A stretch of DNA of 48,777 nucleotides. Source: Deltaproteobacteria bacterium (GTDB taxonomy: Bacteria; Desulfobacterota; DSM-4660; Desulfatiglandales; Desulfatiglandaceae). The notes under the pieces were generated by a model. The model saw only the letters and a list, made by a program, of their open reading frames with translations. It had not been told where the DNA came from and did not search any database. The position numbers and the translations under genes were made by a program. Every line of letters starts with the position of its first letter. Within the stretch, counting starts at the first letter, position 1. The stretch is from NCBI GenBank assembly GCA_021737785.1, contig JAIPDI010000042.1, forward strand, positions 1 through 48,777, written 5' to 3'. Positions 1 through 48,777 of this stretch are shown piece after piece.

Positions 1-376
1 CCTCAATAATCGCGAGAAGCCCCTTCAGATTGAAATCGCCGGAAAGGCGGACATGCGGGTCTATCTGTCCCTCCAGCAAAAAGAATTTTCCCTCCTCCTC
101 CAGGGCATCCAGATCCCAGCCGAAGATGGCGGCGTTCTGGCGTATGCTTTCCCCGGTTTCTTCAAAGCTTAGAAACATGCCCGGATTTCCGGCCAGCGCG
201 CCCCGGTACAAAAACTCCAGCCCGATCAGGCTTTTTCCTGTGCCCGGACCTCCGCTGATGAGGGTGGTCCTCCCTGCCGGAAAACCCCCGTTCAGTATCT
301 CGTCCAGTCCCTCAATCTGTGTGGACACCTTTGGAAGCCCTGTGACTGCCTTTGGCACCCGCGGTGTGCCTGTCAT
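1..376 (-). CDS. KaiC-like RecA-superfamily ATPase, N-terminal part (cut by window edge)
   Basis: The reverse strand encodes about 125 residues of a KaiC/RadA-type P-loop ATPase before running off the window. Visible are an N-terminal motif VSTQIEGLDEILNGGFPAG, the Walker A motif GGPGTGKS at about residues 42-49, and the KaiC hallmark FLSFEETGESIRQN. The ATG at 374-376 is preceded by GAGGG four bases upstream, which supports the start. Family members are single or tandem ATPase modules, often next to sensor kinases; here a PAS histidine kinase lies upstream on the same strand, so a signalling role is plausible but inferred. The missing C-terminal part means I cannot tell single-domain from double-domain forms. 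Confidence 0.85.
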   Translation of the reverse strand, partial: MTGTPRVPKAVTGLPKVSTQIEGLDEILNGGFPAGRTTLISGGPGTGKSLIGLEFLYRGALAGNPGMFLSFEETGESIRQNAAIFGWDLDALEEEGKFFLLEGQIDPHVRLSGDFNLKGLLAIIE

Positions 377-399
377 TGGGTACCCTCATTCATGAAACA

Positions 400-520
400 A
401 TTTTTTGTTGCGATGTGCGATACGGGCCATATCCCATATCCCATATCCCTGTACCATATCTCACATCTGGAAGCGAAAGTTAAAAGCGACCTGGAACCAC
501 ATCCCACATCTCACATCTCT
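400..520. repeat. Degenerate short-period tandem tract (CATATCCC / CACATCTC)
   Basis: The stretch repeats 7-10-base units such as CATATCCC, CACATCC and CACATCTC with small variations. The reverse-complement motif GGGATGTGGGATGTG recurs at other gene boundaries in this window, for example near 3930, 8420, 15680 and 31110. Confidence 0.7.
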
Positions 521-610
521 ATTTAGTACCCGAACGGAAACCCGAAAAATCAAGAAACAGTGAAATATGGGAAGAAGTTCTGTTAATGTAAAATTTGTTC
601 CATCAATTTT

Positions 611-794
611 GATGGTCTCGTAAAAAGTCAGGAAATGTCATTTTTCGTCATTCCGGCGAAGCTTGTCCCGGACTCCGATCCGGGAGCCGGAATCCAGTCC
701 CGCAACAGCGGGATTCAATCAGTTACAAAACCTCTGGACCCCGTCCCGCCATTCGGCGGGATTCAACGGGGTGACGACTTTTTACGAATGCATC
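611..794. mobile_element. MITE-like non-autonomous element with 19-bp imperfect terminal inverted repeats
   Basis: The ends are GATGGTCTCGTAAAAAGTC at 611-629 and its near inverted copy GACTTTTTACGAATGCATC at 776-794 (16 of 19 positions match). It is flanked by the direct repeat AATTTT at 605-610 and 795-800. The uninterrupted version of the surrounding repeat is present on the minus strand near 27650, which reads straight through this site. The interior carries the GTCATTCCGGCG motif and GGGATTC inverted segments common to other intergenic repeats here. It has no coding capacity, so any mobility would need a transposase supplied elsewhere. Confidence 0.75.
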
Positions 795-826
795 AATTTT
801 CACTTTTCAATTCTTGAATATTCAAT

Positions 827-868
827 AGTGCCTGAATCACGCCAAGGCGTGATTTCCGTTCAGGCACT
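827..868. terminator. Hairpin just past the histidine kinase stop
   Basis: AGTGCCTGAA (827-836) pairs with TTCAGGCACT (859-868), with an inner stem TCACGCC/GGCGTGA at 837-852. It begins two bases beyond the kinase stop codon on the minus strand, a terminator position, but no U-run follows. The same outer stem occurs after the TreT-like gene at 27599-27627, as part of repeat R1. Confidence 0.4.
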
Positions 869-869
869 G

Positions 870-2879
870 CTATTCAACCGGTATCTCCGCGCTCACAATT
901 GTGCCTTTTCCGATCCCGGAGTCCACGGTCAATTCGCCGCCCGCAAGAAGGGCCCGCTCCTGCATCATCTTTATCCCTAACGCGCCTTGGCCCGTTTCGG
1001 ATCTCATTATCTCATCCACATTGAACCCGATGCCGTTGTCTTCCACGCTCAACCGGAGTGAACCGTCTTTCCTGATCAGGCTCACAAACACCTCTGTTGC
1101 CTGGGCATACTTGGCCATATTGGCGAGGGCTTCCTGGGTGATGCGGTAGACGGCAAGGGTTTTGTCAGGGTCAAGGTCCTTGAAGGTATCTTTGCAATGA
1201 AAATGTACCTTGAGGCCGGAGTCCATACGAACGTTTTCGATCAGAGACCGGAGCGCCCGGTCGAGCCCCAGGGTATCCAGTACGTTCGGCCTCAGGTCTC
1301 GGGAAATGTCCTTGACCTTCCTCATAACCCCAAGCGCCTTGGCTTCCGCCCTTTCCAGCATCTCCTTGGATGGGCCATCCGGTCTTCCAAGGCCGTCCCT
1401 GGCCAATTCCAGGTCCATTTTCAAGGATGTCAACATCTGGCCGAGATCGTCATGAAGATACATGGCCATGTCACGACGATCCCTTTCGATAATTTCCACA
1501 AGCCTGGCGGACAAATATCGTCTTTTTTTTGATTCCCGCAATATTTTTTCTGATGCGGCCTTCAAATCCGCCTCATACCGTTTGCGTTTGGCCACTTCGT
1601 TAAGAAGCATCTCGTTCGTTCGTTTGAGCTCTCCTGTGCGCTCTTCAACCTTCTCTTCGAGCGTCTTGTAAGACTCGTGCAGTTTGATGGACAGGAGTTT
1701 GGCATCCGTGATGTCGAAGTTCACCCCGGACATGCGGATCGGCTGCTCCCCCTCATGGTGGAATATCCGGCCGAAGGAGGCCAGCCAGCGCACCTCGCCA
1801 TCTTCGCGTATCACCCTGAATTCATCGACATAATTCGTCAGGTTCCGGAATGCCTCTCGCACGCGTTCACGTACCCGGGGCAGGTCGTCCGGGTGAATAT
1901 ATTCAAAGAACGTCTCCCCGGTGATGGGCCGGCCGGGGTCCCGGCCGAGCAGGCCGTACAGAATACTGTTCCATGTCACCTCATCGGTAATCAGGTCGAT
2001 GTCCCAGGTCCCCAATTGGCCTCCCTCGACTGCGAGGCGAAGGTGCTCCTCGTTTCTTCTGAGGGTCTCCTGGATTTGCCTGCGCCAGGTCAAATCCCGG
2101 GCAATTCCAAAGATGGCGACAAGTTCACCGTCACTATGGGCAAGCGCCGTACCGATCTCCAGGGAAACAGGGATTCCGCTCTTGCTCACGGCGCAAATCT
2201 CGAAAGGTGGGGTCTTCTTGCCGCTGAGCATCTCTTGAAATACACCCCGTGCTTTTGGAACGTCAGAGGCTTGTACATATTTCTCGAAAGGCGTTCCTCG
2301 AACCTCTTCGGGCATATAGCCGAACAGATTTTCCACGGCGGGCGAGCTGTAGCGGATGATCCCCTCCCTGTCTATCTCAAAAATAACGTCGTTGCTTGTC
2401 TCGGCGATCAGCCGGAACTTTTCTTCAGCATGGAGCCGTTCGGTAATGTCGAGCATCACCGACCTGCAGAAAACGCGGTCCTTATGATCTTCATGGAATT
2501 TCCCCTTCAGGGTGACCTGTTTTACCTCCCGGCGCTCATTCTTGATTCGAAGCTCGCATTCCGCACCTTTTTTGTGCCGGAACGTCTCTCTCAAATAGAT
2601 ATAAAGGGTATCTCTGTCATCCCGGACAATATGGTCGTAGAACGATCCGCCGATCAATCCCTGCCTTTCGGTTTCCAGCATAAGAGCGGTACCCAGATTG
2701 AGATCCAGGATTTGGCCGTTTGGATCCAGACTCAAATAGCCGACCGGCGAGAAATCATAAAAATCCTCAAGTTCCTTGATTCTGGCCAGAAGCGCCTCTT
2801 TCGAATCGCGGTCCGTGTGGGCAGAGATATTATCAAGCCCCGAATCATCATGCCGGTAGTCGTCGATTTTATGTGCCAT
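870..2879 (-). CDS. PAS-domain sensor histidine kinase (HisKA_3, NarX/LiaS type)
   Basis: A soluble 669-residue sensor kinase. From the ATG there are three PAS-like segments at about 40-150, 155-270 and 280-395 (the last with a PAS_3-like pattern including WDIDLITDEVTWN). A coiled coil at about 400-460 leads into a HisKA_3 dimerisation domain with the phospho-acceptor His476 in YLHDDLGQ and a C-terminal HATPase_c domain with DNGIGF and GALGIKMMQERA. No membrane segment is visible, so it probably senses a cytoplasmic redox or ligand signal. Its partner LuxR-type regulator is not in the window. A GTG 57 bases further upstream (2936) gives a 688-residue form; neither start has a strong ribosome-binding site, and I prefer the ATG because the conserved PAS region begins after it. 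Confidence 0.85.
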   Translation of the reverse strand: MAHKIDDYRHDDSGLDNISAHTDRDSKEALLARIKELEDFYDFSPVGYLSLDPNGQILDLNLGTALMLETERQGLIGGSFYDHIVRDDRDTLYIYLRETFRHKKGAECELRIKNERREVKQVTLKGKFHEDHKDRVFCRSVMLDITERLHAEEKFRLIAETSNDVIFEIDREGIIRYSSPAVENLFGYMPEEVRGTPFEKYVQASDVPKARGVFQEMLSGKKTPPFEICAVSKSGIPVSLEIGTALAHSDGELVAIFGIARDLTWRRQIQETLRRNEEHLRLAVEGGQLGTWDIDLITDEVTWNSILYGLLGRDPGRPITGETFFEYIHPDDLPRVRERVREAFRNLTNYVDEFRVIREDGEVRWLASFGRIFHHEGEQPIRMSGVNFDITDAKLLSIKLHESYKTLEEKVEERTGELKRTNEMLLNEVAKRKRYEADLKAASEKILRESKKRRYLSARLVEIIERDRRDMAMYLHDDLGQMLTSLKMDLELARDGLGRPDGPSKEMLERAEAKALGVMRKVKDISRDLRPNVLDTLGLDRALRSLIENVRMDSGLKVHFHCKDTFKDLDPDKTLAVYRITQEALANMAKYAQATEVFVSLIRKDGSLRLSVEDNGIGFNVDEIMRSETGQGALGIKMMQERALLAGGELTVDSGIGKGTIVSAEIPVE

Positions 2880-3004
2880 AGTCAAAAAATAATAAGGCGG
2901 GTCACCGTATCCGCAGGTTTCAATTTTCCCTTGCACAGATAGGTTACTCTACAGTCCGAAGTTCTTCTAACATATTGATATTATTAGATTCGAGAATCTC
3001 GATC

Positions 3005-3097
3005 CGTCATTCCGGCGAAAGCCGGAATCCAGTCCCGCCACTGCGGGATTTCAATAAGTTCCATCATATGGATGCCGGATCAAGTCCGGCATGACGA
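3005..3097. repeat. REP-like inverted-repeat element, GTCATTCCGGC family
   Basis: The left end is CGTCATTCCGGCG, the right end CCGGCATGACG. Internal small hairpins include CCGGCGAAAGCCGG and CCGGATCAAGTCCGG. The same end motif appears at 3379-3458 and inside the 611-794 element. Confidence 0.7.
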
Positions 3098-3378
3098 GAG
3101 AACTTTGGACTCTCAAGATAGGTTAATTTATTTTGTTTTTTTCAAATACACAACAAAAAATTCGTTGTTTTGACACAGAAGCCTGCGCTCCTGACCAAAA
3201 ACGGTCCTCATGTTACCTCCTTTTATTTATTGAAATACAGGATTGCCCTCATGTACCGGAACACGGTTATGGCATAGGGTGGAATATGGATCCGGTACCA
3301 AGCTCAAAGCTGAAAGCAAATAAGTAACCCAATAACCCCTAAAGCGGATACCCGCAACCAGAACGGCTGTGTGCTGTC

Positions 3379-3458
3379 CCGTCATTCCGGCATGCCCTTG
3401 GCCGGAATCCAGTCCGCCGTATTTCTGGATTCCGGCTGGAAGCGTGCCGGAATGACGG
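3379..3458. repeat. REP-like inverted-repeat element with 14-bp perfect ends
   Basis: CCGTCATTCCGGCA at 3379-3392 is a perfect inverted match to TGCCGGAATGACGG at 3445-3458. The interior again contains GCCGGAATCCAGTC, as in the 3005-3097 copy. Confidence 0.75.
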
Positions 3459-3510
3459 AAGGCTAATATCCAGTACCCAATACCGAGTACCCAGACGATG
3501 GAGGTTACAA

Positions 3511-3927
3511 ATGGTTATCCCGGAATTCTTTGTTTCGTTCGTAATCGCTGTGATTTTGACCGGTCTCTACGTGCTCGTCACCCGAAAGTCCGGGCGCAGG
3601 ACCGGGTTGATCTGGCTGTTCCTCCTCATTTTCCTGGCCATCTGGGCAGGAGGGGTATGGATCAGGCCTTTCGGTCCGACCCTGTGGGGCCTCCATTGGC
3701 TGGTCTTTGTCCTGGCGGGCCTCATGATCGGCCTGCTTCTCATCATCATTTTGCCCAGGAAGCCCCCCGCGGGGCGACATGAGACCCTCAACATGCTTGA
3801 ACGCGTTGAGTTGGAAAAAGAGCTTGAAACATTGACCTATATTACACTCAACATTTTTTTCTGGATACTGATCATTGGGCTCGTCATAGCCATCATCCTC
3901 CACCATGTCATCGGCGTGGACCTGTAG
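3511..3927 (+). CDS. Small integral membrane protein of unknown function upstream of ftsH
   Basis: This 138-residue protein shows about four hydrophobic segments (roughly 4-22, 33-50, 62-82 and 112-132). A charged stretch lies between the third and fourth (PRKPPAGRHETLNMLERVELEKELE). The ATG follows GGAGG at 3500-3504, a good start. I do not recognise the family. It lies 36 bases before ftsH in the same direction, so it is probably co-transcribed and could act at the membrane with FtsH, but that is context only. Confidence 0.7.
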   Translation: MVIPEFFVSFVIAVILTGLYVLVTRKSGRRTGLIWLFLLIFLAIWAGGVWIRPFGPTLWGLHWLVFVLAGLMIGLLLIIILPRKPPAGRHETLNMLERVELEKELETLTYITLNIFFWILIIGLVIAIILHHVIGVDL

Positions 3928-3963
3928 GGATGTGGGATGTGCCACCGAAAGGATCAATAACCC

Positions 3964-5913
3964 ATGAACGGCAAACAGACCCCCCCGTTGAACAAGGAAC
4001 CCATGGGCTGGAGAGGGTTTAACTGGAAAATCGTCATCTGGATGGTCCTCTTCTGGATAATGATGTCTTATCTCTTCGGCCGGTGGGGCGGCCCGGTGCG
4101 GATGAATCTCTCCTATTCGGATTTTAAGCAGAGGGTAAGAGAGGCGCAGATCGAGGCCATAACGGTCAGGGGACAGGAAGTGACGGGAACATTTAAAGCA
4201 CCCGTGGAGGGGGAGCCGCGCCCCACCCTGTTCGGCGATAAAGAGACGCCTGAATTCAAAGAGTTTAAGACGACCCGGCCCTCTTTCGAGGACCCGGGGC
4301 TCATGGATCTCCTGGAAAAGAAAGATGTGATTATCCATGCGCAATCAGGAGAACACTCGTGGTGGTGGACCCTGATCATCAGCGTACTTCCATGGATCCT
4401 CATCATCGGATTTTTCGTATACACCAGCAAAAAATTCCAGGAACGGATGGGAGGCGGGGCCGGCCCCTTCGGATTCGCCAAGTCCAAGGCCAAGCTCTAT
4501 ACCAAGTCCACGAGCAACCTGACCTTTCAGGATGTGGCGGGGCTGGCCAATGCCAAGAAGGAACTTCATGAGGTGGTTGATTTCCTGAAGGATCCGTCAA
4601 AATTCAGAACCCTGGGTGGCGAATTGCCCAAGGGAATCCTCCTGGTGGGTCCCCCGGGGGTGGGCAAAACCCTCTTGGCGCGGGCCGTTGCCGGGGAGGC
4701 GGATGTCCCCTTCTACAGCATCAGCGGGTCGGAATTCATAGAAATGTTCGTGGGCGTGGGGGCATCCCGGGTGAGAGACATGTTCAAGAATGCCAAAAAG
4801 GACGCCCCCACCATCATCTTCATTGACGAACTTGATTCCATAGGGAGGGTACGCGGAACCGGTCTCGGCGGCGGCCATGATGAGAGAGAGCAGACCCTGA
4901 ATCAGATTCTGGCCGAGATGGACGGGTTCGATCCCAATGAAAATGTAGTGGTCATGTCGGCCACCAACCGGCCGGATGTACTCGATCCCGCCCTGGTGCG
5001 GCCCGGCCGTTTCGACCGGCAGATCACATTGGAACTGCCCCAGAAGAAGGCGCGCATCGAGATTCTTCAGGTTCACACACGAAAAGTCCCTCTGGCAGAT
5101 GACGTGGACCTGGAGGAAGTATCCGCCCGGACCGTCGGGCTTTCGGGGGCGGATCTCAAGAATCTGGTCAATGAAGCGGCCCTGCTGGCTGCCCGCAAGG
5201 AAAAGCAGAAAGTGGAAGCAGAGGATTTTGATCAGGCCAGGGATAAGATTATCATGGGGATCGAACGTGAGGATGTGATCAAAGATGAAGAGAAACAGCT
5301 GATCGCCTACCATGAGGCGGGCCATGCCCTGGTGGCCAAACTCTATCCCGGCGCGGATCCCCTGGAGAAGGTGAGCATCATTCCCCGGGGCCGGTCACTG
5401 GGCGCGACTGAACAGCTCCCCACGGAGGACCGGCACAATTTCAGCCGCAGTTATCTCCTTGGCCGGATAGCCATCATGCTGGGCGGAAGGGCGGCGGAAA
5501 AGATCGTGTTCAAGGATGTCTCCTCCGGGGCCGGCGATGACCTCAAGAAGGCCACCGAACTGGTGCGTCGAATGGTGTGCCAGTGGGGGATGAGCGACAA
5601 GGTGGGTCCGGTGACCTTCCGCCGGGGCGAACCCCACCCCTTTCTGGGGCGGGAGATGTCGGAAGCGAGAGACTTCAGTGAAGAGACCGCCCGCCTGATC
5701 GATGAAGAAGTACGGCGCATGATCCAGGAGATGGCGGATAAGGCCGCGCACCTGCTGGAATCCAACCGCGACAAACTGGATGGCCTTGCTGAAGCGCTTC
5801 TGGAACATGAATCCCTTTCCAGAGAGGAGATCGATGAGATCCTGGAGTCGAAAGGAGGAGGCCCGGAAGAGAAGCAAAAATCACCTGCGACGTCCGGCGC
5901 CCCTGTGAAATAA
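3964..5913 (+). CDS. ftsH: ATP-dependent zinc metalloprotease FtsH
   Basis: FtsH is the membrane-anchored AAA+ protease that degrades unassembled membrane proteins and short-lived regulators. The 649-residue product has an N-terminal membrane helix (about 20-38), a short periplasmic domain, a second helix (about 137-155) and the AAA module with Walker A GPPGVGKT at 229-236. Walker B is [11 protein letters not shown], the second region of homology ends RPGRFDRQI, and the zinc-protease motif HEAGH is at 450-454. Length is normal for the family. The start has only a weak AAAGGA upstream. It sits between a small membrane protein and ppsA. Confidence 0.97.
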
Positions 5914-6023
5914 AGCGCCTTTTACGTTCCACAGCCTCCGGGATACTGTCTTCACCCCATTTTCCCGCTGCCCCGCATCCGCTATTGATATAAGCTCAAT
6001 ATTAAGGAAAAGGAGTAATTCGT

Positions 6024-9847
<3,824 letters not shown>

Positions 9848-9926
9848 ATTCCCTTGGGTATCGGGTATCGGGTGCCTGACGCCTTGGGCCTAACGCCTCG
9901 AGCCTTTTCCCGAAAGGGGGAATTAC

Positions 9927-10316
9927 ATGCGTCTGAAAGTACTGCTTCCCACTGAAGTCCTCCTCGATGAAGAGGTAGGCAAGGTAACCGCAGAGGCGCA
10001 AAATGGATTTTTTTGTCTGCTCCCCGCACATATTGATTTTGTGACGGCCCTGGTCCCCGGACTCCTCTCTTTCGAGTCAAAAGAGGGCGAGGAAATTTTC
10101 GTGGCAGTGGATGAAGGGGTGCTGGTGAAAGAGGGGCAGAATGTATGGGTTTCCACGAGAAACGCCATGCGGGGGACGGAGCTTGGCCGGTTGAGAAAAA
10201 CCGTAGAGGACACATTTAAGGTTCTGGACGATCGGGAAAAGACAGCCCGTTCCGCCATGGCGAAAATAGAGGCCGGCTTTGTCCGGCGCTTTTTGGAGAT
10301 CCAGCGACGGGGGTGA
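9927..10316 (+). CDS. atpC: N-type ATPase epsilon subunit
   Basis: A 129-residue epsilon subunit, part of the central rotor stalk. It starts MRLKVLLPTEVLLDEEVGKV and shows the beta-sandwich pattern LLPAHIDFVTALVPG followed by a helical C-terminus. AAAGGGGG lies upstream of the ATG. The 79-base gap after atpD contains a short GGGTATCGGGTATCGGG tract and CTAACGCCTCGAGCC, relatives of repeats elsewhere in the window. Confidence 0.9.
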   Translation: MRLKVLLPTEVLLDEEVGKVTAEAQNGFFCLLPAHIDFVTALVPGLLSFESKEGEEIFVAVDEGVLVKEGQNVWVSTRNAMRGTELGRLRKTVEDTFKVLDDREKTARSAMAKIEAGFVRRFLEIQRRG

Positions 10317-10329
10317 GGGCCCTTTGTAA

Positions 10330-10620
10330 ATGAAAAAAGATAATCCTAAAGATTTCTCGGAAGAAGTGAGAAAAAAGGAAGCGCGTAAGGTCCAGGCGAG
10401 AAAGGAAGGGGACCGAAGTGTCTGGTTCGGGCTGGGGATGTTCGGCCTCGTGGGATGGTCCGTGGCCATTCCTACCCTGGGCGGCATCGCCATCGGCATC
10501 TGGATCGATAAGACCTGGCCCGGTCCCCGGTCCTGGACCCTCATGTGTCTCGTCATAGGGGTCATCATAGGGTGTGTGAATGCATGGTACTGGGTGAAAC
10601 GGGAGAGCGGGCGTGAGTAA
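10330..10620 (+). CDS. atpQ: N-type ATPase accessory membrane protein AtpQ (AtpI/AtpZ family)
   Basis: The 96-residue protein has a charged N-terminus (KEARKVQARKEGDRS) and two hydrophobic hairpin segments at about 33-57 and 67-88 separated by DKTWPGPRS, the AtpI/AtpZ pattern. AtpI-type proteins assist c-ring assembly and may handle Mg or Ca; AtpQ is the N-ATPase-specific version. Its last codons overlap the start of the antiporter gene by 8 bases, implying translational coupling. Confidence 0.85.
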   Translation: MKKDNPKDFSEEVRKKEARKVQARKEGDRSVWFGLGMFGLVGWSVAIPTLGGIAIGIWIDKTWPGPRSWTLMCLVIGVIIGCVNAWYWVKRESGRE

Positions 10621-11842
10621 ATACGAACTGAATTATCCGCTTGTCATCCTCATGGTCGGCAGCGTCATCTTCCTGGTGATGTTGATCAAATCAGGATTGG
10701 ATCGGACCAGTGTGCCTTCTCTGGTGGGGTTTCTGATCCTCGGTTTCTTCATTCGGCTGGCAGACGATTACCTCGGATTTTTCACCATCGGCTGTGAAGA
10801 GATCTTTGGGTTTTTAGCGCAAATAGGGCTGTTTACGCTTCTGTTTCGGGTCGGGCTGGAGAGCAATCTCCGGGGTCTGCTGGGCCAGCTCCGCCGTGCG
10901 AGCGTCATTTGGATCGCCAATGTGATTATCACCGGCCTTATCGGTTTCGCCACGGCCTTCTACATGCTCCATTACCACTGGGTCGCGAGCCTCGTCATTG
11001 CAACCGCGTTTACCGCCACCAGCGTGGGCATATCCGTGGCCGTATGGGAGGAATCCGGAATGTTGAACACTCCCCGGGGCGAACTCCTGGTCGATGTGGC
11101 GGAAATGGATGATATCTCCGCCGTGGTACTCATGGCCATGCTTTTCGCCGTCCTCCCCAGCCTGAAGTCCGGCTCACCCCCTGACTGGCTGCCAATGATC
11201 TCCAGTGTCCTCGGCCTCTTCTTGATTAAGCTGATCGGGTTCGGAACATTATGTTTTCTATTCAGCCGGTATGCCGAAAAAGGGTTGACCCATTTCTTTC
11301 GAAATCTGGAACCTCCACCGGATCCCATGCTCGTGGTTGTGGCCATAGGACTGATGATTGCCGCCCTGGCAGACCTGCTCGGGTTTTCTCTGGCTATCGG
11401 CGCTTTTTTCGCCGGGCTGGTCTTCAGTCGAGACCCGGACAGTGTAAAGATGGAATCTTCCTTTCTCCCTTTATATGAGCTTCTCAGCCCCTTTTTCTTT
11501 ATTGGAATCGGATTGGCCCTGGACCCCGCCGTTATGGACACAGCCCTGGGAATGGGCGGCATTCTTCTGGTTATGGCCATATTGAGTAAACTGATAGCGA
11601 ACGGCGTACCCATGTTTCTGATGGGCGGGATAGCGGGCGCCCTCCTTATCGGGACGAGTATGGTCCCGAGAGCGGAAATCGCCATGGTGATCATGCACAA
11701 AGGGCTCAGCCTGGGAGAATGGGCGGTCCCTTCCCATGCGTACGCCGCCATGGTGGTGGTCTCAGCCGCCACATGCATCCTGTCCCCCCCGGTGGTGCGA
11801 TCCCTTTTGAATAGCCGGTTTTTGGATGGAGAAGCGCGATGA
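10613..11842 (+). CDS. CPA2-family cation/proton antiporter embedded in the ATPase operon
   Basis: This 409-residue polytopic protein has 11-13 hydrophobic segments over its whole length and the Na_H_Exchanger fold pattern of the CPA2/KefB group. The key pair Asp166-Asp167 in AEMDDISAVVL matches the DD motif of electrogenic Na/H exchangers such as NapA, and an earlier TATSVGISVAVWEE segment fits the crossover-helix region. No TrkA-N domain is present, so it is a bare transporter rather than a full Kef channel. The GTG start overlaps atpQ by 8 bases and its stop overlaps atpR by 4 (ATGA), so it is fully built into the operon. Substrate (Na, Li or K) cannot be read from sequence. Confidence 0.9.
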   Translation: MSKYELNYPLVILMVGSVIFLVMLIKSGLDRTSVPSLVGFLILGFFIRLADDYLGFFTIGCEEIFGFLAQIGLFTLLFRVGLESNLRGLLGQLRRASVIWIANVIITGLIGFATAFYMLHYHWVASLVIATAFTATSVGISVAVWEESGMLNTPRGELLVDVAEMDDISAVVLMAMLFAVLPSLKSGSPPDWLPMISSVLGLFLIKLIGFGTLCFLFSRYAEKGLTHFFRNLEPPPDPMLVVVAIGLMIAALADLLGFSLAIGAFFAGLVFSRDPDSVKMESSFLPLYELLSPFFFIGIGLALDPAVMDTALGMGGILLVMAILSKLIANGVPMFLMGGIAGALLIGTSMVPRAEIAMVIMHKGLSLGEWAVPSHAYAAMVVVSAATCILSPPVVRSLLNSRFLDGEAR

Positions 11843-12111
11843 CGGAGCATATTTCTCATCTCTTATTGGCGTTTGCAGCAGGTGCGGGCATCGGGGCCTT
11901 TTACTTCGGCGGCCTGTGGTGGACGGTCAGGCGACTCGCCACGGATGACCATCCGGCGCGGTTGACCCTGTTAAGCTTACTGGTGCGCACAGGCCTGTCC
12001 CTGGGCGCATTCTATGTGGTCATGGGAGGGGAATGGGAGCGGCTCATGGCTGCGCTGTTGGGCGTCATGGTGATCCGCCTCTTGATGGTTCGGCGGTTGA
12101 GACCGGATTAG
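11839..12111 (+). CDS. atpR: N-type ATPase AtpR membrane subunit
   Basis: This 90-residue protein has three hydrophobic segments (about 6-26, 41-62 and 66-84) and membrane-adjacent arginines, including LLSLLVRTGLSLGAFY, the AtpR hallmark. AtpR is found only with N-ATPases and is thought to interact with the c-ring. The ATGA start overlaps the antiporter stop. The following 200 bases before atpB are repeat tracts. Confidence 0.85.
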   Translation: MTEHISHLLLAFAAGAGIGAFYFGGLWWTVRRLATDDHPARLTLLSLLVRTGLSLGAFYVVMGGEWERLMAALLGVMVIRLLMVRRLRPD

Positions 12112-12116
12112 AGGTC

Positions 12117-12300
12117 GGGGATGAGCAATTTTTTTTCTGACCTCTGGCTTCTGATCTCTGTTCTTTGGGATGTGCGATGTGAGATGTTGTTTCATCTTCC
12201 GCGCTCCGCGTTCCGAGTTCCGCGTTTGGGACTGTTGATTATCAGCTTTCAGCTTTCAGCTTTGAGCTTTCAGCTTTGAGTTTTCAGCTTTGAGTTTTCT
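12117..12300. repeat. Degenerate tandem tracts inside the atp operon (atpR-atpB gap)
   Basis: Three tract types follow one another. They are TCTGACCTCTGGCTTCTGATCTCTG (12137-12161), GGGATGTGCGATGTGAGATGTTG (12168-12190), and about seven units of CAGCTTT or GAGCTTT (12243-12297). The first is nearly repeated between atpA and atpG (15703-15728). Confidence 0.75.
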
Positions 12301-12314
12301 GGAGGTAAGACGAA

Positions 12315-13043
12315 GTGGATTTTATGACCATAAAGGATATCAGCCCGGATCAGGTGATCTTTTGGCAATGGGGACCGGTTTCCATCAACGCGACCATCGC
12401 ATTTACATGGCTGGTGATGGCCCTCATGGTGATCGGTTCCTGGTTGATCACACGGCGGTTGTCAGCGGATGTGCGCCTGTCACGATGGCAGAACCTCCTG
12501 GAAGTCGTGGTGGACGGGATACGAAAGGAGATCCGCGAGATCAGTCAGCAGGAGCCGGACGCTTACCTCTATTTTGTGGGGACCCTGTTTTTGTTCATCC
12601 TGATCTCCAATATCCTCTCCATTATCCCGGGATATGTGGCGCCCACGTCATCCCTCTCCACCACGGCAGGACTGGCCGTGTGCGTATTTGCGGCCGTTCC
12701 TGTTTACGGCATTCTGCGCCGTGGCCTTCGGGGCTATTTAAGGCAATATATCAAGCCCACGCCGTTCATGCTTCCCTTTAACATCATCGGCGAGGTGTCC
12801 CGCACCCTGGCCCTTGCGGTCCGGTTGTTCGGAAATATGATGAGCGGTACAAAGATCGTCGCCATCCTTCTGGCCATTACGCCCCTTATATTTCCCATTG
12901 TCATGCATGCGTTGGGCCTCCTTACCGGCGTGATTCAGGCCTATATCTTTGCGGTGCTCGCCATGGTCTATATTGCATCGGCGACACGGATTCAAGAACA
13001 GAAGAAAGATAACCCGGAACAAGAGAAAGGAGAAGATTCATAA
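12315..13043 (+). CDS. atpB: N-type ATPase a subunit
   Basis: The stator channel subunit, 242 residues with about five membrane helices. The essential helix-4 arginine is Arg170 in ALAVRLFGNMMSG, and a polar C-terminal helix pattern is present. The GTG start is 9 bases after a perfect GGAGG (12301-12305). Its stop shares one base with the start of atpE (TAATG). Confidence 0.93.
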   Translation: MDFMTIKDISPDQVIFWQWGPVSINATIAFTWLVMALMVIGSWLITRRLSADVRLSRWQNLLEVVVDGIRKEIREISQQEPDAYLYFVGTLFLFILISNILSIIPGYVAPTSSLSTTAGLAVCVFAAVPVYGILRRGLRGYLRQYIKPTPFMLPFNIIGEVSRTLALAVRLFGNMMSGTKIVAILLAITPLIFPIVMHALGLLTGVIQAYIFAVLAMVYIASATRIQEQKKDNPEQEKGEDS

Positions 13044-13321
13044 TGGACAGTATTTCGCTAATCGGAATGGCCTCCGTGATCACCGCCGGACTCACCATCG
13101 GCATCGGCGCCATCGGTCCCGCCCTCGGCGAGGGCCGGTCTGTGGCCCAGGCGTTGAGTTCCATGGCCCAGCAACCGGATGAAGCCAACAGGATTACGCG
13201 GACCCTGTTTGTGGGTCTGGCCATGATCGAGTCCACGGCCATTTACGCCTTCGTGGTCTCCATGATTCTGTTGTTTGCCAACCCCTTCTGGGACCATGTG
13301 GTCTCCAAGGCAGGAGGATAA
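13043..13321 (+). CDS. atpE: N-type ATPase c subunit
   Basis: The 92-residue rotor-ring proteolipid has two helices. The ion-binding carboxylate is Glu63 in AMIESTAIYAF, followed by Ser64, Thr65 and Tyr68, as in sodium-binding c subunits. The first helix carries a second carboxylate, Glu30 in GPALGEGRS, where Ilyobacter-type sodium c subunits have Gln. Paired glutamates are a known feature of some N-type c rings. GGAG lies upstream, and the start overlaps the atpB stop by one base. Confidence 0.93.
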   Translation: MDSISLIGMASVITAGLTIGIGAIGPALGEGRSVAQALSSMAQQPDEANRITRTLFVGLAMIESTAIYAFVVSMILLFANPFWDHVVSKAGG

Positions 13322-13324
13322 GCC

Positions 13325-14164
13325 GTGCTCATCGACTGGTTCACCGTCGTCGCCCAGATCGTCAATTTTCTTATCCTGGTGGCGTTGCTCAAATACTTCC
13401 TCTACGACCGGGTCATCCGGGCCATGGACGCGCGCGAGGAAAAGGTCCATTCCCGCCTGGAATCGGCTGAAGAAATGAAAAAGGAGAGTGAAGAGGAGGC
13501 GGAGAACTATCGCCGGAAGAACCGGGAGATTGAAGAGAAACGAAAAGAGATATTGGACAATGCCAGGGAAGAGGCTGAGCATCAGCGTAAGGAACTGACC
13601 CGGCAGGCCCGCAGCGATGTGGAGAACCTGCGGTCAAAGTGGCAGGAATCCGTGCATCGGGAGAAGGCGGCCTTTCTCAGGGAGTTGAAAGAGCTGGCCG
13701 GTCAGCAGGTCTATGCCCTGTCCCGCCGCGCCCTGAGGGATCTGGCCGATGCAGATCTGGAAGAACGGGTTGCCCATGTCTTTGTCCGGGAAATGAGGCA
13801 CGTGAAAAAGGAAGAACGACAAAAGATGGCCGAGGCCGTCAAGGCGGACGGCAACATTGCAACGGTTCGAAGCGGATTCGAAATCCCCGACACCCGACGT
13901 CAAGAGATCACGACGGCCGTTCATGAACTGATTTCAGAGGATGCGGAGGTCAGGTATAAGGAGGATCCTGAGATCATCCTTGGAATTGAACTCAAGAGCG
14001 GGGGAGAGAAAATGGCCTGGAGTCTTGAGGACTATATGCGGGACCTGGAAGACAAGACACGATCGATGTTGAAGCAAGAGGCAAGAGAAGAAGACGCTGA
14101 CGCCGCTGAAGAGAAGAAAGCCAAAGGGGATAAGGGCGGGGGACGAGGAAATGGTGAAGGCTGA
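13325..14164 (+). CDS. atpF: N-type ATPase b-type stator subunit (long form)
   Basis: The 279-residue product has one N-terminal membrane helix (about 6-25) and a long charged coiled coil (about 45-135), then a C-terminal globular part with delta-like features. It is far longer than the usual roughly 160-residue b subunit, and no separate delta gene (atpH) exists in the operon. This matches N-ATPases, in which the b protein probably covers the delta role. The start is GTG three bases after atpE. The 3' end overlaps atpA by 14 bases. Confidence 0.9.
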
Positions 14165-15668
14165 AGCCGATGAGATGGGAGCAGCTCTCCATAACGTGTT
14201 TGATGTTATGGCGGACGCCCTGAAATCCCACCGAACCCGATTGGGGCTTCAGGAGGTAGGCGTGATCAGTTTCCTGGGACCGGGTGTGGTTCGTGTTGCG
14301 GGCCTGCAGGGTGTTCGGTCCCGGGAACTCCTTCGCTTTCCCGGTGAGCGTTTGGGAATGGCCTTTGATGTGGCGCCTCATGAGGCGGGGATTGTACTCC
14401 TTGATGAAAGCGAGGATCTGGGGGCCGGTGATGAGGTGCGGCGCACGGACAGGGTGCTGGACATCCCCGTAGGCGATGACCTGTTGGGACGGGTCATCGA
14501 TGCCCAGGGACGTCCCCTTGACAACCGGGGGCCGATACATGGTTCGAAGCGACTTCCTGTTGAGCGGCCTGCGCATCCCATCATGGACCGTCTCCCCGTC
14601 ACCGTCCCCCTTCAGACCGGGATCAAGGTGGTGGATGCCCTGATTCCCATCGGCCGGGGCCAAAGGGAACTGATCATCGGAGACCGCCAGACAGGCAAGA
14701 CCGCCATCGCCTTGGATACCATCATCAACCAGAAGGACACGGACGTGCTCTGCATCTATTGCGCCATCGGCAAACGCGCCTCGGCCGCGGCAAAGGTCAT
14801 TGCCGATCTGCATCAGGGCGAGGCCATGGACCACAGCATGGTGATGGTGGCCACCGAAGAAGACCCTCCCGGCCTTCAATTTGTCACGCCCTACGCGGCC
14901 ATGACCGTGGGTGAATATTTCATGGAACAGGGGAGGAATGTGTTGGTGGTCTTCGACGATCTCACCCGGCATGCACGGGCATACAGAGAACTCTCCCTTC
15001 TTCTCCGTCGTCCACCCGGGAGGGAGGCCTATCCCGGCGACATCTTCTATATCCATTCGAGGCTCCTGGAACGTTCCACCCATCTTCGCGAGGAACTGGG
15101 CGGGGGGTCGCTGTCGGCCCTCCCGATTATTGAGACAGAGGCCCAGAACATCTCCGCCTATATCCCCACCAACCTGATTTCCATTACCGACGGCCAGATA
15201 TATCTCTCGCCGGACCTGTTCCAGAAAGGGATCCTCCCTGCCGTCGACGTGGGGAAGTCCGTATCCCGCGTAGGCGGCAAGACCCAGCTCAGCGCCTATC
15301 GGGCCGTGGCCGGCGATCTTCGATTATCCTATTCGCAGTTTGAAGAACTGGAGGCGTTTGCCCGGTTCGGCACCCAGTTGGATGAGGATACCCGCAAGAC
15401 CCTGGAACGGGGCCGCCGGGTGCGCGAGGTCCTCAAACAGCCTCAGTATGCCCCCATGGGGGTGGCCGAGCAGATCGCCGTACTGGTGGCCGTGAACGAG
15501 GGGGTATTGGATTCGACCGCCCCTGAAAAGATGGCCGGGGCGGAGAGACGGATACGAGAGGCGGCGACGAAAAACCTGGGCGATCTCTGTCACCGGATCG
15601 AACAGGGTGAAAAAATCAGCCAAAACGATATGGAGGCCCTGAAAGAGACGGCGGCGAATGCGGTTTAG
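14151..15668 (+). CDS. atpA: N-type ATPase alpha subunit
   Basis: The non-catalytic head subunit, 505 residues, with P-loop GDRQTGKT at 177-184. Other family segments include [39 protein letters not shown] and a C-terminal domain beginning [29 protein letters not shown]. The ATG lies inside the end of atpF. A 25-base repeat tract of TCTGACCTCTG type follows before atpG. Confidence 0.95.
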
Positions 15669-15735
15669 AATGGGGATGCAGGATGTGGGATGTATCGTTT
15701 TTTTCTGACCTCTGACATCTGATCTCTGTTTTTCT
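15669..15735. repeat. Degenerate repeat tract between atpA and atpG
   Basis: It contains GGATGCAGGATGTGGGATG and TCTGACCTCTGACATCTGATCTCTG. The second block is almost the same as 12137-12161, so direct copies flank atpB-E-F-A. Confidence 0.7.
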
Positions 15736-15752
15736 CGGTTGGGCACTTGCTT

Positions 15753-16643
15753 ATGGAAACCCTGGAGGAACTGAAACAGCGGATTGAAAGCACCAAAGAT
15801 CTGCAATCCGTGGTGAAAACCATGAAGGCCCTGGCCGCGGTCAGGATCCGGCAGTTCGAACGGGCTGTGGAATCCCTCGGCGATTACAATCAGACCGTGG
15901 AGATGGCCCTTCGCGTTGCCCTTCGGGACCGTCCCCACATGACGGTGGGGGCCCGGGCCGGGCCGAAGGATCAACTGGGGGCGGTGGTGTTCGGCTCCGA
16001 CCAGGGGATGTGCGGGCAGCTCAACGATCAGATCGTCGCACACGCGCTCGATGAAATGGGACGATTTTCTCAGGTGGCGCATCAAAATCGGATGATCATG
16101 GCCCTGGGTGAGCGTGTCAGGGGGAGGCTTGAGGATGCGGATCAGCCGGTGGATGTGGCATTGTCCGCGCCCGGCTCTGTGAGCGGCATAACACCCCTGG
16201 TCCAGGACATTCTGATGACCATTGAGGGTTGGCACAAAGAGCGGGGCCTGGACCAGGTATTTCTGTTTTACAGTAAACACCTCTCCGGCGCATCCTATCG
16301 GCCCCACACCATGCACCTGTTGCCGGTGGACAGGACATGGCTCTCGAAGGTGCGGGAAAAACAGTGGCCCAACCGATGTCTCCCCATGTTTACCATGGAC
16401 TGGGACCCCCTGTTTTCGGCATTGATCCGGCAGTACCTCTTTGTTTCCCTTTTTCGCGCCTTTGCAGAATCCCTGGCCAGCGAAAACGCCAGTCGTCTGG
16501 CCTCCATGCAGGGGGCGGAACGGAACATCCGGGACCAGATGGAAGAACTCAATATGCAGTACCACCAGCAGCGGCAGATGTCCATTACAGAGGAACTGCT
16601 GGATATTGTGTCCGGATTCGAGGCCATGGAACATGATGCGTAA
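15753..16643 (+). CDS. atpG: N-type ATPase gamma subunit
   Basis: The rotor shaft subunit. The N-terminus ETLEELKQRIESTKDLQSVVKTMKALAAVRIRQFE is the expected coiled coil, and the C-terminus FAESLASENASRLASMQGAERN pairs with it. I use the ATG at 15753 (296 residues); a TTG two codons earlier is possible. No strong ribosome-binding site is visible, and the gene is separated from atpA by repeats. It is the last gene of the ATPase set. Confidence 0.92.
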   Translation: METLEELKQRIESTKDLQSVVKTMKALAAVRIRQFERAVESLGDYNQTVEMALRVALRDRPHMTVGARAGPKDQLGAVVFGSDQGMCGQLNDQIVAHALDEMGRFSQVAHQNRMIMALGERVRGRLEDADQPVDVALSAPGSVSGITPLVQDILMTIEGWHKERGLDQVFLFYSKHLSGASYRPHTMHLLPVDRTWLSKVREKQWPNRCLPMFTMDWDPLFSALIRQYLFVSLFRAFAESLASENASRLASMQGAERNIRDQMEELNMQYHQQRQMSITEELLDIVSGFEAMEHDA

Positions 16644-16667
16644 GAGAGTGCACGGCCCATGGCGAAT

Positions 16668-16779
16668 CATACGACCGCATTTTATTGCAGCTCTTGAGCA
16701 GAGACCCCCACGGGCGTCCGGAACGCTTCCGGGACTTAGGTGAAACCTGTTTGGTTGCGGCCGTCAGGTCGCTTTAGGG
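16668..16779 (+). repeat. Mosaic dispersed repeat R2, copy A (between atpG and pfkB)
   Basis: It runs from CATACGACCGCATTTTATTG through GCAGCTCTTGAGCAGAGACC, CGTCCGGAACGCTTCCGGGA, CTTAGGTGAAACCTG and GGTTGCGGCCGTCAGGTCGC. Matching blocks occur at 21785-21832 (reverse) and 21973-22078 (forward). The CCGGAACGCTTCCGG and AGGTGAAACCT parts can fold as hairpins. Confidence 0.75.
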
Positions 16780-16789
16780 AGGGACTCGC

Positions 16790-17728
16790 ATGTCCATATT
16801 GACTTTGACCATGAACCCCTGCATCGACAAGAGTTCAAGCATCGAAAATGTGGTGGCCGAACGGAAATTGCGTTGTGAAGAACCCGTCTATGAGCCTGGG
16901 GGCGGGGGCGTTAATGTCTCCCGGGCCGTCCATAAGCTCGGCGGGACATCCACGCTCATCTATCTCTCAGGAGGTCAGATAGGCCGAATGCTGGATATGC
17001 TGCTGGATCAGGAAGGGATAGTCTGCCAGAGGATGCCGATCGAAGGCATGACCCGCGAAAACCTCATGGTGTATGAGAAGGCCACCGGCCAGCAATACCG
17101 GTTCGGAATGCCGGGGCCGATGGTGGTTGAAGAAGAATGGAAGCAGTGCCTTGGAAGCATATCGGCGGTGGATCCCGCACCCGAATATATGGTGGCCAGC
17201 GGCAGTCTTCCTCCCGGGACCCCGGATGATTTCTACGGGCGGCTTGCCCGTCTGGCAAAAGACCGGCATATCAGGCTCATTCTGGATACCACCGGAGAGC
17301 CTCTCCGTATTGCGGTGGAGGAAGGCCTCTACATGATAAAACCCAATTTCCGCGAACTCGAGGCCCTGTCGGATACAAAGATCGATCAGGAATCGTGTCA
17401 GGTGACCCTGGCCGAGCAGATTGTTCAAAAGGGACAGAGCGAAGCGCTTGTAGTCTCTCTCGGGGCGGCAGGTGCGCTCCTGGTCTCGAAAGACGGCTGT
17501 GAACGCCTGCGCGTCCCCACCGTACCGATCAAGAGTAAAGTGGGGGCAGGAGACAGCATGGTGGGCGGCATGGTCCTTGCGCTGGAACGTGGCGAGCCCC
17601 TCCTGAATGCCGTCCGATTCGGTATGGCGGCAGGCGCCGCCGCCGTCATGACGCCGGGAACTGAACTCTGCCGAAGGGAGGATACGGAAAGGCTCTATGA
17701 GGAAATGCTTTCGGAAGGACCTTCATAG
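16790..17728 (+). CDS. pfkB: 6-phosphofructokinase II (PfkB/ribokinase family)
   Basis: It phosphorylates fructose 6-phosphate with ATP. The 312-residue protein carries the family signatures EPGGGGVNVSRAVHKLGG (about 36-52) and SKVGAGDSMVGGMVLAL with the catalytic base Asp255. The C-terminus RFGMAAGAAAVMTPGTELCRREDTERLYEEM closely follows the E. coli PfkB pattern; tagatose-6-phosphate or 1-phosphofructokinase activity remains possible. AGGGAGGG precedes the ATG. It converges on the zinc-finger/BON gene with 7 bases between stops. Confidence 0.88.
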   Translation: MSILTLTMNPCIDKSSSIENVVAERKLRCEEPVYEPGGGGVNVSRAVHKLGGTSTLIYLSGGQIGRMLDMLLDQEGIVCQRMPIEGMTRENLMVYEKATGQQYRFGMPGPMVVEEEWKQCLGSISAVDPAPEYMVASGSLPPGTPDDFYGRLARLAKDRHIRLILDTTGEPLRIAVEEGLYMIKPNFRELEALSDTKIDQESCQVTLAEQIVQKGQSEALVVSLGAAGALLVSKDGCERLRVPTVPIKSKVGAGDSMVGGMVLALERGEPLLNAVRFGMAAGAAAVMTPGTELCRREDTERLYEEMLSEGPS

Positions 17729-17735
17729 GATCGTC

Positions 17736-18524
17736 TCATCGCACGTTTTCCGGTATGAACTCATCCGGAGGGCTGACAGGCTTTCCGGATTTGCTCGAAT
17801 GAAACACTTCTTCATTAATGTCCTCGCCCTGCAGCAGTTCCTCCTCTTCTGTTTTTTTCAGGTCTGCCGGACGATCGCGATCCTCCCTTTGCCGGGAGAT
17901 ACCTTCAATCCGCACGTGGTCCTCAAGTTCGTGAAACCCCAGGGTGTCCTGAAGTATTTCCATCAGGATTTCATGGGATGCTTCACTGGGCAGGGAACCC
18001 TCCATGCGAACCACACCTTTGTCCACATCGATTTGAAGATCTTCCAGCTCAATACTGCCGTCATCCTTCAGTTTTTCATTGATGAGCGTTTTCAGTTCAT
18101 CATCGGACATCCCTTCAAAATCCGACGGCAGCCCGGTCTCACCTGTCTCGGGGGAAACCGACATGTCTAACCCTTCTTTCCGCGTCTTTGCACACCGGGT
18201 ACAGTGCTGCGTCCATGGCAAGGCGTTCAGGCGCCTTGGTGAGATGGGCTTTCCGCAGACCCGGCATACCCCGTAATCGCCGGTCTCCATCCGGCGCAGG
18301 GCCGTATCGATGGCCTCGATTTCCCGCGCCTCCTGCTCATCCAGTTGCTCGAGGCCCAGGGATAATTGTCTCTTTTCAGCAGTCTCCTCAAGCTCTACTT
18401 CTTTTTCCTGCAGTTCTTTCCAGGAGGTGTCAAAACCTTCTCGAAGTTTGAAGATTTCTTCGCGTCTCCTCATGAGGGTCTCTCTTAAGTTTTCCATATC
18501 CGTCTGGCTCATGACATCTGCCAT
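17736..18524 (-). CDS. DksA/TraR-type zinc finger protein fused to a BON domain
   Basis: This 262-residue protein begins with a DksA-like antiparallel coiled coil (about 8-80) and a four-cysteine zinc finger (Cys87, Cys90, Cys108, Cys111). After a linker comes a BON-like domain at about 138-207, with the pattern IDVDKGVVRMEGSLPS and LGFHELEDHVRIEG, and an acidic disordered tail. DksA-family proteins bind the RNA polymerase secondary channel; BON domains usually bind lipids or other proteins. The coiled-coil tip here reads ELEETA rather than the DxxDxA of DksA. The start has AAAGGAGT upstream. Function is unknown; a stress regulator is the best guess. Confidence 0.8.
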   Translation of the reverse strand: MADVMSQTDMENLRETLMRRREEIFKLREGFDTSWKELQEKEVELEETAEKRQLSLGLEQLDEQEAREIEAIDTALRRMETGDYGVCRVCGKPISPRRLNALPWTQHCTRCAKTRKEGLDMSVSPETGETGLPSDFEGMSDDELKTLINEKLKDDGSIELEDLQIDVDKGVVRMEGSLPSEASHEILMEILQDTLGFHELEDHVRIEGISRQREDRDRPADLKKTEEEELLQGEDINEEVFHSSKSGKPVSPPDEFIPENVR

Positions 18525-18853
18525 TTGGTTACTCCTTTGCTGTCAGGAACTGGTGTCAACCATAAACTGTCTTTCGAATTCTTTTATCCTCTCCATCGGG
18601 AAATGGGAATAGGGTCCATGCGGTATTTCTCCCGCAAAGGAGGATGGGTCCAAAGGAAAATCGGATATGCCGGCACCGAGGCTTGATAGGGCTGTAACTA
18701 CGGTGGGGGATGGGGTGTCCGGATATACAGGATCTACCCCATTTACTTATTCCCGGGGTGAAGTAAACTCCACAAACAAGACTATACCCTATTTTAAAGA
18801 ATGCCTTGATTCTGTTGGCTGTCCGGCGCGGTGAAGCGGACAAGGGAGAACTC
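18525..18853. other. Intergenic region between divergent genes
   Basis: It separates the zinc-finger/BON gene and the acyl-CoA synthetase gene and should hold both promoters. A hairpin GCGGTATTTCTCCCGC (about 18619-18634) and a 30-base motif shared with 25402-25433 (at 18721-18748) are the only structures I see. Confidence 0.5.
18721..18748 (+). promoter_or_regulatory. Shared upstream motif GGAT..TATAC.GGAT.TA.CCCATTTACTT, copy 1
   Basis: The sequence GGATATACAGGATCTACCCC then ATTTACTT lies about 105 bases before the acyl-CoA synthetase start. A close variant lies upstream of the DUF5752/TreT operon. Whether it is an operator, promoter or repeat remnant is unknown. Confidence 0.4.
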
Positions 18854-21547
18854 ATGGGACTTTTCAATCTTGATAAAATATTCAAACCGGAATCCGTGGC
18901 GGTAATAGGGGCAAGCCCCAGTCAGGGGAGCATCGGCTTCGCCCTAATGGAAAATCTGACCGGGGGCGGATACGAGGGCCGGATCGTCCCGGTAAACCCC
19001 AAGCATTCCGAGATCATGGGCATCAAAACATACCCCGCCCTCTCCATGGCAAAACAGGATGTGGACCTTGCAATCATCGCAACACCGATCGCCACGGTGC
19101 CGGAAATTGTCAAGGAGTGCGTGGAAACGGGGGTCGGGGGCGCCATTATTATTTCCGCCGGCGGGAGGGAGACCGGACCGGAAGGTCTCGAGTTGGAGAA
19201 GGAAATTGACAGAGAGGCCAGAAAAGGCGGGCTTCGGATTATCGGCCCCAACTGCATGGGCATCATACGTCCGGATCGGAACCTGAACGCCAGTTTTGCC
19301 GCTCACATGGTGCCAAAAGGGAACCTTGCCTTTATTTCCCAGAGCGGCGCCATCTGCTCCGCCATGCTCGATCTCTCTTTGAAAGAGCACATGGGGTTCA
19401 GATATTTCGTGAGCATCGGCGCCATGCTGGATGTGGATTTCGGAGATTTGATCGATTATCTGGGAATGGATCCTGAAGTAAAAAGTATTCTCCTCTACAT
19501 CGAAAGCCTGACCCATTTTCGCAAATTCATGAGTGCGGCGCGTGCGGTGTCGCGTGTAAAACCGATCGTGATTCTGAAAGCCGGAAAAGGAAAGGCAGGG
19601 GCCCGGGCCGCAGCATCCCATACCGGCGCCATGGCCGGAGAGGATACGGTGTACGAGGCGGCATTTAAACGGGCGGGAGCGGTGAGGGTCGATACCCTGC
19701 AGGATTTCTTCGACTGCGCAGAGTTGCTGGCCAAACAGCCCCTCCCTTCGGGACGACGGTTGGTGGTGATTACAAATTCAGGCGGTCCGGGCGTAATGGC
19801 AGCAGATGCCATAGAAGAATATGGACTGGAACTCAGCCCTTTGAGCCGGGAAACCATGAACGGGCTCAATAAAATCCTGCCGCCCCACTGGAGTCACGGA
19901 AATCCCATCGATATCCTGGGGGATGCTACGGCCGAGCGGTATGAAAAGGCGGCCGAATGCTGCTTCAAGGCCGGGGAGATCGACGGCATGCTCGTCATTG
20001 TCAATCCTCAGGCCATGACCAATCCCACCGAGGTGGCCCGGACCCTGGGAAAGGGCCTGCAAAAGAGATCTTTCCAGGTATTTACCGCCCTCATGGGGGG
20101 CGCGGACGTGGAGGAGGGGAGGCATGTCCTTAACAGGGCGGGCATTCCCACATATGATACCCCGGAACGTGCCATCCGTTCTTTCATGTTTCTCGACAAA
20201 TATGCACGGAACCTGAAACTGCTTCAGGAGATCCCCTCCAAACTTTTACGAGATGTTGCTGCGGACGAAGATTCCGCCAGGGAGGTGATCGGGAAAGCGC
20301 TGGAAAAGGGGGAATGCCTTCTCACGGAAACCGAATCCAAACGGCTCCTCTCTTCCTACGGGATCCCGGTCAACCGGACGGAGACGGCGGGATCACCGGA
20401 GGCGGCCGTCGGTTTGGCCTCAGAAATAGGATATCCCGTGGTGATGAAGGTGCTCTCTCCGGATATCTCTCACAAAACCGAAGCCGGAGGGGTGTTGACG
20501 GATCTTGGAAGCGACCAGGAAGTCCGCGAGGCCTATGAAAAGATCATGAACAGTGCCCATGCATACGATCCTGAGGCCGAGATTCTGGGTGTGACGCTCC
20601 AGTCCATGATAAAAAATCCCGATGTGGAGCTTCTGGTGGGCGCGGTCAAGGACCCGAATTTCGGGCCGGTGATCGTCTTCGGTCTGGGGGGCATCTTTGC
20701 CGAAGTCCTCGGCGACAGGGAGATGGGATTGCCGCCGCTGAACCGGACACTTGCGCGAAGGCTCATGGAACCTACAAAGGCCTTTACCCTTCTCAACGGA
20801 TTTCGCAACATCCCCCCGGCCGACATGTCCCTCCTCGAAAAGTTGATCGTCTGTCTTTCTCATCTTTTGGTGGATTTTCCGGAGATTGCGGAGTTGGACA
20901 TGAATCCGGTAATTGTAAAGGATGGAAAGCCCTATGCTGTGGACGCCCGGGTTCTGATAAAAAAATCCGATACGCCTTCCCCCCTCCACCTGGTGATCAG
21001 CCCCTACCCTGAACAGTATGAATTCCAGGAGGTAACCTCCGGGGGCGTGGAGATCTTTATTCGACCCATCAGACCCGAAGATGCCTCCCTCCTCTTGGAT
21101 CTCTTCGACAACATGTCCATGAAAAGCCGGTATCAGCGCTTTTTCATACCGATGAAATCCCTGTCCAATGATCTCCTGATTCAACTGACCCAGATCGATT
21201 ACGATCGTCATATCGCCCTGGTGGCATTACGTCGGGAAGCGGGGGAAGATGAAATGCTGGGAGTGGCCCGGGCAATCGCCGGTCCGGATAATGAGGAAGC
21301 GGAATTTTCCGTGGCGGTGGGAGATGCCTGGCAGGGAAAAGGGATCGGCAGGAAACTTCTCCGGACGTGCCTTCGCGTGGGAAAGGAATACGGGATCAAA
21401 ACCCTTTATGGGACTGTTCTTGCAGAAAACACCCAGATGCTGGGACTGGCCCGGGAATTCGGGTTTAAGGTGACCAGGGGCAAAGGCGGCAATGAATATC
21501 AGCTGTTTATCGACCTGGAGCAGTATCAGGAATCGGCCACTGAGTAA
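18854..21547 (+). CDS. ADP-forming acyl-CoA synthetase fused to a GNAT acetyltransferase domain
   Basis: The 897-residue protein joins an alpha domain (CoA-binding Rossmann fold from residue about 5, then succinyl-CoA-ligase-like folds) and a beta ATP-grasp domain (about 480-700). A C-terminal GNAT domain follows at about 735-890 with the acetyl-CoA loop WQGKGIGRKLL. This is the architecture of the lysine acetyltransferases Pat/PatZ/YfiQ. Those usually have a degenerate synthetase part, but here the phosphorylatable His256 in AAASHTGAMAG is kept. It may therefore still make ATP from acetyl-CoA or other acyl-CoA, or sense them. The ATG is preceded by GGGAGAA; the in-frame codon 48 bases earlier has no such site. 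Confidence 0.88.
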   Translation: MGLFNLDKIFKPESVAVIGASPSQGSIGFALMENLTGGGYEGRIVPVNPKHSEIMGIKTYPALSMAKQDVDLAIIATPIATVPEIVKECVETGVGGAIIISAGGRETGPEGLELEKEIDREARKGGLRIIGPNCMGIIRPDRNLNASFAAHMVPKGNLAFISQSGAICSAMLDLSLKEHMGFRYFVSIGAMLDVDFGDLIDYLGMDPEVKSILLYIESLTHFRKFMSAARAVSRVKPIVILKAGKGKAGARAAASHTGAMAGEDTVYEAAFKRAGAVRVDTLQDFFDCAELLAKQPLPSGRRLVVITNSGGPGVMAADAIEEYGLELSPLSRETMNGLNKILPPHWSHGNPIDILGDATAERYEKAAECCFKAGEIDGMLVIVNPQAMTNPTEVARTLGKGLQKRSFQVFTALMGGADVEEGRHVLNRAGIPTYDTPERAIRSFMFLDKYARNLKLLQEIPSKLLRDVAADEDSAREVIGKALEKGECLLTETESKRLLSSYGIPVNRTETAGSPEAAVGLASEIGYPVVMKVLSPDISHKTEAGGVLTDLGSDQEVREAYEKIMNSAHAYDPEAEILGVTLQSMIKNPDVELLVGAVKDPNFGPVIVFGLGGIFAEVLGDREMGLPPLNRTLARRLMEPTKAFTLLNGFRNIPPADMSLLEKLIVCLSHLLVDFPEIAELDMNPVIVKDGKPYAVDARVLIKKSDTPSPLHLVISPYPEQYEFQEVTSGGVEIFIRPIRPEDASLLLDLFDNMSMKSRYQRFFIPMKSLSNDLLIQLTQIDYDRHIALVALRREAGEDEMLGVARAIAGPDNEEAEFSVAVGDAWQGKGIGRKLLRTCLRVGKEYGIKTLYGTVLAENTQMLGLAREFGFKVTRGKGGNEYQLFIDLEQYQESATE

Positions 21548-21784
21548 AGCTGTTTGTATCCCGGTATACCTTATTTTATAGACTCACACGGAGCCAAAGA
21601 ACACAGAGAAAAGGGCATGTTCCCGTTTATTTTCAAAAAAAATCCTTTGTGTGCTTTGTGTCTTTGTTTACCCCGTAGCTTCGGAAAATGGTACTGGGGT
21701 GTGAGTCCCGCCTGGCGGGATTGGTTGCGGGTATCCGCTTTAGACTTTTTGTCCGTAACTTCTCTGCACCGTGCAAAGAAGTTT

Positions 21785-21832
21785 GCCCGTGGGGGTCTCT
21801 GCCCAAGAGCTGCAATAAAATGCGGTCGTATC
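21785..21832 (-). repeat. Mosaic dispersed repeat R2, copy B (first half, inverted)
   Basis: The reverse complement reads CGATACGACCGCATTTTATTG then GCAGCTCTTGGGCAGAGACC and CCCACGGG, matching the first 47 bases of the 16668 copy with one or two changes. Confidence 0.75.
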
Positions 21833-21972
21833 GTTCGGCGGCCGCCCCCGGGCTCCGAATAATGTTTACGGAAAGGCAGCAAGGACATACGGTCCCATGA
21901 AAGGCTGTGCTTGGGGCTGGAACAGACTGTATTGTAAAGCCCTGCTGCCGTCCCCAGGAGCTGTATTCGGTT

Positions 21973-22078
21973 TTTGCAGCTCTTGGGCAGAGGCCCCCAC
22001 GGGCGTCCGGAACGCTTCCGGGACTTAGGTGAAACCTGTTCGGTTGCGGGCGCCTGTCCGCCTTAGAATCTTTGGTGG
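21973..22078 (+). repeat. Mosaic dispersed repeat R2, copy C
   Basis: TTTTGCAGCTCTTGGGCAG, CGTCCGGAACGCTTCCGGGA, CTTAGGTGAAACCTG and CGGTTGCGGGCGCCTGTCCG follow the order of the 16668 copy. The part upstream of TTGCAGC is absent. Confidence 0.75.
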
Positions 22079-22240
22079 CAATCCCGCCTTGCGGGACACC
22101 ACGCGGAGAACTTACTGACACAGGTCCAACCCTGTTGCCCATTAACGGGTAACCATGCCCGATATCCAATAACCGGCACCACCTGAGCCGAATTTCATAT
22201 AAATTCCTTTGGGCAGAGAGCATTTTGGGTCTTCAAGATC

Positions 22241-24952
22241 ATGACGAATAATTCAGAACACTCCTTGAAAGCACCCTGGGCATCCCCCTGGGAAGAGGTG
22301 GCCGAGGCGCTGAGGGTTTCTGCGGATAAAGGCCTGGGGCCTGCGGAGGTGAAAAAGCGGCGGAGCCGGGCCGGACCCAATCTTCTCAAGACCACCCCTA
22401 AAAAATCCGCATGGGTGATCCTGTGGAACCAGGGCAAAAACCCCATTGTGGCCCTCCTGGTGCTGGCTGCGGGCCTTTCATTTTCCTTCGGCCGCTTGCT
22501 GGAAGGCGTCTCCATCGCCATAGCCATTGTGATCAACGGTCTCATCGGGTTTTTTACGGAACTGAAGGCGGTCCGGTCTATGGAGGCGCTTCATCGCATG
22601 GGTCACGCCACGGCCAAGGTCCTCCGGGAAGGAGAACTTCGGGAAATCCCAGGAAGGGATCTCGTCCCCGGCGACATCGCTCACCTGGAGGCCGGAGACG
22701 TGGTCTCCGCCGATCTGCGGCTTTTTGAGGCATCCAGACTTCAGACCAATGAGTCTTCCCTCACGGGTGAATCCATGGCAATTTCCAAAGAGATCTCCCA
22801 GCTGGAGAAGGACACGCCGTTGGCCGAACGACGCAACATGGTCTTTAAGGGGACTGCGGTAACCATTGGCTCCGGACGGGGAATCGTGACCGCCACGGGG
22901 ATGCAGACCGAGTTGGGCAGCATCGCCTCTATGGCCCAGGAGGCTGAAGAGGAACTGACCCCCCTGGAGAAACGTCTCAACAGCCTGGCCTACCGGCTCA
23001 TCTGGATTACCCTGGCCATTGCGGCATTATTGATCGTCACCGGTCTGATTGCTCAAAGGGAGATTCTCCTCATTATCGAGACATCCATCGCCCTTGCCGT
23101 TGCGGCCATTCCCGAGGGGCTGCCGATTGTCGCCACGGTTGCCCTGGCCAGGGGGATGTGGCGGATGTCTCGCCGCAATGCATTGATAAACCGCCTCTCT
23201 GCCGTGGAGACCCTGGGCGCCACAAACATCATATGTACCGACAAGACGGGTACGTTGACGGAAAACCGAATGACCCTTTCTCAGCTCCTCCTGCCGTCAA
23301 AACATCGGAATGAAATAGAGGAAATCGAGATCCGGGGGACAGCGGGGGAAGATTTCCGATTTCTGTCAGGCGATCAGGAAGTGGATCCTTCCGATGATAC
23401 TGTATTACGGGAGGCCCTGCAGGTGGGGGTCCTCTGTAACAATGCGGACCTGGGGCGGCAATCCTCCGGAGAAAACGGGGACGGGGTGGGGGATCCGATG
23501 GAGATTGCGCTCCTCAAAGCCGGCCTGGGCGCGGGATGGCCCCGGGCCGACCTGCTCCAGTCCATGCCCGAGGAACGGGAAGAGGCCTTTGACCCGGACG
23601 TTATGATGATGGCCACATTTCATAAGGTCAACGGCCAATATCTCGTGGCCGTGAAGGGGGCGCCCGAGGCGGTGCTGGAGGTGTGCACCCGAATGCGAAC
23701 CGGAGAGGGAGATACGGAACTGAACAAGGAAACGCGGGAAAGATGGCTGGATGCCAACGGACGGATGGCCGAAGAAGGTCTCAGGGTACTGGCTGTGGCA
23801 ACCAAGCATACGGAATCGAGGGATGAGAAACCGTATGAGAATCTCGTCTTCCTCGGCCTTCTCGGCCTCGTGGACCCGCCGCGGAAAGATGTGGCGGGCG
23901 CTATTCAGGCCTGTCGGGAGGCCGGCATCCGCGTAATCATGGTTACCGGGGATCAGCCGGTGACGGCGAGGTATATCGGTTCCGTGCTGAACCTGACGGA
24001 CGAAGATGGAACCGGGGTGATCCACGGTAAAGATATAGGAGATCCGGATGAGCTTTCCCAGGATCAACGCAATAGACTCTTACAGGCGTCTATTTTCGCC
24101 AGGGTGAGTCCAAAACAGAAGCTGGACCTGATTGCGCTTCATCAGAAAAACGGCGCTATCGTGGCGATGACAGGCGACGGGATTAATGATGCGCCTGCCC
24201 TTAAGAAGGCGGACATCGGCGTGGCCATGGGGAGGCGGGGGACACAGGTGGCACGGGAGGCCGCAGATGTTGTATTGAAGGATGACGCGTTCAAGTCCAT
24301 TGTGGTGGCTGTTCAGCAGGGACGGGCCATCTTCGACAACATCCGGAAATTTATTCTGTTTCTCCTCTCAGGCAACGTGGGCGAAGTGATGATCGTCGCA
24401 TTTGCACTGCTGGCCGGGGCGCCTCTGCCCCTCCTGCCGTTACAGATCCTTTATTTGAACATGATCGGCGACGTCTTTCCTGCCCTGGCGCTGGGTGTGG
24501 GGGAAGGGGATTCTTCTAAAATGAACCGCCCGCCCCGCGATTCAAAGGAGCCGATTCTTACCCGCGGGCATTGGATCGCCATCGGAGGATACGGGTTCTT
24601 GATTTCGGCATGCGTGCTGGTCGCCTTTTACATCGCACTTGCCTCGCTGGAGATGGACACGGACAAGGCAGTAACCGTGTCTTTTCTAACCCTGGCATTT
24701 GCCAGGCTCTGGCACGTGTTCAACATGAGAGATAAGGGATCCCGTCTCATACGCAACGACGTCACACGGAATCCCTTTGTGTGGGGGGCATTGGGACTCT
24801 GTTCTGCGTTGCTGGTTGCAGCCGTCTATCTTCCAGGCATTTCCACAGCACTCCAGATGGCGCCCCCCGGCATATCGGGATGGGGGGTCATCTTCGGGAT
24901 GAGCCTGATCCCCCTTTTCATCGGACAGACCGTGAAACAAATAAGGAGCTAG
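22241..24952 (+). CDS. P2-type cation-transporting ATPase (Ca2+-ATPase-like)
   Basis: A 903-residue P-type ATPase with N-terminal cation-ATPase domain, actuator motif TGES at 175-178, M4 motif PEGLP at 291-295 and phosphorylation site Asp334 in DKTGTLT. The hinge motif GDGINDAPAL is at about 646-655, and a C-terminal bundle of six helices follows. Ca2+-site residues of SERCA are largely kept (Glu in PEGLP, Asn and Glu in GNVGEV, Asn and Asp in NMIGD), but the site-I Thr is replaced by Gly. Calcium export is likely, other cations possible. The start has no clear ribosome-binding site and lies just after repeat sequence. Confidence 0.9.
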   Translation: MTNNSEHSLKAPWASPWEEVAEALRVSADKGLGPAEVKKRRSRAGPNLLKTTPKKSAWVILWNQGKNPIVALLVLAAGLSFSFGRLLEGVSIAIAIVINGLIGFFTELKAVRSMEALHRMGHATAKVLREGELREIPGRDLVPGDIAHLEAGDVVSADLRLFEASRLQTNESSLTGESMAISKEISQLEKDTPLAERRNMVFKGTAVTIGSGRGIVTATGMQTELGSIASMAQEAEEELTPLEKRLNSLAYRLIWITLAIAALLIVTGLIAQREILLIIETSIALAVAAIPEGLPIVATVALARGMWRMSRRNALINRLSAVETLGATNIICTDKTGTLTENRMTLSQLLLPSKHRNEIEEIEIRGTAGEDFRFLSGDQEVDPSDDTVLREALQVGVLCNNADLGRQSSGENGDGVGDPMEIALLKAGLGAGWPRADLLQSMPEEREEAFDPDVMMMATFHKVNGQYLVAVKGAPEAVLEVCTRMRTGEGDTELNKETRERWLDANGRMAEEGLRVLAVATKHTESRDEKPYENLVFLGLLGLVDPPRKDVAGAIQACREAGIRVIMVTGDQPVTARYIGSVLNLTDEDGTGVIHGKDIGDPDELSQDQRNRLLQASIFARVSPKQKLDLIALHQKNGAIVAMTGDGINDAPALKKADIGVAMGRRGTQVAREAADVVLKDDAFKSIVVAVQQGRAIFDNIRKFILFLLSGNVGEVMIVAFALLAGAPLPLLPLQILYLNMIGDVFPALALGVGEGDSSKMNRPPRDSKEPILTRGHWIAIGGYGFLISACVLVAFYIALASLEMDTDKAVTVSFLTLAFARLWHVFNMRDKGSRLIRNDVTRNPFVWGALGLCSALLVAAVYLPGISTALQMAPPGISGWGVIFGMSLIPLFIGQTVKQIRS

Positions 24953-25019
24953 AGGCGTCGCATAGGGCGTTTCCAATCTTCTGATTAATAGGACTGGAGA
25001 ACGGAACCGGAGATATGAA

Positions 25020-25292
25020 ATGGACCTCGTCATCAGAGCTTTGATAGACCGCTTGTCAGACAAAGGTCTGCCCATCGACGTCATCCCTGCCTGCATCCGG
25101 AATGCACTTCAGATCATTGCCGTGGATCCCTGGATCCCCCTTGAGGAACTGAAAGCGGAGATGCAGTCCCTGGGCTGGGATGATTTGGATCTGGATGAAT
25201 GCACTTTTCAGCTCATTATGGCCACTTTGGATCCGGGTTCCGACGATTATTCCGCGCTCAGGTTGTCAATACATGTGCAGCAACCATGCTGA
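25020..25292 (+). CDS. Small acidic hypothetical protein
   Basis: A 90-residue acidic protein, mostly helical by eye, with no membrane segment or metal motif (MDLVIRALIDRLSDKGLPID at the start, DDLDLDECTFQLIMATLDPG near the end). CCGGAG lies about 9 bases before the ATG. It follows the P-type ATPase by 67 bases and could be co-transcribed. I do not recognise it. Confidence 0.55.
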   Translation: MDLVIRALIDRLSDKGLPIDVIPACIRNALQIIAVDPWIPLEELKAEMQSLGWDDLDLDECTFQLIMATLDPGSDDYSALRLSIHVQQPC

Positions 25293-25609
25293 CCATCGGA
25301 AGAACAAGGAGAGCACACCACGGTTCGCCTGATGCGCCATTCTTGAATTTCAACGGTGCGGTAACCAAGCGCTACGCCTGTTTTTCCATACATAAAGGGG
25401 TTGGATCGTATACGGGATTTAACCCATTTACTTTGTCAATATAAGCTGTTATACTTTTCTTCGACATTCAGAATTCGAGGATTCTGCAGACTGAGCGTTC
25501 AAGGGTGAAGCGGTTTATGACCACGGCACGCATGACACAGGGCGGGTCACCCCATCCGCCTGAGCCGGGTCGGTTCGATGACCAATCTACAGGATAGAAG
25601 GAAATTACC
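25293..25609. other. Leader region of the DUF5752/TreT operon
   Basis: No gene is seen. It contains the motif shared with the acyl-CoA synthetase leader (25402-25433) and a perfect hairpin GGCGG-GTCACCCCAT-CCGCC at 25541-25560. Confidence 0.5.
25402..25433 (+). promoter_or_regulatory. Shared upstream motif GGAT..TATAC.GGAT.TA.CCCATTTACTT, copy 2
   Basis: TGGATCGTATACGGGATTTA followed by ACCCATTTACTT matches 18721-18748 over almost all positions, with a two-base insertion. It lies about 180 bases before the DUF5752 gene. Confidence 0.4.
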
Positions 25610-26281
25610 TTGAGTAATCCCGAAATACCTCCCTTTTCCATCAAGGATTGTGCATTAATTGCCATTGCCTCCGGAAAAAGGGCTCAAAATTTGCGAGAAC
25701 TGCGAGAGCACTTGCGGTCTATCGATCCCGGAAGCATCTATTATCATTTCTGGGGCGGTTTGCTGAGGCCTCGTTTTAATGATCCCGAATACCATAACGA
25801 CTTTGCCCATTGGGTGGCCCACAGCCTTAACAACAAGAGCCTTGCGGAAAGGCTGGCGGTTATAGATCCCACGACATTCGGATCAATGGAACTGATCAGA
25901 ACGGAACTTATCGAAACAATCGAAGACAGCCTGGATGAAATCGCCTTTCCCACCTGGGCCAAAAGAGATGATCAATTCGAGTTCATTCAGCACCAGATTG
26001 TCGTCTTTGATACCAGGATGACAGCCAACACCCCGGAAGATTTCCTCCATATCATGCCCGGGATATCCGTCGGATCGATATTTTACCATTTTATCGATGC
26101 GAGACGCCGAAGTCTCAACTCTCTGGATGATTTTCAAAATTGGCTGATGAATTCCGGAGAGGAGTATCAGGTGCTATGCCGGATGATCAATGACATATGT
26201 CCTTATTTTACCTCCTTGAGAAAATTGCGTGAGGAGCTGGCAAAGGTTTTCGAGACCTATTTTCAGAAAGAGGAATTGTGA
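25610..26281 (+). CDS. DUF5752 family protein
   Basis: The 223-residue cytoplasmic protein has two similar halves, each with a pattern like IDPGSIYYHFWGGLLRPRFNDPEYHNDFAHW (about 38-68) and PGISVGSIFYHFIDARRRS (about 144-162), so it looks internally duplicated. This matches DUF5752, which is found beside glycosyltransferases of the trehalose synthase type. The start is TTG, supported by GAAGGAAA seven bases upstream; there is no better in-frame start. Its stop overlaps the next gene (GTGA), so the two are translationally coupled. Molecular role unknown. Confidence 0.8.
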   Translation: MSNPEIPPFSIKDCALIAIASGKRAQNLRELREHLRSIDPGSIYYHFWGGLLRPRFNDPEYHNDFAHWVAHSLNNKSLAERLAVIDPTTFGSMELIRTELIETIEDSLDEIAFPTWAKRDDQFEFIQHQIVVFDTRMTANTPEDFLHIMPGISVGSIFYHFIDARRRSLNSLDDFQNWLMNSGEEYQVLCRMINDICPYFTSLRKLREELAKVFETYFQKEEL

Positions 26282-27525
26282 AAGAGAGCAGCCTGCTTGA
26301 AAAATATGCAGAGATCGCGGGGAGGGATGTCATTGAGCATTTACGGCAGCTGGCCCGGCCTTTGAAAGGACTCCGTCTGGTGCACGTTAACGCGACCCGG
26401 ATGGGAGGAGGTGTTGCCGAAATATTGCAGAAGATGGTGCCCCTGATGCAGGAGCTTGGCATCGAAACCCGGTGGGAAGTCATCACCGGCGAAAGCGCCT
26501 TTTATCAATGTACGAAGAGCTTTCATAATGCCATCCAGGGGAATCAGGTCAGTATACCTGAAAGTTATCTCACGATATACGAAGAGACCAATGCAGAAAC
26601 AGCCGAAAAGCTGAGAGAGCCATTGGAAGACGCCGATTTTGTTATTGTTCACGACCCGCAACCCGCTGCCTTGATCAAACATTTTCCAAACCGCAGGGGG
26701 AAATGGGTCTGGCGATGCCATGTGGATGCCAGCAAGCCCTTCAGGCCGGTGTGGCGATATCTGAGCAACTTCGTCTCAGAATATGATGCAAGCATATTTT
26801 CCATCTCAAGTTTCGCCCAGCAACTCCCGCACCCTGCATATATTATCGCCCCGAGCATCGATCCGCTGCACGAGAAAAATATTCAATTATCCCAGGAAGA
26901 AATCAGAGCCGTACAGAACCGGTTTGAAATCGACCCTGAAAGGCCGATGATTCTCCAGGTTTCTCGTTACGATCGATTTAAGGATCCCCTCGGCGTCATT
27001 CACGCGTTTCAGCTTGCAAAGAAATTTGTTGCCCCCTTGCAGCTGGTACTTGCGGGAGGAGGGGCCACAGATGATCCCGAAGGGGAAGAAGTCTTGCAGG
27101 AGGTCCGATTGGCTGCCGTGGATAATCCGGATATTCACGTGCTCCTCCTGCCCGGGGACGCATTCCGTACGATCAACGCCCTTCAACGCTGCGCAGACAT
27201 TGTCATACAGAAATCCACTAAAGAAGGTTTTGGGCTGACGGTCACCGAAGGCATGTGGAAGAAAAAACCGGTGATAGGAGGGGATACCGGGGGGATTCGG
27301 TTACAGGTGGTAAATCATTACACGGGGTTTTTGGTAAACACGCCTGAAGGTGCCGCGCTCCGGATTCGATATCTTTTCCACAACCGAGAGATCATGGACA
27401 GGATCGGAGAGACGGCAAAGGAGTTTGTACGTGAGAATTTCCTCATTACACGGCAATTAAGGGAATATCTGACCTTGATTCTCGCCCTTTTCAACGGTAA
27501 ATCGGAACGCATTGAACTCGATTAA
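26278..27525 (+). CDS. treT: TreT-like trehalose synthase (GT4 glycosyltransferase)
   Basis: The 415-residue GT-B glycosyltransferase begins its fold at LRLVHVNATRMGGGVAEIL, the glycine-rich loop typical of TreT. It contains VHDPQPAAL, the nucleotide-sugar site LQVSRYDRFKDPLGVI, and QKSTKEGFGLTVTEGMWKKKPVIGG with the GT4 EX7E acidic pair. TreT makes trehalose from NDP-glucose and glucose in one step. Coupled to the DUF5752 gene by a 4-base overlap with a GTG start. The specificity is inferred from family resemblance; a related glucosyltransferase is possible. Confidence 0.8.
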   Translation: MKESSLLEKYAEIAGRDVIEHLRQLARPLKGLRLVHVNATRMGGGVAEILQKMVPLMQELGIETRWEVITGESAFYQCTKSFHNAIQGNQVSIPESYLTIYEETNAETAEKLREPLEDADFVIVHDPQPAALIKHFPNRRGKWVWRCHVDASKPFRPVWRYLSNFVSEYDASIFSISSFAQQLPHPAYIIAPSIDPLHEKNIQLSQEEIRAVQNRFEIDPERPMILQVSRYDRFKDPLGVIHAFQLAKKFVAPLQLVLAGGGATDDPEGEEVLQEVRLAAVDNPDIHVLLLPGDAFRTINALQRCADIVIQKSTKEGFGLTVTEGMWKKKPVIGGDTGGIRLQVVNHYTGFLVNTPEGAALRIRYLFHNREIMDRIGETAKEFVRENFLITRQLREYLTLILALFNGKSERIELD

Positions 27526-27755
27526 CCCCTCATCCCTCCTGCGGCGTCGATAATGCGTCCGCCTCAGACGGGCCGCACCGACTCCCATATGGTAACTGGT
27601 GCCTGAAGGAAAACCCCGTTCAGGCACTGAATATTGAAGAATTGAATATTGAAAATTGATGGAATAAATTTAAGCTTAACAAAACGGATTCTCACATTTG
27701 CCTGCTTCTTGATTTCCCGGGTTTCCGTTCGGGTACTAACTATCGGATACAGCAT
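27526..27755. other. Intergenic region carrying repeat R1 copy 2
   Basis: The 230 bases between the TreT-like and GT20 genes are mostly the repeat described at 27599-27739. No ribosome-binding site is clear before the GT20 start. Confidence 0.5.
27599..27739 (-). repeat. Dispersed repeat R1, copy 2 (uninterrupted)
   Basis: On the minus strand it reads TTAGTACCCGAACGGAAACC, then AAATCAAGAAGCAGG, CCATCAATTTTCAATATTCA and a GTGCCTGAA/TTCAGGCAC hairpin. It lacks the 611-794 insertion found in copy 1 and so represents the empty site. Confidence 0.75.
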
Positions 27756-29495
27756 ATGAGCGACCTGGTCATTATTTCAAACAGGGGGCCCTTCAGCTTT
27801 TCAGAAACGTTTCTTAAGGACGCCCGGAATTCTCTGAAGACAGGGAAACTCCCGGACTCGCCCGAGTTCGGAGCCGGGGGTCTGGTTCAGGCAATGTCCG
27901 GGCTTTTGAAACCGGGCGCCTGGACCACCACATGGATTGGCGCCTCATTGGGCGACAGGGATATCGATGTTGCCAGAGGTCATTATACGCGGTTATTCAA
28001 TAGGATGACCAAGGCCGGGATTGCCCCGAAACACTTTCCCCACATCGAGATTGAACCCGACAACAGGATGCGTTTCAGATATCAGAATTATGATTTTTAC
28101 ATGCGGTTCGTCTTGTTCGACACGCGGCATATGCACAGTTATTACAGCAACTTCGCCAATGGCTTCCTCTGGCCTCTCTTACACCTTACCCGGGCCCCCC
28201 TCTTTTACAAGAAGACCGGTGTGTTTCCCAGGCCATTTTTTGAAAAGAACGATTTCGTGCAGTATACAAGCAGTGCCGTCACCTTTGCCAACACCATCGT
28301 CGATGAGATTCGAAAGAGCAGAGAACTCTGGGAAGAAGGAGATGACGTTGTGGTTTGGAATCAGGACTATCACCTGATGCAAATTGCCGAGATTTCCAAT
28401 TTATTGCTTAAGGAGGGGGGACTTTCGAGTGAGATCAACAGGAGAATCCATGTGGGTCAGTTCATGCACACCCCCTTTTTCAATATTCATGAAATCCAGG
28501 GGCTCATTCGGGAAGACAAGAGAAAAAGGGTCAAGACTCAGATTTATGAGCCCTTCGGGGAATCCGTTGAAAGTGTATTGCAGAAATTGACCTGGGGTCT
28601 GCTTGCCAATGATTTTATCGGGTTTCACACCAAGGAATTCTGCGATCACTACCTGGAGGCACTTGAAGAATGGTTTCCCGTCGAAATCCGGATAAATGAT
28701 CAATCCTATGAAATCTTTCACCAGGATCGGGTGACCACCATCATGCCGATACCCATCGGTCTGGATGTGGATAATATCCTTGCCGAGGTTTCGGCAAAGA
28801 ACAAATTGAATTATAGATTAGGGAGAGAGAGCCTCTATCGGAAAATCAAACATGACAGAAAACAGAACAAATATATCTTTGGCGGTCTTGAGAGGTGTGA
28901 TTATACCAAGGGGCTGGTGGAGCGGTTGGACATCTTCTATCATGCATTCCAAAAATTGAAAGGGTTAAAGAAGGATGCCCATTTTTATCAGGTATCGATC
29001 CCGAGCAGGATGGATAACCCCCATTATCAATACCTCAATACCGTACTGAGCGAAGAGGTTTCGAAAATGAATGCGAAACTGCCGGGCGCTCCGATCACCC
29101 ATATCGACAAAGGGATACCCTCGCCTCAGAACTATCGGTTTATGAAGGAAGTCGATGCCATGCTCGTCACCCCCCTTGAAGACGGGATGAACCTGGTCGC
29201 TTTTGAATATATCCTGTCGCAGAAGTACAAACGTCCCGGGGATCGGGGCATCCTTGTTCTGGGCACGAGCGGCGCGTCCAGGGTATTGACCCAGAAGGGC
29301 TTTGGAGAAGAAGACGGGATTGTGTATGCAAACCCCTTTAAACCCAAAATAGCCGGAGAGAAGACCGCACAGGCCCTGGTTAACGGCCGGCATATATCCG
29401 ATAGGATTATCAGCTATGTTGAAAATGAAAGAAGGATTGACGACTGGGCCGAAAAAAACATCCATGCCATTCTGAATTGTCGAAAAACAGCGTGA
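27756..29495 (+). CDS. GT20 family glycosyltransferase (trehalose-6-phosphate synthase-like)
   Basis: A 579-residue OtsA-like enzyme, about 100 residues longer than E. coli OtsA. Recognisable GT20 elements are ISNRGPFSF (7-15), FGAGGLVQAMSGLL (39-52), the acceptor segment WNQDYHLMQI (201-210), HTPFFNIHEI (238-247), phosphate-binding Arg380 and Lys385 in LERCDYTKGL, and DGMNLVAFEYILS (about 477). The usual His of the HDYHL motif is Asn. It may make trehalose 6-phosphate or a related glucosyl phosphate; no phosphatase gene (otsB) is nearby. It follows the TreT-like gene after 230 bases, so two osmolyte routes sit together. Confidence 0.82.
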   Translation: MSDLVIISNRGPFSFSETFLKDARNSLKTGKLPDSPEFGAGGLVQAMSGLLKPGAWTTTWIGASLGDRDIDVARGHYTRLFNRMTKAGIAPKHFPHIEIEPDNRMRFRYQNYDFYMRFVLFDTRHMHSYYSNFANGFLWPLLHLTRAPLFYKKTGVFPRPFFEKNDFVQYTSSAVTFANTIVDEIRKSRELWEEGDDVVVWNQDYHLMQIAEISNLLLKEGGLSSEINRRIHVGQFMHTPFFNIHEIQGLIREDKRKRVKTQIYEPFGESVESVLQKLTWGLLANDFIGFHTKEFCDHYLEALEEWFPVEIRINDQSYEIFHQDRVTTIMPIPIGLDVDNILAEVSAKNKLNYRLGRESLYRKIKHDRKQNKYIFGGLERCDYTKGLVERLDIFYHAFQKLKGLKKDAHFYQVSIPSRMDNPHYQYLNTVLSEEVSKMNAKLPGAPITHIDKGIPSPQNYRFMKEVDAMLVTPLEDGMNLVAFEYILSQKYKRPGDRGILVLGTSGASRVLTQKGFGEEDGIVYANPFKPKIAGEKTAQALVNGRHISDRIISYVENERRIDDWAEKNIHAILNCRKTA

Positions 29496-29564
29496 CGGCC
29501 CGTTCTGAACCCGTTTTTTGAAGACATGCAGACGCGTCTTGTTGTTGGCGCTGCCGCTGCAGAT

Positions 29565-29614
29565 GCGGATTCATTCGCACAGTCCCGCTGTGTGCGGGAT
29601 GCGCACGAATCCGC
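29565..29614. terminator. Inverted repeat between convergent GT20 and GNAT genes
   Basis: GCGGATTC (29565-29572) pairs with GAATCCGC (29607-29614), with an inner CCCGC/GCGGG stem. Its place between convergent stops suggests a bidirectional terminator; there is no U-run. Confidence 0.45.
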
Positions 29615-29702
29615 GTAACGGCTTGGACGGATATTTTAGAAGACCGGCAGAACAATCCTGAAAGCGAGGGATCTGAGAAAGGACCGTATCACCGAATCCG
29701 CA

Positions 29703-30155
29703 TCAAAAGCTTCGTTCCAGGTTAATGGTCTTGGACGGGCTGAATCGGTTCGCGCTGAAGAAGCGGATCAGGTTTGAATTATTCCAGTCGACCAGGGTGT
29801 TTACTTTGTGAACGCCGACGCTTTTCAAATGATCCATGAACTCGTTCATCAACTGCTCGCCGATTCCCGTATGCTGGCAGCCGGGGTCGACGCCGATGGT
29901 ATCCAGTCTGGCTTCTTCCTGAAAAATACCATACTCGCCCATGTAAATCTCCCCCATGACAAACCCCACCACCTTCCCGTCTTCATCTTCAGCCACAAGG
30001 GAAGCCGGGAGGTAATCCTTGGACTTGAAAAGCTTTTCAAACTTTGATTCATAATACTCGGGCCTGGAGGCCTTGAGTATCTTCTCGTCGATCTCCACCA
30101 CAGCGTCGAAATCGTCGGCCTTCATGAGTCGAATTTTGACAGCGCTCTCGTTCAT
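29703..30155 (-). CDS. GNAT-family N-acetyltransferase (downstream end of the Bam-type cluster)
   Basis: The 150-residue GNAT protein has the acetyl-CoA loop in IGVDPGCQHTGIGEQLM (about 94-110) and a terminal FFSANRFSPSKTINLERSF. TTGGAGA lies upstream of the ATG. It is 30 bases after the bamF-type gene, so is probably its co-transcribed last gene. Substrate unknown; the same size and domain occur in the GNAT at the other end of the cluster (38350-38802). Confidence 0.85.
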   Translation of the reverse strand: MNESAVKIRLMKADDFDAVVEIDEKILKASRPEYYESKFEKLFKSKDYLPASLVAEDEDGKVVGFVMGEIYMGEYGIFQEEARLDTIGVDPGCQHTGIGEQLMNEFMDHLKSVGVHKVNTLVDWNNSNLIRFFSANRFSPSKTINLERSF

Positions 30156-30185
30156 AGGGTCTCCAAAGAATCTCTCTCGTCCCGG

Positions 30186-31022
30186 TTACTCTTTTTTGCT
30201 CTTTCTGGCCACCGTCCTTTCCTCCTCAGGAATAGGAGGGGGAACAGGGCCGCCCACGATTCGCGTCACCGCGGCGAAACGGGGGGGACAGGCCTCAAAG
30301 CAGGTGCCGCATTTAATGCACTTCTCCTGATCGATCACATGAATCCGGTTCTTGCCGCCTTCAATTGCCTCTACAGGACATTTCTTGGCGCAAATCATAC
30401 ACGCCTGGCACTTTTCCGGATCAATATAGTACGAAGGCGCTTCACGAAACAAGGCCTCGATTTCGTCGCTGGTGAAAAATCCGTCATAGTCTTCCGGGTT
30501 TGTAAGACGGGTATCCAGTTTCTCCCTTTTTGCCATCTTGATATAAGGGACGAGCTTTGAGACTTCTTCAATTTTGGTTTTCAACTCACGGGTATCGATT
30601 CCTTCGCTCGTGCCCAGGGGGCCTAACGCTTTCACCTTTTTTCCAAAGTCATTCATCACTTCGGCAAAGAGGATCCCATCCCCGGCAGACATGAACCGGA
30701 TGCCCAGCCTTTCCGGGTTCAGCCCGATGTATTCCATTATCCTTTTGCAGAGAAGCGCCATGTTGAGTGCATGGTAATTTCCATGCGTCACATAATTGCA
30801 CTCATTCAAACGGCAACCACCGATAAACACGCCGTCTTGCCCGCTGGAGAAGGCCCTGAGAACAAATTCAAGGTCGACTCTGCCGGAACACATCACGCGA
30901 ATCAGCCTGACATCCGTTGTATATTGCAGTCTGGAAACTCCAGCCAGGTCAGCGGCCCCGTATGCTCACCAATGGCACACAAAACCTAATATTTTGGGCT
31001 TGAATTTAACTCCCGCACGCAT
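30186..31022 (-). CDS. bamF: MvhD-like selenoprotein, BamF type, with in-frame UGA at Sec19
   Basis: Reading from the ATG at 31022-31020 (AAAGGAG upstream) gives FVCHW-U-AYGAADLAGVSR, where U is a TGA codon at 30968-30966. Without it the frame continues perfectly for 278 residues. In MvhD/HdrD-delta proteins this position is Cys of the CNWCSY motif, so the UGA replaces a conserved [2Fe-2S] ligand. The rest has MCSGRVDLEFVLRAF, GCRLNECNY, and two C-terminal [4Fe-4S] motifs (CQACMICAKKCP, CIKCGTCFEACP). MvhD passes electrons to HdrA; BamF is the equivalent in class II benzoyl-CoA reductases. Ordinary calling would start it at residue 43 (30896). Confidence 0.85.
30931..30947 (-). promoter_or_regulatory. 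Possible SECIS hairpin for bamF
   Basis: Beginning 18 bases after the UGA the transcript reads CUGGCUGGAGUUUCCAG, which can form CUGG/CCAG or CUGGA/UCCAG stems with a GGAGUU-type loop. Distance fits bacterial SECIS elements; the fold is unverified. Confidence 0.45.
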
Positions 31023-31145
31023 TCGTCTATAACTCCTTTATTGGCAATCCCGGCTGTCGTCATTCACCTGTGATGTGCGATCGCGGGCCCTTTATCCTGC
31101 ACCCCCATCCCACATCTCACGTCCCCGGCACTCCCCCATCGGGGT
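31023..31145. other. bamE-bamF spacer with degenerate tract
   Basis: The 123-base spacer holds TGTGATGTGCGAT and CCCCCATCCCACATCTCACG, members of the GGGATGTG tract family, plus the bamF ribosome-binding site AAAGGAG at about 31034-31040. Confidence 0.5.
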
Positions 31146-34100
31146 CTACACGTCTCCAACCGCCATATCAAACTGCGACAGGGCCTCTTCCTCCGGACCC
31201 ACCGCATCGATCTGGCTCATGATCTCTTCGTCGGTAAAGTGCTTGAGCCTGATGGCCCCGGTCGGACACTTGGCATTGCAGAGGCCGTCTCCTTTGCAGA
31301 TCACAGGATTCACTACGGCCTTTTTCCCCTGTCGGGTCTCACGAAACTCGACAGCGCCATAGACACAGGCTTCGACGCACGCCCCGCACCCCATGCATTT
31401 TTTCTCATTCACCTCACACACAGATCCTGAGACGGTGACGATATCATTGGAAAGAAGGGTTAAGGCCCTGCCTGCGGCCCCGTAGGCCTGGTTGATGGTC
31501 TCTGATATATGCTTGGGATAATGGGCCGTACCACACAGATAGACGCCTTCCGCACTGAACTCGACAGGCCTCAATTTGACATGGGCCTCTTTGAAAAAAT
31601 CATCCGGTCCCAGAGAGACCTTGAACAATTGCGCAATCTCCTTGTTTCCGGCGGGGGGGATGACCGCCGCGGCCAGGGCAAGGATGTCGGCATCGATGGC
31701 CAGCTTCTCTCCTAAGATGGGATCGGTCACGCTCACCCTCAAGACAGGCCTCCCTTCCGCGGTTGTTGCCTCCACCTGAGGGGCATCCCCGGGCTCCCAG
31801 CGGATGAACTTGACATCCTTATTGGACGCCTCCCGGTAAAAGTCCTCTTTCAATCCGTACGTTCTCATATCCCGAAAGAGAATAGTGATATCCATCTCGG
31901 GATTTTTTTCCTTCAGTTTCAGCGCGTTCTTGACCGCCTGGCTGCAGCATACCCGGCTGCAGTAATTTCTGTCTTCATTCCGGCACCCGACGCACTGGAT
32001 CATCACCAGGTTCCGGCAATTGATGATCTTTTCTTCCTCCCTGGCGATGTGCCCCTCCAACTCCAGCAGGGTCAGGACCCTGTCATCCTCTCCATAGAGA
32101 TATTCGGTCGGCCGGTACTCATCCGCACCGATGGCGATGACGGTGGCGCCATGTTTGATCTCTGTGACCCCTCGGTCCGACGTCACTGTGGTCACAAAAT
32201 TTCCCACATACCCGGTCGCCTCCTTAATAACGGCATCGGTATAGACATGGATCCGGGGGTGCTGGTAGATCTTGCGCACCAGATCCCCCAGATAGGCCTG
32301 GACGTCCAGCCCTTCCAGGGTGGTATGGATTCTCCTGGCCATCCCCCCCAGGTCTGGGGCCTTTTCCACCAGGTAAACCTCGTGCCCCTGGCTGGCGATG
32401 GAGAGGGCGCATGTCATGCCGGCGATACCGCCGCCCACCACCAAGGCCGTCTTGTTGACCGGCAGATCGATTTCCTGCAACGGCTCCAATAGTGCGCATC
32501 GGGCGACCGACATCCGGATAATGTCCTGTGCCTTCCGGGTGGCCTCTTCCGGCTCTTTTGAGTGGACCCAGGAATCATGCTCCCTGATATTGGCCATTTC
32601 GCAATAATATTGATTGATCCCCGCCTCCCGAAGGGTGTCGCGGAACAAAGGCTCAAGGGTCCTGGGGGAACAGGCGGCGACCACCACCCGGTTAAGGCCC
32701 TTTTCCTCGATCATATCGGTTATTTCTTTGGCGGAATTGGTCGCGCAGGAAAAGAGCTGTTCCTGAGCGTAGACCACATGGGGCAAGGTCAGGGAATATT
32801 CAACGGTGGAGGGCACATCGACGATCCTTCCGATATTGGCCCCGCAATGACACACAAAAACGCCTATACGCGGCGCCTCCTGGGCTACATCCTTTTCTTC
32901 CGGATAGACCCTCTCTCTGGTCAGTTTTCCCCGCCGGTAGTCAAGGAATTCGCCGCACTGGGCACCTGCCCCGCTGGCGGTAAAGACCGATTCGGGGATA
33001 TCCATGGGGCCCTGGAAGGCGCCGCTCACAAATATTCCACGTCGGGTGGTTTCCATCAGATTGGAAGGCTCGGCTTGGCAGAATCCGTGTGGGTTGAGGT
33101 CGATCCCGAACCGATCGGCCAGGGCCGTTGCGTCGGCAGGGGGATTCAATCCGACGGATAAGACCACCATATCGAATTCCTCCTCTTTGACGCCCTCGTC
33201 CGGGGTCGAATATTTTACGATGAGATTCTTGGTCTCCGGAACCTCTCTCACAACGGATGCGTAGCTTCTGATAACCCGGATCCCGGGGAGTTGTTCGGTT
33301 CGCTGGTAGTATGGTTCAAAATCCTTGCCGTAGGATCGGATATCGTTATGGAATATGGTGCACTCGGCCTCTGCGTCATGGTCTTTTGCCAGGATCACCT
33401 GTTTCTGGGTATAGGTGCAGCACACAGCGGAACAATAGCTGTTGTCGCCCGGGGTCACCCGTCTGGACCCCACGCATTGAATCCAGGCGATCTTATGGGG
33501 ATGCTTCTTGTCGGACGCCCGCAGGATCTCCCCCTCGTAGGGCCCGGTGGCGCACAAAAGCCGTTCAAAGTCAAGGCTGGTGACCACGTTTGCATATTTT
33601 CCATAGCCGTAATCGCCCCTGATTCCGGGGTCGAACGGTTCATAGCCCGGCGATAGGAGAATCGCCCCCACGTTTATTTCCATCTTCTCCGGTTGTTGCT
33701 CCAGATCGACGGCGTCATTCTGACAGACCGCCTCGCAGATACGGCATTTTTTCTCTTTCAGGTAAAGACAGCTTTCATCAATATACGAGATCAGGGGAAT
33801 GGCCTGGGCGAAGTATATGTGTACCGCCTTATTCTGGGATATCTCCTGATTGAACGGATCAGGATATTGGGCCGGGCAGTATTCCACGCAGGTGCCGCAT
33901 CCCGTGCATTTGTCCTCTTGAATGTACCTCGGCTTCTTGAGCAGGGTGACCTTGAAATTCCCTGCGTCCCCTTCTGCCCTTTCCACTTCCGTATAGGTGA
34001 GAACCTCTATATTCGGGTGCCGGCCGACCTCGACCAGTTTGGGTGAGAGGATTCACATGGAGCAGTCATTGGTGGGATAGGTCTTGTCCAGCTGGGCCAT

Positions 34101-34268
34101 ATGCCCGCCGATGGCAGGGGATTTCTCCACCAGGTAGACCTTGAACCCCGCGGTGGCGAGATCGAGCGAGGCCTGAATGCCGCTGATGCCGCCGCCCACC
34201 ACCATGACGTCTCCAAAATTGCTGTCCTTAAAACTTTTACAAAGCCGCTCAATCTGTTCGTTTTCCAC
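31146..34268 (-). CDS. bamE: HdrA-like flavoprotein selenoprotein, BamE type, with in-frame UGA at Sec72
   Basis: The full product is 1040 residues. It starts at GTG 34268 (AAAGGCGG upstream) with a FAD-binding [17 protein letters not shown], then [27 protein letters not shown], where U is TGA at 34055-34053. HdrA proteins have Cys in this CSxC motif, so the UGA almost certainly encodes Sec. Then follow a ferredoxin motif at 121-131 ([11 protein letters not shown]), a CRICEAVC motif, a second full HdrA-like module ([17 protein letters not shown] at about 608) and a C-terminal ferredoxin pair at about 950-1000. HdrA carries out flavin-based electron bifurcation or confurcation. Standard calling splits it into a 71-residue piece and a 946-residue piece starting at 33986. 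Confidence 0.9.
34020..34037 (-). promoter_or_regulatory. Possible SECIS hairpin for bamE
   Basis: Starting 15 bases after the UGA the transcript reads CUGGUC-GAGGUC-GGCCGG, a 6-bp stem (with G-U pairs) and a six-base loop containing GG. Position and loop match the bacterial SECIS consensus. It also encodes conserved HdrA residues, as usual for bacterial SECIS. Confidence 0.6.
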
Positions 34269-34339
34269 TTTTATCCGCCTTTATCAAATCTAAAAAATTC
34301 TCACACAAAGGCACAAAGCCATAAAGTTTTACTTATCGG

Positions 34340-34398
34340 TTGGGAAAAAATTCTTAAATCCCTCAATCCTTCAATCCCTGAATTCCTCAATTCCAATA
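34340..34398. repeat. Degenerate tandem tract CCTCAATCC/TTCAATCCC
   Basis: About seven 7-9-base units such as CCTCAATCC, TTCAATCCC, TGAATTCC and CTCAATTCC fill the spacer between bamD-type and bamE-type genes. The same tract family is at 39940-40000 and 48525-48662. Confidence 0.7.
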
Positions 34399-35550
34399 CT
34401 AAATCACTTCCGCGATAATCTCTGTAATGTCCTTAACCTCTATCTTTTCATCCATACCCATGGTTATTCTGCTGTCCTCGAACATGGTGATGCAGTACGG
34501 GCAGGAGGTCGCCAGGACCTCAGCCCCGGCCTCCACCGCCTGTTCTATTCTGAGGTCGGAAAATCGTTCACCCTTCTGGGTCTCCATCCACACCCTGCCC
34601 CCTCCCCCTCCGCAACAGAGACTGTCTACCCGACAATCGGGCATTTCACTCAACTGTAATCCGGGCACCTTTTTCAGGACCTCCCGGGGCTCGTCATAGA
34701 TGCCGTTGTGCCGACCCAGGTAGCAGGGATCATGATAGGTGACTTTCTTCGCATACTCCTTTTTCAGCTCGAGTCTTCCCTCATGAATGAGCTGAAATAA
34801 ATATTCGGACATATGGATCACGTCAAAGTTCACACTGAATTCGGGATACTCGTTCTTGAACGTATGGTAGCAATGGGGAGAAGAAACAAGGATCTTTTTC
34901 ACCCCATGATCGATGAAGGTCTTTATGTTTTCCCTGGCCAGGCGTTTGAATAATTCTTCATCGCCCGTCTTTCGAATGCTCTCTCCGCAGCAATTTTCCT
35001 TTGGACCCAGTATCCCGAAATCCACCCCTGCCTGGTTAAGAATACCCGCTGTGGCCACCGCCACCTTTTTTAATCTGGGGTCATAGCTGGGATAGCAGCC
35101 GGGAAAATATAATATCTCCATCCCCTCGGTGAATTCTTTTACAGAATGTCCTTTGGCCCAATCCCCCCTCTTGGCGCGTTCTTCACTCAAGGTGTTGCCT
35201 TCACCGACAAGACTTCCTCTGATGGTGCGGATAGGCTGGACCGCCTTTGGGAAGACACCGTATTCCGTGGCAATCCTCCGCAGGGCGATTCCGGAGTCTA
35301 TCTGCTGTACATCCCTCGGGCACTGCTGGGGGCATCTTCCGCAGGTCGTACACAGCCATATATCTTCACTTTCAATATCCGTCATACCGAAGGTCGCCTG
35401 CCGGACGATCTTGCGCATACTGAAGTTCCGCACCCGATTCCACGGGCAGACCACATCGCACAATCCGCATTGAAAGCATCTCTTGAAGGCGTCTCCACCG
35501 CTCGCCTTGATGACATCAACGATCTCTTTGTAATCAGCTACATTCTCCAC
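34399..35550 (-). CDS. bamD: HdrD-like iron-sulfur protein, BamD type
   Basis: The 383-residue protein has an N-terminal pair of [4Fe-4S] motifs, CFQCGLCDVVCP (about 25-36) and CTTCGRCPQQCP (about 67-78). Two cysteine-rich CCG domains follow, with NCCGESIRKTG and SLCCGGGGGRVWMETQKGERFSDLR, as in the catalytic subunit of heterodisulfide reductase. In Bam clusters this protein is thought to be an electron-transfer subunit. The start is GTG with AGAGGA upstream. It lies between bamC-type and bamE-type genes. The name clashes with the unrelated outer-membrane BamD at 45120. Confidence 0.78.
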   Translation of the reverse strand: MENVADYKEIVDVIKASGGDAFKRCFQCGLCDVVCPWNRVRNFSMRKIVRQATFGMTDIESEDIWLCTTCGRCPQQCPRDVQQIDSGIALRRIATEYGVFPKAVQPIRTIRGSLVGEGNTLSEERAKRGDWAKGHSVKEFTEGMEILYFPGCYPSYDPRLKKVAVATAGILNQAGVDFGILGPKENCCGESIRKTGDEELFKRLARENIKTFIDHGVKKILVSSPHCYHTFKNEYPEFSVNFDVIHMSEYLFQLIHEGRLELKKEYAKKVTYHDPCYLGRHNGIYDEPREVLKKVPGLQLSEMPDCRVDSLCCGGGGGRVWMETQKGERFSDLRIEQAVEAGAEVLATSCPYCITMFEDSRITMGMDEKIEVKDITEIIAEVI

Positions 35551-35585
35551 AATATTTCTTGATCCTCTTTTTCAAACTGAAGGGT

Positions 35586-36119
35586 CTATGCCTTCATCGA
35601 CAACCGGGCAACGGCATCCATGAGTTCCTGGGCCCCGTACTTCTGGGCCAGCGATTCCAACCCGATATCCAATTCCTTCTGCTCTTCCGCTTCTTCCGCT
35701 TCCTCTTCCCTTTCCTCGTACGTCAGGGCGTCCACCAGACACCACTTCACGCACAAGGGCTCTTCTTCGCCTTCGCACATATCACATTTAAGCGGAAGAC
35801 CCGAGTCCGGCTCCTTGAAAATGTCCCTGGATGGGCAGGAGGCCCTGCAGAAGGCGCACTCTTCGTATTCCTTCCCGTCAATGACATACTTGTCTCTGCC
35901 CATGCATTCGGCTGCCGTATACTCGCCCGCGTATACCGGGACATAGATGTCTCTGAGCGGATAACGGATGATCCGAATACGGGACCTGGCCGGATTATTG
36001 CTGCTGTATTTCGGCTGCGCGTGAAAGGCCGAGCAGACCACCTCGCAGGCCCGGCACCCGTTGCACAGATCAGCATTGACTTTTATGGTCTTGATGATTT
36101 TCTTGTTTTTATCACCCAC
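35586..36119 (-). CDS. bamC: Polyferredoxin-like [4Fe-4S] protein, BamC type
   Basis: This 177-residue ferredoxin has cysteine groups CNGCRACEVVC (about 18-28), CAFCRASCPSRDIF and CDMCEGEEEPLCVKWC, enough for about three [4Fe-4S] clusters, followed by an acidic Glu-rich helix. BamC forms a heterodimer with BamB in the known class II reductase and feeds it electrons. The GTG start has GAAGGAGG upstream and lies 2 bases after the bamB-type stop, so the pair is tightly coupled. Confidence 0.8.
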   Translation of the reverse strand: MGDKNKKIIKTIKVNADLCNGCRACEVVCSAFHAQPKYSSNNPARSRIRIIRYPLRDIYVPVYAGEYTAAECMGRDKYVIDGKEYEECAFCRASCPSRDIFKEPDSGLPLKCDMCEGEEEPLCVKWCLVDALTYEEREEEAEEAEEQKELDIGLESLAQKYGAQELMDAVARLSMKA

Positions 36120-36121
36120 GG

Positions 36122-38131
36122 CTATGCCTCCTTCTCTTTTTCCGCCGAGGTCTCCTGGGAAAGGGCATCCGGACGATCTGAATAAACCCCTCTCTTTTCA
36201 AAATCTTCGAATACGTAATCCAGACCCAGTTCATGTAAAGACGCTTGGGTAGGAATCCCCTGCTCATTCCATCCCTTGAATTGGTAGTACGTATCCAGGA
36301 GCTTCTCTTCAAGCTCGGGAAATCTTTTCTTCCAATGATCCTTCGGAGGCTTCTCGTCTTTTCTCCGCATGCCTCTTCTTATATTATTGGCCCTCACCAG
36401 CGTCCGGTATCTCTTAATGGCCTGCGTCAGCAGTTCTTCATCCATCTCGATACCGGCCCCTGAGGAGATGAATTGAGGATAATTGTGCATATGATAGGGC
36501 GGTTTCAGAGGGAATGACGACAGACCCGCGCACATGCCGAGGGCGTCATCGATATAGTGCATCCGCTCCTGCCAGTCCACAATATCACAGCACATTTCAG
36601 GGGTCGGATAATAGGGGATGGAATTTTCCCCCCGCAGCTCCCAGTCCAGAAAATACTGTTTGAACTTCTCATCCGGCACCTGGAACCAATCCTTGACAAA
36701 GGCCTCCCGATCCTCCCTCGTGGGGAAAGGGGCCTGGGGAAACTGCCCTTCAATCTGGGTGATGTTTATCTTCTCGCCGGTGGCATACATGAGGAAATAG
36801 ATGGGATTCAGCATGGACAGTTTGAGGGGGAGCTGCTCATGTTTCTTGATATTATTATGCGCATAGGCCTCCGCCCCCTTGCCGATCTCTTTGGCCGCCC
36901 AGTAGGTCCCGTTAGCCAGGACATCTCCGATCCCTTCCCGACGGACAATCCGGTCAAGGAGCCAGTAAAATCTCCCCTCGTTGTCCGACGGCATTCCAGG
37001 AAAATCATCATCCGTTAAGATTCCGTCCTCGTAGAGCTCGAGGGCGAAGGCCATCACCTGAGGGGTTGAAAATCCGTCCACCCCGTACTCCGTCGCACTC
37101 TGGGCAATGCCCAGACCGAATTCCAGGTCTGCGAAGGCCGCCATGGTATAGGTCAGTTTGGAGAAGCATTTCATCATGTAGGTGGGAAGGCCCGGAGGGG
37201 AAATGGTGGCCCCGCATGTCATGGGACAGTTGTAGCAGCTGATCAGCCGCGTCCGCATGCTGTCCAGGGTCTGCGCCCACTCCTGTGCGATCTCTTCGTT
37301 CCAGAAATCCTTTTGGCGGATACGTGAATTGCCCCACATGAAATTCTCGGTATGCCACTTCTCGTCATGGACCTTCATCTCCTGCGGCGATCCAAGCCCT
37401 GCCAGAATGGGCATGACCCCTGGAATAGGATGTTCATTGCGCCATTTGATATACTCCAGGACCTGATTGCAGAGTTCCATGAATTCTTCCGGTCGGGCAA
37501 CATTGATGTCTTTGGTCCCCCGAACCGCAACGGCCTTGACCCCTTTGTCGCCCATAACGGCCCCGATGCCTCCCCGGCTGGCGCTGGACCTCCCCTGCTC
37601 GATGGAAGCAAAGTAGACCCTGTTTTCACCGGCCAACCCGATCGCCGCCACCTGGGCCCTCGGCTCGTTCAACTCCTGTTGAATCAATTCCGCGGATTCA
37701 ACCGCGCCTTTCCCTTTCAGGTGAGAGGCGTCGCGTATTTCCACCTTGTCATTGTTGATCCACAAATAGACCAGGTCCGGGGACTTGCCGCGAAGGATCA
37801 CCTTGTCATATCCCGCATGCTTCAATTCCGGGGCCCAGAATCCCCCCATCATGGAAAACGCCATCAACCGGGTCTGAGGCGAAATAGTGGAAATAATGGT
37901 ACGGTTGCATCCGGTTGCAGGCGTGCCGCATAAAAGACCGGCGCCGAATATGAGTAGATTGTCCGGAGAAAACGGGTCCACTTCAGGGGGGACCCGATCC
38001 CACAATATCTTGGCATTGGTGCCCAGTCCCCCCAGGTACAGTTCGGTGTCTCTCGGGTCGGTTTCCACCCGCTCGATGTTTCCCCGGGTGAGATCAATTT
38101 CTAAATTGAATCCTGTCTCTGCATACCTCAT
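36122..38131 (-). CDS. bamB: Tungsten aldehyde:ferredoxin oxidoreductase-family enzyme, BamB type
   Basis: The 669-residue enzyme belongs to the AOR family: N-terminal MRYAETGFNLEIDLTRGNIE, the cofactor-binding stretch around GLLCGTPATGCNRT, and [4Fe-4S] ligands in SCYNCPMTCGA (about 298-308) plus the later Cys in DDALGMCAGLSSFP. BamB is the catalytic subunit that reduces the benzoyl-CoA ring to a cyclic diene without ATP. I assign BamB rather than an aldehyde oxidoreductase because of the directly following bamC, bamD, bamE and bamF-type genes and because the sequence looks BamB-like to me. The start has AAGAGG upstream. Other AOR enzymes cannot be excluded from sequence alone. Confidence 0.8.
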   Translation of the reverse strand: MRYAETGFNLEIDLTRGNIERVETDPRDTELYLGGLGTNAKILWDRVPPEVDPFSPDNLLIFGAGLLCGTPATGCNRTIISTISPQTRLMAFSMMGGFWAPELKHAGYDKVILRGKSPDLVYLWINNDKVEIRDASHLKGKGAVESAELIQQELNEPRAQVAAIGLAGENRVYFASIEQGRSSASRGGIGAVMGDKGVKAVAVRGTKDINVARPEEFMELCNQVLEYIKWRNEHPIPGVMPILAGLGSPQEMKVHDEKWHTENFMWGNSRIRQKDFWNEEIAQEWAQTLDSMRTRLISCYNCPMTCGATISPPGLPTYMMKCFSKLTYTMAAFADLEFGLGIAQSATEYGVDGFSTPQVMAFALELYEDGILTDDDFPGMPSDNEGRFYWLLDRIVRREGIGDVLANGTYWAAKEIGKGAEAYAHNNIKKHEQLPLKLSMLNPIYFLMYATGEKINITQIEGQFPQAPFPTREDREAFVKDWFQVPDEKFKQYFLDWELRGENSIPYYPTPEMCCDIVDWQERMHYIDDALGMCAGLSSFPLKPPYHMHNYPQFISSGAGIEMDEELLTQAIKRYRTLVRANNIRRGMRRKDEKPPKDHWKKRFPELEEKLLDTYYQFKGWNEQGIPTQASLHELGLDYVFEDFEKRGVYSDRPDALSQETSAEKEKEA

Positions 38132-38349
38132 TTTTTACCTCTTCACACTTAGGGCCTCGCCCCGATGGGAATGTTGGAATACCGGAATGGAATAACGGGC
38201 CATGGGAAGATGCGGCAGTGCCTAATTGGGAAAAATTCACGTTGACATCCCATCACTCCATCATTCCATGAGTGCGTCGATGAAAATGTCCTTGATGTGG
38301 AACCGGCCCGGTCTTCACCTGGAGGGAACAGCCGGGCCGGGCGCAACGA

Positions 38350-38802
38350 TCAACCCTCCAATTCTTTCCGGAGATTGATGAAGTTACTCCGGTCAAAACC
38401 CAGCGTCTTAAAAAAGGACAAGAGATCCACAGAATCCCACCGGACCGAGGTATAGATGTCGTTGATCCCCTTTTCCCGGTATACCGCCAGTATGGCCTCT
38501 GCCAGTTTTTTTCCGATACCCCGGCCCATAAATTTGGGGTCAACGCCGAGGGTAGCGATCCAGGCCCCCTTTTCAAGCCCGAAGCCGCCGAACACGATGT
38601 AGCTGATCATGTAGCCGACCACCTTCCCATTGTTCACGGCCACGAAGCTGGCATCTTCGCCCTTTCGTACCTGGTCCTCAATAATATATCTGAAATCAAT
38701 GGTTACGGGTGACTGGGTAATGGCCGACTGAATCCTGCTGATATCAGCGGCATCCCCGACCTGAATCCTCCTGATCTCCAGATTTTCAACCTGTTCATTC
38801 AT
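38350..38802 (-). CDS. GNAT-family N-acetyltransferase (upstream end of the Bam-type cluster)
   Basis: The 150-residue GNAT protein has IATLGVDPKFMGRGIGKKLAEAIL (acetyl-CoA loop, about 81-105) and a C-terminal LLSFFKTLGFDRSNFINLRKELEG. It starts 16 bases after the DUF2080 gene and 218 bases before bamB, on the same strand. It resembles the downstream GNAT in size and C-terminal layout. Possible roles are lysine acetylation control of the cluster or of CoA-linked enzymes; neither is shown. Confidence 0.85.
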   Translation of the reverse strand: MNEQVENLEIRRIQVGDAADISRIQSAITQSPVTIDFRYIIEDQVRKGEDASFVAVNNGKVVGYMISYIVFGGFGLEKGAWIATLGVDPKFMGRGIGKKLAEAILAVYREKGINDIYTSVRWDSVDLLSFFKTLGFDRSNFINLRKELEG

Positions 38803-38818
38803 AGCAAATTCAACGTGG

Positions 38819-39007
38819 CTAATTGAGCCTGATGATTTTGACCCGGCATCCCACCCAATCCGGTGGCAGATAGACGCGCCCGCTGTTGCCGCTTTGCCTC
38901 ACGACCTTTTCGACCATCTCTTCACCGTACACCTCCAGCTTGACCTTGCCGCGGTCAGGGTCCGGAGCGCCGTTTTTCTCTTTTTTGGGTTTCTTTTCTT
39001 CGGGCAT
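38819..39007 (-). CDS. Small AbrB-like / DUF2080 family protein
   Basis: The 62-residue protein has a charged, disordered N-terminus and a C-terminal KQSGNSGRVYL-type core (QSGNSGRVYLPPDWVGCRVK). This is the swapped-hairpin AbrB-like pattern of DUF2080, often annotated as transposon-associated in archaea. No transposase is nearby. It is the first gene on the minus strand before GNAT and bamB, so could be a DNA-binding regulator. Start is the ATG at 39007. Confidence 0.65.
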   Translation of the reverse strand: MPEEKKPKKEKNGAPDPDRGKVKLEVYGEEMVEKVVRQSGNSGRVYLPPDWVGCRVKIIRLN

Positions 39008-39244
39008 TTCTGTTAAGCTGTGCTCCTGATCCCCGCAGCTGGACTAAAAAACGCAACTATCTATAATATATTACAAATTTACATTTCTATGGATGAAAAT
39101 CAGGAAAATATATGGTTACAATTTAGCTACATCGTAACTACGTGTCAAGGAAAAAATGCCCACCGTCGCCGGCAACCTGGTAGGTATTCTTTTGAAGAAT
39201 AGACCTTTACATCAAAGGACAAGCGCGTACAAGGAGCAGCCCAC
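39008..39244. other. Divergent intergenic region, likely promoter region of the Bam-type cluster
   Basis: An AT-rich stretch (39055-39140, ATAATATATTACAAATTTAC) lies between the DUF2080 and transglutaminase-like genes. I cannot assign boxes with confidence. Confidence 0.4.
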
Positions 39245-39940
39245 ATGAACCCGATTCTCCCCGAATATCTGGCCCCCACCTCCATTATTGACAGCGATCA
39301 CCCCGCGGTCAAAGATTATGCCGCCGCAACGGAGAATACGCGGGATATGATGGAACGGGCCGTAAATCTCTATTACGCCGTCCGTGACGGCATCTGGTAC
39401 GATCCCTACTATCCATTTTATCTCCCTCAACATTACCGGGCCAGCAACGTCCTGAAAAGCGGCCGGGGCTACTGCGTCTGCAAGGCCTCCCTCCTCTGCG
39501 CCCTGGGGAGGGCCTGCGGCATTCCCTCACGGATTGGGTTTGCCGATGTCAAGAATCACCTGGCCACCCGGCAGCTCCTCGATTTCCTGGGATCAGATCT
39601 CTTTGTCTACCACGGGTACGTGGAGTTCTATCTGGAAAACAGATGGGTCAAGGCGACCCCGGCCTTCAATAAGGAATTGTGTGAGCGGCACCGGGTAGCC
39701 CCCCTCGAGTTCAACGGTCGTGAGGATTCCATTTTCCACCCGTACAATCTGGAGCAGGAGCTGTTCATGGAATATGTGGTGGATCACGGGACCTATGCGG
39801 ACATCCCGGTGGATGTCATTGTGACTGCCTGGAAGGCGGCCTATGGAGAGGAGAGGGTCAACGCCTGGATTCAGGGATTTGAGACATCGGGGAAAACCAC
39901 ACAGCGCAACTTCCTCAGTGAAACCGTGGTCGAAGATTGA
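39245..39940 (+). CDS. Transglutaminase-like cysteine protease-fold protein
   Basis: A 231-residue cytoplasmic protein with the transglutaminase core: Cys77 in GRGYCVCKASLLCAL and GRACGIPSRIGFADV, then His123 in VYHGYVEFYLENRWVKATPAFN. The third catalytic residue, usually Asp after the Trp strand, is Thr138 here. Family members can be peptidases or amide-forming enzymes. AAGGAG precedes the ATG. Its role near the aromatic cluster is unknown. Confidence 0.8.
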   Translation: MNPILPEYLAPTSIIDSDHPAVKDYAAATENTRDMMERAVNLYYAVRDGIWYDPYYPFYLPQHYRASNVLKSGRGYCVCKASLLCALGRACGIPSRIGFADVKNHLATRQLLDFLGSDLFVYHGYVEFYLENRWVKATPAFNKELCERHRVAPLEFNGREDSIFHPYNLEQELFMEYVVDHGTYADIPVDVIVTAWKAAYGEERVNAWIQGFETSGKTTQRNFLSETVVED

Positions 39941-40065
39941 GGAATTGCGGATTGAGGAATCTGGGAATTTAGGGATTTAGGGATTGATGGATTGGGGGAT
40001 GTTTTGATTTCCAGATAAACACCCTATGTCTAACGCCTCGCGCCTCGCGCCTCGCGCCTTCTACA
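39941..40065. repeat. Degenerate tandem tracts GGATTGAGGAATT and CGCCTCGCGCCTCG
   Basis: About eight units of GGAATT/GGATTT/GGATTGA type run from 39942 to 40000, and four of GCGCCTC from 40036 to 40060. The units are variants of the CCTCAATTCC tract found near 34340 and 48600, in reverse orientation. Confidence 0.7.
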
Positions 40066-41052
40066 TCAGAGAATGCCGGAAATGATACCCGAGGCGTTGG
40101 GGCCTTCAAACGGCAGCCTTTTGATGCGGCCCAGTCCGGCTTTTGTCATCATCTCCCGAATCTGGCGGTCGGTATAGGAGCGACCCTTTTCGGTATTCAC
40201 CAGCATATTGAGGGAAAAAACAGCCGGGAAAAGCGGCCCGTCCGATGTGTCATTCAGGATAAAGTCGTGGATCAGCATCACCCCGCCCGGAGAAAGGGTC
40301 GAAACCGTTTTATTGATGATCATCTGACACTCATCGGGCCCTTCGCCGTGAAGCACGTGGGACAGCCATGCGACATCGTAAGTCCCGGGGATGTCGTCCT
40401 GGAGGTAATTGCAGGGGACAAAGGCGATTCGGTCCGAGAGGCCGAAACCGGAGATGGTCTTTTCTGCAAACGGCCTGGACGTGGGGAGATCGGCCACCGT
40501 TGCCCTCAGACCGGGGTTGGCGAGACAAAAATGGATGGCATAGGTGCCGGGACCGCCCCCCAAATCAAGGAGATGACCCCTCCCCTTCAGATCGATGATG
40601 CCTGGCAGACGGGGGGCAATTCCCATGGCCATGTTGAACATCCCCATAAGAAAGCTCTCTCGCTCTCCAGGGTCCGGATGGCGCCTTTCGCGAACGGGCC
40701 TGCCGGATATGACCGCCTGATCCAACCGTGCCCATGCCTCTACCAGGTGATGGTGGTGCATCACCATGTAGCCGATATATTGAGGAGAATCCTTAACCAG
40801 GAAGTTCCTGCTGAAGGGGGTGTTGACATATTGCTCCCCGGTCTTCTCAATAAGCCCCATGGCTGCAAGGGCGTTCAAAAGCGCGGCAGTTCCCCTCACA
40901 TCAGAGGGGAGATGTTCGGCTATTTTTTCAGCGCCGGCATTGCCGGCCTCTATCATAGAAAAAATGTCTAATTTGACGCCCGCATGTAAGGTGCATGCCT
41001 GCCAGTAGCTTCCCGAGACCTCCAGAAGTCTGCCCGCATTCCACTCAGTCAT
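40066..41052 (-). CDS. SAM-dependent O-methyltransferase-like protein
   Basis: The 328-residue protein has an N-terminal winged-helix dimerisation domain (about 10-100) and a C-terminal methyltransferase domain with motif I HLLDLGGGPGTYAIHF, the acidic VADLP loop and GGVMLIHDFILND. This is the acetylserotonin/hydroxyneurosporene methyltransferase layout. It starts 5 bases after the stop of a 45-residue protein and is probably co-transcribed with it. The substrate is unknown; a small phenolic or quinone-like compound is typical. Confidence 0.85.
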   Translation of the reverse strand: MTEWNAGRLLEVSGSYWQACTLHAGVKLDIFSMIEAGNAGAEKIAEHLPSDVRGTAALLNALAAMGLIEKTGEQYVNTPFSRNFLVKDSPQYIGYMVMHHHHLVEAWARLDQAVISGRPVRERRHPDPGERESFLMGMFNMAMGIAPRLPGIIDLKGRGHLLDLGGGPGTYAIHFCLANPGLRATVADLPTSRPFAEKTISGFGLSDRIAFVPCNYLQDDIPGTYDVAWLSHVLHGEGPDECQMIINKTVSTLSPGGVMLIHDFILNDTSDGPLFPAVFSLNMLVNTEKGRSYTDRQIREMMTKAGLGRIKRLPFEGPNASGIISGIL

Positions 41053-41057
41053 CCCAG

Positions 41058-41195
41058 TTATCCCTGATCCACTTTGTCTCTGACGCAGGCCACCAGCGTC
41101 TCGATCTCTTTCTCTTCCAGTTTTTTCAAAAAATCGAGGGTTGCATCTGTTTCCAGGACTTTTTTAAGAATCTTTATCAATTCATCCTTTTTCAT
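41058..41195 (-). CDS. Small 45-residue charged protein
   Basis: MKKDELIKILKKVLETDATL followed by DFLKKLEEKEIETLV is an almost all-helical lysine/glutamate-rich peptide. The ATG at 41195 has AAAGGAA upstream, whereas an upstream in-frame ATG (41303) adds poorly coding residues. It lies between the DUF362 and methyltransferase genes. Function unknown. Confidence 0.65.
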   Translation of the reverse strand: MKKDELIKILKKVLETDATLDFLKKLEEKEIETLVACVRDKVDQG

Positions 41196-41349
41196 GGTAT
41201 GGCATTCCTTTAGATCCGGCAACTTTTGGCATGGCGGCATCCGTGCAGCACCCATGCCGTTGGACAGCGCGTCTCTTATAGCCCGGGGGAAGCGATTCGT
41301 CAATCAAAAGCGTGCTCTCTCGTCCCACTTGGAATTGTCTCGAAAAAGA

Positions 41350-42459
41350 TCAAATCGTCACCAGCTTATATTCTCGGCTCCCAAGCCCTATCGACTCGGC
41401 ATGATTGAGCTGAACGGTCCAGTCTATCTTGGGATAGATGCCCTTGAATTTATCTTCACCCGACTCCCTGCATCCCGTGAGGCACGAGCCTTCACTCGCC
41501 ACCTGCTGATTCACCAGATCCACGGAGGCCTGATCAATGGCCACAGGATCTCTGGACGCCAGGATGCCGATATCGGGAACCAGGGGGGCGTCGTTATGCC
41601 CGTAACAGTCGCAGGCAGGAGAGATATGGGTAAGGAAATTCAGAAAAAAGGACTTCTCCCTCTTTCCCTTCAACACAGCCGATGTGTACTCCGCCATCTT
41701 TTTCTGAAACAGGGGGATATCGGCGTTCCACTGGACATCGATGGCCCCGTTCGGGCAGATCAGGATGCACTCGCCGCAGCCCACGCACTTTTCAGGGTCA
41801 ATGCCCGCCTTTCCTTCATTCAGGGATATGGCATGTTGCGCACAGTGGCTCACACACTCCCCGCAGCCGATGCATTTCTTCTTTTTGACCTTGGGCGACA
41901 GATCCGAATGCTGCTCAAGCTTCCCTTTCCTGGCTGCACACCCCATCCCCACATTTTTGATGGTACCCCCGAAACCGGACAGCTCGTGCCCCTTGAAGTG
42001 GGCCGCACTGATCAAGACCTCGGCTTCTGCGATCTCCTTTCCGATGTAGGCGGTCTTTATGATCTCCAGCCCTGTTTTTACCGTTGCGTAGGAGGCGCCC
42101 CGGATCCCGTCCGCAATGATGAGGGGCGCGTTGACCACTGAATAGGCAAATCCGTTTTCCATGGCGGTGATGAGATGAGAGACGCTGTTCCCCCGTGTAC
42201 CGGCATACAGCGTGTTTGCATCGGTCAAAAAAGGAGATGCCCCAAGATCCTTGACCGCGTCCACGATCGGACGAATCAGAATGGGCCGGATAAAAGCGGC
42301 ATTCCCCTTCTCGCCGAAATGCACCTTGATCGCGACCAGGTTCCTGGCCGCAATGATACTGTTCAGACCCGCAGCTTCCATGAGCCGCTTCAATTTAGCC
42401 GGAAGATTTTCCTTCATAGAGGTCCTGAGATTGCAAAAATAGACATTACTGGCAACCAT
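41350..42459 (-). CDS. DUF362 protein with two [4Fe-4S] clusters
   Basis: The 369-residue protein has a DUF362 domain (NLVAIKVHFGEKGN near the start, DANTLYAGTRGN) interrupted by a double ferredoxin motif CIGCGECVSHC and CVGCGECILICPNGA. This arrangement is common in anaerobes and is of unknown function, often called iron-sulfur cluster-binding protein. I use the ATG at 42459, preceded by GGAGGGGGAG, rather than an upstream ATG adding 35 residues. Confidence 0.85.
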   Translation of the reverse strand: MVASNVYFCNLRTSMKENLPAKLKRLMEAAGLNSIIAARNLVAIKVHFGEKGNAAFIRPILIRPIVDAVKDLGASPFLTDANTLYAGTRGNSVSHLITAMENGFAYSVVNAPLIIADGIRGASYATVKTGLEIIKTAYIGKEIAEAEVLISAAHFKGHELSGFGGTIKNVGMGCAARKGKLEQHSDLSPKVKKKKCIGCGECVSHCAQHAISLNEGKAGIDPEKCVGCGECILICPNGAIDVQWNADIPLFQKKMAEYTSAVLKGKREKSFFLNFLTHISPACDCYGHNDAPLVPDIGILASRDPVAIDQASVDLVNQQVASEGSCLTGCRESGEDKFKGIYPKIDWTVQLNHAESIGLGSREYKLVTI

Positions 42460-42690
42460 GCTGAATACTCCCCCTCCCGAGACAGGGCATATGCTCCTGA
42501 TCGTCGCGCTGTTGGATATTGGGCGTGTTGAATTGTCTCGACATCGCCGGTTTTTCATTGACAAACCTACGGTACTGGATTATTGATTTAAACTCAAGTG
42601 TTTCTTGAATCTCCCGCCGTTGGGCTCATGCCCCGGCCGCCGGATTCGAGGCGGACCGCTGATCCGGAAAATAACAGAAAAGATGATCCC

Positions 42691-43320
42691 ATGAACAAAA
42701 AAATTCTTCCAATCCTGGCAGGCGGCGTACTCAGTATTGGGTTACTCCTCTTGCTCTCCGGCGCCGTCTTTGCGGACGACCCCAAAAAGATATTGTGCAT
42801 TGAGGCCTACGACATGCTCAATACCGTCCCTGACACCTACCTTATCGATGTCAGAACCCGGGAAGAGTATCAGCTTGTGGGGCATCCTCTCAATGCATAC
42901 CTGTTTCCCTTTATGTTCATGAGTTCGGAACTGAAAAAAACCAATGACACTTATGAATACCCCATTAACATCAAGAACAAGGATTTTATAAAAGAAATCA
43001 CCCAGGTCTTCAAGCAGACAGACAATCTTCTCATTATCTCCCGGAGCGGCCTGCGGAGCGAACTTGCGGCAAAAGAACTCATGAATGCCGGTTTCAAGAA
43101 GGTCTATGATGTGGAGAACGGTTTTGAAGGGCCTGAATTCCCCTTCTTTTCCGACAGCAACAAGCATAAATTCTACCGGCAGCTTGCTAAACGAAATAAG
43201 ATCTATGGGTTCAACCATAGACGACATTATGGATGGCAGTGGTGGGGGCTCCCGTGGACGTACGAGATGGACCCGAAGTTCATCTACCCCCCCGACCTGA
43301 ACCCACCCAAAAAAAAATAG
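42691..43320 (+). CDS. Exported rhodanese-like protein lacking the catalytic cysteine
   Basis: The 209-residue protein has a signal peptide (MNKKILPILAGG through SGAVFADD, cleavage near 28-29) and a rhodanese fold with LIDVRTREEYQLVGHPLNAY. The active-site loop reads ISRSGLRS, with Ser117 where sulfurtransferases have Cys, so it cannot act as a standard sulfurtransferase. The C-terminal 50 residues are rich in aromatic and proline residues (YGWQWWGLPWTYEMDPK). It may bind another periplasmic partner. Starting at the ATG of the signal peptide is clearly best. Confidence 0.82.
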   Translation: MNKKILPILAGGVLSIGLLLLLSGAVFADDPKKILCIEAYDMLNTVPDTYLIDVRTREEYQLVGHPLNAYLFPFMFMSSELKKTNDTYEYPINIKNKDFIKEITQVFKQTDNLLIISRSGLRSELAAKELMNAGFKKVYDVENGFEGPEFPFFSDSNKHKFYRQLAKRNKIYGFNHRRHYGWQWWGLPWTYEMDPKFIYPPDLNPPKKK

Positions 43321-43331
43321 GGAGGATGACC

Positions 43332-43514
43332 ATGAACTCTGAAGAGCTTATCAAACTTATGCAACAAGTGGACGAAAAGGGGATCAGCTGGGAAACGGTG
43401 GAGAAGAAGCTTAAGGTTTCTCATGAGGTGCTGGATCTTTACACCCACTCCGGACCGGTACCGGTGACCATCATCAATAACCTGAATAAACTGCTGGAAC
43501 AACCCGCCGGGTAG
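43332..43514 (+). CDS. Small 60-residue helix-turn-helix-like protein
   Basis: MNSEELIKLMQQVDEKGISW followed by ETVEKKLKVSHEVLDLY has a helix-turn-helix-like spacing and no other domain. GGAGG at 43321-43325 lies six bases before this ATG; the ATG at 43326 is too close to it. It lies 11 bases after the rhodanese-like gene, so they are co-transcribed. Role unknown. Confidence 0.7.
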   Translation: MNSEELIKLMQQVDEKGISWETVEKKLKVSHEVLDLYTHSGPVPVTIINNLNKLLEQPAG

Positions 43515-43690
43515 ACGTACCCGCATTCAAAATTATTCTATCGGGTGTAACCTCAGACGCGATTCTGTCTCTTCTTATTAAGTGGGGTGAGATGAGTTTA
43601 TGAACAGCGCCCGGCTGCTCTTGATAAACCCTGTTTGGGTCCCGGTTACCGAAACGGTATGACAATGTTGCATTGAAAGGAGATAAAAAT

Positions 43691-44014
43691 ATGGCCGATC
43701 TGTTGCATGTATCGGATGCAGATTTTGAAAAGGAAATTGTTCAGGCGGATATTCCTGCCATGGTGGACTTCTGGGCGGAATGGTGCGGTCCGTGCAAGAT
43801 GGTGGGGCCGACCGTTGAGGCTTTGGCAAAGGAGTATGAAGGAAAAATAAAGATTGCCAAGATGGATGTGGATCAAAACCGTGAAACGCCCGCCAAATTC
43901 GGCATCCGCAGTATCCCGACCCTCATCCTTTTCAAGGATGGCAAAGTGGCCCACACCCTTGTTGGGGCGCTGCCCAAGGGCGATATCGAGAAAGAATTGA
44001 AAAAACTGTTGTAG
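43691..44014 (+). CDS. trxA: Thioredoxin
   Basis: The 107-residue protein has the redox site WCGPC at 31-35 in DFWAEWCGPCKMVGPTVEAL and the cis-Pro loop RSIPTLILFKDGK. AAAGGAG precedes the ATG at 43691; the longer frame beginning at 43673 has no support. It reduces cytoplasmic disulfides and pairs with the TrxB encoded 190 bases downstream. Confidence 0.96.
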   Translation: MADLLHVSDADFEKEIVQADIPAMVDFWAEWCGPCKMVGPTVEALAKEYEGKIKIAKMDVDQNRETPAKFGIRSIPTLILFKDGKVAHTLVGALPKGDIEKELKKLL

Positions 44015-44030
44015 GCATTTCACGTATCCC

Positions 44031-44150
44031 CCCAAGGCGGCCTGACCGCCGCAACCAAAAGGGTATGGGTGCAACTCCCGGCAATTTTTGAACGCTTACC
44101 GATAAGGCGCCAACTTCTCCGCATGGCGCGGAGAAGTTACCACCAAAGAT
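44031..44150 (-). repeat. Mosaic dispersed repeat R2, diverged partial copy
   Basis: The reverse complement contains GCATCTTTGGTGGTAACTTC, a hairpin AACTTCTCCGC/GCGGAGAAGTT, and TTTGGTTGCGGCGGTCAGGC. These resemble the tail of the 16668 copy and blocks at 21710-21780 and 22065-22110. It fills the gap between trxA and trxB. Confidence 0.5.
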
Positions 44151-44204
44151 GCTAACCCTGACGGAATGAAGGCGGGGGGTTGTTTGGAATATGTTGGCGA
44201 TGAT

Positions 44205-45119
44205 ATGGAAGATTTGATCATTATCGGCAGCGGGCCCGCGGGCCTCACCGCCGGCCTGTATGCTGCCCGGTCACGGCTGAAAACCCTGCTGCTGGAGAAA
44301 CTCAGCCCCGGCGGACAGGTGCTGCTCACGGATACGGTGGAAAATTACCCCGGCTTCCCCGAAGGAATCTCTGGTTTTGAGTTGATGGACCGGATGAAAC
44401 GCCAGGCGGAAAACTTCGGACTCATCATCCAGAGCCAGGAGGTCGTCCGACTCAATCTCACCCCGGAGAAGAAGGAGGTGGTCACGGATAAGGGAACCCT
44501 GGAGGCCCGAAGCCTGATCTTGACCACCGGCGCCACACCTCGGAAACTGGCCGTCGAAGGGGAAGAGCGGCTGACGGGCAAGGGGGTTTCGTATTGCGCC
44601 ACGTGCGACGGGCCGTTTTACCGGGACCGGGAAGTGGCGGTCATCGGGGGGGGGGATACGGCCGTCGAGGAGGCCTTGTACCTGACCCGGTTTGCCAGCA
44701 AGGTCCATCTGGTGCATCGCCGAAATGAACTCAGGGCCACAAAGCTGCTTCAGGAAAGGGCGTTCGCCCAGGAAAAAATAGCATTTGAATGGGGGACCAT
44801 CCCCCATCGCATCCTCGGCGAGGCAGGGGTGGAGGAAATCGAGCTGAAGCATGTGAAATCAGGCGACCTGTCCCGGCTGCGGGTGGATGGTGTCTTCGTC
44901 TTTGTGGGCTACGATCCCAATAACGAGCTGGTGAAAGACCTGTTGGAACTGGACGGTTACGGCTTTGTGGTGACCGATAATGACCTGAGAACCTCTAGCC
45001 CGGGAGTTTTTGCCGCCGGCGATATCCGGTCCAAGCTGCTTCGTCAAATATCCACTGCTGTAGGGGAAGGCGCGACAGCCGCCTTTGCCGCAGAAAGGTA
45101 CCTGGAAAACGGGATATAA
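44205..45119 (+). CDS. trxB: Thioredoxin reductase
   Basis: The 304-residue flavoprotein starts MEDLIIIGSGPAGLTAGLYA (FAD motif), has the redox disulfide CATC at 131-134, the NADPH motif VIGGGDTAVEEALYL and the C-terminal FAAGDIRSK. I chose the ATG at 44205 because the FAD fold begins immediately; an ATG 13 codons earlier adds an unconserved stretch. Its stop touches the start of the BamD lipoprotein gene. Confidence 0.93.
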   Translation: MEDLIIIGSGPAGLTAGLYAARSRLKTLLLEKLSPGGQVLLTDTVENYPGFPEGISGFELMDRMKRQAENFGLIIQSQEVVRLNLTPEKKEVVTDKGTLEARSLILTTGATPRKLAVEGEERLTGKGVSYCATCDGPFYRDREVAVIGGGDTAVEEALYLTRFASKVHLVHRRNELRATKLLQERAFAQEKIAFEWGTIPHRILGEAGVEEIELKHVKSGDLSRLRVDGVFVFVGYDPNNELVKDLLELDGYGFVVTDNDLRTSSPGVFAAGDIRSKLLRQISTAVGEGATAAFAAERYLENGI

Positions 45120-45872
45120 ATGCCGCCTGCCATACCCACTCCCAGATCTAACAGATGGATCCTGCAATTGATTGTGGGGATCTGCCTGCTCCTCCTCTTG
45201 AACGGATGTGCCCTCTGGAACAGCATCTTTGGCGGGGGGGAAGAGCTGACCCCTGCGGAACTCATGGCCGACGGGATGGAGGAATTCAACGACGGTAACT
45301 TCGAGACTGCGGCCGAGATGTTTCAGAAGATAAAGGACCGGTATCCGTATAGTAAATACGCCACCGAGGCCGAACTCAGGATGGCCGACGCCCAGTACGA
45401 AAAAGAGCTTTTTGACGAGGCTTATGACGGATATACGGAGTTTGAAAAGCTTCATCCCAGAAACCCCAATATCCCCTATGTGATGTTCCGGAAAGGGATG
45501 TGCAATTTCAGGCGGGTGAGTACCATCGACAGGGATCAGTCCTACACCCGTAAGGCACAGGAGGATTTCGAGCGGCTCATCAAGATGCACCGGAGGAGCC
45601 CCTATGCCGAAAAGGCCCGCCGGAAAGTGCGGGAGTGTTACATAAAACTGGCCGAGCATGAGATGTATGTGGGTGATTTTTATTTCAAGATGGCGAAATA
45701 CCGGCCGGCCATGGAACGATATCTGTATCTGATCGAACACTATCCCGATGTCGGGCAATATCATGAGTCCCTGGAAAAGATCAAGATATGCAGGGAAAAG
45801 ATCGCCGAAACGCCCGAAGAGCTGTCCTGGTGGGGCCGGTTAACCCACTCTATTCATACTATTTTCAATTAG
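45120..45872 (+). CDS. bamD: Outer membrane assembly lipoprotein BamD
   Basis: The 250-residue protein has a signal peptide with lipobox LLNGC (lipidated Cys30) and tetratricopeptide-like repeats: DGMEEFNDGNFETAAEMFQKI, YGYTEFEKLHPRNP-type and RYLYLIEHYPD. BamD is the essential lipoprotein partner of BamA in outer membrane beta-barrel insertion. The start is directly after the trxB stop. Its 3' end overlaps the convergent alaS by 33 bases. Not related to the benzoyl-CoA BamD at 34399. Confidence 0.88.
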   Translation: MPPAIPTPRSNRWILQLIVGICLLLLLNGCALWNSIFGGGEELTPAELMADGMEEFNDGNFETAAEMFQKIKDRYPYSKYATEAELRMADAQYEKELFDEAYDGYTEFEKLHPRNPNIPYVMFRKGMCNFRRVSTIDRDQSYTRKAQEDFERLIKMHRRSPYAEKARRKVRECYIKLAEHEMYVGDFYFKMAKYRPAMERYLYLIEHYPDVGQYHESLEKIKICREKIAETPEELSWWGRLTHSIHTIFN

Positions 45873-48494
45873 CCCATACAAGGTCTCAAGGGCCTGGCCC
45901 AGTTTTTCCGGTTGATCCCCGCCGCCCTGGGCCATATTCGGCCGACCGCCGCCTTTTCCCCCCACTAGGCCCGATACCTGCCGGATAATTTCGCCCGCAT
46001 GGAACGTTCCCGTTAAATCATGGGTCACCAGACAAATCAGCATCGCCTTTCCGTCTGACCTTGCGCCCAAAAGGACGATGCCCGAGTCCAGCTTATCCTT
46101 CACCCGATCCGCCCATTCCCGAAGCTCTTTTGGCGAACCGGCCTCCACCTCCCGGGCGATGGCCCGGATGCCCTTGATCTCCCGGCCACCTGCCAGGAGG
46201 TCATCCGATCTCTTGGTAAGAAGTCTGGCGGTGAGGGTTTCGACCGCCCGCTCCTTTTCCTTCAGGGTCTTCAATACCCGTTCGATCTTGTCGCCCACCT
46301 GGTCCGGCGTCGTCTTGAGCAGCAAGGCCGCGGTCCTCAGTCCATGGTCCCTCTGCAGGGTATATTCAAAAGCGGCTTCGCCCGTCAGGGCCTCGATCCG
46401 GCGCATATTGGCGGCCACCGCACCTTCACTGACAATCCGGAAAAGACCGATATTACCGGTCCGTTCCGTATGGGTCCCCCCGCACAGTTCCATACTGATC
46501 CCGTCGCCGATGGTGACCAGCCTGACCGTATCGCCGTATTTCTCTTCAAAGATGGCCATGGCCCCGGTTTTCATGGCCTCTTCCTTTGACATCACCTGGG
46601 TTTGAACCGGGAGATTGTCCCGGATATGCCGGTTCACCAGACGTTCGATCTCTTCGATTTTTTCCAAAGACACCTGGGTAAAATGACTGAAGTCGAATCG
46701 AAGCCTGTCTGCGGAGACCAGAGACCCTGCCTGTTTCACGTGATCGCCCAGCACCTCTCTGAGGGCCGCGTGAAGGAGGTGGGTGGCCGTATGGTTACTG
46801 GCCGTGGCCCTCCGCCTTTCAAGGTCCACCGCTGCCTCGACCCTCTCGCCGACGGTCAACTCACCGGTCTCCACAAAGCCCCTGTGGACAAAGAGATCGG
46901 TGCCGGCCTTCACTGTCTGCGTTACCCGGAACCTTGCCGCAGGGCCCCTAAGCCAGCCGAGATCCCCTGTCTGCCCCCCCGATTCTGCGTAGAAGGGGGT
47001 CTGGTCCAGGACCACCTCGGCCGTTTCGCCGGCCGCGACTGACCGGACCTCTTTCCCATCCGCCACCATGGCGAGGATCACCGGTTCCGATTCCAGGCGA
47101 TCATATCCCACGAAGCGGCTGACAAGCCCGCGGCCCAGGAGCCTTCGCAAGGTCGCCGGGACCTCCGCCTCCCCGCTTCCCTTCCACGATTCCTGGGACA
47201 GGGTCCTCTGCCGGGACATGGATCTGCCATAGCCGTCCGTGTCCACGGTCAGGTTTTCGTCACGGGCCACGTCTTCCACAATATCGAGGGAGAGCCCGTA
47301 GGTGTCATAGAGTTTGAAGGCCACCTCACCGGGGATGGTATCGAGCCCCTTTGCCCGCAATTTCCCTATCTCTTCTTCCAGCACCCGCATGCTGTAGTTG
47401 AGGGTGTCGGAAAAGCGTCTTTCCTCATTTTCCACCACCCCCTCGATCAGGCTCCTTGCCCGGATCAGCTCGGCGTAATCCTCGCCCATGACATCGATGA
47501 CCTTGCCGCAGACAGAGCTGAGGAATGCTCCCTTCAGGTCCAGAACCTGCCCAAAGCGGAGAGCCCTCCGGATAATCCGCCTCAGGACATACCCCCGTCC
47601 TTCATTTGAAGGGATGATCCCGTCGCCGATCAAAAAGGCGGCGGCCCGGGCATGATCGGAGATCACCCGGAAGGCCACATCCTCTCTGTCCCGGCCCCCG
47701 TATCGCCGCTGAGATATCTCCTGGATGCGCAGGAGGATATCCCTGAAGAGGTCGGTATCATAATTGGAGGGGACCCCCTGAACAACCGCCGTAATCCTTT
47801 CCAGCCCCATCCCGGTGTCGATGTTGGGCCGAGGAAGGGGAGTCAGGGTACCGTCCGGACCCCGATCGAACTGGGTGAACACCAGGTTCCAGATCTCCAG
47901 AAAGCGATTGCAGTCGCACCCGGGGGCGCACTCGGGCTTTCCGCATCCTGCAGCCGGACCCTGGTCCATATGAATCTCCGAACAGGGTCCGCAAGGCCCG
48001 GTATCTCCCATGGCCCAGAAATTATCCTTTTCCCCCAGCCTCACGATCCTGTCCGTCGGAATCCCGATCTTCTCCTCCCAGATCCGGTAGGCCTCGTCAT
48101 CATCCCTGTACACGGTGATATGGAGCCTTTCAGCCGGAAGTCCATACCCTTTGGTCAGCAGTTCCCATCCCCACTCGATCGCCTCCTCCTTAAAGTAATC
48201 GCCGAAGGAGAAATTTCCCAGCATCTCAAAAAAGGTATGGTGTCTCGGGGTGTATCCGACGTTTTCGAGATCATTGTGCTTGCCGCCGGCACGCATGCAC
48301 TTCTGTGATGTGGCCGCTCGGGTATATCCCAGGTTCTCTTCCCCCAGAAAGGCCCCCTTGAACTGGACCATCCCCGCATTGGTGAAAAGCAGTGTGGGAT
48401 CATCCCGCGGGATCAGCGACGAGCTGTCAACGATCCGGTGGCCATGGGCCCTGAAGTAATCCAGAAAAGCCTTCCTGATTTCCCTGAAATTCAT
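45840..48494 (-). CDS. alaS: Alanine-tRNA ligase
   Basis: The 884-residue enzyme has the class II catalytic core beginning MNFREIRKAFLDYFRAHGH and the editing-domain zinc motifs SNHTATHLLHAAL and CGGTHTERTGNIG. The C-terminal domain is rich in Gly (VGGKGGGRPNMAQGGG). Length is normal. It sits directly downstream of recA on the minus strand, a common order (recA-recX-alaS in many proteobacteria; recX is absent here). The 3' end overlaps the convergent bamD lipoprotein gene by 33 bases. Confidence 0.96.
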   Translation of the reverse strand: MNFREIRKAFLDYFRAHGHRIVDSSSLIPRDDPTLLFTNAGMVQFKGAFLGEENLGYTRAATSQKCMRAGGKHNDLENVGYTPRHHTFFEMLGNFSFGDYFKEEAIEWGWELLTKGYGLPAERLHITVYRDDDEAYRIWEEKIGIPTDRIVRLGEKDNFWAMGDTGPCGPCSEIHMDQGPAAGCGKPECAPGCDCNRFLEIWNLVFTQFDRGPDGTLTPLPRPNIDTGMGLERITAVVQGVPSNYDTDLFRDILLRIQEISQRRYGGRDREDVAFRVISDHARAAAFLIGDGIIPSNEGRGYVLRRIIRRALRFGQVLDLKGAFLSSVCGKVIDVMGEDYAELIRARSLIEGVVENEERRFSDTLNYSMRVLEEEIGKLRAKGLDTIPGEVAFKLYDTYGLSLDIVEDVARDENLTVDTDGYGRSMSRQRTLSQESWKGSGEAEVPATLRRLLGRGLVSRFVGYDRLESEPVILAMVADGKEVRSVAAGETAEVVLDQTPFYAESGGQTGDLGWLRGPAARFRVTQTVKAGTDLFVHRGFVETGELTVGERVEAAVDLERRRATASNHTATHLLHAALREVLGDHVKQAGSLVSADRLRFDFSHFTQVSLEKIEEIERLVNRHIRDNLPVQTQVMSKEEAMKTGAMAIFEEKYGDTVRLVTIGDGISMELCGGTHTERTGNIGLFRIVSEGAVAANMRRIEALTGEAAFEYTLQRDHGLRTAALLLKTTPDQVGDKIERVLKTLKEKERAVETLTARLLTKRSDDLLAGGREIKGIRAIAREVEAGSPKELREWADRVKDKLDSGIVLLGARSDGKAMLICLVTHDLTGTFHAGEIIRQVSGLVGGKGGGRPNMAQGGGDQPEKLGQALETLYGLIENSMNRVG

Positions 48495-48524
48495 TGATCC
48501 ACCTTACGTGTCATATAATTTGGG

Positions 48525-48662
48525 AACTGAAGAATTTAGGGATTTGGGAATTCAGGAATTTAGGAATTAGAGGAAATCATCCCAATCCCTTAATGCTTCA
48601 ATCCCTTAATTCCTCAATCCCTCAATTCCTAAATTTCTAATCCCCCAATTCCTCAATCCGTC
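48525..48662. repeat. Degenerate tandem tract between recA and alaS
   Basis: About 15 units of GGGATTTGGGAATTCAGG, CCTTAATTCCTCAATCCC and similar 7-9-base sequences. The left half is GGAATT-type and the right half CCTCAATTCC-type, so the tract forms a broad imperfect palindrome around 48575. Confidence 0.75.
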
Positions 48663-48676
48663 ATCCGAATATTGCG

Positions 48677-48777
48677 TCAGGACGCCTCTGCCTCCGCTTT
48701 CTCCTTCACCACCTTTGTCAGCCCCGTATGTTCCCGGATCAGGCCCGCAATTTTGTCTCGGATATCTCTGTTTTCGG
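48677..48777 (-). CDS. recA: RecA recombinase, C-terminal end (cut by window edge)
   Basis: The last 32 codons before the TGA read ENRDIRDKIAGLIREHTG followed by LTKVVKEKAEAEAS, matching the helical C-terminal tail pattern of RecA. Position directly upstream of alaS fits recA. The rest lies outside the window, so the assignment rests on tail and context. Confidence 0.6.
   Translation of the reverse strand, partial: ENRDIRDKIAGLIREHTGLTKVVKEKAEAEAS

Follow-up and report, generated by a model that had tools for sequence, protein, structure and literature searches.

A predicted NapA-type antiporter gene between atpQ and atpR is a recurrent, optional part of N-ATPase operons

N-ATPases are widespread and laterally transferred, and whether they serve as Na+ pumps or H+ pumps is still debated. 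The founding paper on these enzymes, Dibrova et al. 2010, reportedly gave their operon as atpDCQRBEFAG. The same canonical order is given in the pertinent passages of Schulz et al. 2017 (PMC5376962). In the stretch of DNA analyzed here (48,777 nt, referred to as the window), the N-ATPase operon follows this order with one extra gene, encoding a cation:proton antiporter, between atpQ and atpR (Table 1). Does its position make the antiporter a component of the ATPase, a partner that works beside it, or an independent protein that shares its expression? The arrangement is a real, conserved, and optional operon variant, and it looks like a recurrent add-on to the N-ATPase operon rather than a new machine made by fusion.

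An extra gene in a complete N-ATPase operon

Seven subunits encoded in the window (beta, epsilon, a, c, b, alpha, and gamma) score higher than the curated "alternate F1F0" models require, and AtpR scores above its own curated cut-off. The start of atpD was taken as the first ATG in frame (alternative start, 8462). The beta subunit of an F-type ATP synthase is encoded on another contig of the same genome (C3:31792-33183, 822 bits); with a normal F-type ATP synthase present, the N-ATPase is free for a role as a pump.

Table 1. Features of the N-ATPase operon and its surroundings in the window
Feature	Position	Strand	Evidence or remark
N-ATPase operon, whole	8423-16643	+	JAIPDI010000042.1, Deltaproteobacteria bacterium (Desulfatiglandaceae), 48,777-nt window
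Phosphoenolpyruvate synthase (ppsA), directly upstream of atpD	6024-8408	+	TIGR01418, 1168 bits
atpD, beta	8423-9847	+	TIGR03305 (alt_F1F0_F1_bet), 835 bits, cut-off 752
atpC, epsilon	9927-10316	+	TIGR03166, 150.6 bits, cut-off 100.1
atpQ, small membrane protein	10330-10620	+	TIGR02230, 141 bits, cut-off 46.7; PF09527
Overlap of atpQ stop and antiporter start, 8 bases, GTGAGTAA	10613-10620	+	Sequence
CPA2 cation:proton antiporter, NapA-like, GTG start, 409 aa	10613-11842	+	PF00999, E 1.8e-39
Overlap of antiporter stop and atpR start, 4 bases, ATGA	11839-11842	+	Sequence
atpR	11839-12111	+	PF12966, 89 bits; TIGR03165, 81.5 bits, cut-off 55.5
atpB, a subunit	12315-13043	+	TIGR03306, 359 bits, cut-off 302
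atpE, c subunit, two-carboxylate Na+ motif	13043-13321	+	TIGR03322, 155.5 bits, cut-off 130.9; motif comparison
atpF, long b subunit	13325-14164	+	TIGR03321, 277.6 bits, cut-off 224.7
atpA, alpha	14151-15668	+	TIGR03324, 825.7 bits, cut-off 750.5
atpG, gamma	15747-16643	+	TIGR03323, 351 bits, cut-off 282
PfkB-family sugar kinase, downstream of atpG	16790-17728	+	TIGR03168, 293 bits
P-type cation ATPase	22241-24952	+	P-type ATPase models
Two trehalose-synthesis-like genes (TreT-like, 26278-27525; OtsA-like, 27756-29495)	26278-29495	+	NF041139 and TIGR02400, below cut-offs

The initial annotation had placed a 409-residue antiporter between atpQ and atpR with overlaps of 8 and 4 bases, and the coordinates agree. 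The 8-base overlap with atpQ is seen in 9 of 12 antiporter-bearing operons, and the 4-base ATGA overlap is also found on an Acaryochloris plasmid and around an antiporter remnant in the locus L006. GGGAG, just 5' of the antiporter's GTG and within the final codons of atpQ, may act as a ribosome-binding site. It is very likely that the antiporter is co-transcribed with the N-ATPase genes. The overlaps had also been read as a sign of special coupling, a claim that we rejected: in several operons lacking the antiporter (e.g., L034 and L035), it is atpR whose start overlaps atpQ by these 8 bases, so nothing in this overlap is peculiar to the antiporter. The 8-base junction belongs to the operon and serves whichever gene follows atpQ.

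These junctions bear on one explanation of the locus, namely that the antiporter would bind the interface of the a and c subunits, or AtpQ and AtpR, and either hand ions directly to the rotor or aid assembly. Its gene is flanked by those of two small membrane proteins with accessory roles, co-translation is frequent among overlapping genes, and the arrangement is conserved across phyla. That atpR uses this overlap in operons without the antiporter speaks against such a physical module, as do the distribution and relocations described below.

The otherwise tight operon contains one odd spacer, the 203-base gap between atpR and atpB (12112-12314), which holds tandem repeats of 7 and 14 bases: TCAGCTTTGAGCTT in 4.1 copies (12242-12299) and TTCCGCG (12197-12226). 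A search of the + strand inside the operon found no promoter-like site, which is weak evidence in either direction.

Identity of the antiporter

The antiporter matches PF00999 (Na_H_Exchanger) with 136 bits over residues 20-398, nearly its full length. Its closest solved relative by sequence is NapA from Thermus thermophilus (E 2e-25 for the sequence alone and 2.5e-40 with a family profile). The AlphaFold model of the antiporter (pLDDT 83.6, pTM 0.84) contains two crossing broken helices, typical of CPA2-type exchangers, with breaks at residues 136-138 and 350-352. Alignment of the model with NapA (5bz2) gave a Z score of 42.1 across 373 residues (VIA-align), and the next fold after NapA was KefC (Z 33).

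Counting the GTG codon as residue 1, the Asp166-Asp167 pair reported by the initial annotation is present. It aligns with the Asp-Asp pair of NapA, and K326 aligns with the lysine in TM10 of NapA. The description of a CPA2 antiporter built into an N-ATPase operon thus holds for this locus, where a NapA-type Asp-Asp protein lies in a complete operon. Residues D166, D167, K326, R353, and E355 are invariant among 20 relatives. The clade has two additional invariant acids, D161 and E164, which neither NapA nor four other CPA2 proteins of this and related genomes possess. By sequence, these residues define a CPA2 subclade with the signature D-x-A-E-[ML]-D-D, and they could alter the choice of ion. 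The Gemmatales locus L029 was left out of the residue comparisons because several of its genes contain frameshifts, probably from sequencing error.

The antiporter scores 116.9 bits against the curated CPA2 model TIGR00932, missing its cut-off of 238.3. That subfamily model does not cover the antiporter's subclade; sequence and fold place the protein beside NapA. We predict that the gene encodes an electrogenic Na+(Li+)/H+ antiporter of the NapA type.

Distribution, loss, and relocation of the antiporter gene

One scan of public genomes, biased to near relatives, yielded 21 relatives of the antiporter with 42-55% identity. The initial annotation had suggested looking for an antiporter between atpQ and atpR in other operons. 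Eleven further genomes carry this order, bringing the total to 12 in six phyla with the window genome included; since the arrangement recurs so widely, it is not a peculiarity of this genome. The carriers are the window genome, G167, and G383 in the Desulfobacterota; Rivularia (L013), KSB1 (L015), Loosdrechtia (L017), Gemmatales (L029), and Rhodohalobacter (L027); Tenderia (L022), in which the gene after the antiporter is not matched by AtpR; two gammaproteobacteria (L030 and G1483); and plasmid pMB02 of Acaryochloris sp. "Moss Beach," with overlaps of 8 and 4 bases and ppsA upstream. Among them are two named strains, Acaryochloris sp. "Moss Beach" and Rhodohalobacter sulfatireducens WB101.

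Within N-ATPase operons, the antiporter is an optional gene. AtpR was found in 59 of 395 sampled Desulfobacterota genomes, with an antiporter in the operon in 3 of the 59 and none there in the other 56, and 1 of 39 plasmids carrying an N-ATPase-like a subunit had the antiporter in the operon. The arrangement is rare in cyanobacteria, being present in 1 of the 292 genomes of a cyanobacterial draw, solely the genome on which the draw was centered. In the genus and family of the window genome, the entire N-ATPase operon is mostly missing.

We then considered how often clade antiporters and N-ATPases occur in the same genome. In the Desulfobacterota draw, a clade antiporter (E below 1e-50) was detected in five genomes, four of which also encode AtpR (Fisher P = 0.002, relatedness ignored). 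An N-ATPase beta subunit is encoded in 16 of the 23 genomes with a clade antiporter that were examined. Of the 14 among these whose antiporter lies away from the operon, 7 have an N-ATPase, compared with 59 of 395 in the background (P = 0.003, relatedness ignored). Later draws of other groups added nine clade members, only one of them (G1483) in a genome with an N-ATPase. Across the unselected draws, excluding center genomes, 9 of 13 clade antiporters occur in genomes lacking an N-ATPase, so the antiporter does not depend on this enzyme; one such genome, G446, is small and incomplete and counts as weak evidence. Pooled by identity to the window antiporter, an N-ATPase is present in 16 of 20 genomes at ≥50% identity and in 4 of 15 below 50%. 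Near relatives of the window antiporter thus show a strong tie to N-ATPases, more distant clade members only a weak one, and an exclusive association of the clade with N-ATPases was rejected.

The many stand-alone clade members in genomes without an N-ATPase lend some weight to mere co-regulation, in which the operon would be a salt-stress expression unit containing any cation/proton exchanger, K+ exchangers included, with independent activities. The fold comparison, in which the K+/H+ exchanger KefC comes next after NapA, and the acids D161 and E164, which set the clade apart, also fit this reading. Co-inheritance with Na+-type ATPases across phyla suggests a shared ion instead, and we regard mere co-regulation as unlikely.

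Evolutionary distances between antiporters correlate with those between ATPases (19 genomes, r = 0.68, permutation P = 2e-4), also when cross-phylum pairs alone are used (r = 0.58), which fits transfer of the two as a unit. In the ATPase tree, antiporter-bearing operons are scattered, a pattern explained most simply by six changes, at least three of which are forced by well-supported branches. The antiporter tree is poorly resolved and intermixes in-operon and stand-alone copies. A single clean origin of the in-operon antiporters was accordingly discarded, and the two trees do not discriminate between a single ancestral insertion with later losses and repeated insertion. The shared junction, the congruent distances, and a deletion scar favor an old insertion followed by losses and transfer.

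This scar is in L006 (genome G053), a locus with the window's gene order. A remnant frame of 60 codons follows atpQ (L006:1298-1480) with both overlaps kept; it retains the 27 N-terminal antiporter residues and finishes with TLLKRWPRKGADT, which resembles the family C-terminus LLxRWPQ. Judged from its sequence, the remnant is possibly an in-frame internal deletion of the antiporter that preserved both overlaps. No other close antiporter was found in G053. In G275, a 17-codon frame (MIEAEMN...) lies between atpQ and atpR, and the antiporter of G383 starts similarly (MIEAETN...); an intact antiporter is located beside ppsA on the same contig, about 18 kb upstream of atpD. The antiporter adjoins the operon in divergent orientation in L012 and lies 4.5 kb upstream of it in L011. 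Two short open reading frames after atpQ in cyanobacteria, MNEKLSC and MNEKFSY, look like scars and were set aside as too short to support a claim.

Loss of the antiporter with the ATPase genes left whole indicates that it is not required for keeping the operon. The initial annotation's proposal of a single functional unit made up of antiporter and ATPase is therefore hard to maintain: most N-ATPases lack the gene, many clade antiporters stand alone, and operons that lost the antiporter remain intact. For a physical module, the 56 of 59 sampled Desulfobacterota N-ATPases that manage without the antiporter and the several copies relocated out of an operon whose ATPase was kept are equally adverse. 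These losses and relocations speak against an obligate ATPase-antiporter complex, and we consider a physical module of any kind highly improbable.

Coupling ion, possible function, and comparison with known systems

To which ion do these N-ATPases couple? The c subunit in the window contains GEG and ESTAIY. Among c subunits that could be read, all 10 from antiporter-bearing operons have the full Na+ motif (E32, ESTxxY), compared with 20 of 32 from operons lacking the antiporter, the remainder having mostly ESI (Fisher P = 0.02, relatedness ignored). The second glutamate and ESTAIY in antiporter-bearing operons speak for a Na+ pump, judging by sequence motifs. According to the relevant passages, the N-ATPase of Burkholderia pseudomallei is H+-coupled, contrary to prediction (PMC5376962); its c subunit has Thr62-Met63 after the glutamate, whereas the window-type motif has serine-threonine. 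A related N-ATPase, that of Aphanothece, is described in passages of two papers as a Na+ pump that confers salt tolerance (PMC8949462, PMC5706428).

The replacement of EST by ESI occurs in one branch of Desulfobacterota N-ATPases, and in some the second carboxylate is Q or M (loci among L037, L038, L045, L046, L050-L054, and L059), possibly reflecting a change of ion. One Desulfobacteraceae genome, G439, contains two distinct N-ATPase operons (L065 and L087) as well as a normal ATP synthase beta subunit.

The neighborhood of the operon offers further context. PpsA is also encoded directly upstream of the Acaryochloris plasmid operon (58% identical) and beside the displaced antiporter of G275 (79% identical). 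Adjacency of ppsA and the N-ATPase thus recurs in the window and on the plasmid, and in G275 ppsA adjoins the displaced antiporter (L064, L060). A PfkB-type kinase (58% identical) lies downstream of the operon in Loosdrechtia L017, and a P-type ATPase (51% identical) lies upstream of it in Rhodohalobacter L027. Downstream of the kinase, the window also encodes a DksA-like protein and an acyl-CoA ligase of the NDP-forming type (18806-21547); the part of the ligase beyond about residue 720 falls outside the ligase models and, by eye, looks like an acetyltransferase-like domain. From their gene content, the surroundings resemble a stress island geared to salt and to shortage of energy, and the P-type ATPase with the TreT-like and OtsA-like genes (22241-29495) possibly forms an osmotic-stress island beside the operon.

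Electrogenic NapA-type exchangers normally expel Na+ at the cost of H+ entry. We consider it probable that the antiporter was recruited into a transferred Na+-pumping operon for cooperative Na+ extrusion, working alongside the pump without being one of its parts. The N-ATPase would hydrolyze ATP, export Na+, and charge the membrane inside-negative; because the ATPase moves positive charge out, a potential would build for an electrogenic exchanger. The antiporter would then spend this potential, or that from respiration, to move more Na+ out and H+ in. The net result would be ATP-driven Na+ export with H+ uptake, giving salt tolerance and acidifying the cytoplasm under alkaline load, with a fallback if ATP or respiratory potential ran short. 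Co-expression would follow from co-transcription and from the overlap with atpQ, making a physical complex unnecessary. We infer that two Na+ exporters with different energy sources behind one promoter are the most economical reading, and antiporter and N-ATPase together probably represent a transferable salt- and pH-stress kit, two machines that expel Na+ together.

Evidence for cooperative extrusion comes from the fold, the gene order in 12 genomes, the uniform Na+ motifs, the distance correlation, the L006 scar, the relocated copies, and the salt-stress surroundings. Against it stand the general lack of the operon in the genus and family, the 9 of 13 antiporters in genomes without an N-ATPase, and the absence of D161 and E164 from NapA. 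A more specific version is electroneutral ATP-driven Na+/H+ exchange, in which the rotary pump would make the potential and a dedicated D161/E164 antiporter would spend it, so that Na+ leaves twice and the cytoplasm is acidified without respiration, the two-part kit moving between phyla as a unit. This version is possible, though we hold it only tentatively.

The initial annotation had instead envisaged an ATP-driven interconverter that exchanges the pumped ion for the other one. In such a scheme the antiporter would oppose the pump by letting Na+ back in and H+ out, so that the pair would pump H+ in place of Na+ or link the two gradients as a unit. Both proteins plausibly act on Na+, given the Na+-type residues of the c-ring, and they are co-encoded in six phyla; interconversion is thermodynamically possible wherever a cell has both proteins. 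The proposed direction of exchange is disfavored, because an electrogenic NapA-type exchanger normally moves Na+ the same way as the pump; with its Asp-Asp pair and Lys326, the antiporter would need to work in opposition to the membrane potential. The genome's own F-type enzyme serves H+, and the operon remains intact after loss of the antiporter. An interconverter is thus quite improbable; we judge it less likely than two parallel exporters, and a physical complex the least likely.

With cooperative extrusion as the preferred reading, the arrangement yields a testable hypothesis, that such cells handle salt and alkaline load jointly, and the named strains open the way to experiments. That six phyla carry an antiporter in the same operon, in this sample always alongside Na+-type c subunits, supports a Na+ role on genetic grounds. 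The analysis also delimits a CPA2 subclade by its pair of additional invariant acids close to the ion site.

The window operon resembles known N-ATPase operons in its nine genes in canonical order, a two-carboxylate c subunit with ESTxxY, a long b subunit, the lack of a delta gene between the others, and its status as a second ATP synthase besides the F-type; it differs in its tenth gene, the antiporter. ProAD, as described in passages of its paper (PMC11738941), detects N-ATPases by the order beta-epsilon-X-X-a-c. As exactly two X genes are expected, the antiporter variant may be missed or trimmed there, and other operon finders may likewise overlook it if they demand that epsilon and a be separated by two genes and no more. 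Another close match is the plasmid-borne Na+-ATPase of Acaryochloris marina (PMC8949462); plasmid pMB02 of the related strain "Moss Beach" shares the ten-gene order, ppsA upstream, and the overlaps. Apart from the map in Figure 3B, the passages that a text search of that paper turned up describe the ATPase genes and do not discuss the inserted antiporter. More broadly, the passages of the N-ATPase literature covered by our search contain no mention of it; Dibrova et al. 2010 lay outside that search and may hold an earlier remark, so priority is not proven.

Among solved exchangers, NapA (PDB 4bwz, 5bz2) shares the fold, the Asp-Asp pair, the TM10 lysine, and a PRxE motif with the antiporter. 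It differs in that the two are only 24-25% identical, the antiporter clade has the invariant D161 and E164 shortly ahead of this pair, and NapA is encoded alone. KefC (PDB 8bxg) has the same CPA2 fold, and unlike the antiporter it carries a cytosolic regulatory domain.

Follow-up and report, generated by a model that had tools for sequence, protein, structure and literature searches.

The locus examined here raises the question of whether an in-frame TGA in an HdrA-like gene ends the protein or encodes selenocysteine (Sec), and which enzyme the product would serve. The gene, bamE (31146-34268), lies on the minus strand of the 48,777-nt stretch of DNA that was analysed as a whole (the window). 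Read from GTG 34268 to TAG 31148-31146 with TGA as Sec, it translates into an HdrA-like protein of 1,040 residues with two FAD/thioredoxin-reductase-like domains and Fe-S sites, matched by Pfam and NCBIfam models and by HdrA chains in the PDB. The sole in-frame TGA is codon 72 (34055-34053), preceded by 71 codons and followed by 968; translation reproduced both counts as the initial annotation had given them, and the residues flanking the codon also read as stated there. HdrA homology is found on each side of the TGA (Pfam, PDB HdrA chains), which occupies the second Cys position of the PTNDCSMC (NDCSMC) motif. Alignment with solved HdrA chains likewise places the second Cys of their CSxC motif at this codon, in keeping with the earlier proposal that the TGA stands at a conserved Cys. 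A translation start at GTG 34268 is supported by the 29 of 80 relatives that match from residue 1, where the start position holds GTG in 20, ATG in six and TTG in three, a count restricted to matches reaching that residue and thus somewhat favouring support for GTG.

These relatives, all named loci, rank highest among the 262 retrieved with one protein query, a set biased to close kin. Codon 72 is TGA in 71 of them and Cys in nine. An initial motif scan read the site in all but 11 of the 80 loci, and a looser scan recovered seven of these; a later pattern matched 78, and the remaining two (L135 and L140) were read by tblastn as Cys. All 72 TGA-bearing frames (the 71 named loci and the window) continue past the TGA for 900 codons or more with no further stop, and by record title the TGA forms stem from several phyla. 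We also searched 20 relative genomes, four of which gave no match at 68% identity or more. Among the 18 site-covering matches at or above that identity, 15 contain one TGA and three none, counted anywhere within the match; the 15 include the matches from both genomes of the same genus.

The RNA directly past the UGA, within the coding frame, folds best into a hairpin with a 7-bp stem and an AGGU apical loop (34037-34020, minus strand), 15 nt past the TGA. The initial annotation had described a 6-bp stem with a GAGGUC loop; its 15-nt spacing is retained, while its stem and loop correspond to the same hairpin minus the inner G-C pair and are replaced by the 7-bp fold. The folding energy of this hairpin is no better than that of dinucleotide shuffles (z = 0.08; an equal or better fold in 92 of 200 shuffles) and was rejected as evidence, so that support for a SECIS element rests on synonymous codon conservation. 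Across the 72 frames, the mean codon homozygosity of codons +6 to +11 (CTG GTC GAG GTC GGC CGG) is 0.99, which ranks first among the 395 six-codon windows scored along the gene; the medians for the amino acids concerned are 0.33 to 0.63. All seven pairs can form in 78 of 81 TGA sites (71 named loci, the window and nine paralogues from the same genome) and the AGGU loop is present in 77. The sites short of seven pairs are own-genome paralogues (the second sites of L053 and L055, and L060), with ATGT at the loop position; L053 folds best into a hairpin that lies a few bases further downstream. Three of nine Cys sites (seven named and two own-genome, L135 and L140 excluded) form all seven pairs, and one carries the AGGU loop. 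Judged by their near-invariance at synonymous positions, codons +6 to +11 of bamE are the SECIS.

The same genome contains matches to SelA, SelB and SelD above the family cut-offs, together with a tRNA-Sec scoring 73.6 bits (cut-off 47) whose TCA anticodon was identified by ARAGORN. A second match to the tRNA-Sec model also exceeds the cut-off (C81, 50.2 bits). Among 14 control genomes, two passed the cut-off for SelA, two for SelB, two for SelD and five for tRNA-Sec; given the second match and these five controls, it is the best match and not the cut-off that carries the tRNA-Sec evidence. The SelD match contains one in-frame TGA, counted anywhere along its length. The search for selA, selB, selC and selD that the initial annotation had proposed therefore recovered all four components, and a genome lacking selB or selC, which was named there as an argument against selenocysteine, is ruled out. 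Taken from sequence, these data indicate that UGA 72 of bamE is almost certainly decoded as selenocysteine, and SelB-mediated insertion at this codon is strongly supported.

Other readings of the codon fare poorly. An in-frame TGA is a stop by default and a draft genome could contain broken genes, so that bamE might carry a nonsense mutation and be a pseudogene in this genome; against this stand the same TGA in 71 of the 80 named relatives and in several phyla by record title, the 72 of 72 TGA-bearing frames that stay open for at least 900 further codons, and the synonymous constraint on the SECIS codons. We regard a broken gene as highly improbable, and the conservation of the TGA upholds the earlier view that a pseudogene does not fit. 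A sequencing or assembly error, the true codon being TGC or TGT, might be entertained for a draft assembly in 96 contigs, the more so as Cys forms are present in relatives. Yet two genomes of the same genus, at 90% and 86% identity, both contain one TGA inside the bamE orthologue (counted anywhere in it), and the named loci that share the TGA argue in the same direction, which makes a read error vanishingly improbable. Both the pseudogene and the error were rejected on this conservation. There is also the case in which UGA is read through or recoded to a residue without selenium, by a suppressor tRNA or a changed code. Changed UGA codes and suppression do occur in other bacteria, but TGA terminates nine of the 29 window genes with Pfam matches; as an ordinary stop for these genes it led us to reject a changed genetic code. 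The presence of SelA, SelB, SelD and tRNA-Sec, and Cys as the only replacement of the TGA among the 80 relatives, as expected for Sec, further speak against selenium-free recoding, which we consider very improbable.

With selenocysteine as the preferred reading of codon 72, the Cys forms of BamE can be placed relative to the Sec forms. In a tree, the nine Cys forms make up a single clade (support 96) nested in the TGA forms, and this points to a single change from Sec to Cys within the BamE set; the tree was built by a quick method with a midpoint root only, and has long branches among own-genome paralogues. L119 was excluded from alignment A1 owing to a stop within its stretch. A Cys nine residues after the site (+9) occurs in 10 of 11 Cys forms, nine of the 11 belonging to one clade, and in none of 81 Sec forms. 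The extra Cys was observed in the HdrA/BamE Cys forms L092, L098, L113, L119, L125, L135, L138, L140, L142 and L051. The archaeal solved Cys HdrA chains shown in the alignment have Val at +9, so the association of Cys at the site with Cys at +9 is not a general rule. In this set Sec72 and the +9 Cys appear mutually exclusive. A tentative reading, of low probability, is that residue 72 works together with a partner thiol (or as an Fe-S ligand) and that Sec dispenses with this need.

Downstream of bamE on the minus strand lies bamF (30186-31022), which codes for a predicted MvhD/FlpD-like protein of 278 residues with a C-terminal ferredoxin domain (Pfam FlpD E 2.6e-44 with the TGA read through; MvhD chains in the PDB). 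It contains an in-frame TGA at 30966-30968, the putative selenocysteine codon 19 within the motif FVCHWU. In the 80 named loci this motif has TGA in 63 and TGC in one (L092), and 16 gave no motif match. A predicted SECIS hairpin, CUGGA-GUU-UCCAG, lies past the TGA at 30931-30943 (minus strand) in conserved codons, +8 to +12 (GCT GGA GTT TCC AGA) each being shared by 61 to 64 of the full-length sites, which number 64. The bam operon appears to hold two tandem selenoprotein genes, bamE and bamF, the Sec of bamF being absent from the initial annotation.

The genes directly upstream of bamE, all on the minus strand, are those of BamD, BamC and BamB. bamB (36122-38131) encodes a member of the aldehyde ferredoxin oxidoreductase family, a subunit of class II benzoyl-CoA reductase that matches the solved benzoyl-CoA reductase of G. 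metallireducens (PDB 4z3w; 1,248.6 bits, residues 1-651). bamC (35586-36119) encodes a ferredoxin-like Fe-S subunit with weak Fer4 matches below the Pfam cut-offs, and bamD (34399-35550) an HdrD-like CCG-domain Fe-S protein (Pfam CCG E 1.4e-37). Of the 80 named loci, 54 contain a match to BamB at E <= 1e-10 at any position, 55 to BamC, 69 to BamD and 77 to BamF, a few of these matches being distant (the BamB match of L092 has 28% identity) and many loci stopping at contig ends. Elsewhere in the genome, a match to TIGR03200 (dearomat_oah; 558.5 bits, cut-off 464.45) marks what we take to be the ring-opening hydrolase BamA. Because of the BamB match and the TIGR03200 match, we place bamE in the benzoyl-CoA pathway; adjoining BamB, BamC, BamD and BamF, it is very probably the BamE gene of a class II (ATP-independent) BamBCDEF operon with a role in benzoyl-CoA reduction. 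A Sec-containing HdrA/MvhD module serving another oxidoreductase would leave Sec decoding untouched and compete with this role alone. It gains some weight from the 44 HdrA matches in the genome and from the BamB match in only 54 of the 80 relative loci, one of them the distant match in L092 and the gap partly due to contig ends. However, bamE directly follows bamB, bamC and bamD, the BamB match to the solved enzyme spans residues 1-651, and the TIGR03200 match is above its cut-off; service to another oxidoreductase is in our judgement improbable. Further along the window, genes at 8423-15668 on the plus strand encode ATP synthase subunits (two ATP-synt_ab, ATP-synt_A and ATP-synt_B) with a Na+/H+ exchanger among them (10613-11842), an arrangement that resembles an N-type ATPase operon. 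The bam genes are flanked on both sides by GNAT acetyltransferase genes identified by Pfam, one upstream of bamB (38350-38802, minus strand) and one downstream of bamF (29703-30155, minus strand), whose products are 29% identical to each other by blastp; an N-acetyltransferase is listed as bamK in Geobacter metallireducens in the cited part of PMC1924859.

Further candidates for Sec are found in the same genome. At least ten HdrA sites with TGA and two with TGC are present in the window and 12 further stretches. Besides bamE, nine HdrA TGA sites were seen at the NDCxxU position (L052-L056, L059 and L060), several of them within reading frames some 1,500 codons long. Of the 14 FlpD/MvhD matches, seven include TGA, and two distinct positions in the family are affected. 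In the paralogues L143-L147 and L150 the TGA falls at CTWU or CNFU, and at GGUHxGxCHY or SGUHxGDCHY; the L146 copy has TGA at both family sites.

BamE has a FAD/thioredoxin-reductase domain with the HdrA motif and Fe-S sites, and among PDB HdrA chains it matches 8rvu with E 8.1e-196. Its score against the NCBIfam HdrA2 model is 946 bits, below the model's own cut-off of 1100. The chains 8rvu and 5odc, which we take to be the HdrA of Methanothermobacter and Methanothermococcus complexes, belong to the same family by sequence and share the CSxC motif, and the equivalents of their E356 and K409 are kept in BamE. They have Cys at the site and about 650 residues, whereas BamE has two thioredoxin-reductase-like domains; in this it resembles the 'type II' HdrA described in part of PMC12054007. 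E235 and K289 of BamE correspond to E356 and K409 of Methanothermococcus HdrA, a mapping made by hand from the alignment with the HdrA chains, whose numbering was taken as that of PMC12054007; neither residue varies among 25 aligned sequences. Passages of that paper link the two residues to flavin-based bifurcation. An AlphaFold2 model from 25 sequences has a mean pLDDT of 77 but falls below 50 at residues 57-74, so the structural role and geometry of residue 72 are not visible in it.

Within the class II benzoyl-CoA reductase complex, BamE would then be the HdrA-like subunit that carries flavin and Fe-S centres. The ribosome would start at GTG 34268 and reach the UGA at 34055-34053, where SelB with Sec-tRNA(Sec) and the hairpin at 34037-34020 would put Sec in the place of the Cys of NDCSMC, and would then continue to residue 1,040. 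Sec72 is predicted to sit in the N-terminal FAD domain, which retains E235 and K289. By analogy with known HdrA complexes, BamE probably relays electrons among BamF, BamD/BamC and BamB by flavin-based bifurcation or confurcation, and benzoyl-CoA reduction could thereby proceed free of ATP. Bifurcation by BamE itself is favoured, with modest confidence.

Selenocysteine in HdrA has precedent. HdrA is among the bacterial selenoprotein families tabulated in 2006, in a section of PMC1794560 that gives seven Sec-HdrA in Syntrophobacter fumaroxidans, compared with at least ten Sec-HdrA sites in the present genome; the initial annotation was thus right that Sec HdrA is known in some anaerobes. Sec-containing HdrA and MvhD are reported for Desulfobacterium autotrophicum in part of PMC2702500, and a 2026 review gives the HdrA motif as CxxU in the relevant passage (PMC13188914). 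As these three sources describe the family in the parts cited, its members carry Sec at CxxU, occur in several copies per deltaproteobacterial genome and are paired with MvhD/FrhD selenoproteins, all of which the present case shares; it differs in lying within a benzoyl-CoA reductase operon. The closest parallel is BamE of Desulfococcus multivorans DSM 2059 (dmul_C24500/10), likewise from a class II cluster and listed in a portion of PMC5109826 as a gene with a UGA upstream of a SECIS, a comparison made by description only. As outlined there, the D. multivorans cluster differs in having two bamB-D copies separated by bamOP. The present BamE is therefore well supported as a further case, Sec in HdrA and in BamE being already known from what these sources present (PMC1794560, PMC5109826).

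Default annotation would truncate or split BamE and BamF here, and the same risk extends to many relatives, with the BamE TGA in 71 of the 80 loci and the BamF TGA in 63. The HdrA of Methanocaldococcus was overlooked in this way, its Sec codons having been read as stops, according to part of PMC12054007. The conserved codons +6 to +11 of bamE could be used as a pattern with which to look for Sec-BamE genes. If the tentative exclusion of Sec72 and the +9 Cys is true, BamE and its Cys clade would be natural experiments on the role of Sec in HdrA. Correct models of both genes are important when anaerobic aromatic degradation is to be read from metagenomes, and link the benzoyl-CoA pathway to selenium supply.
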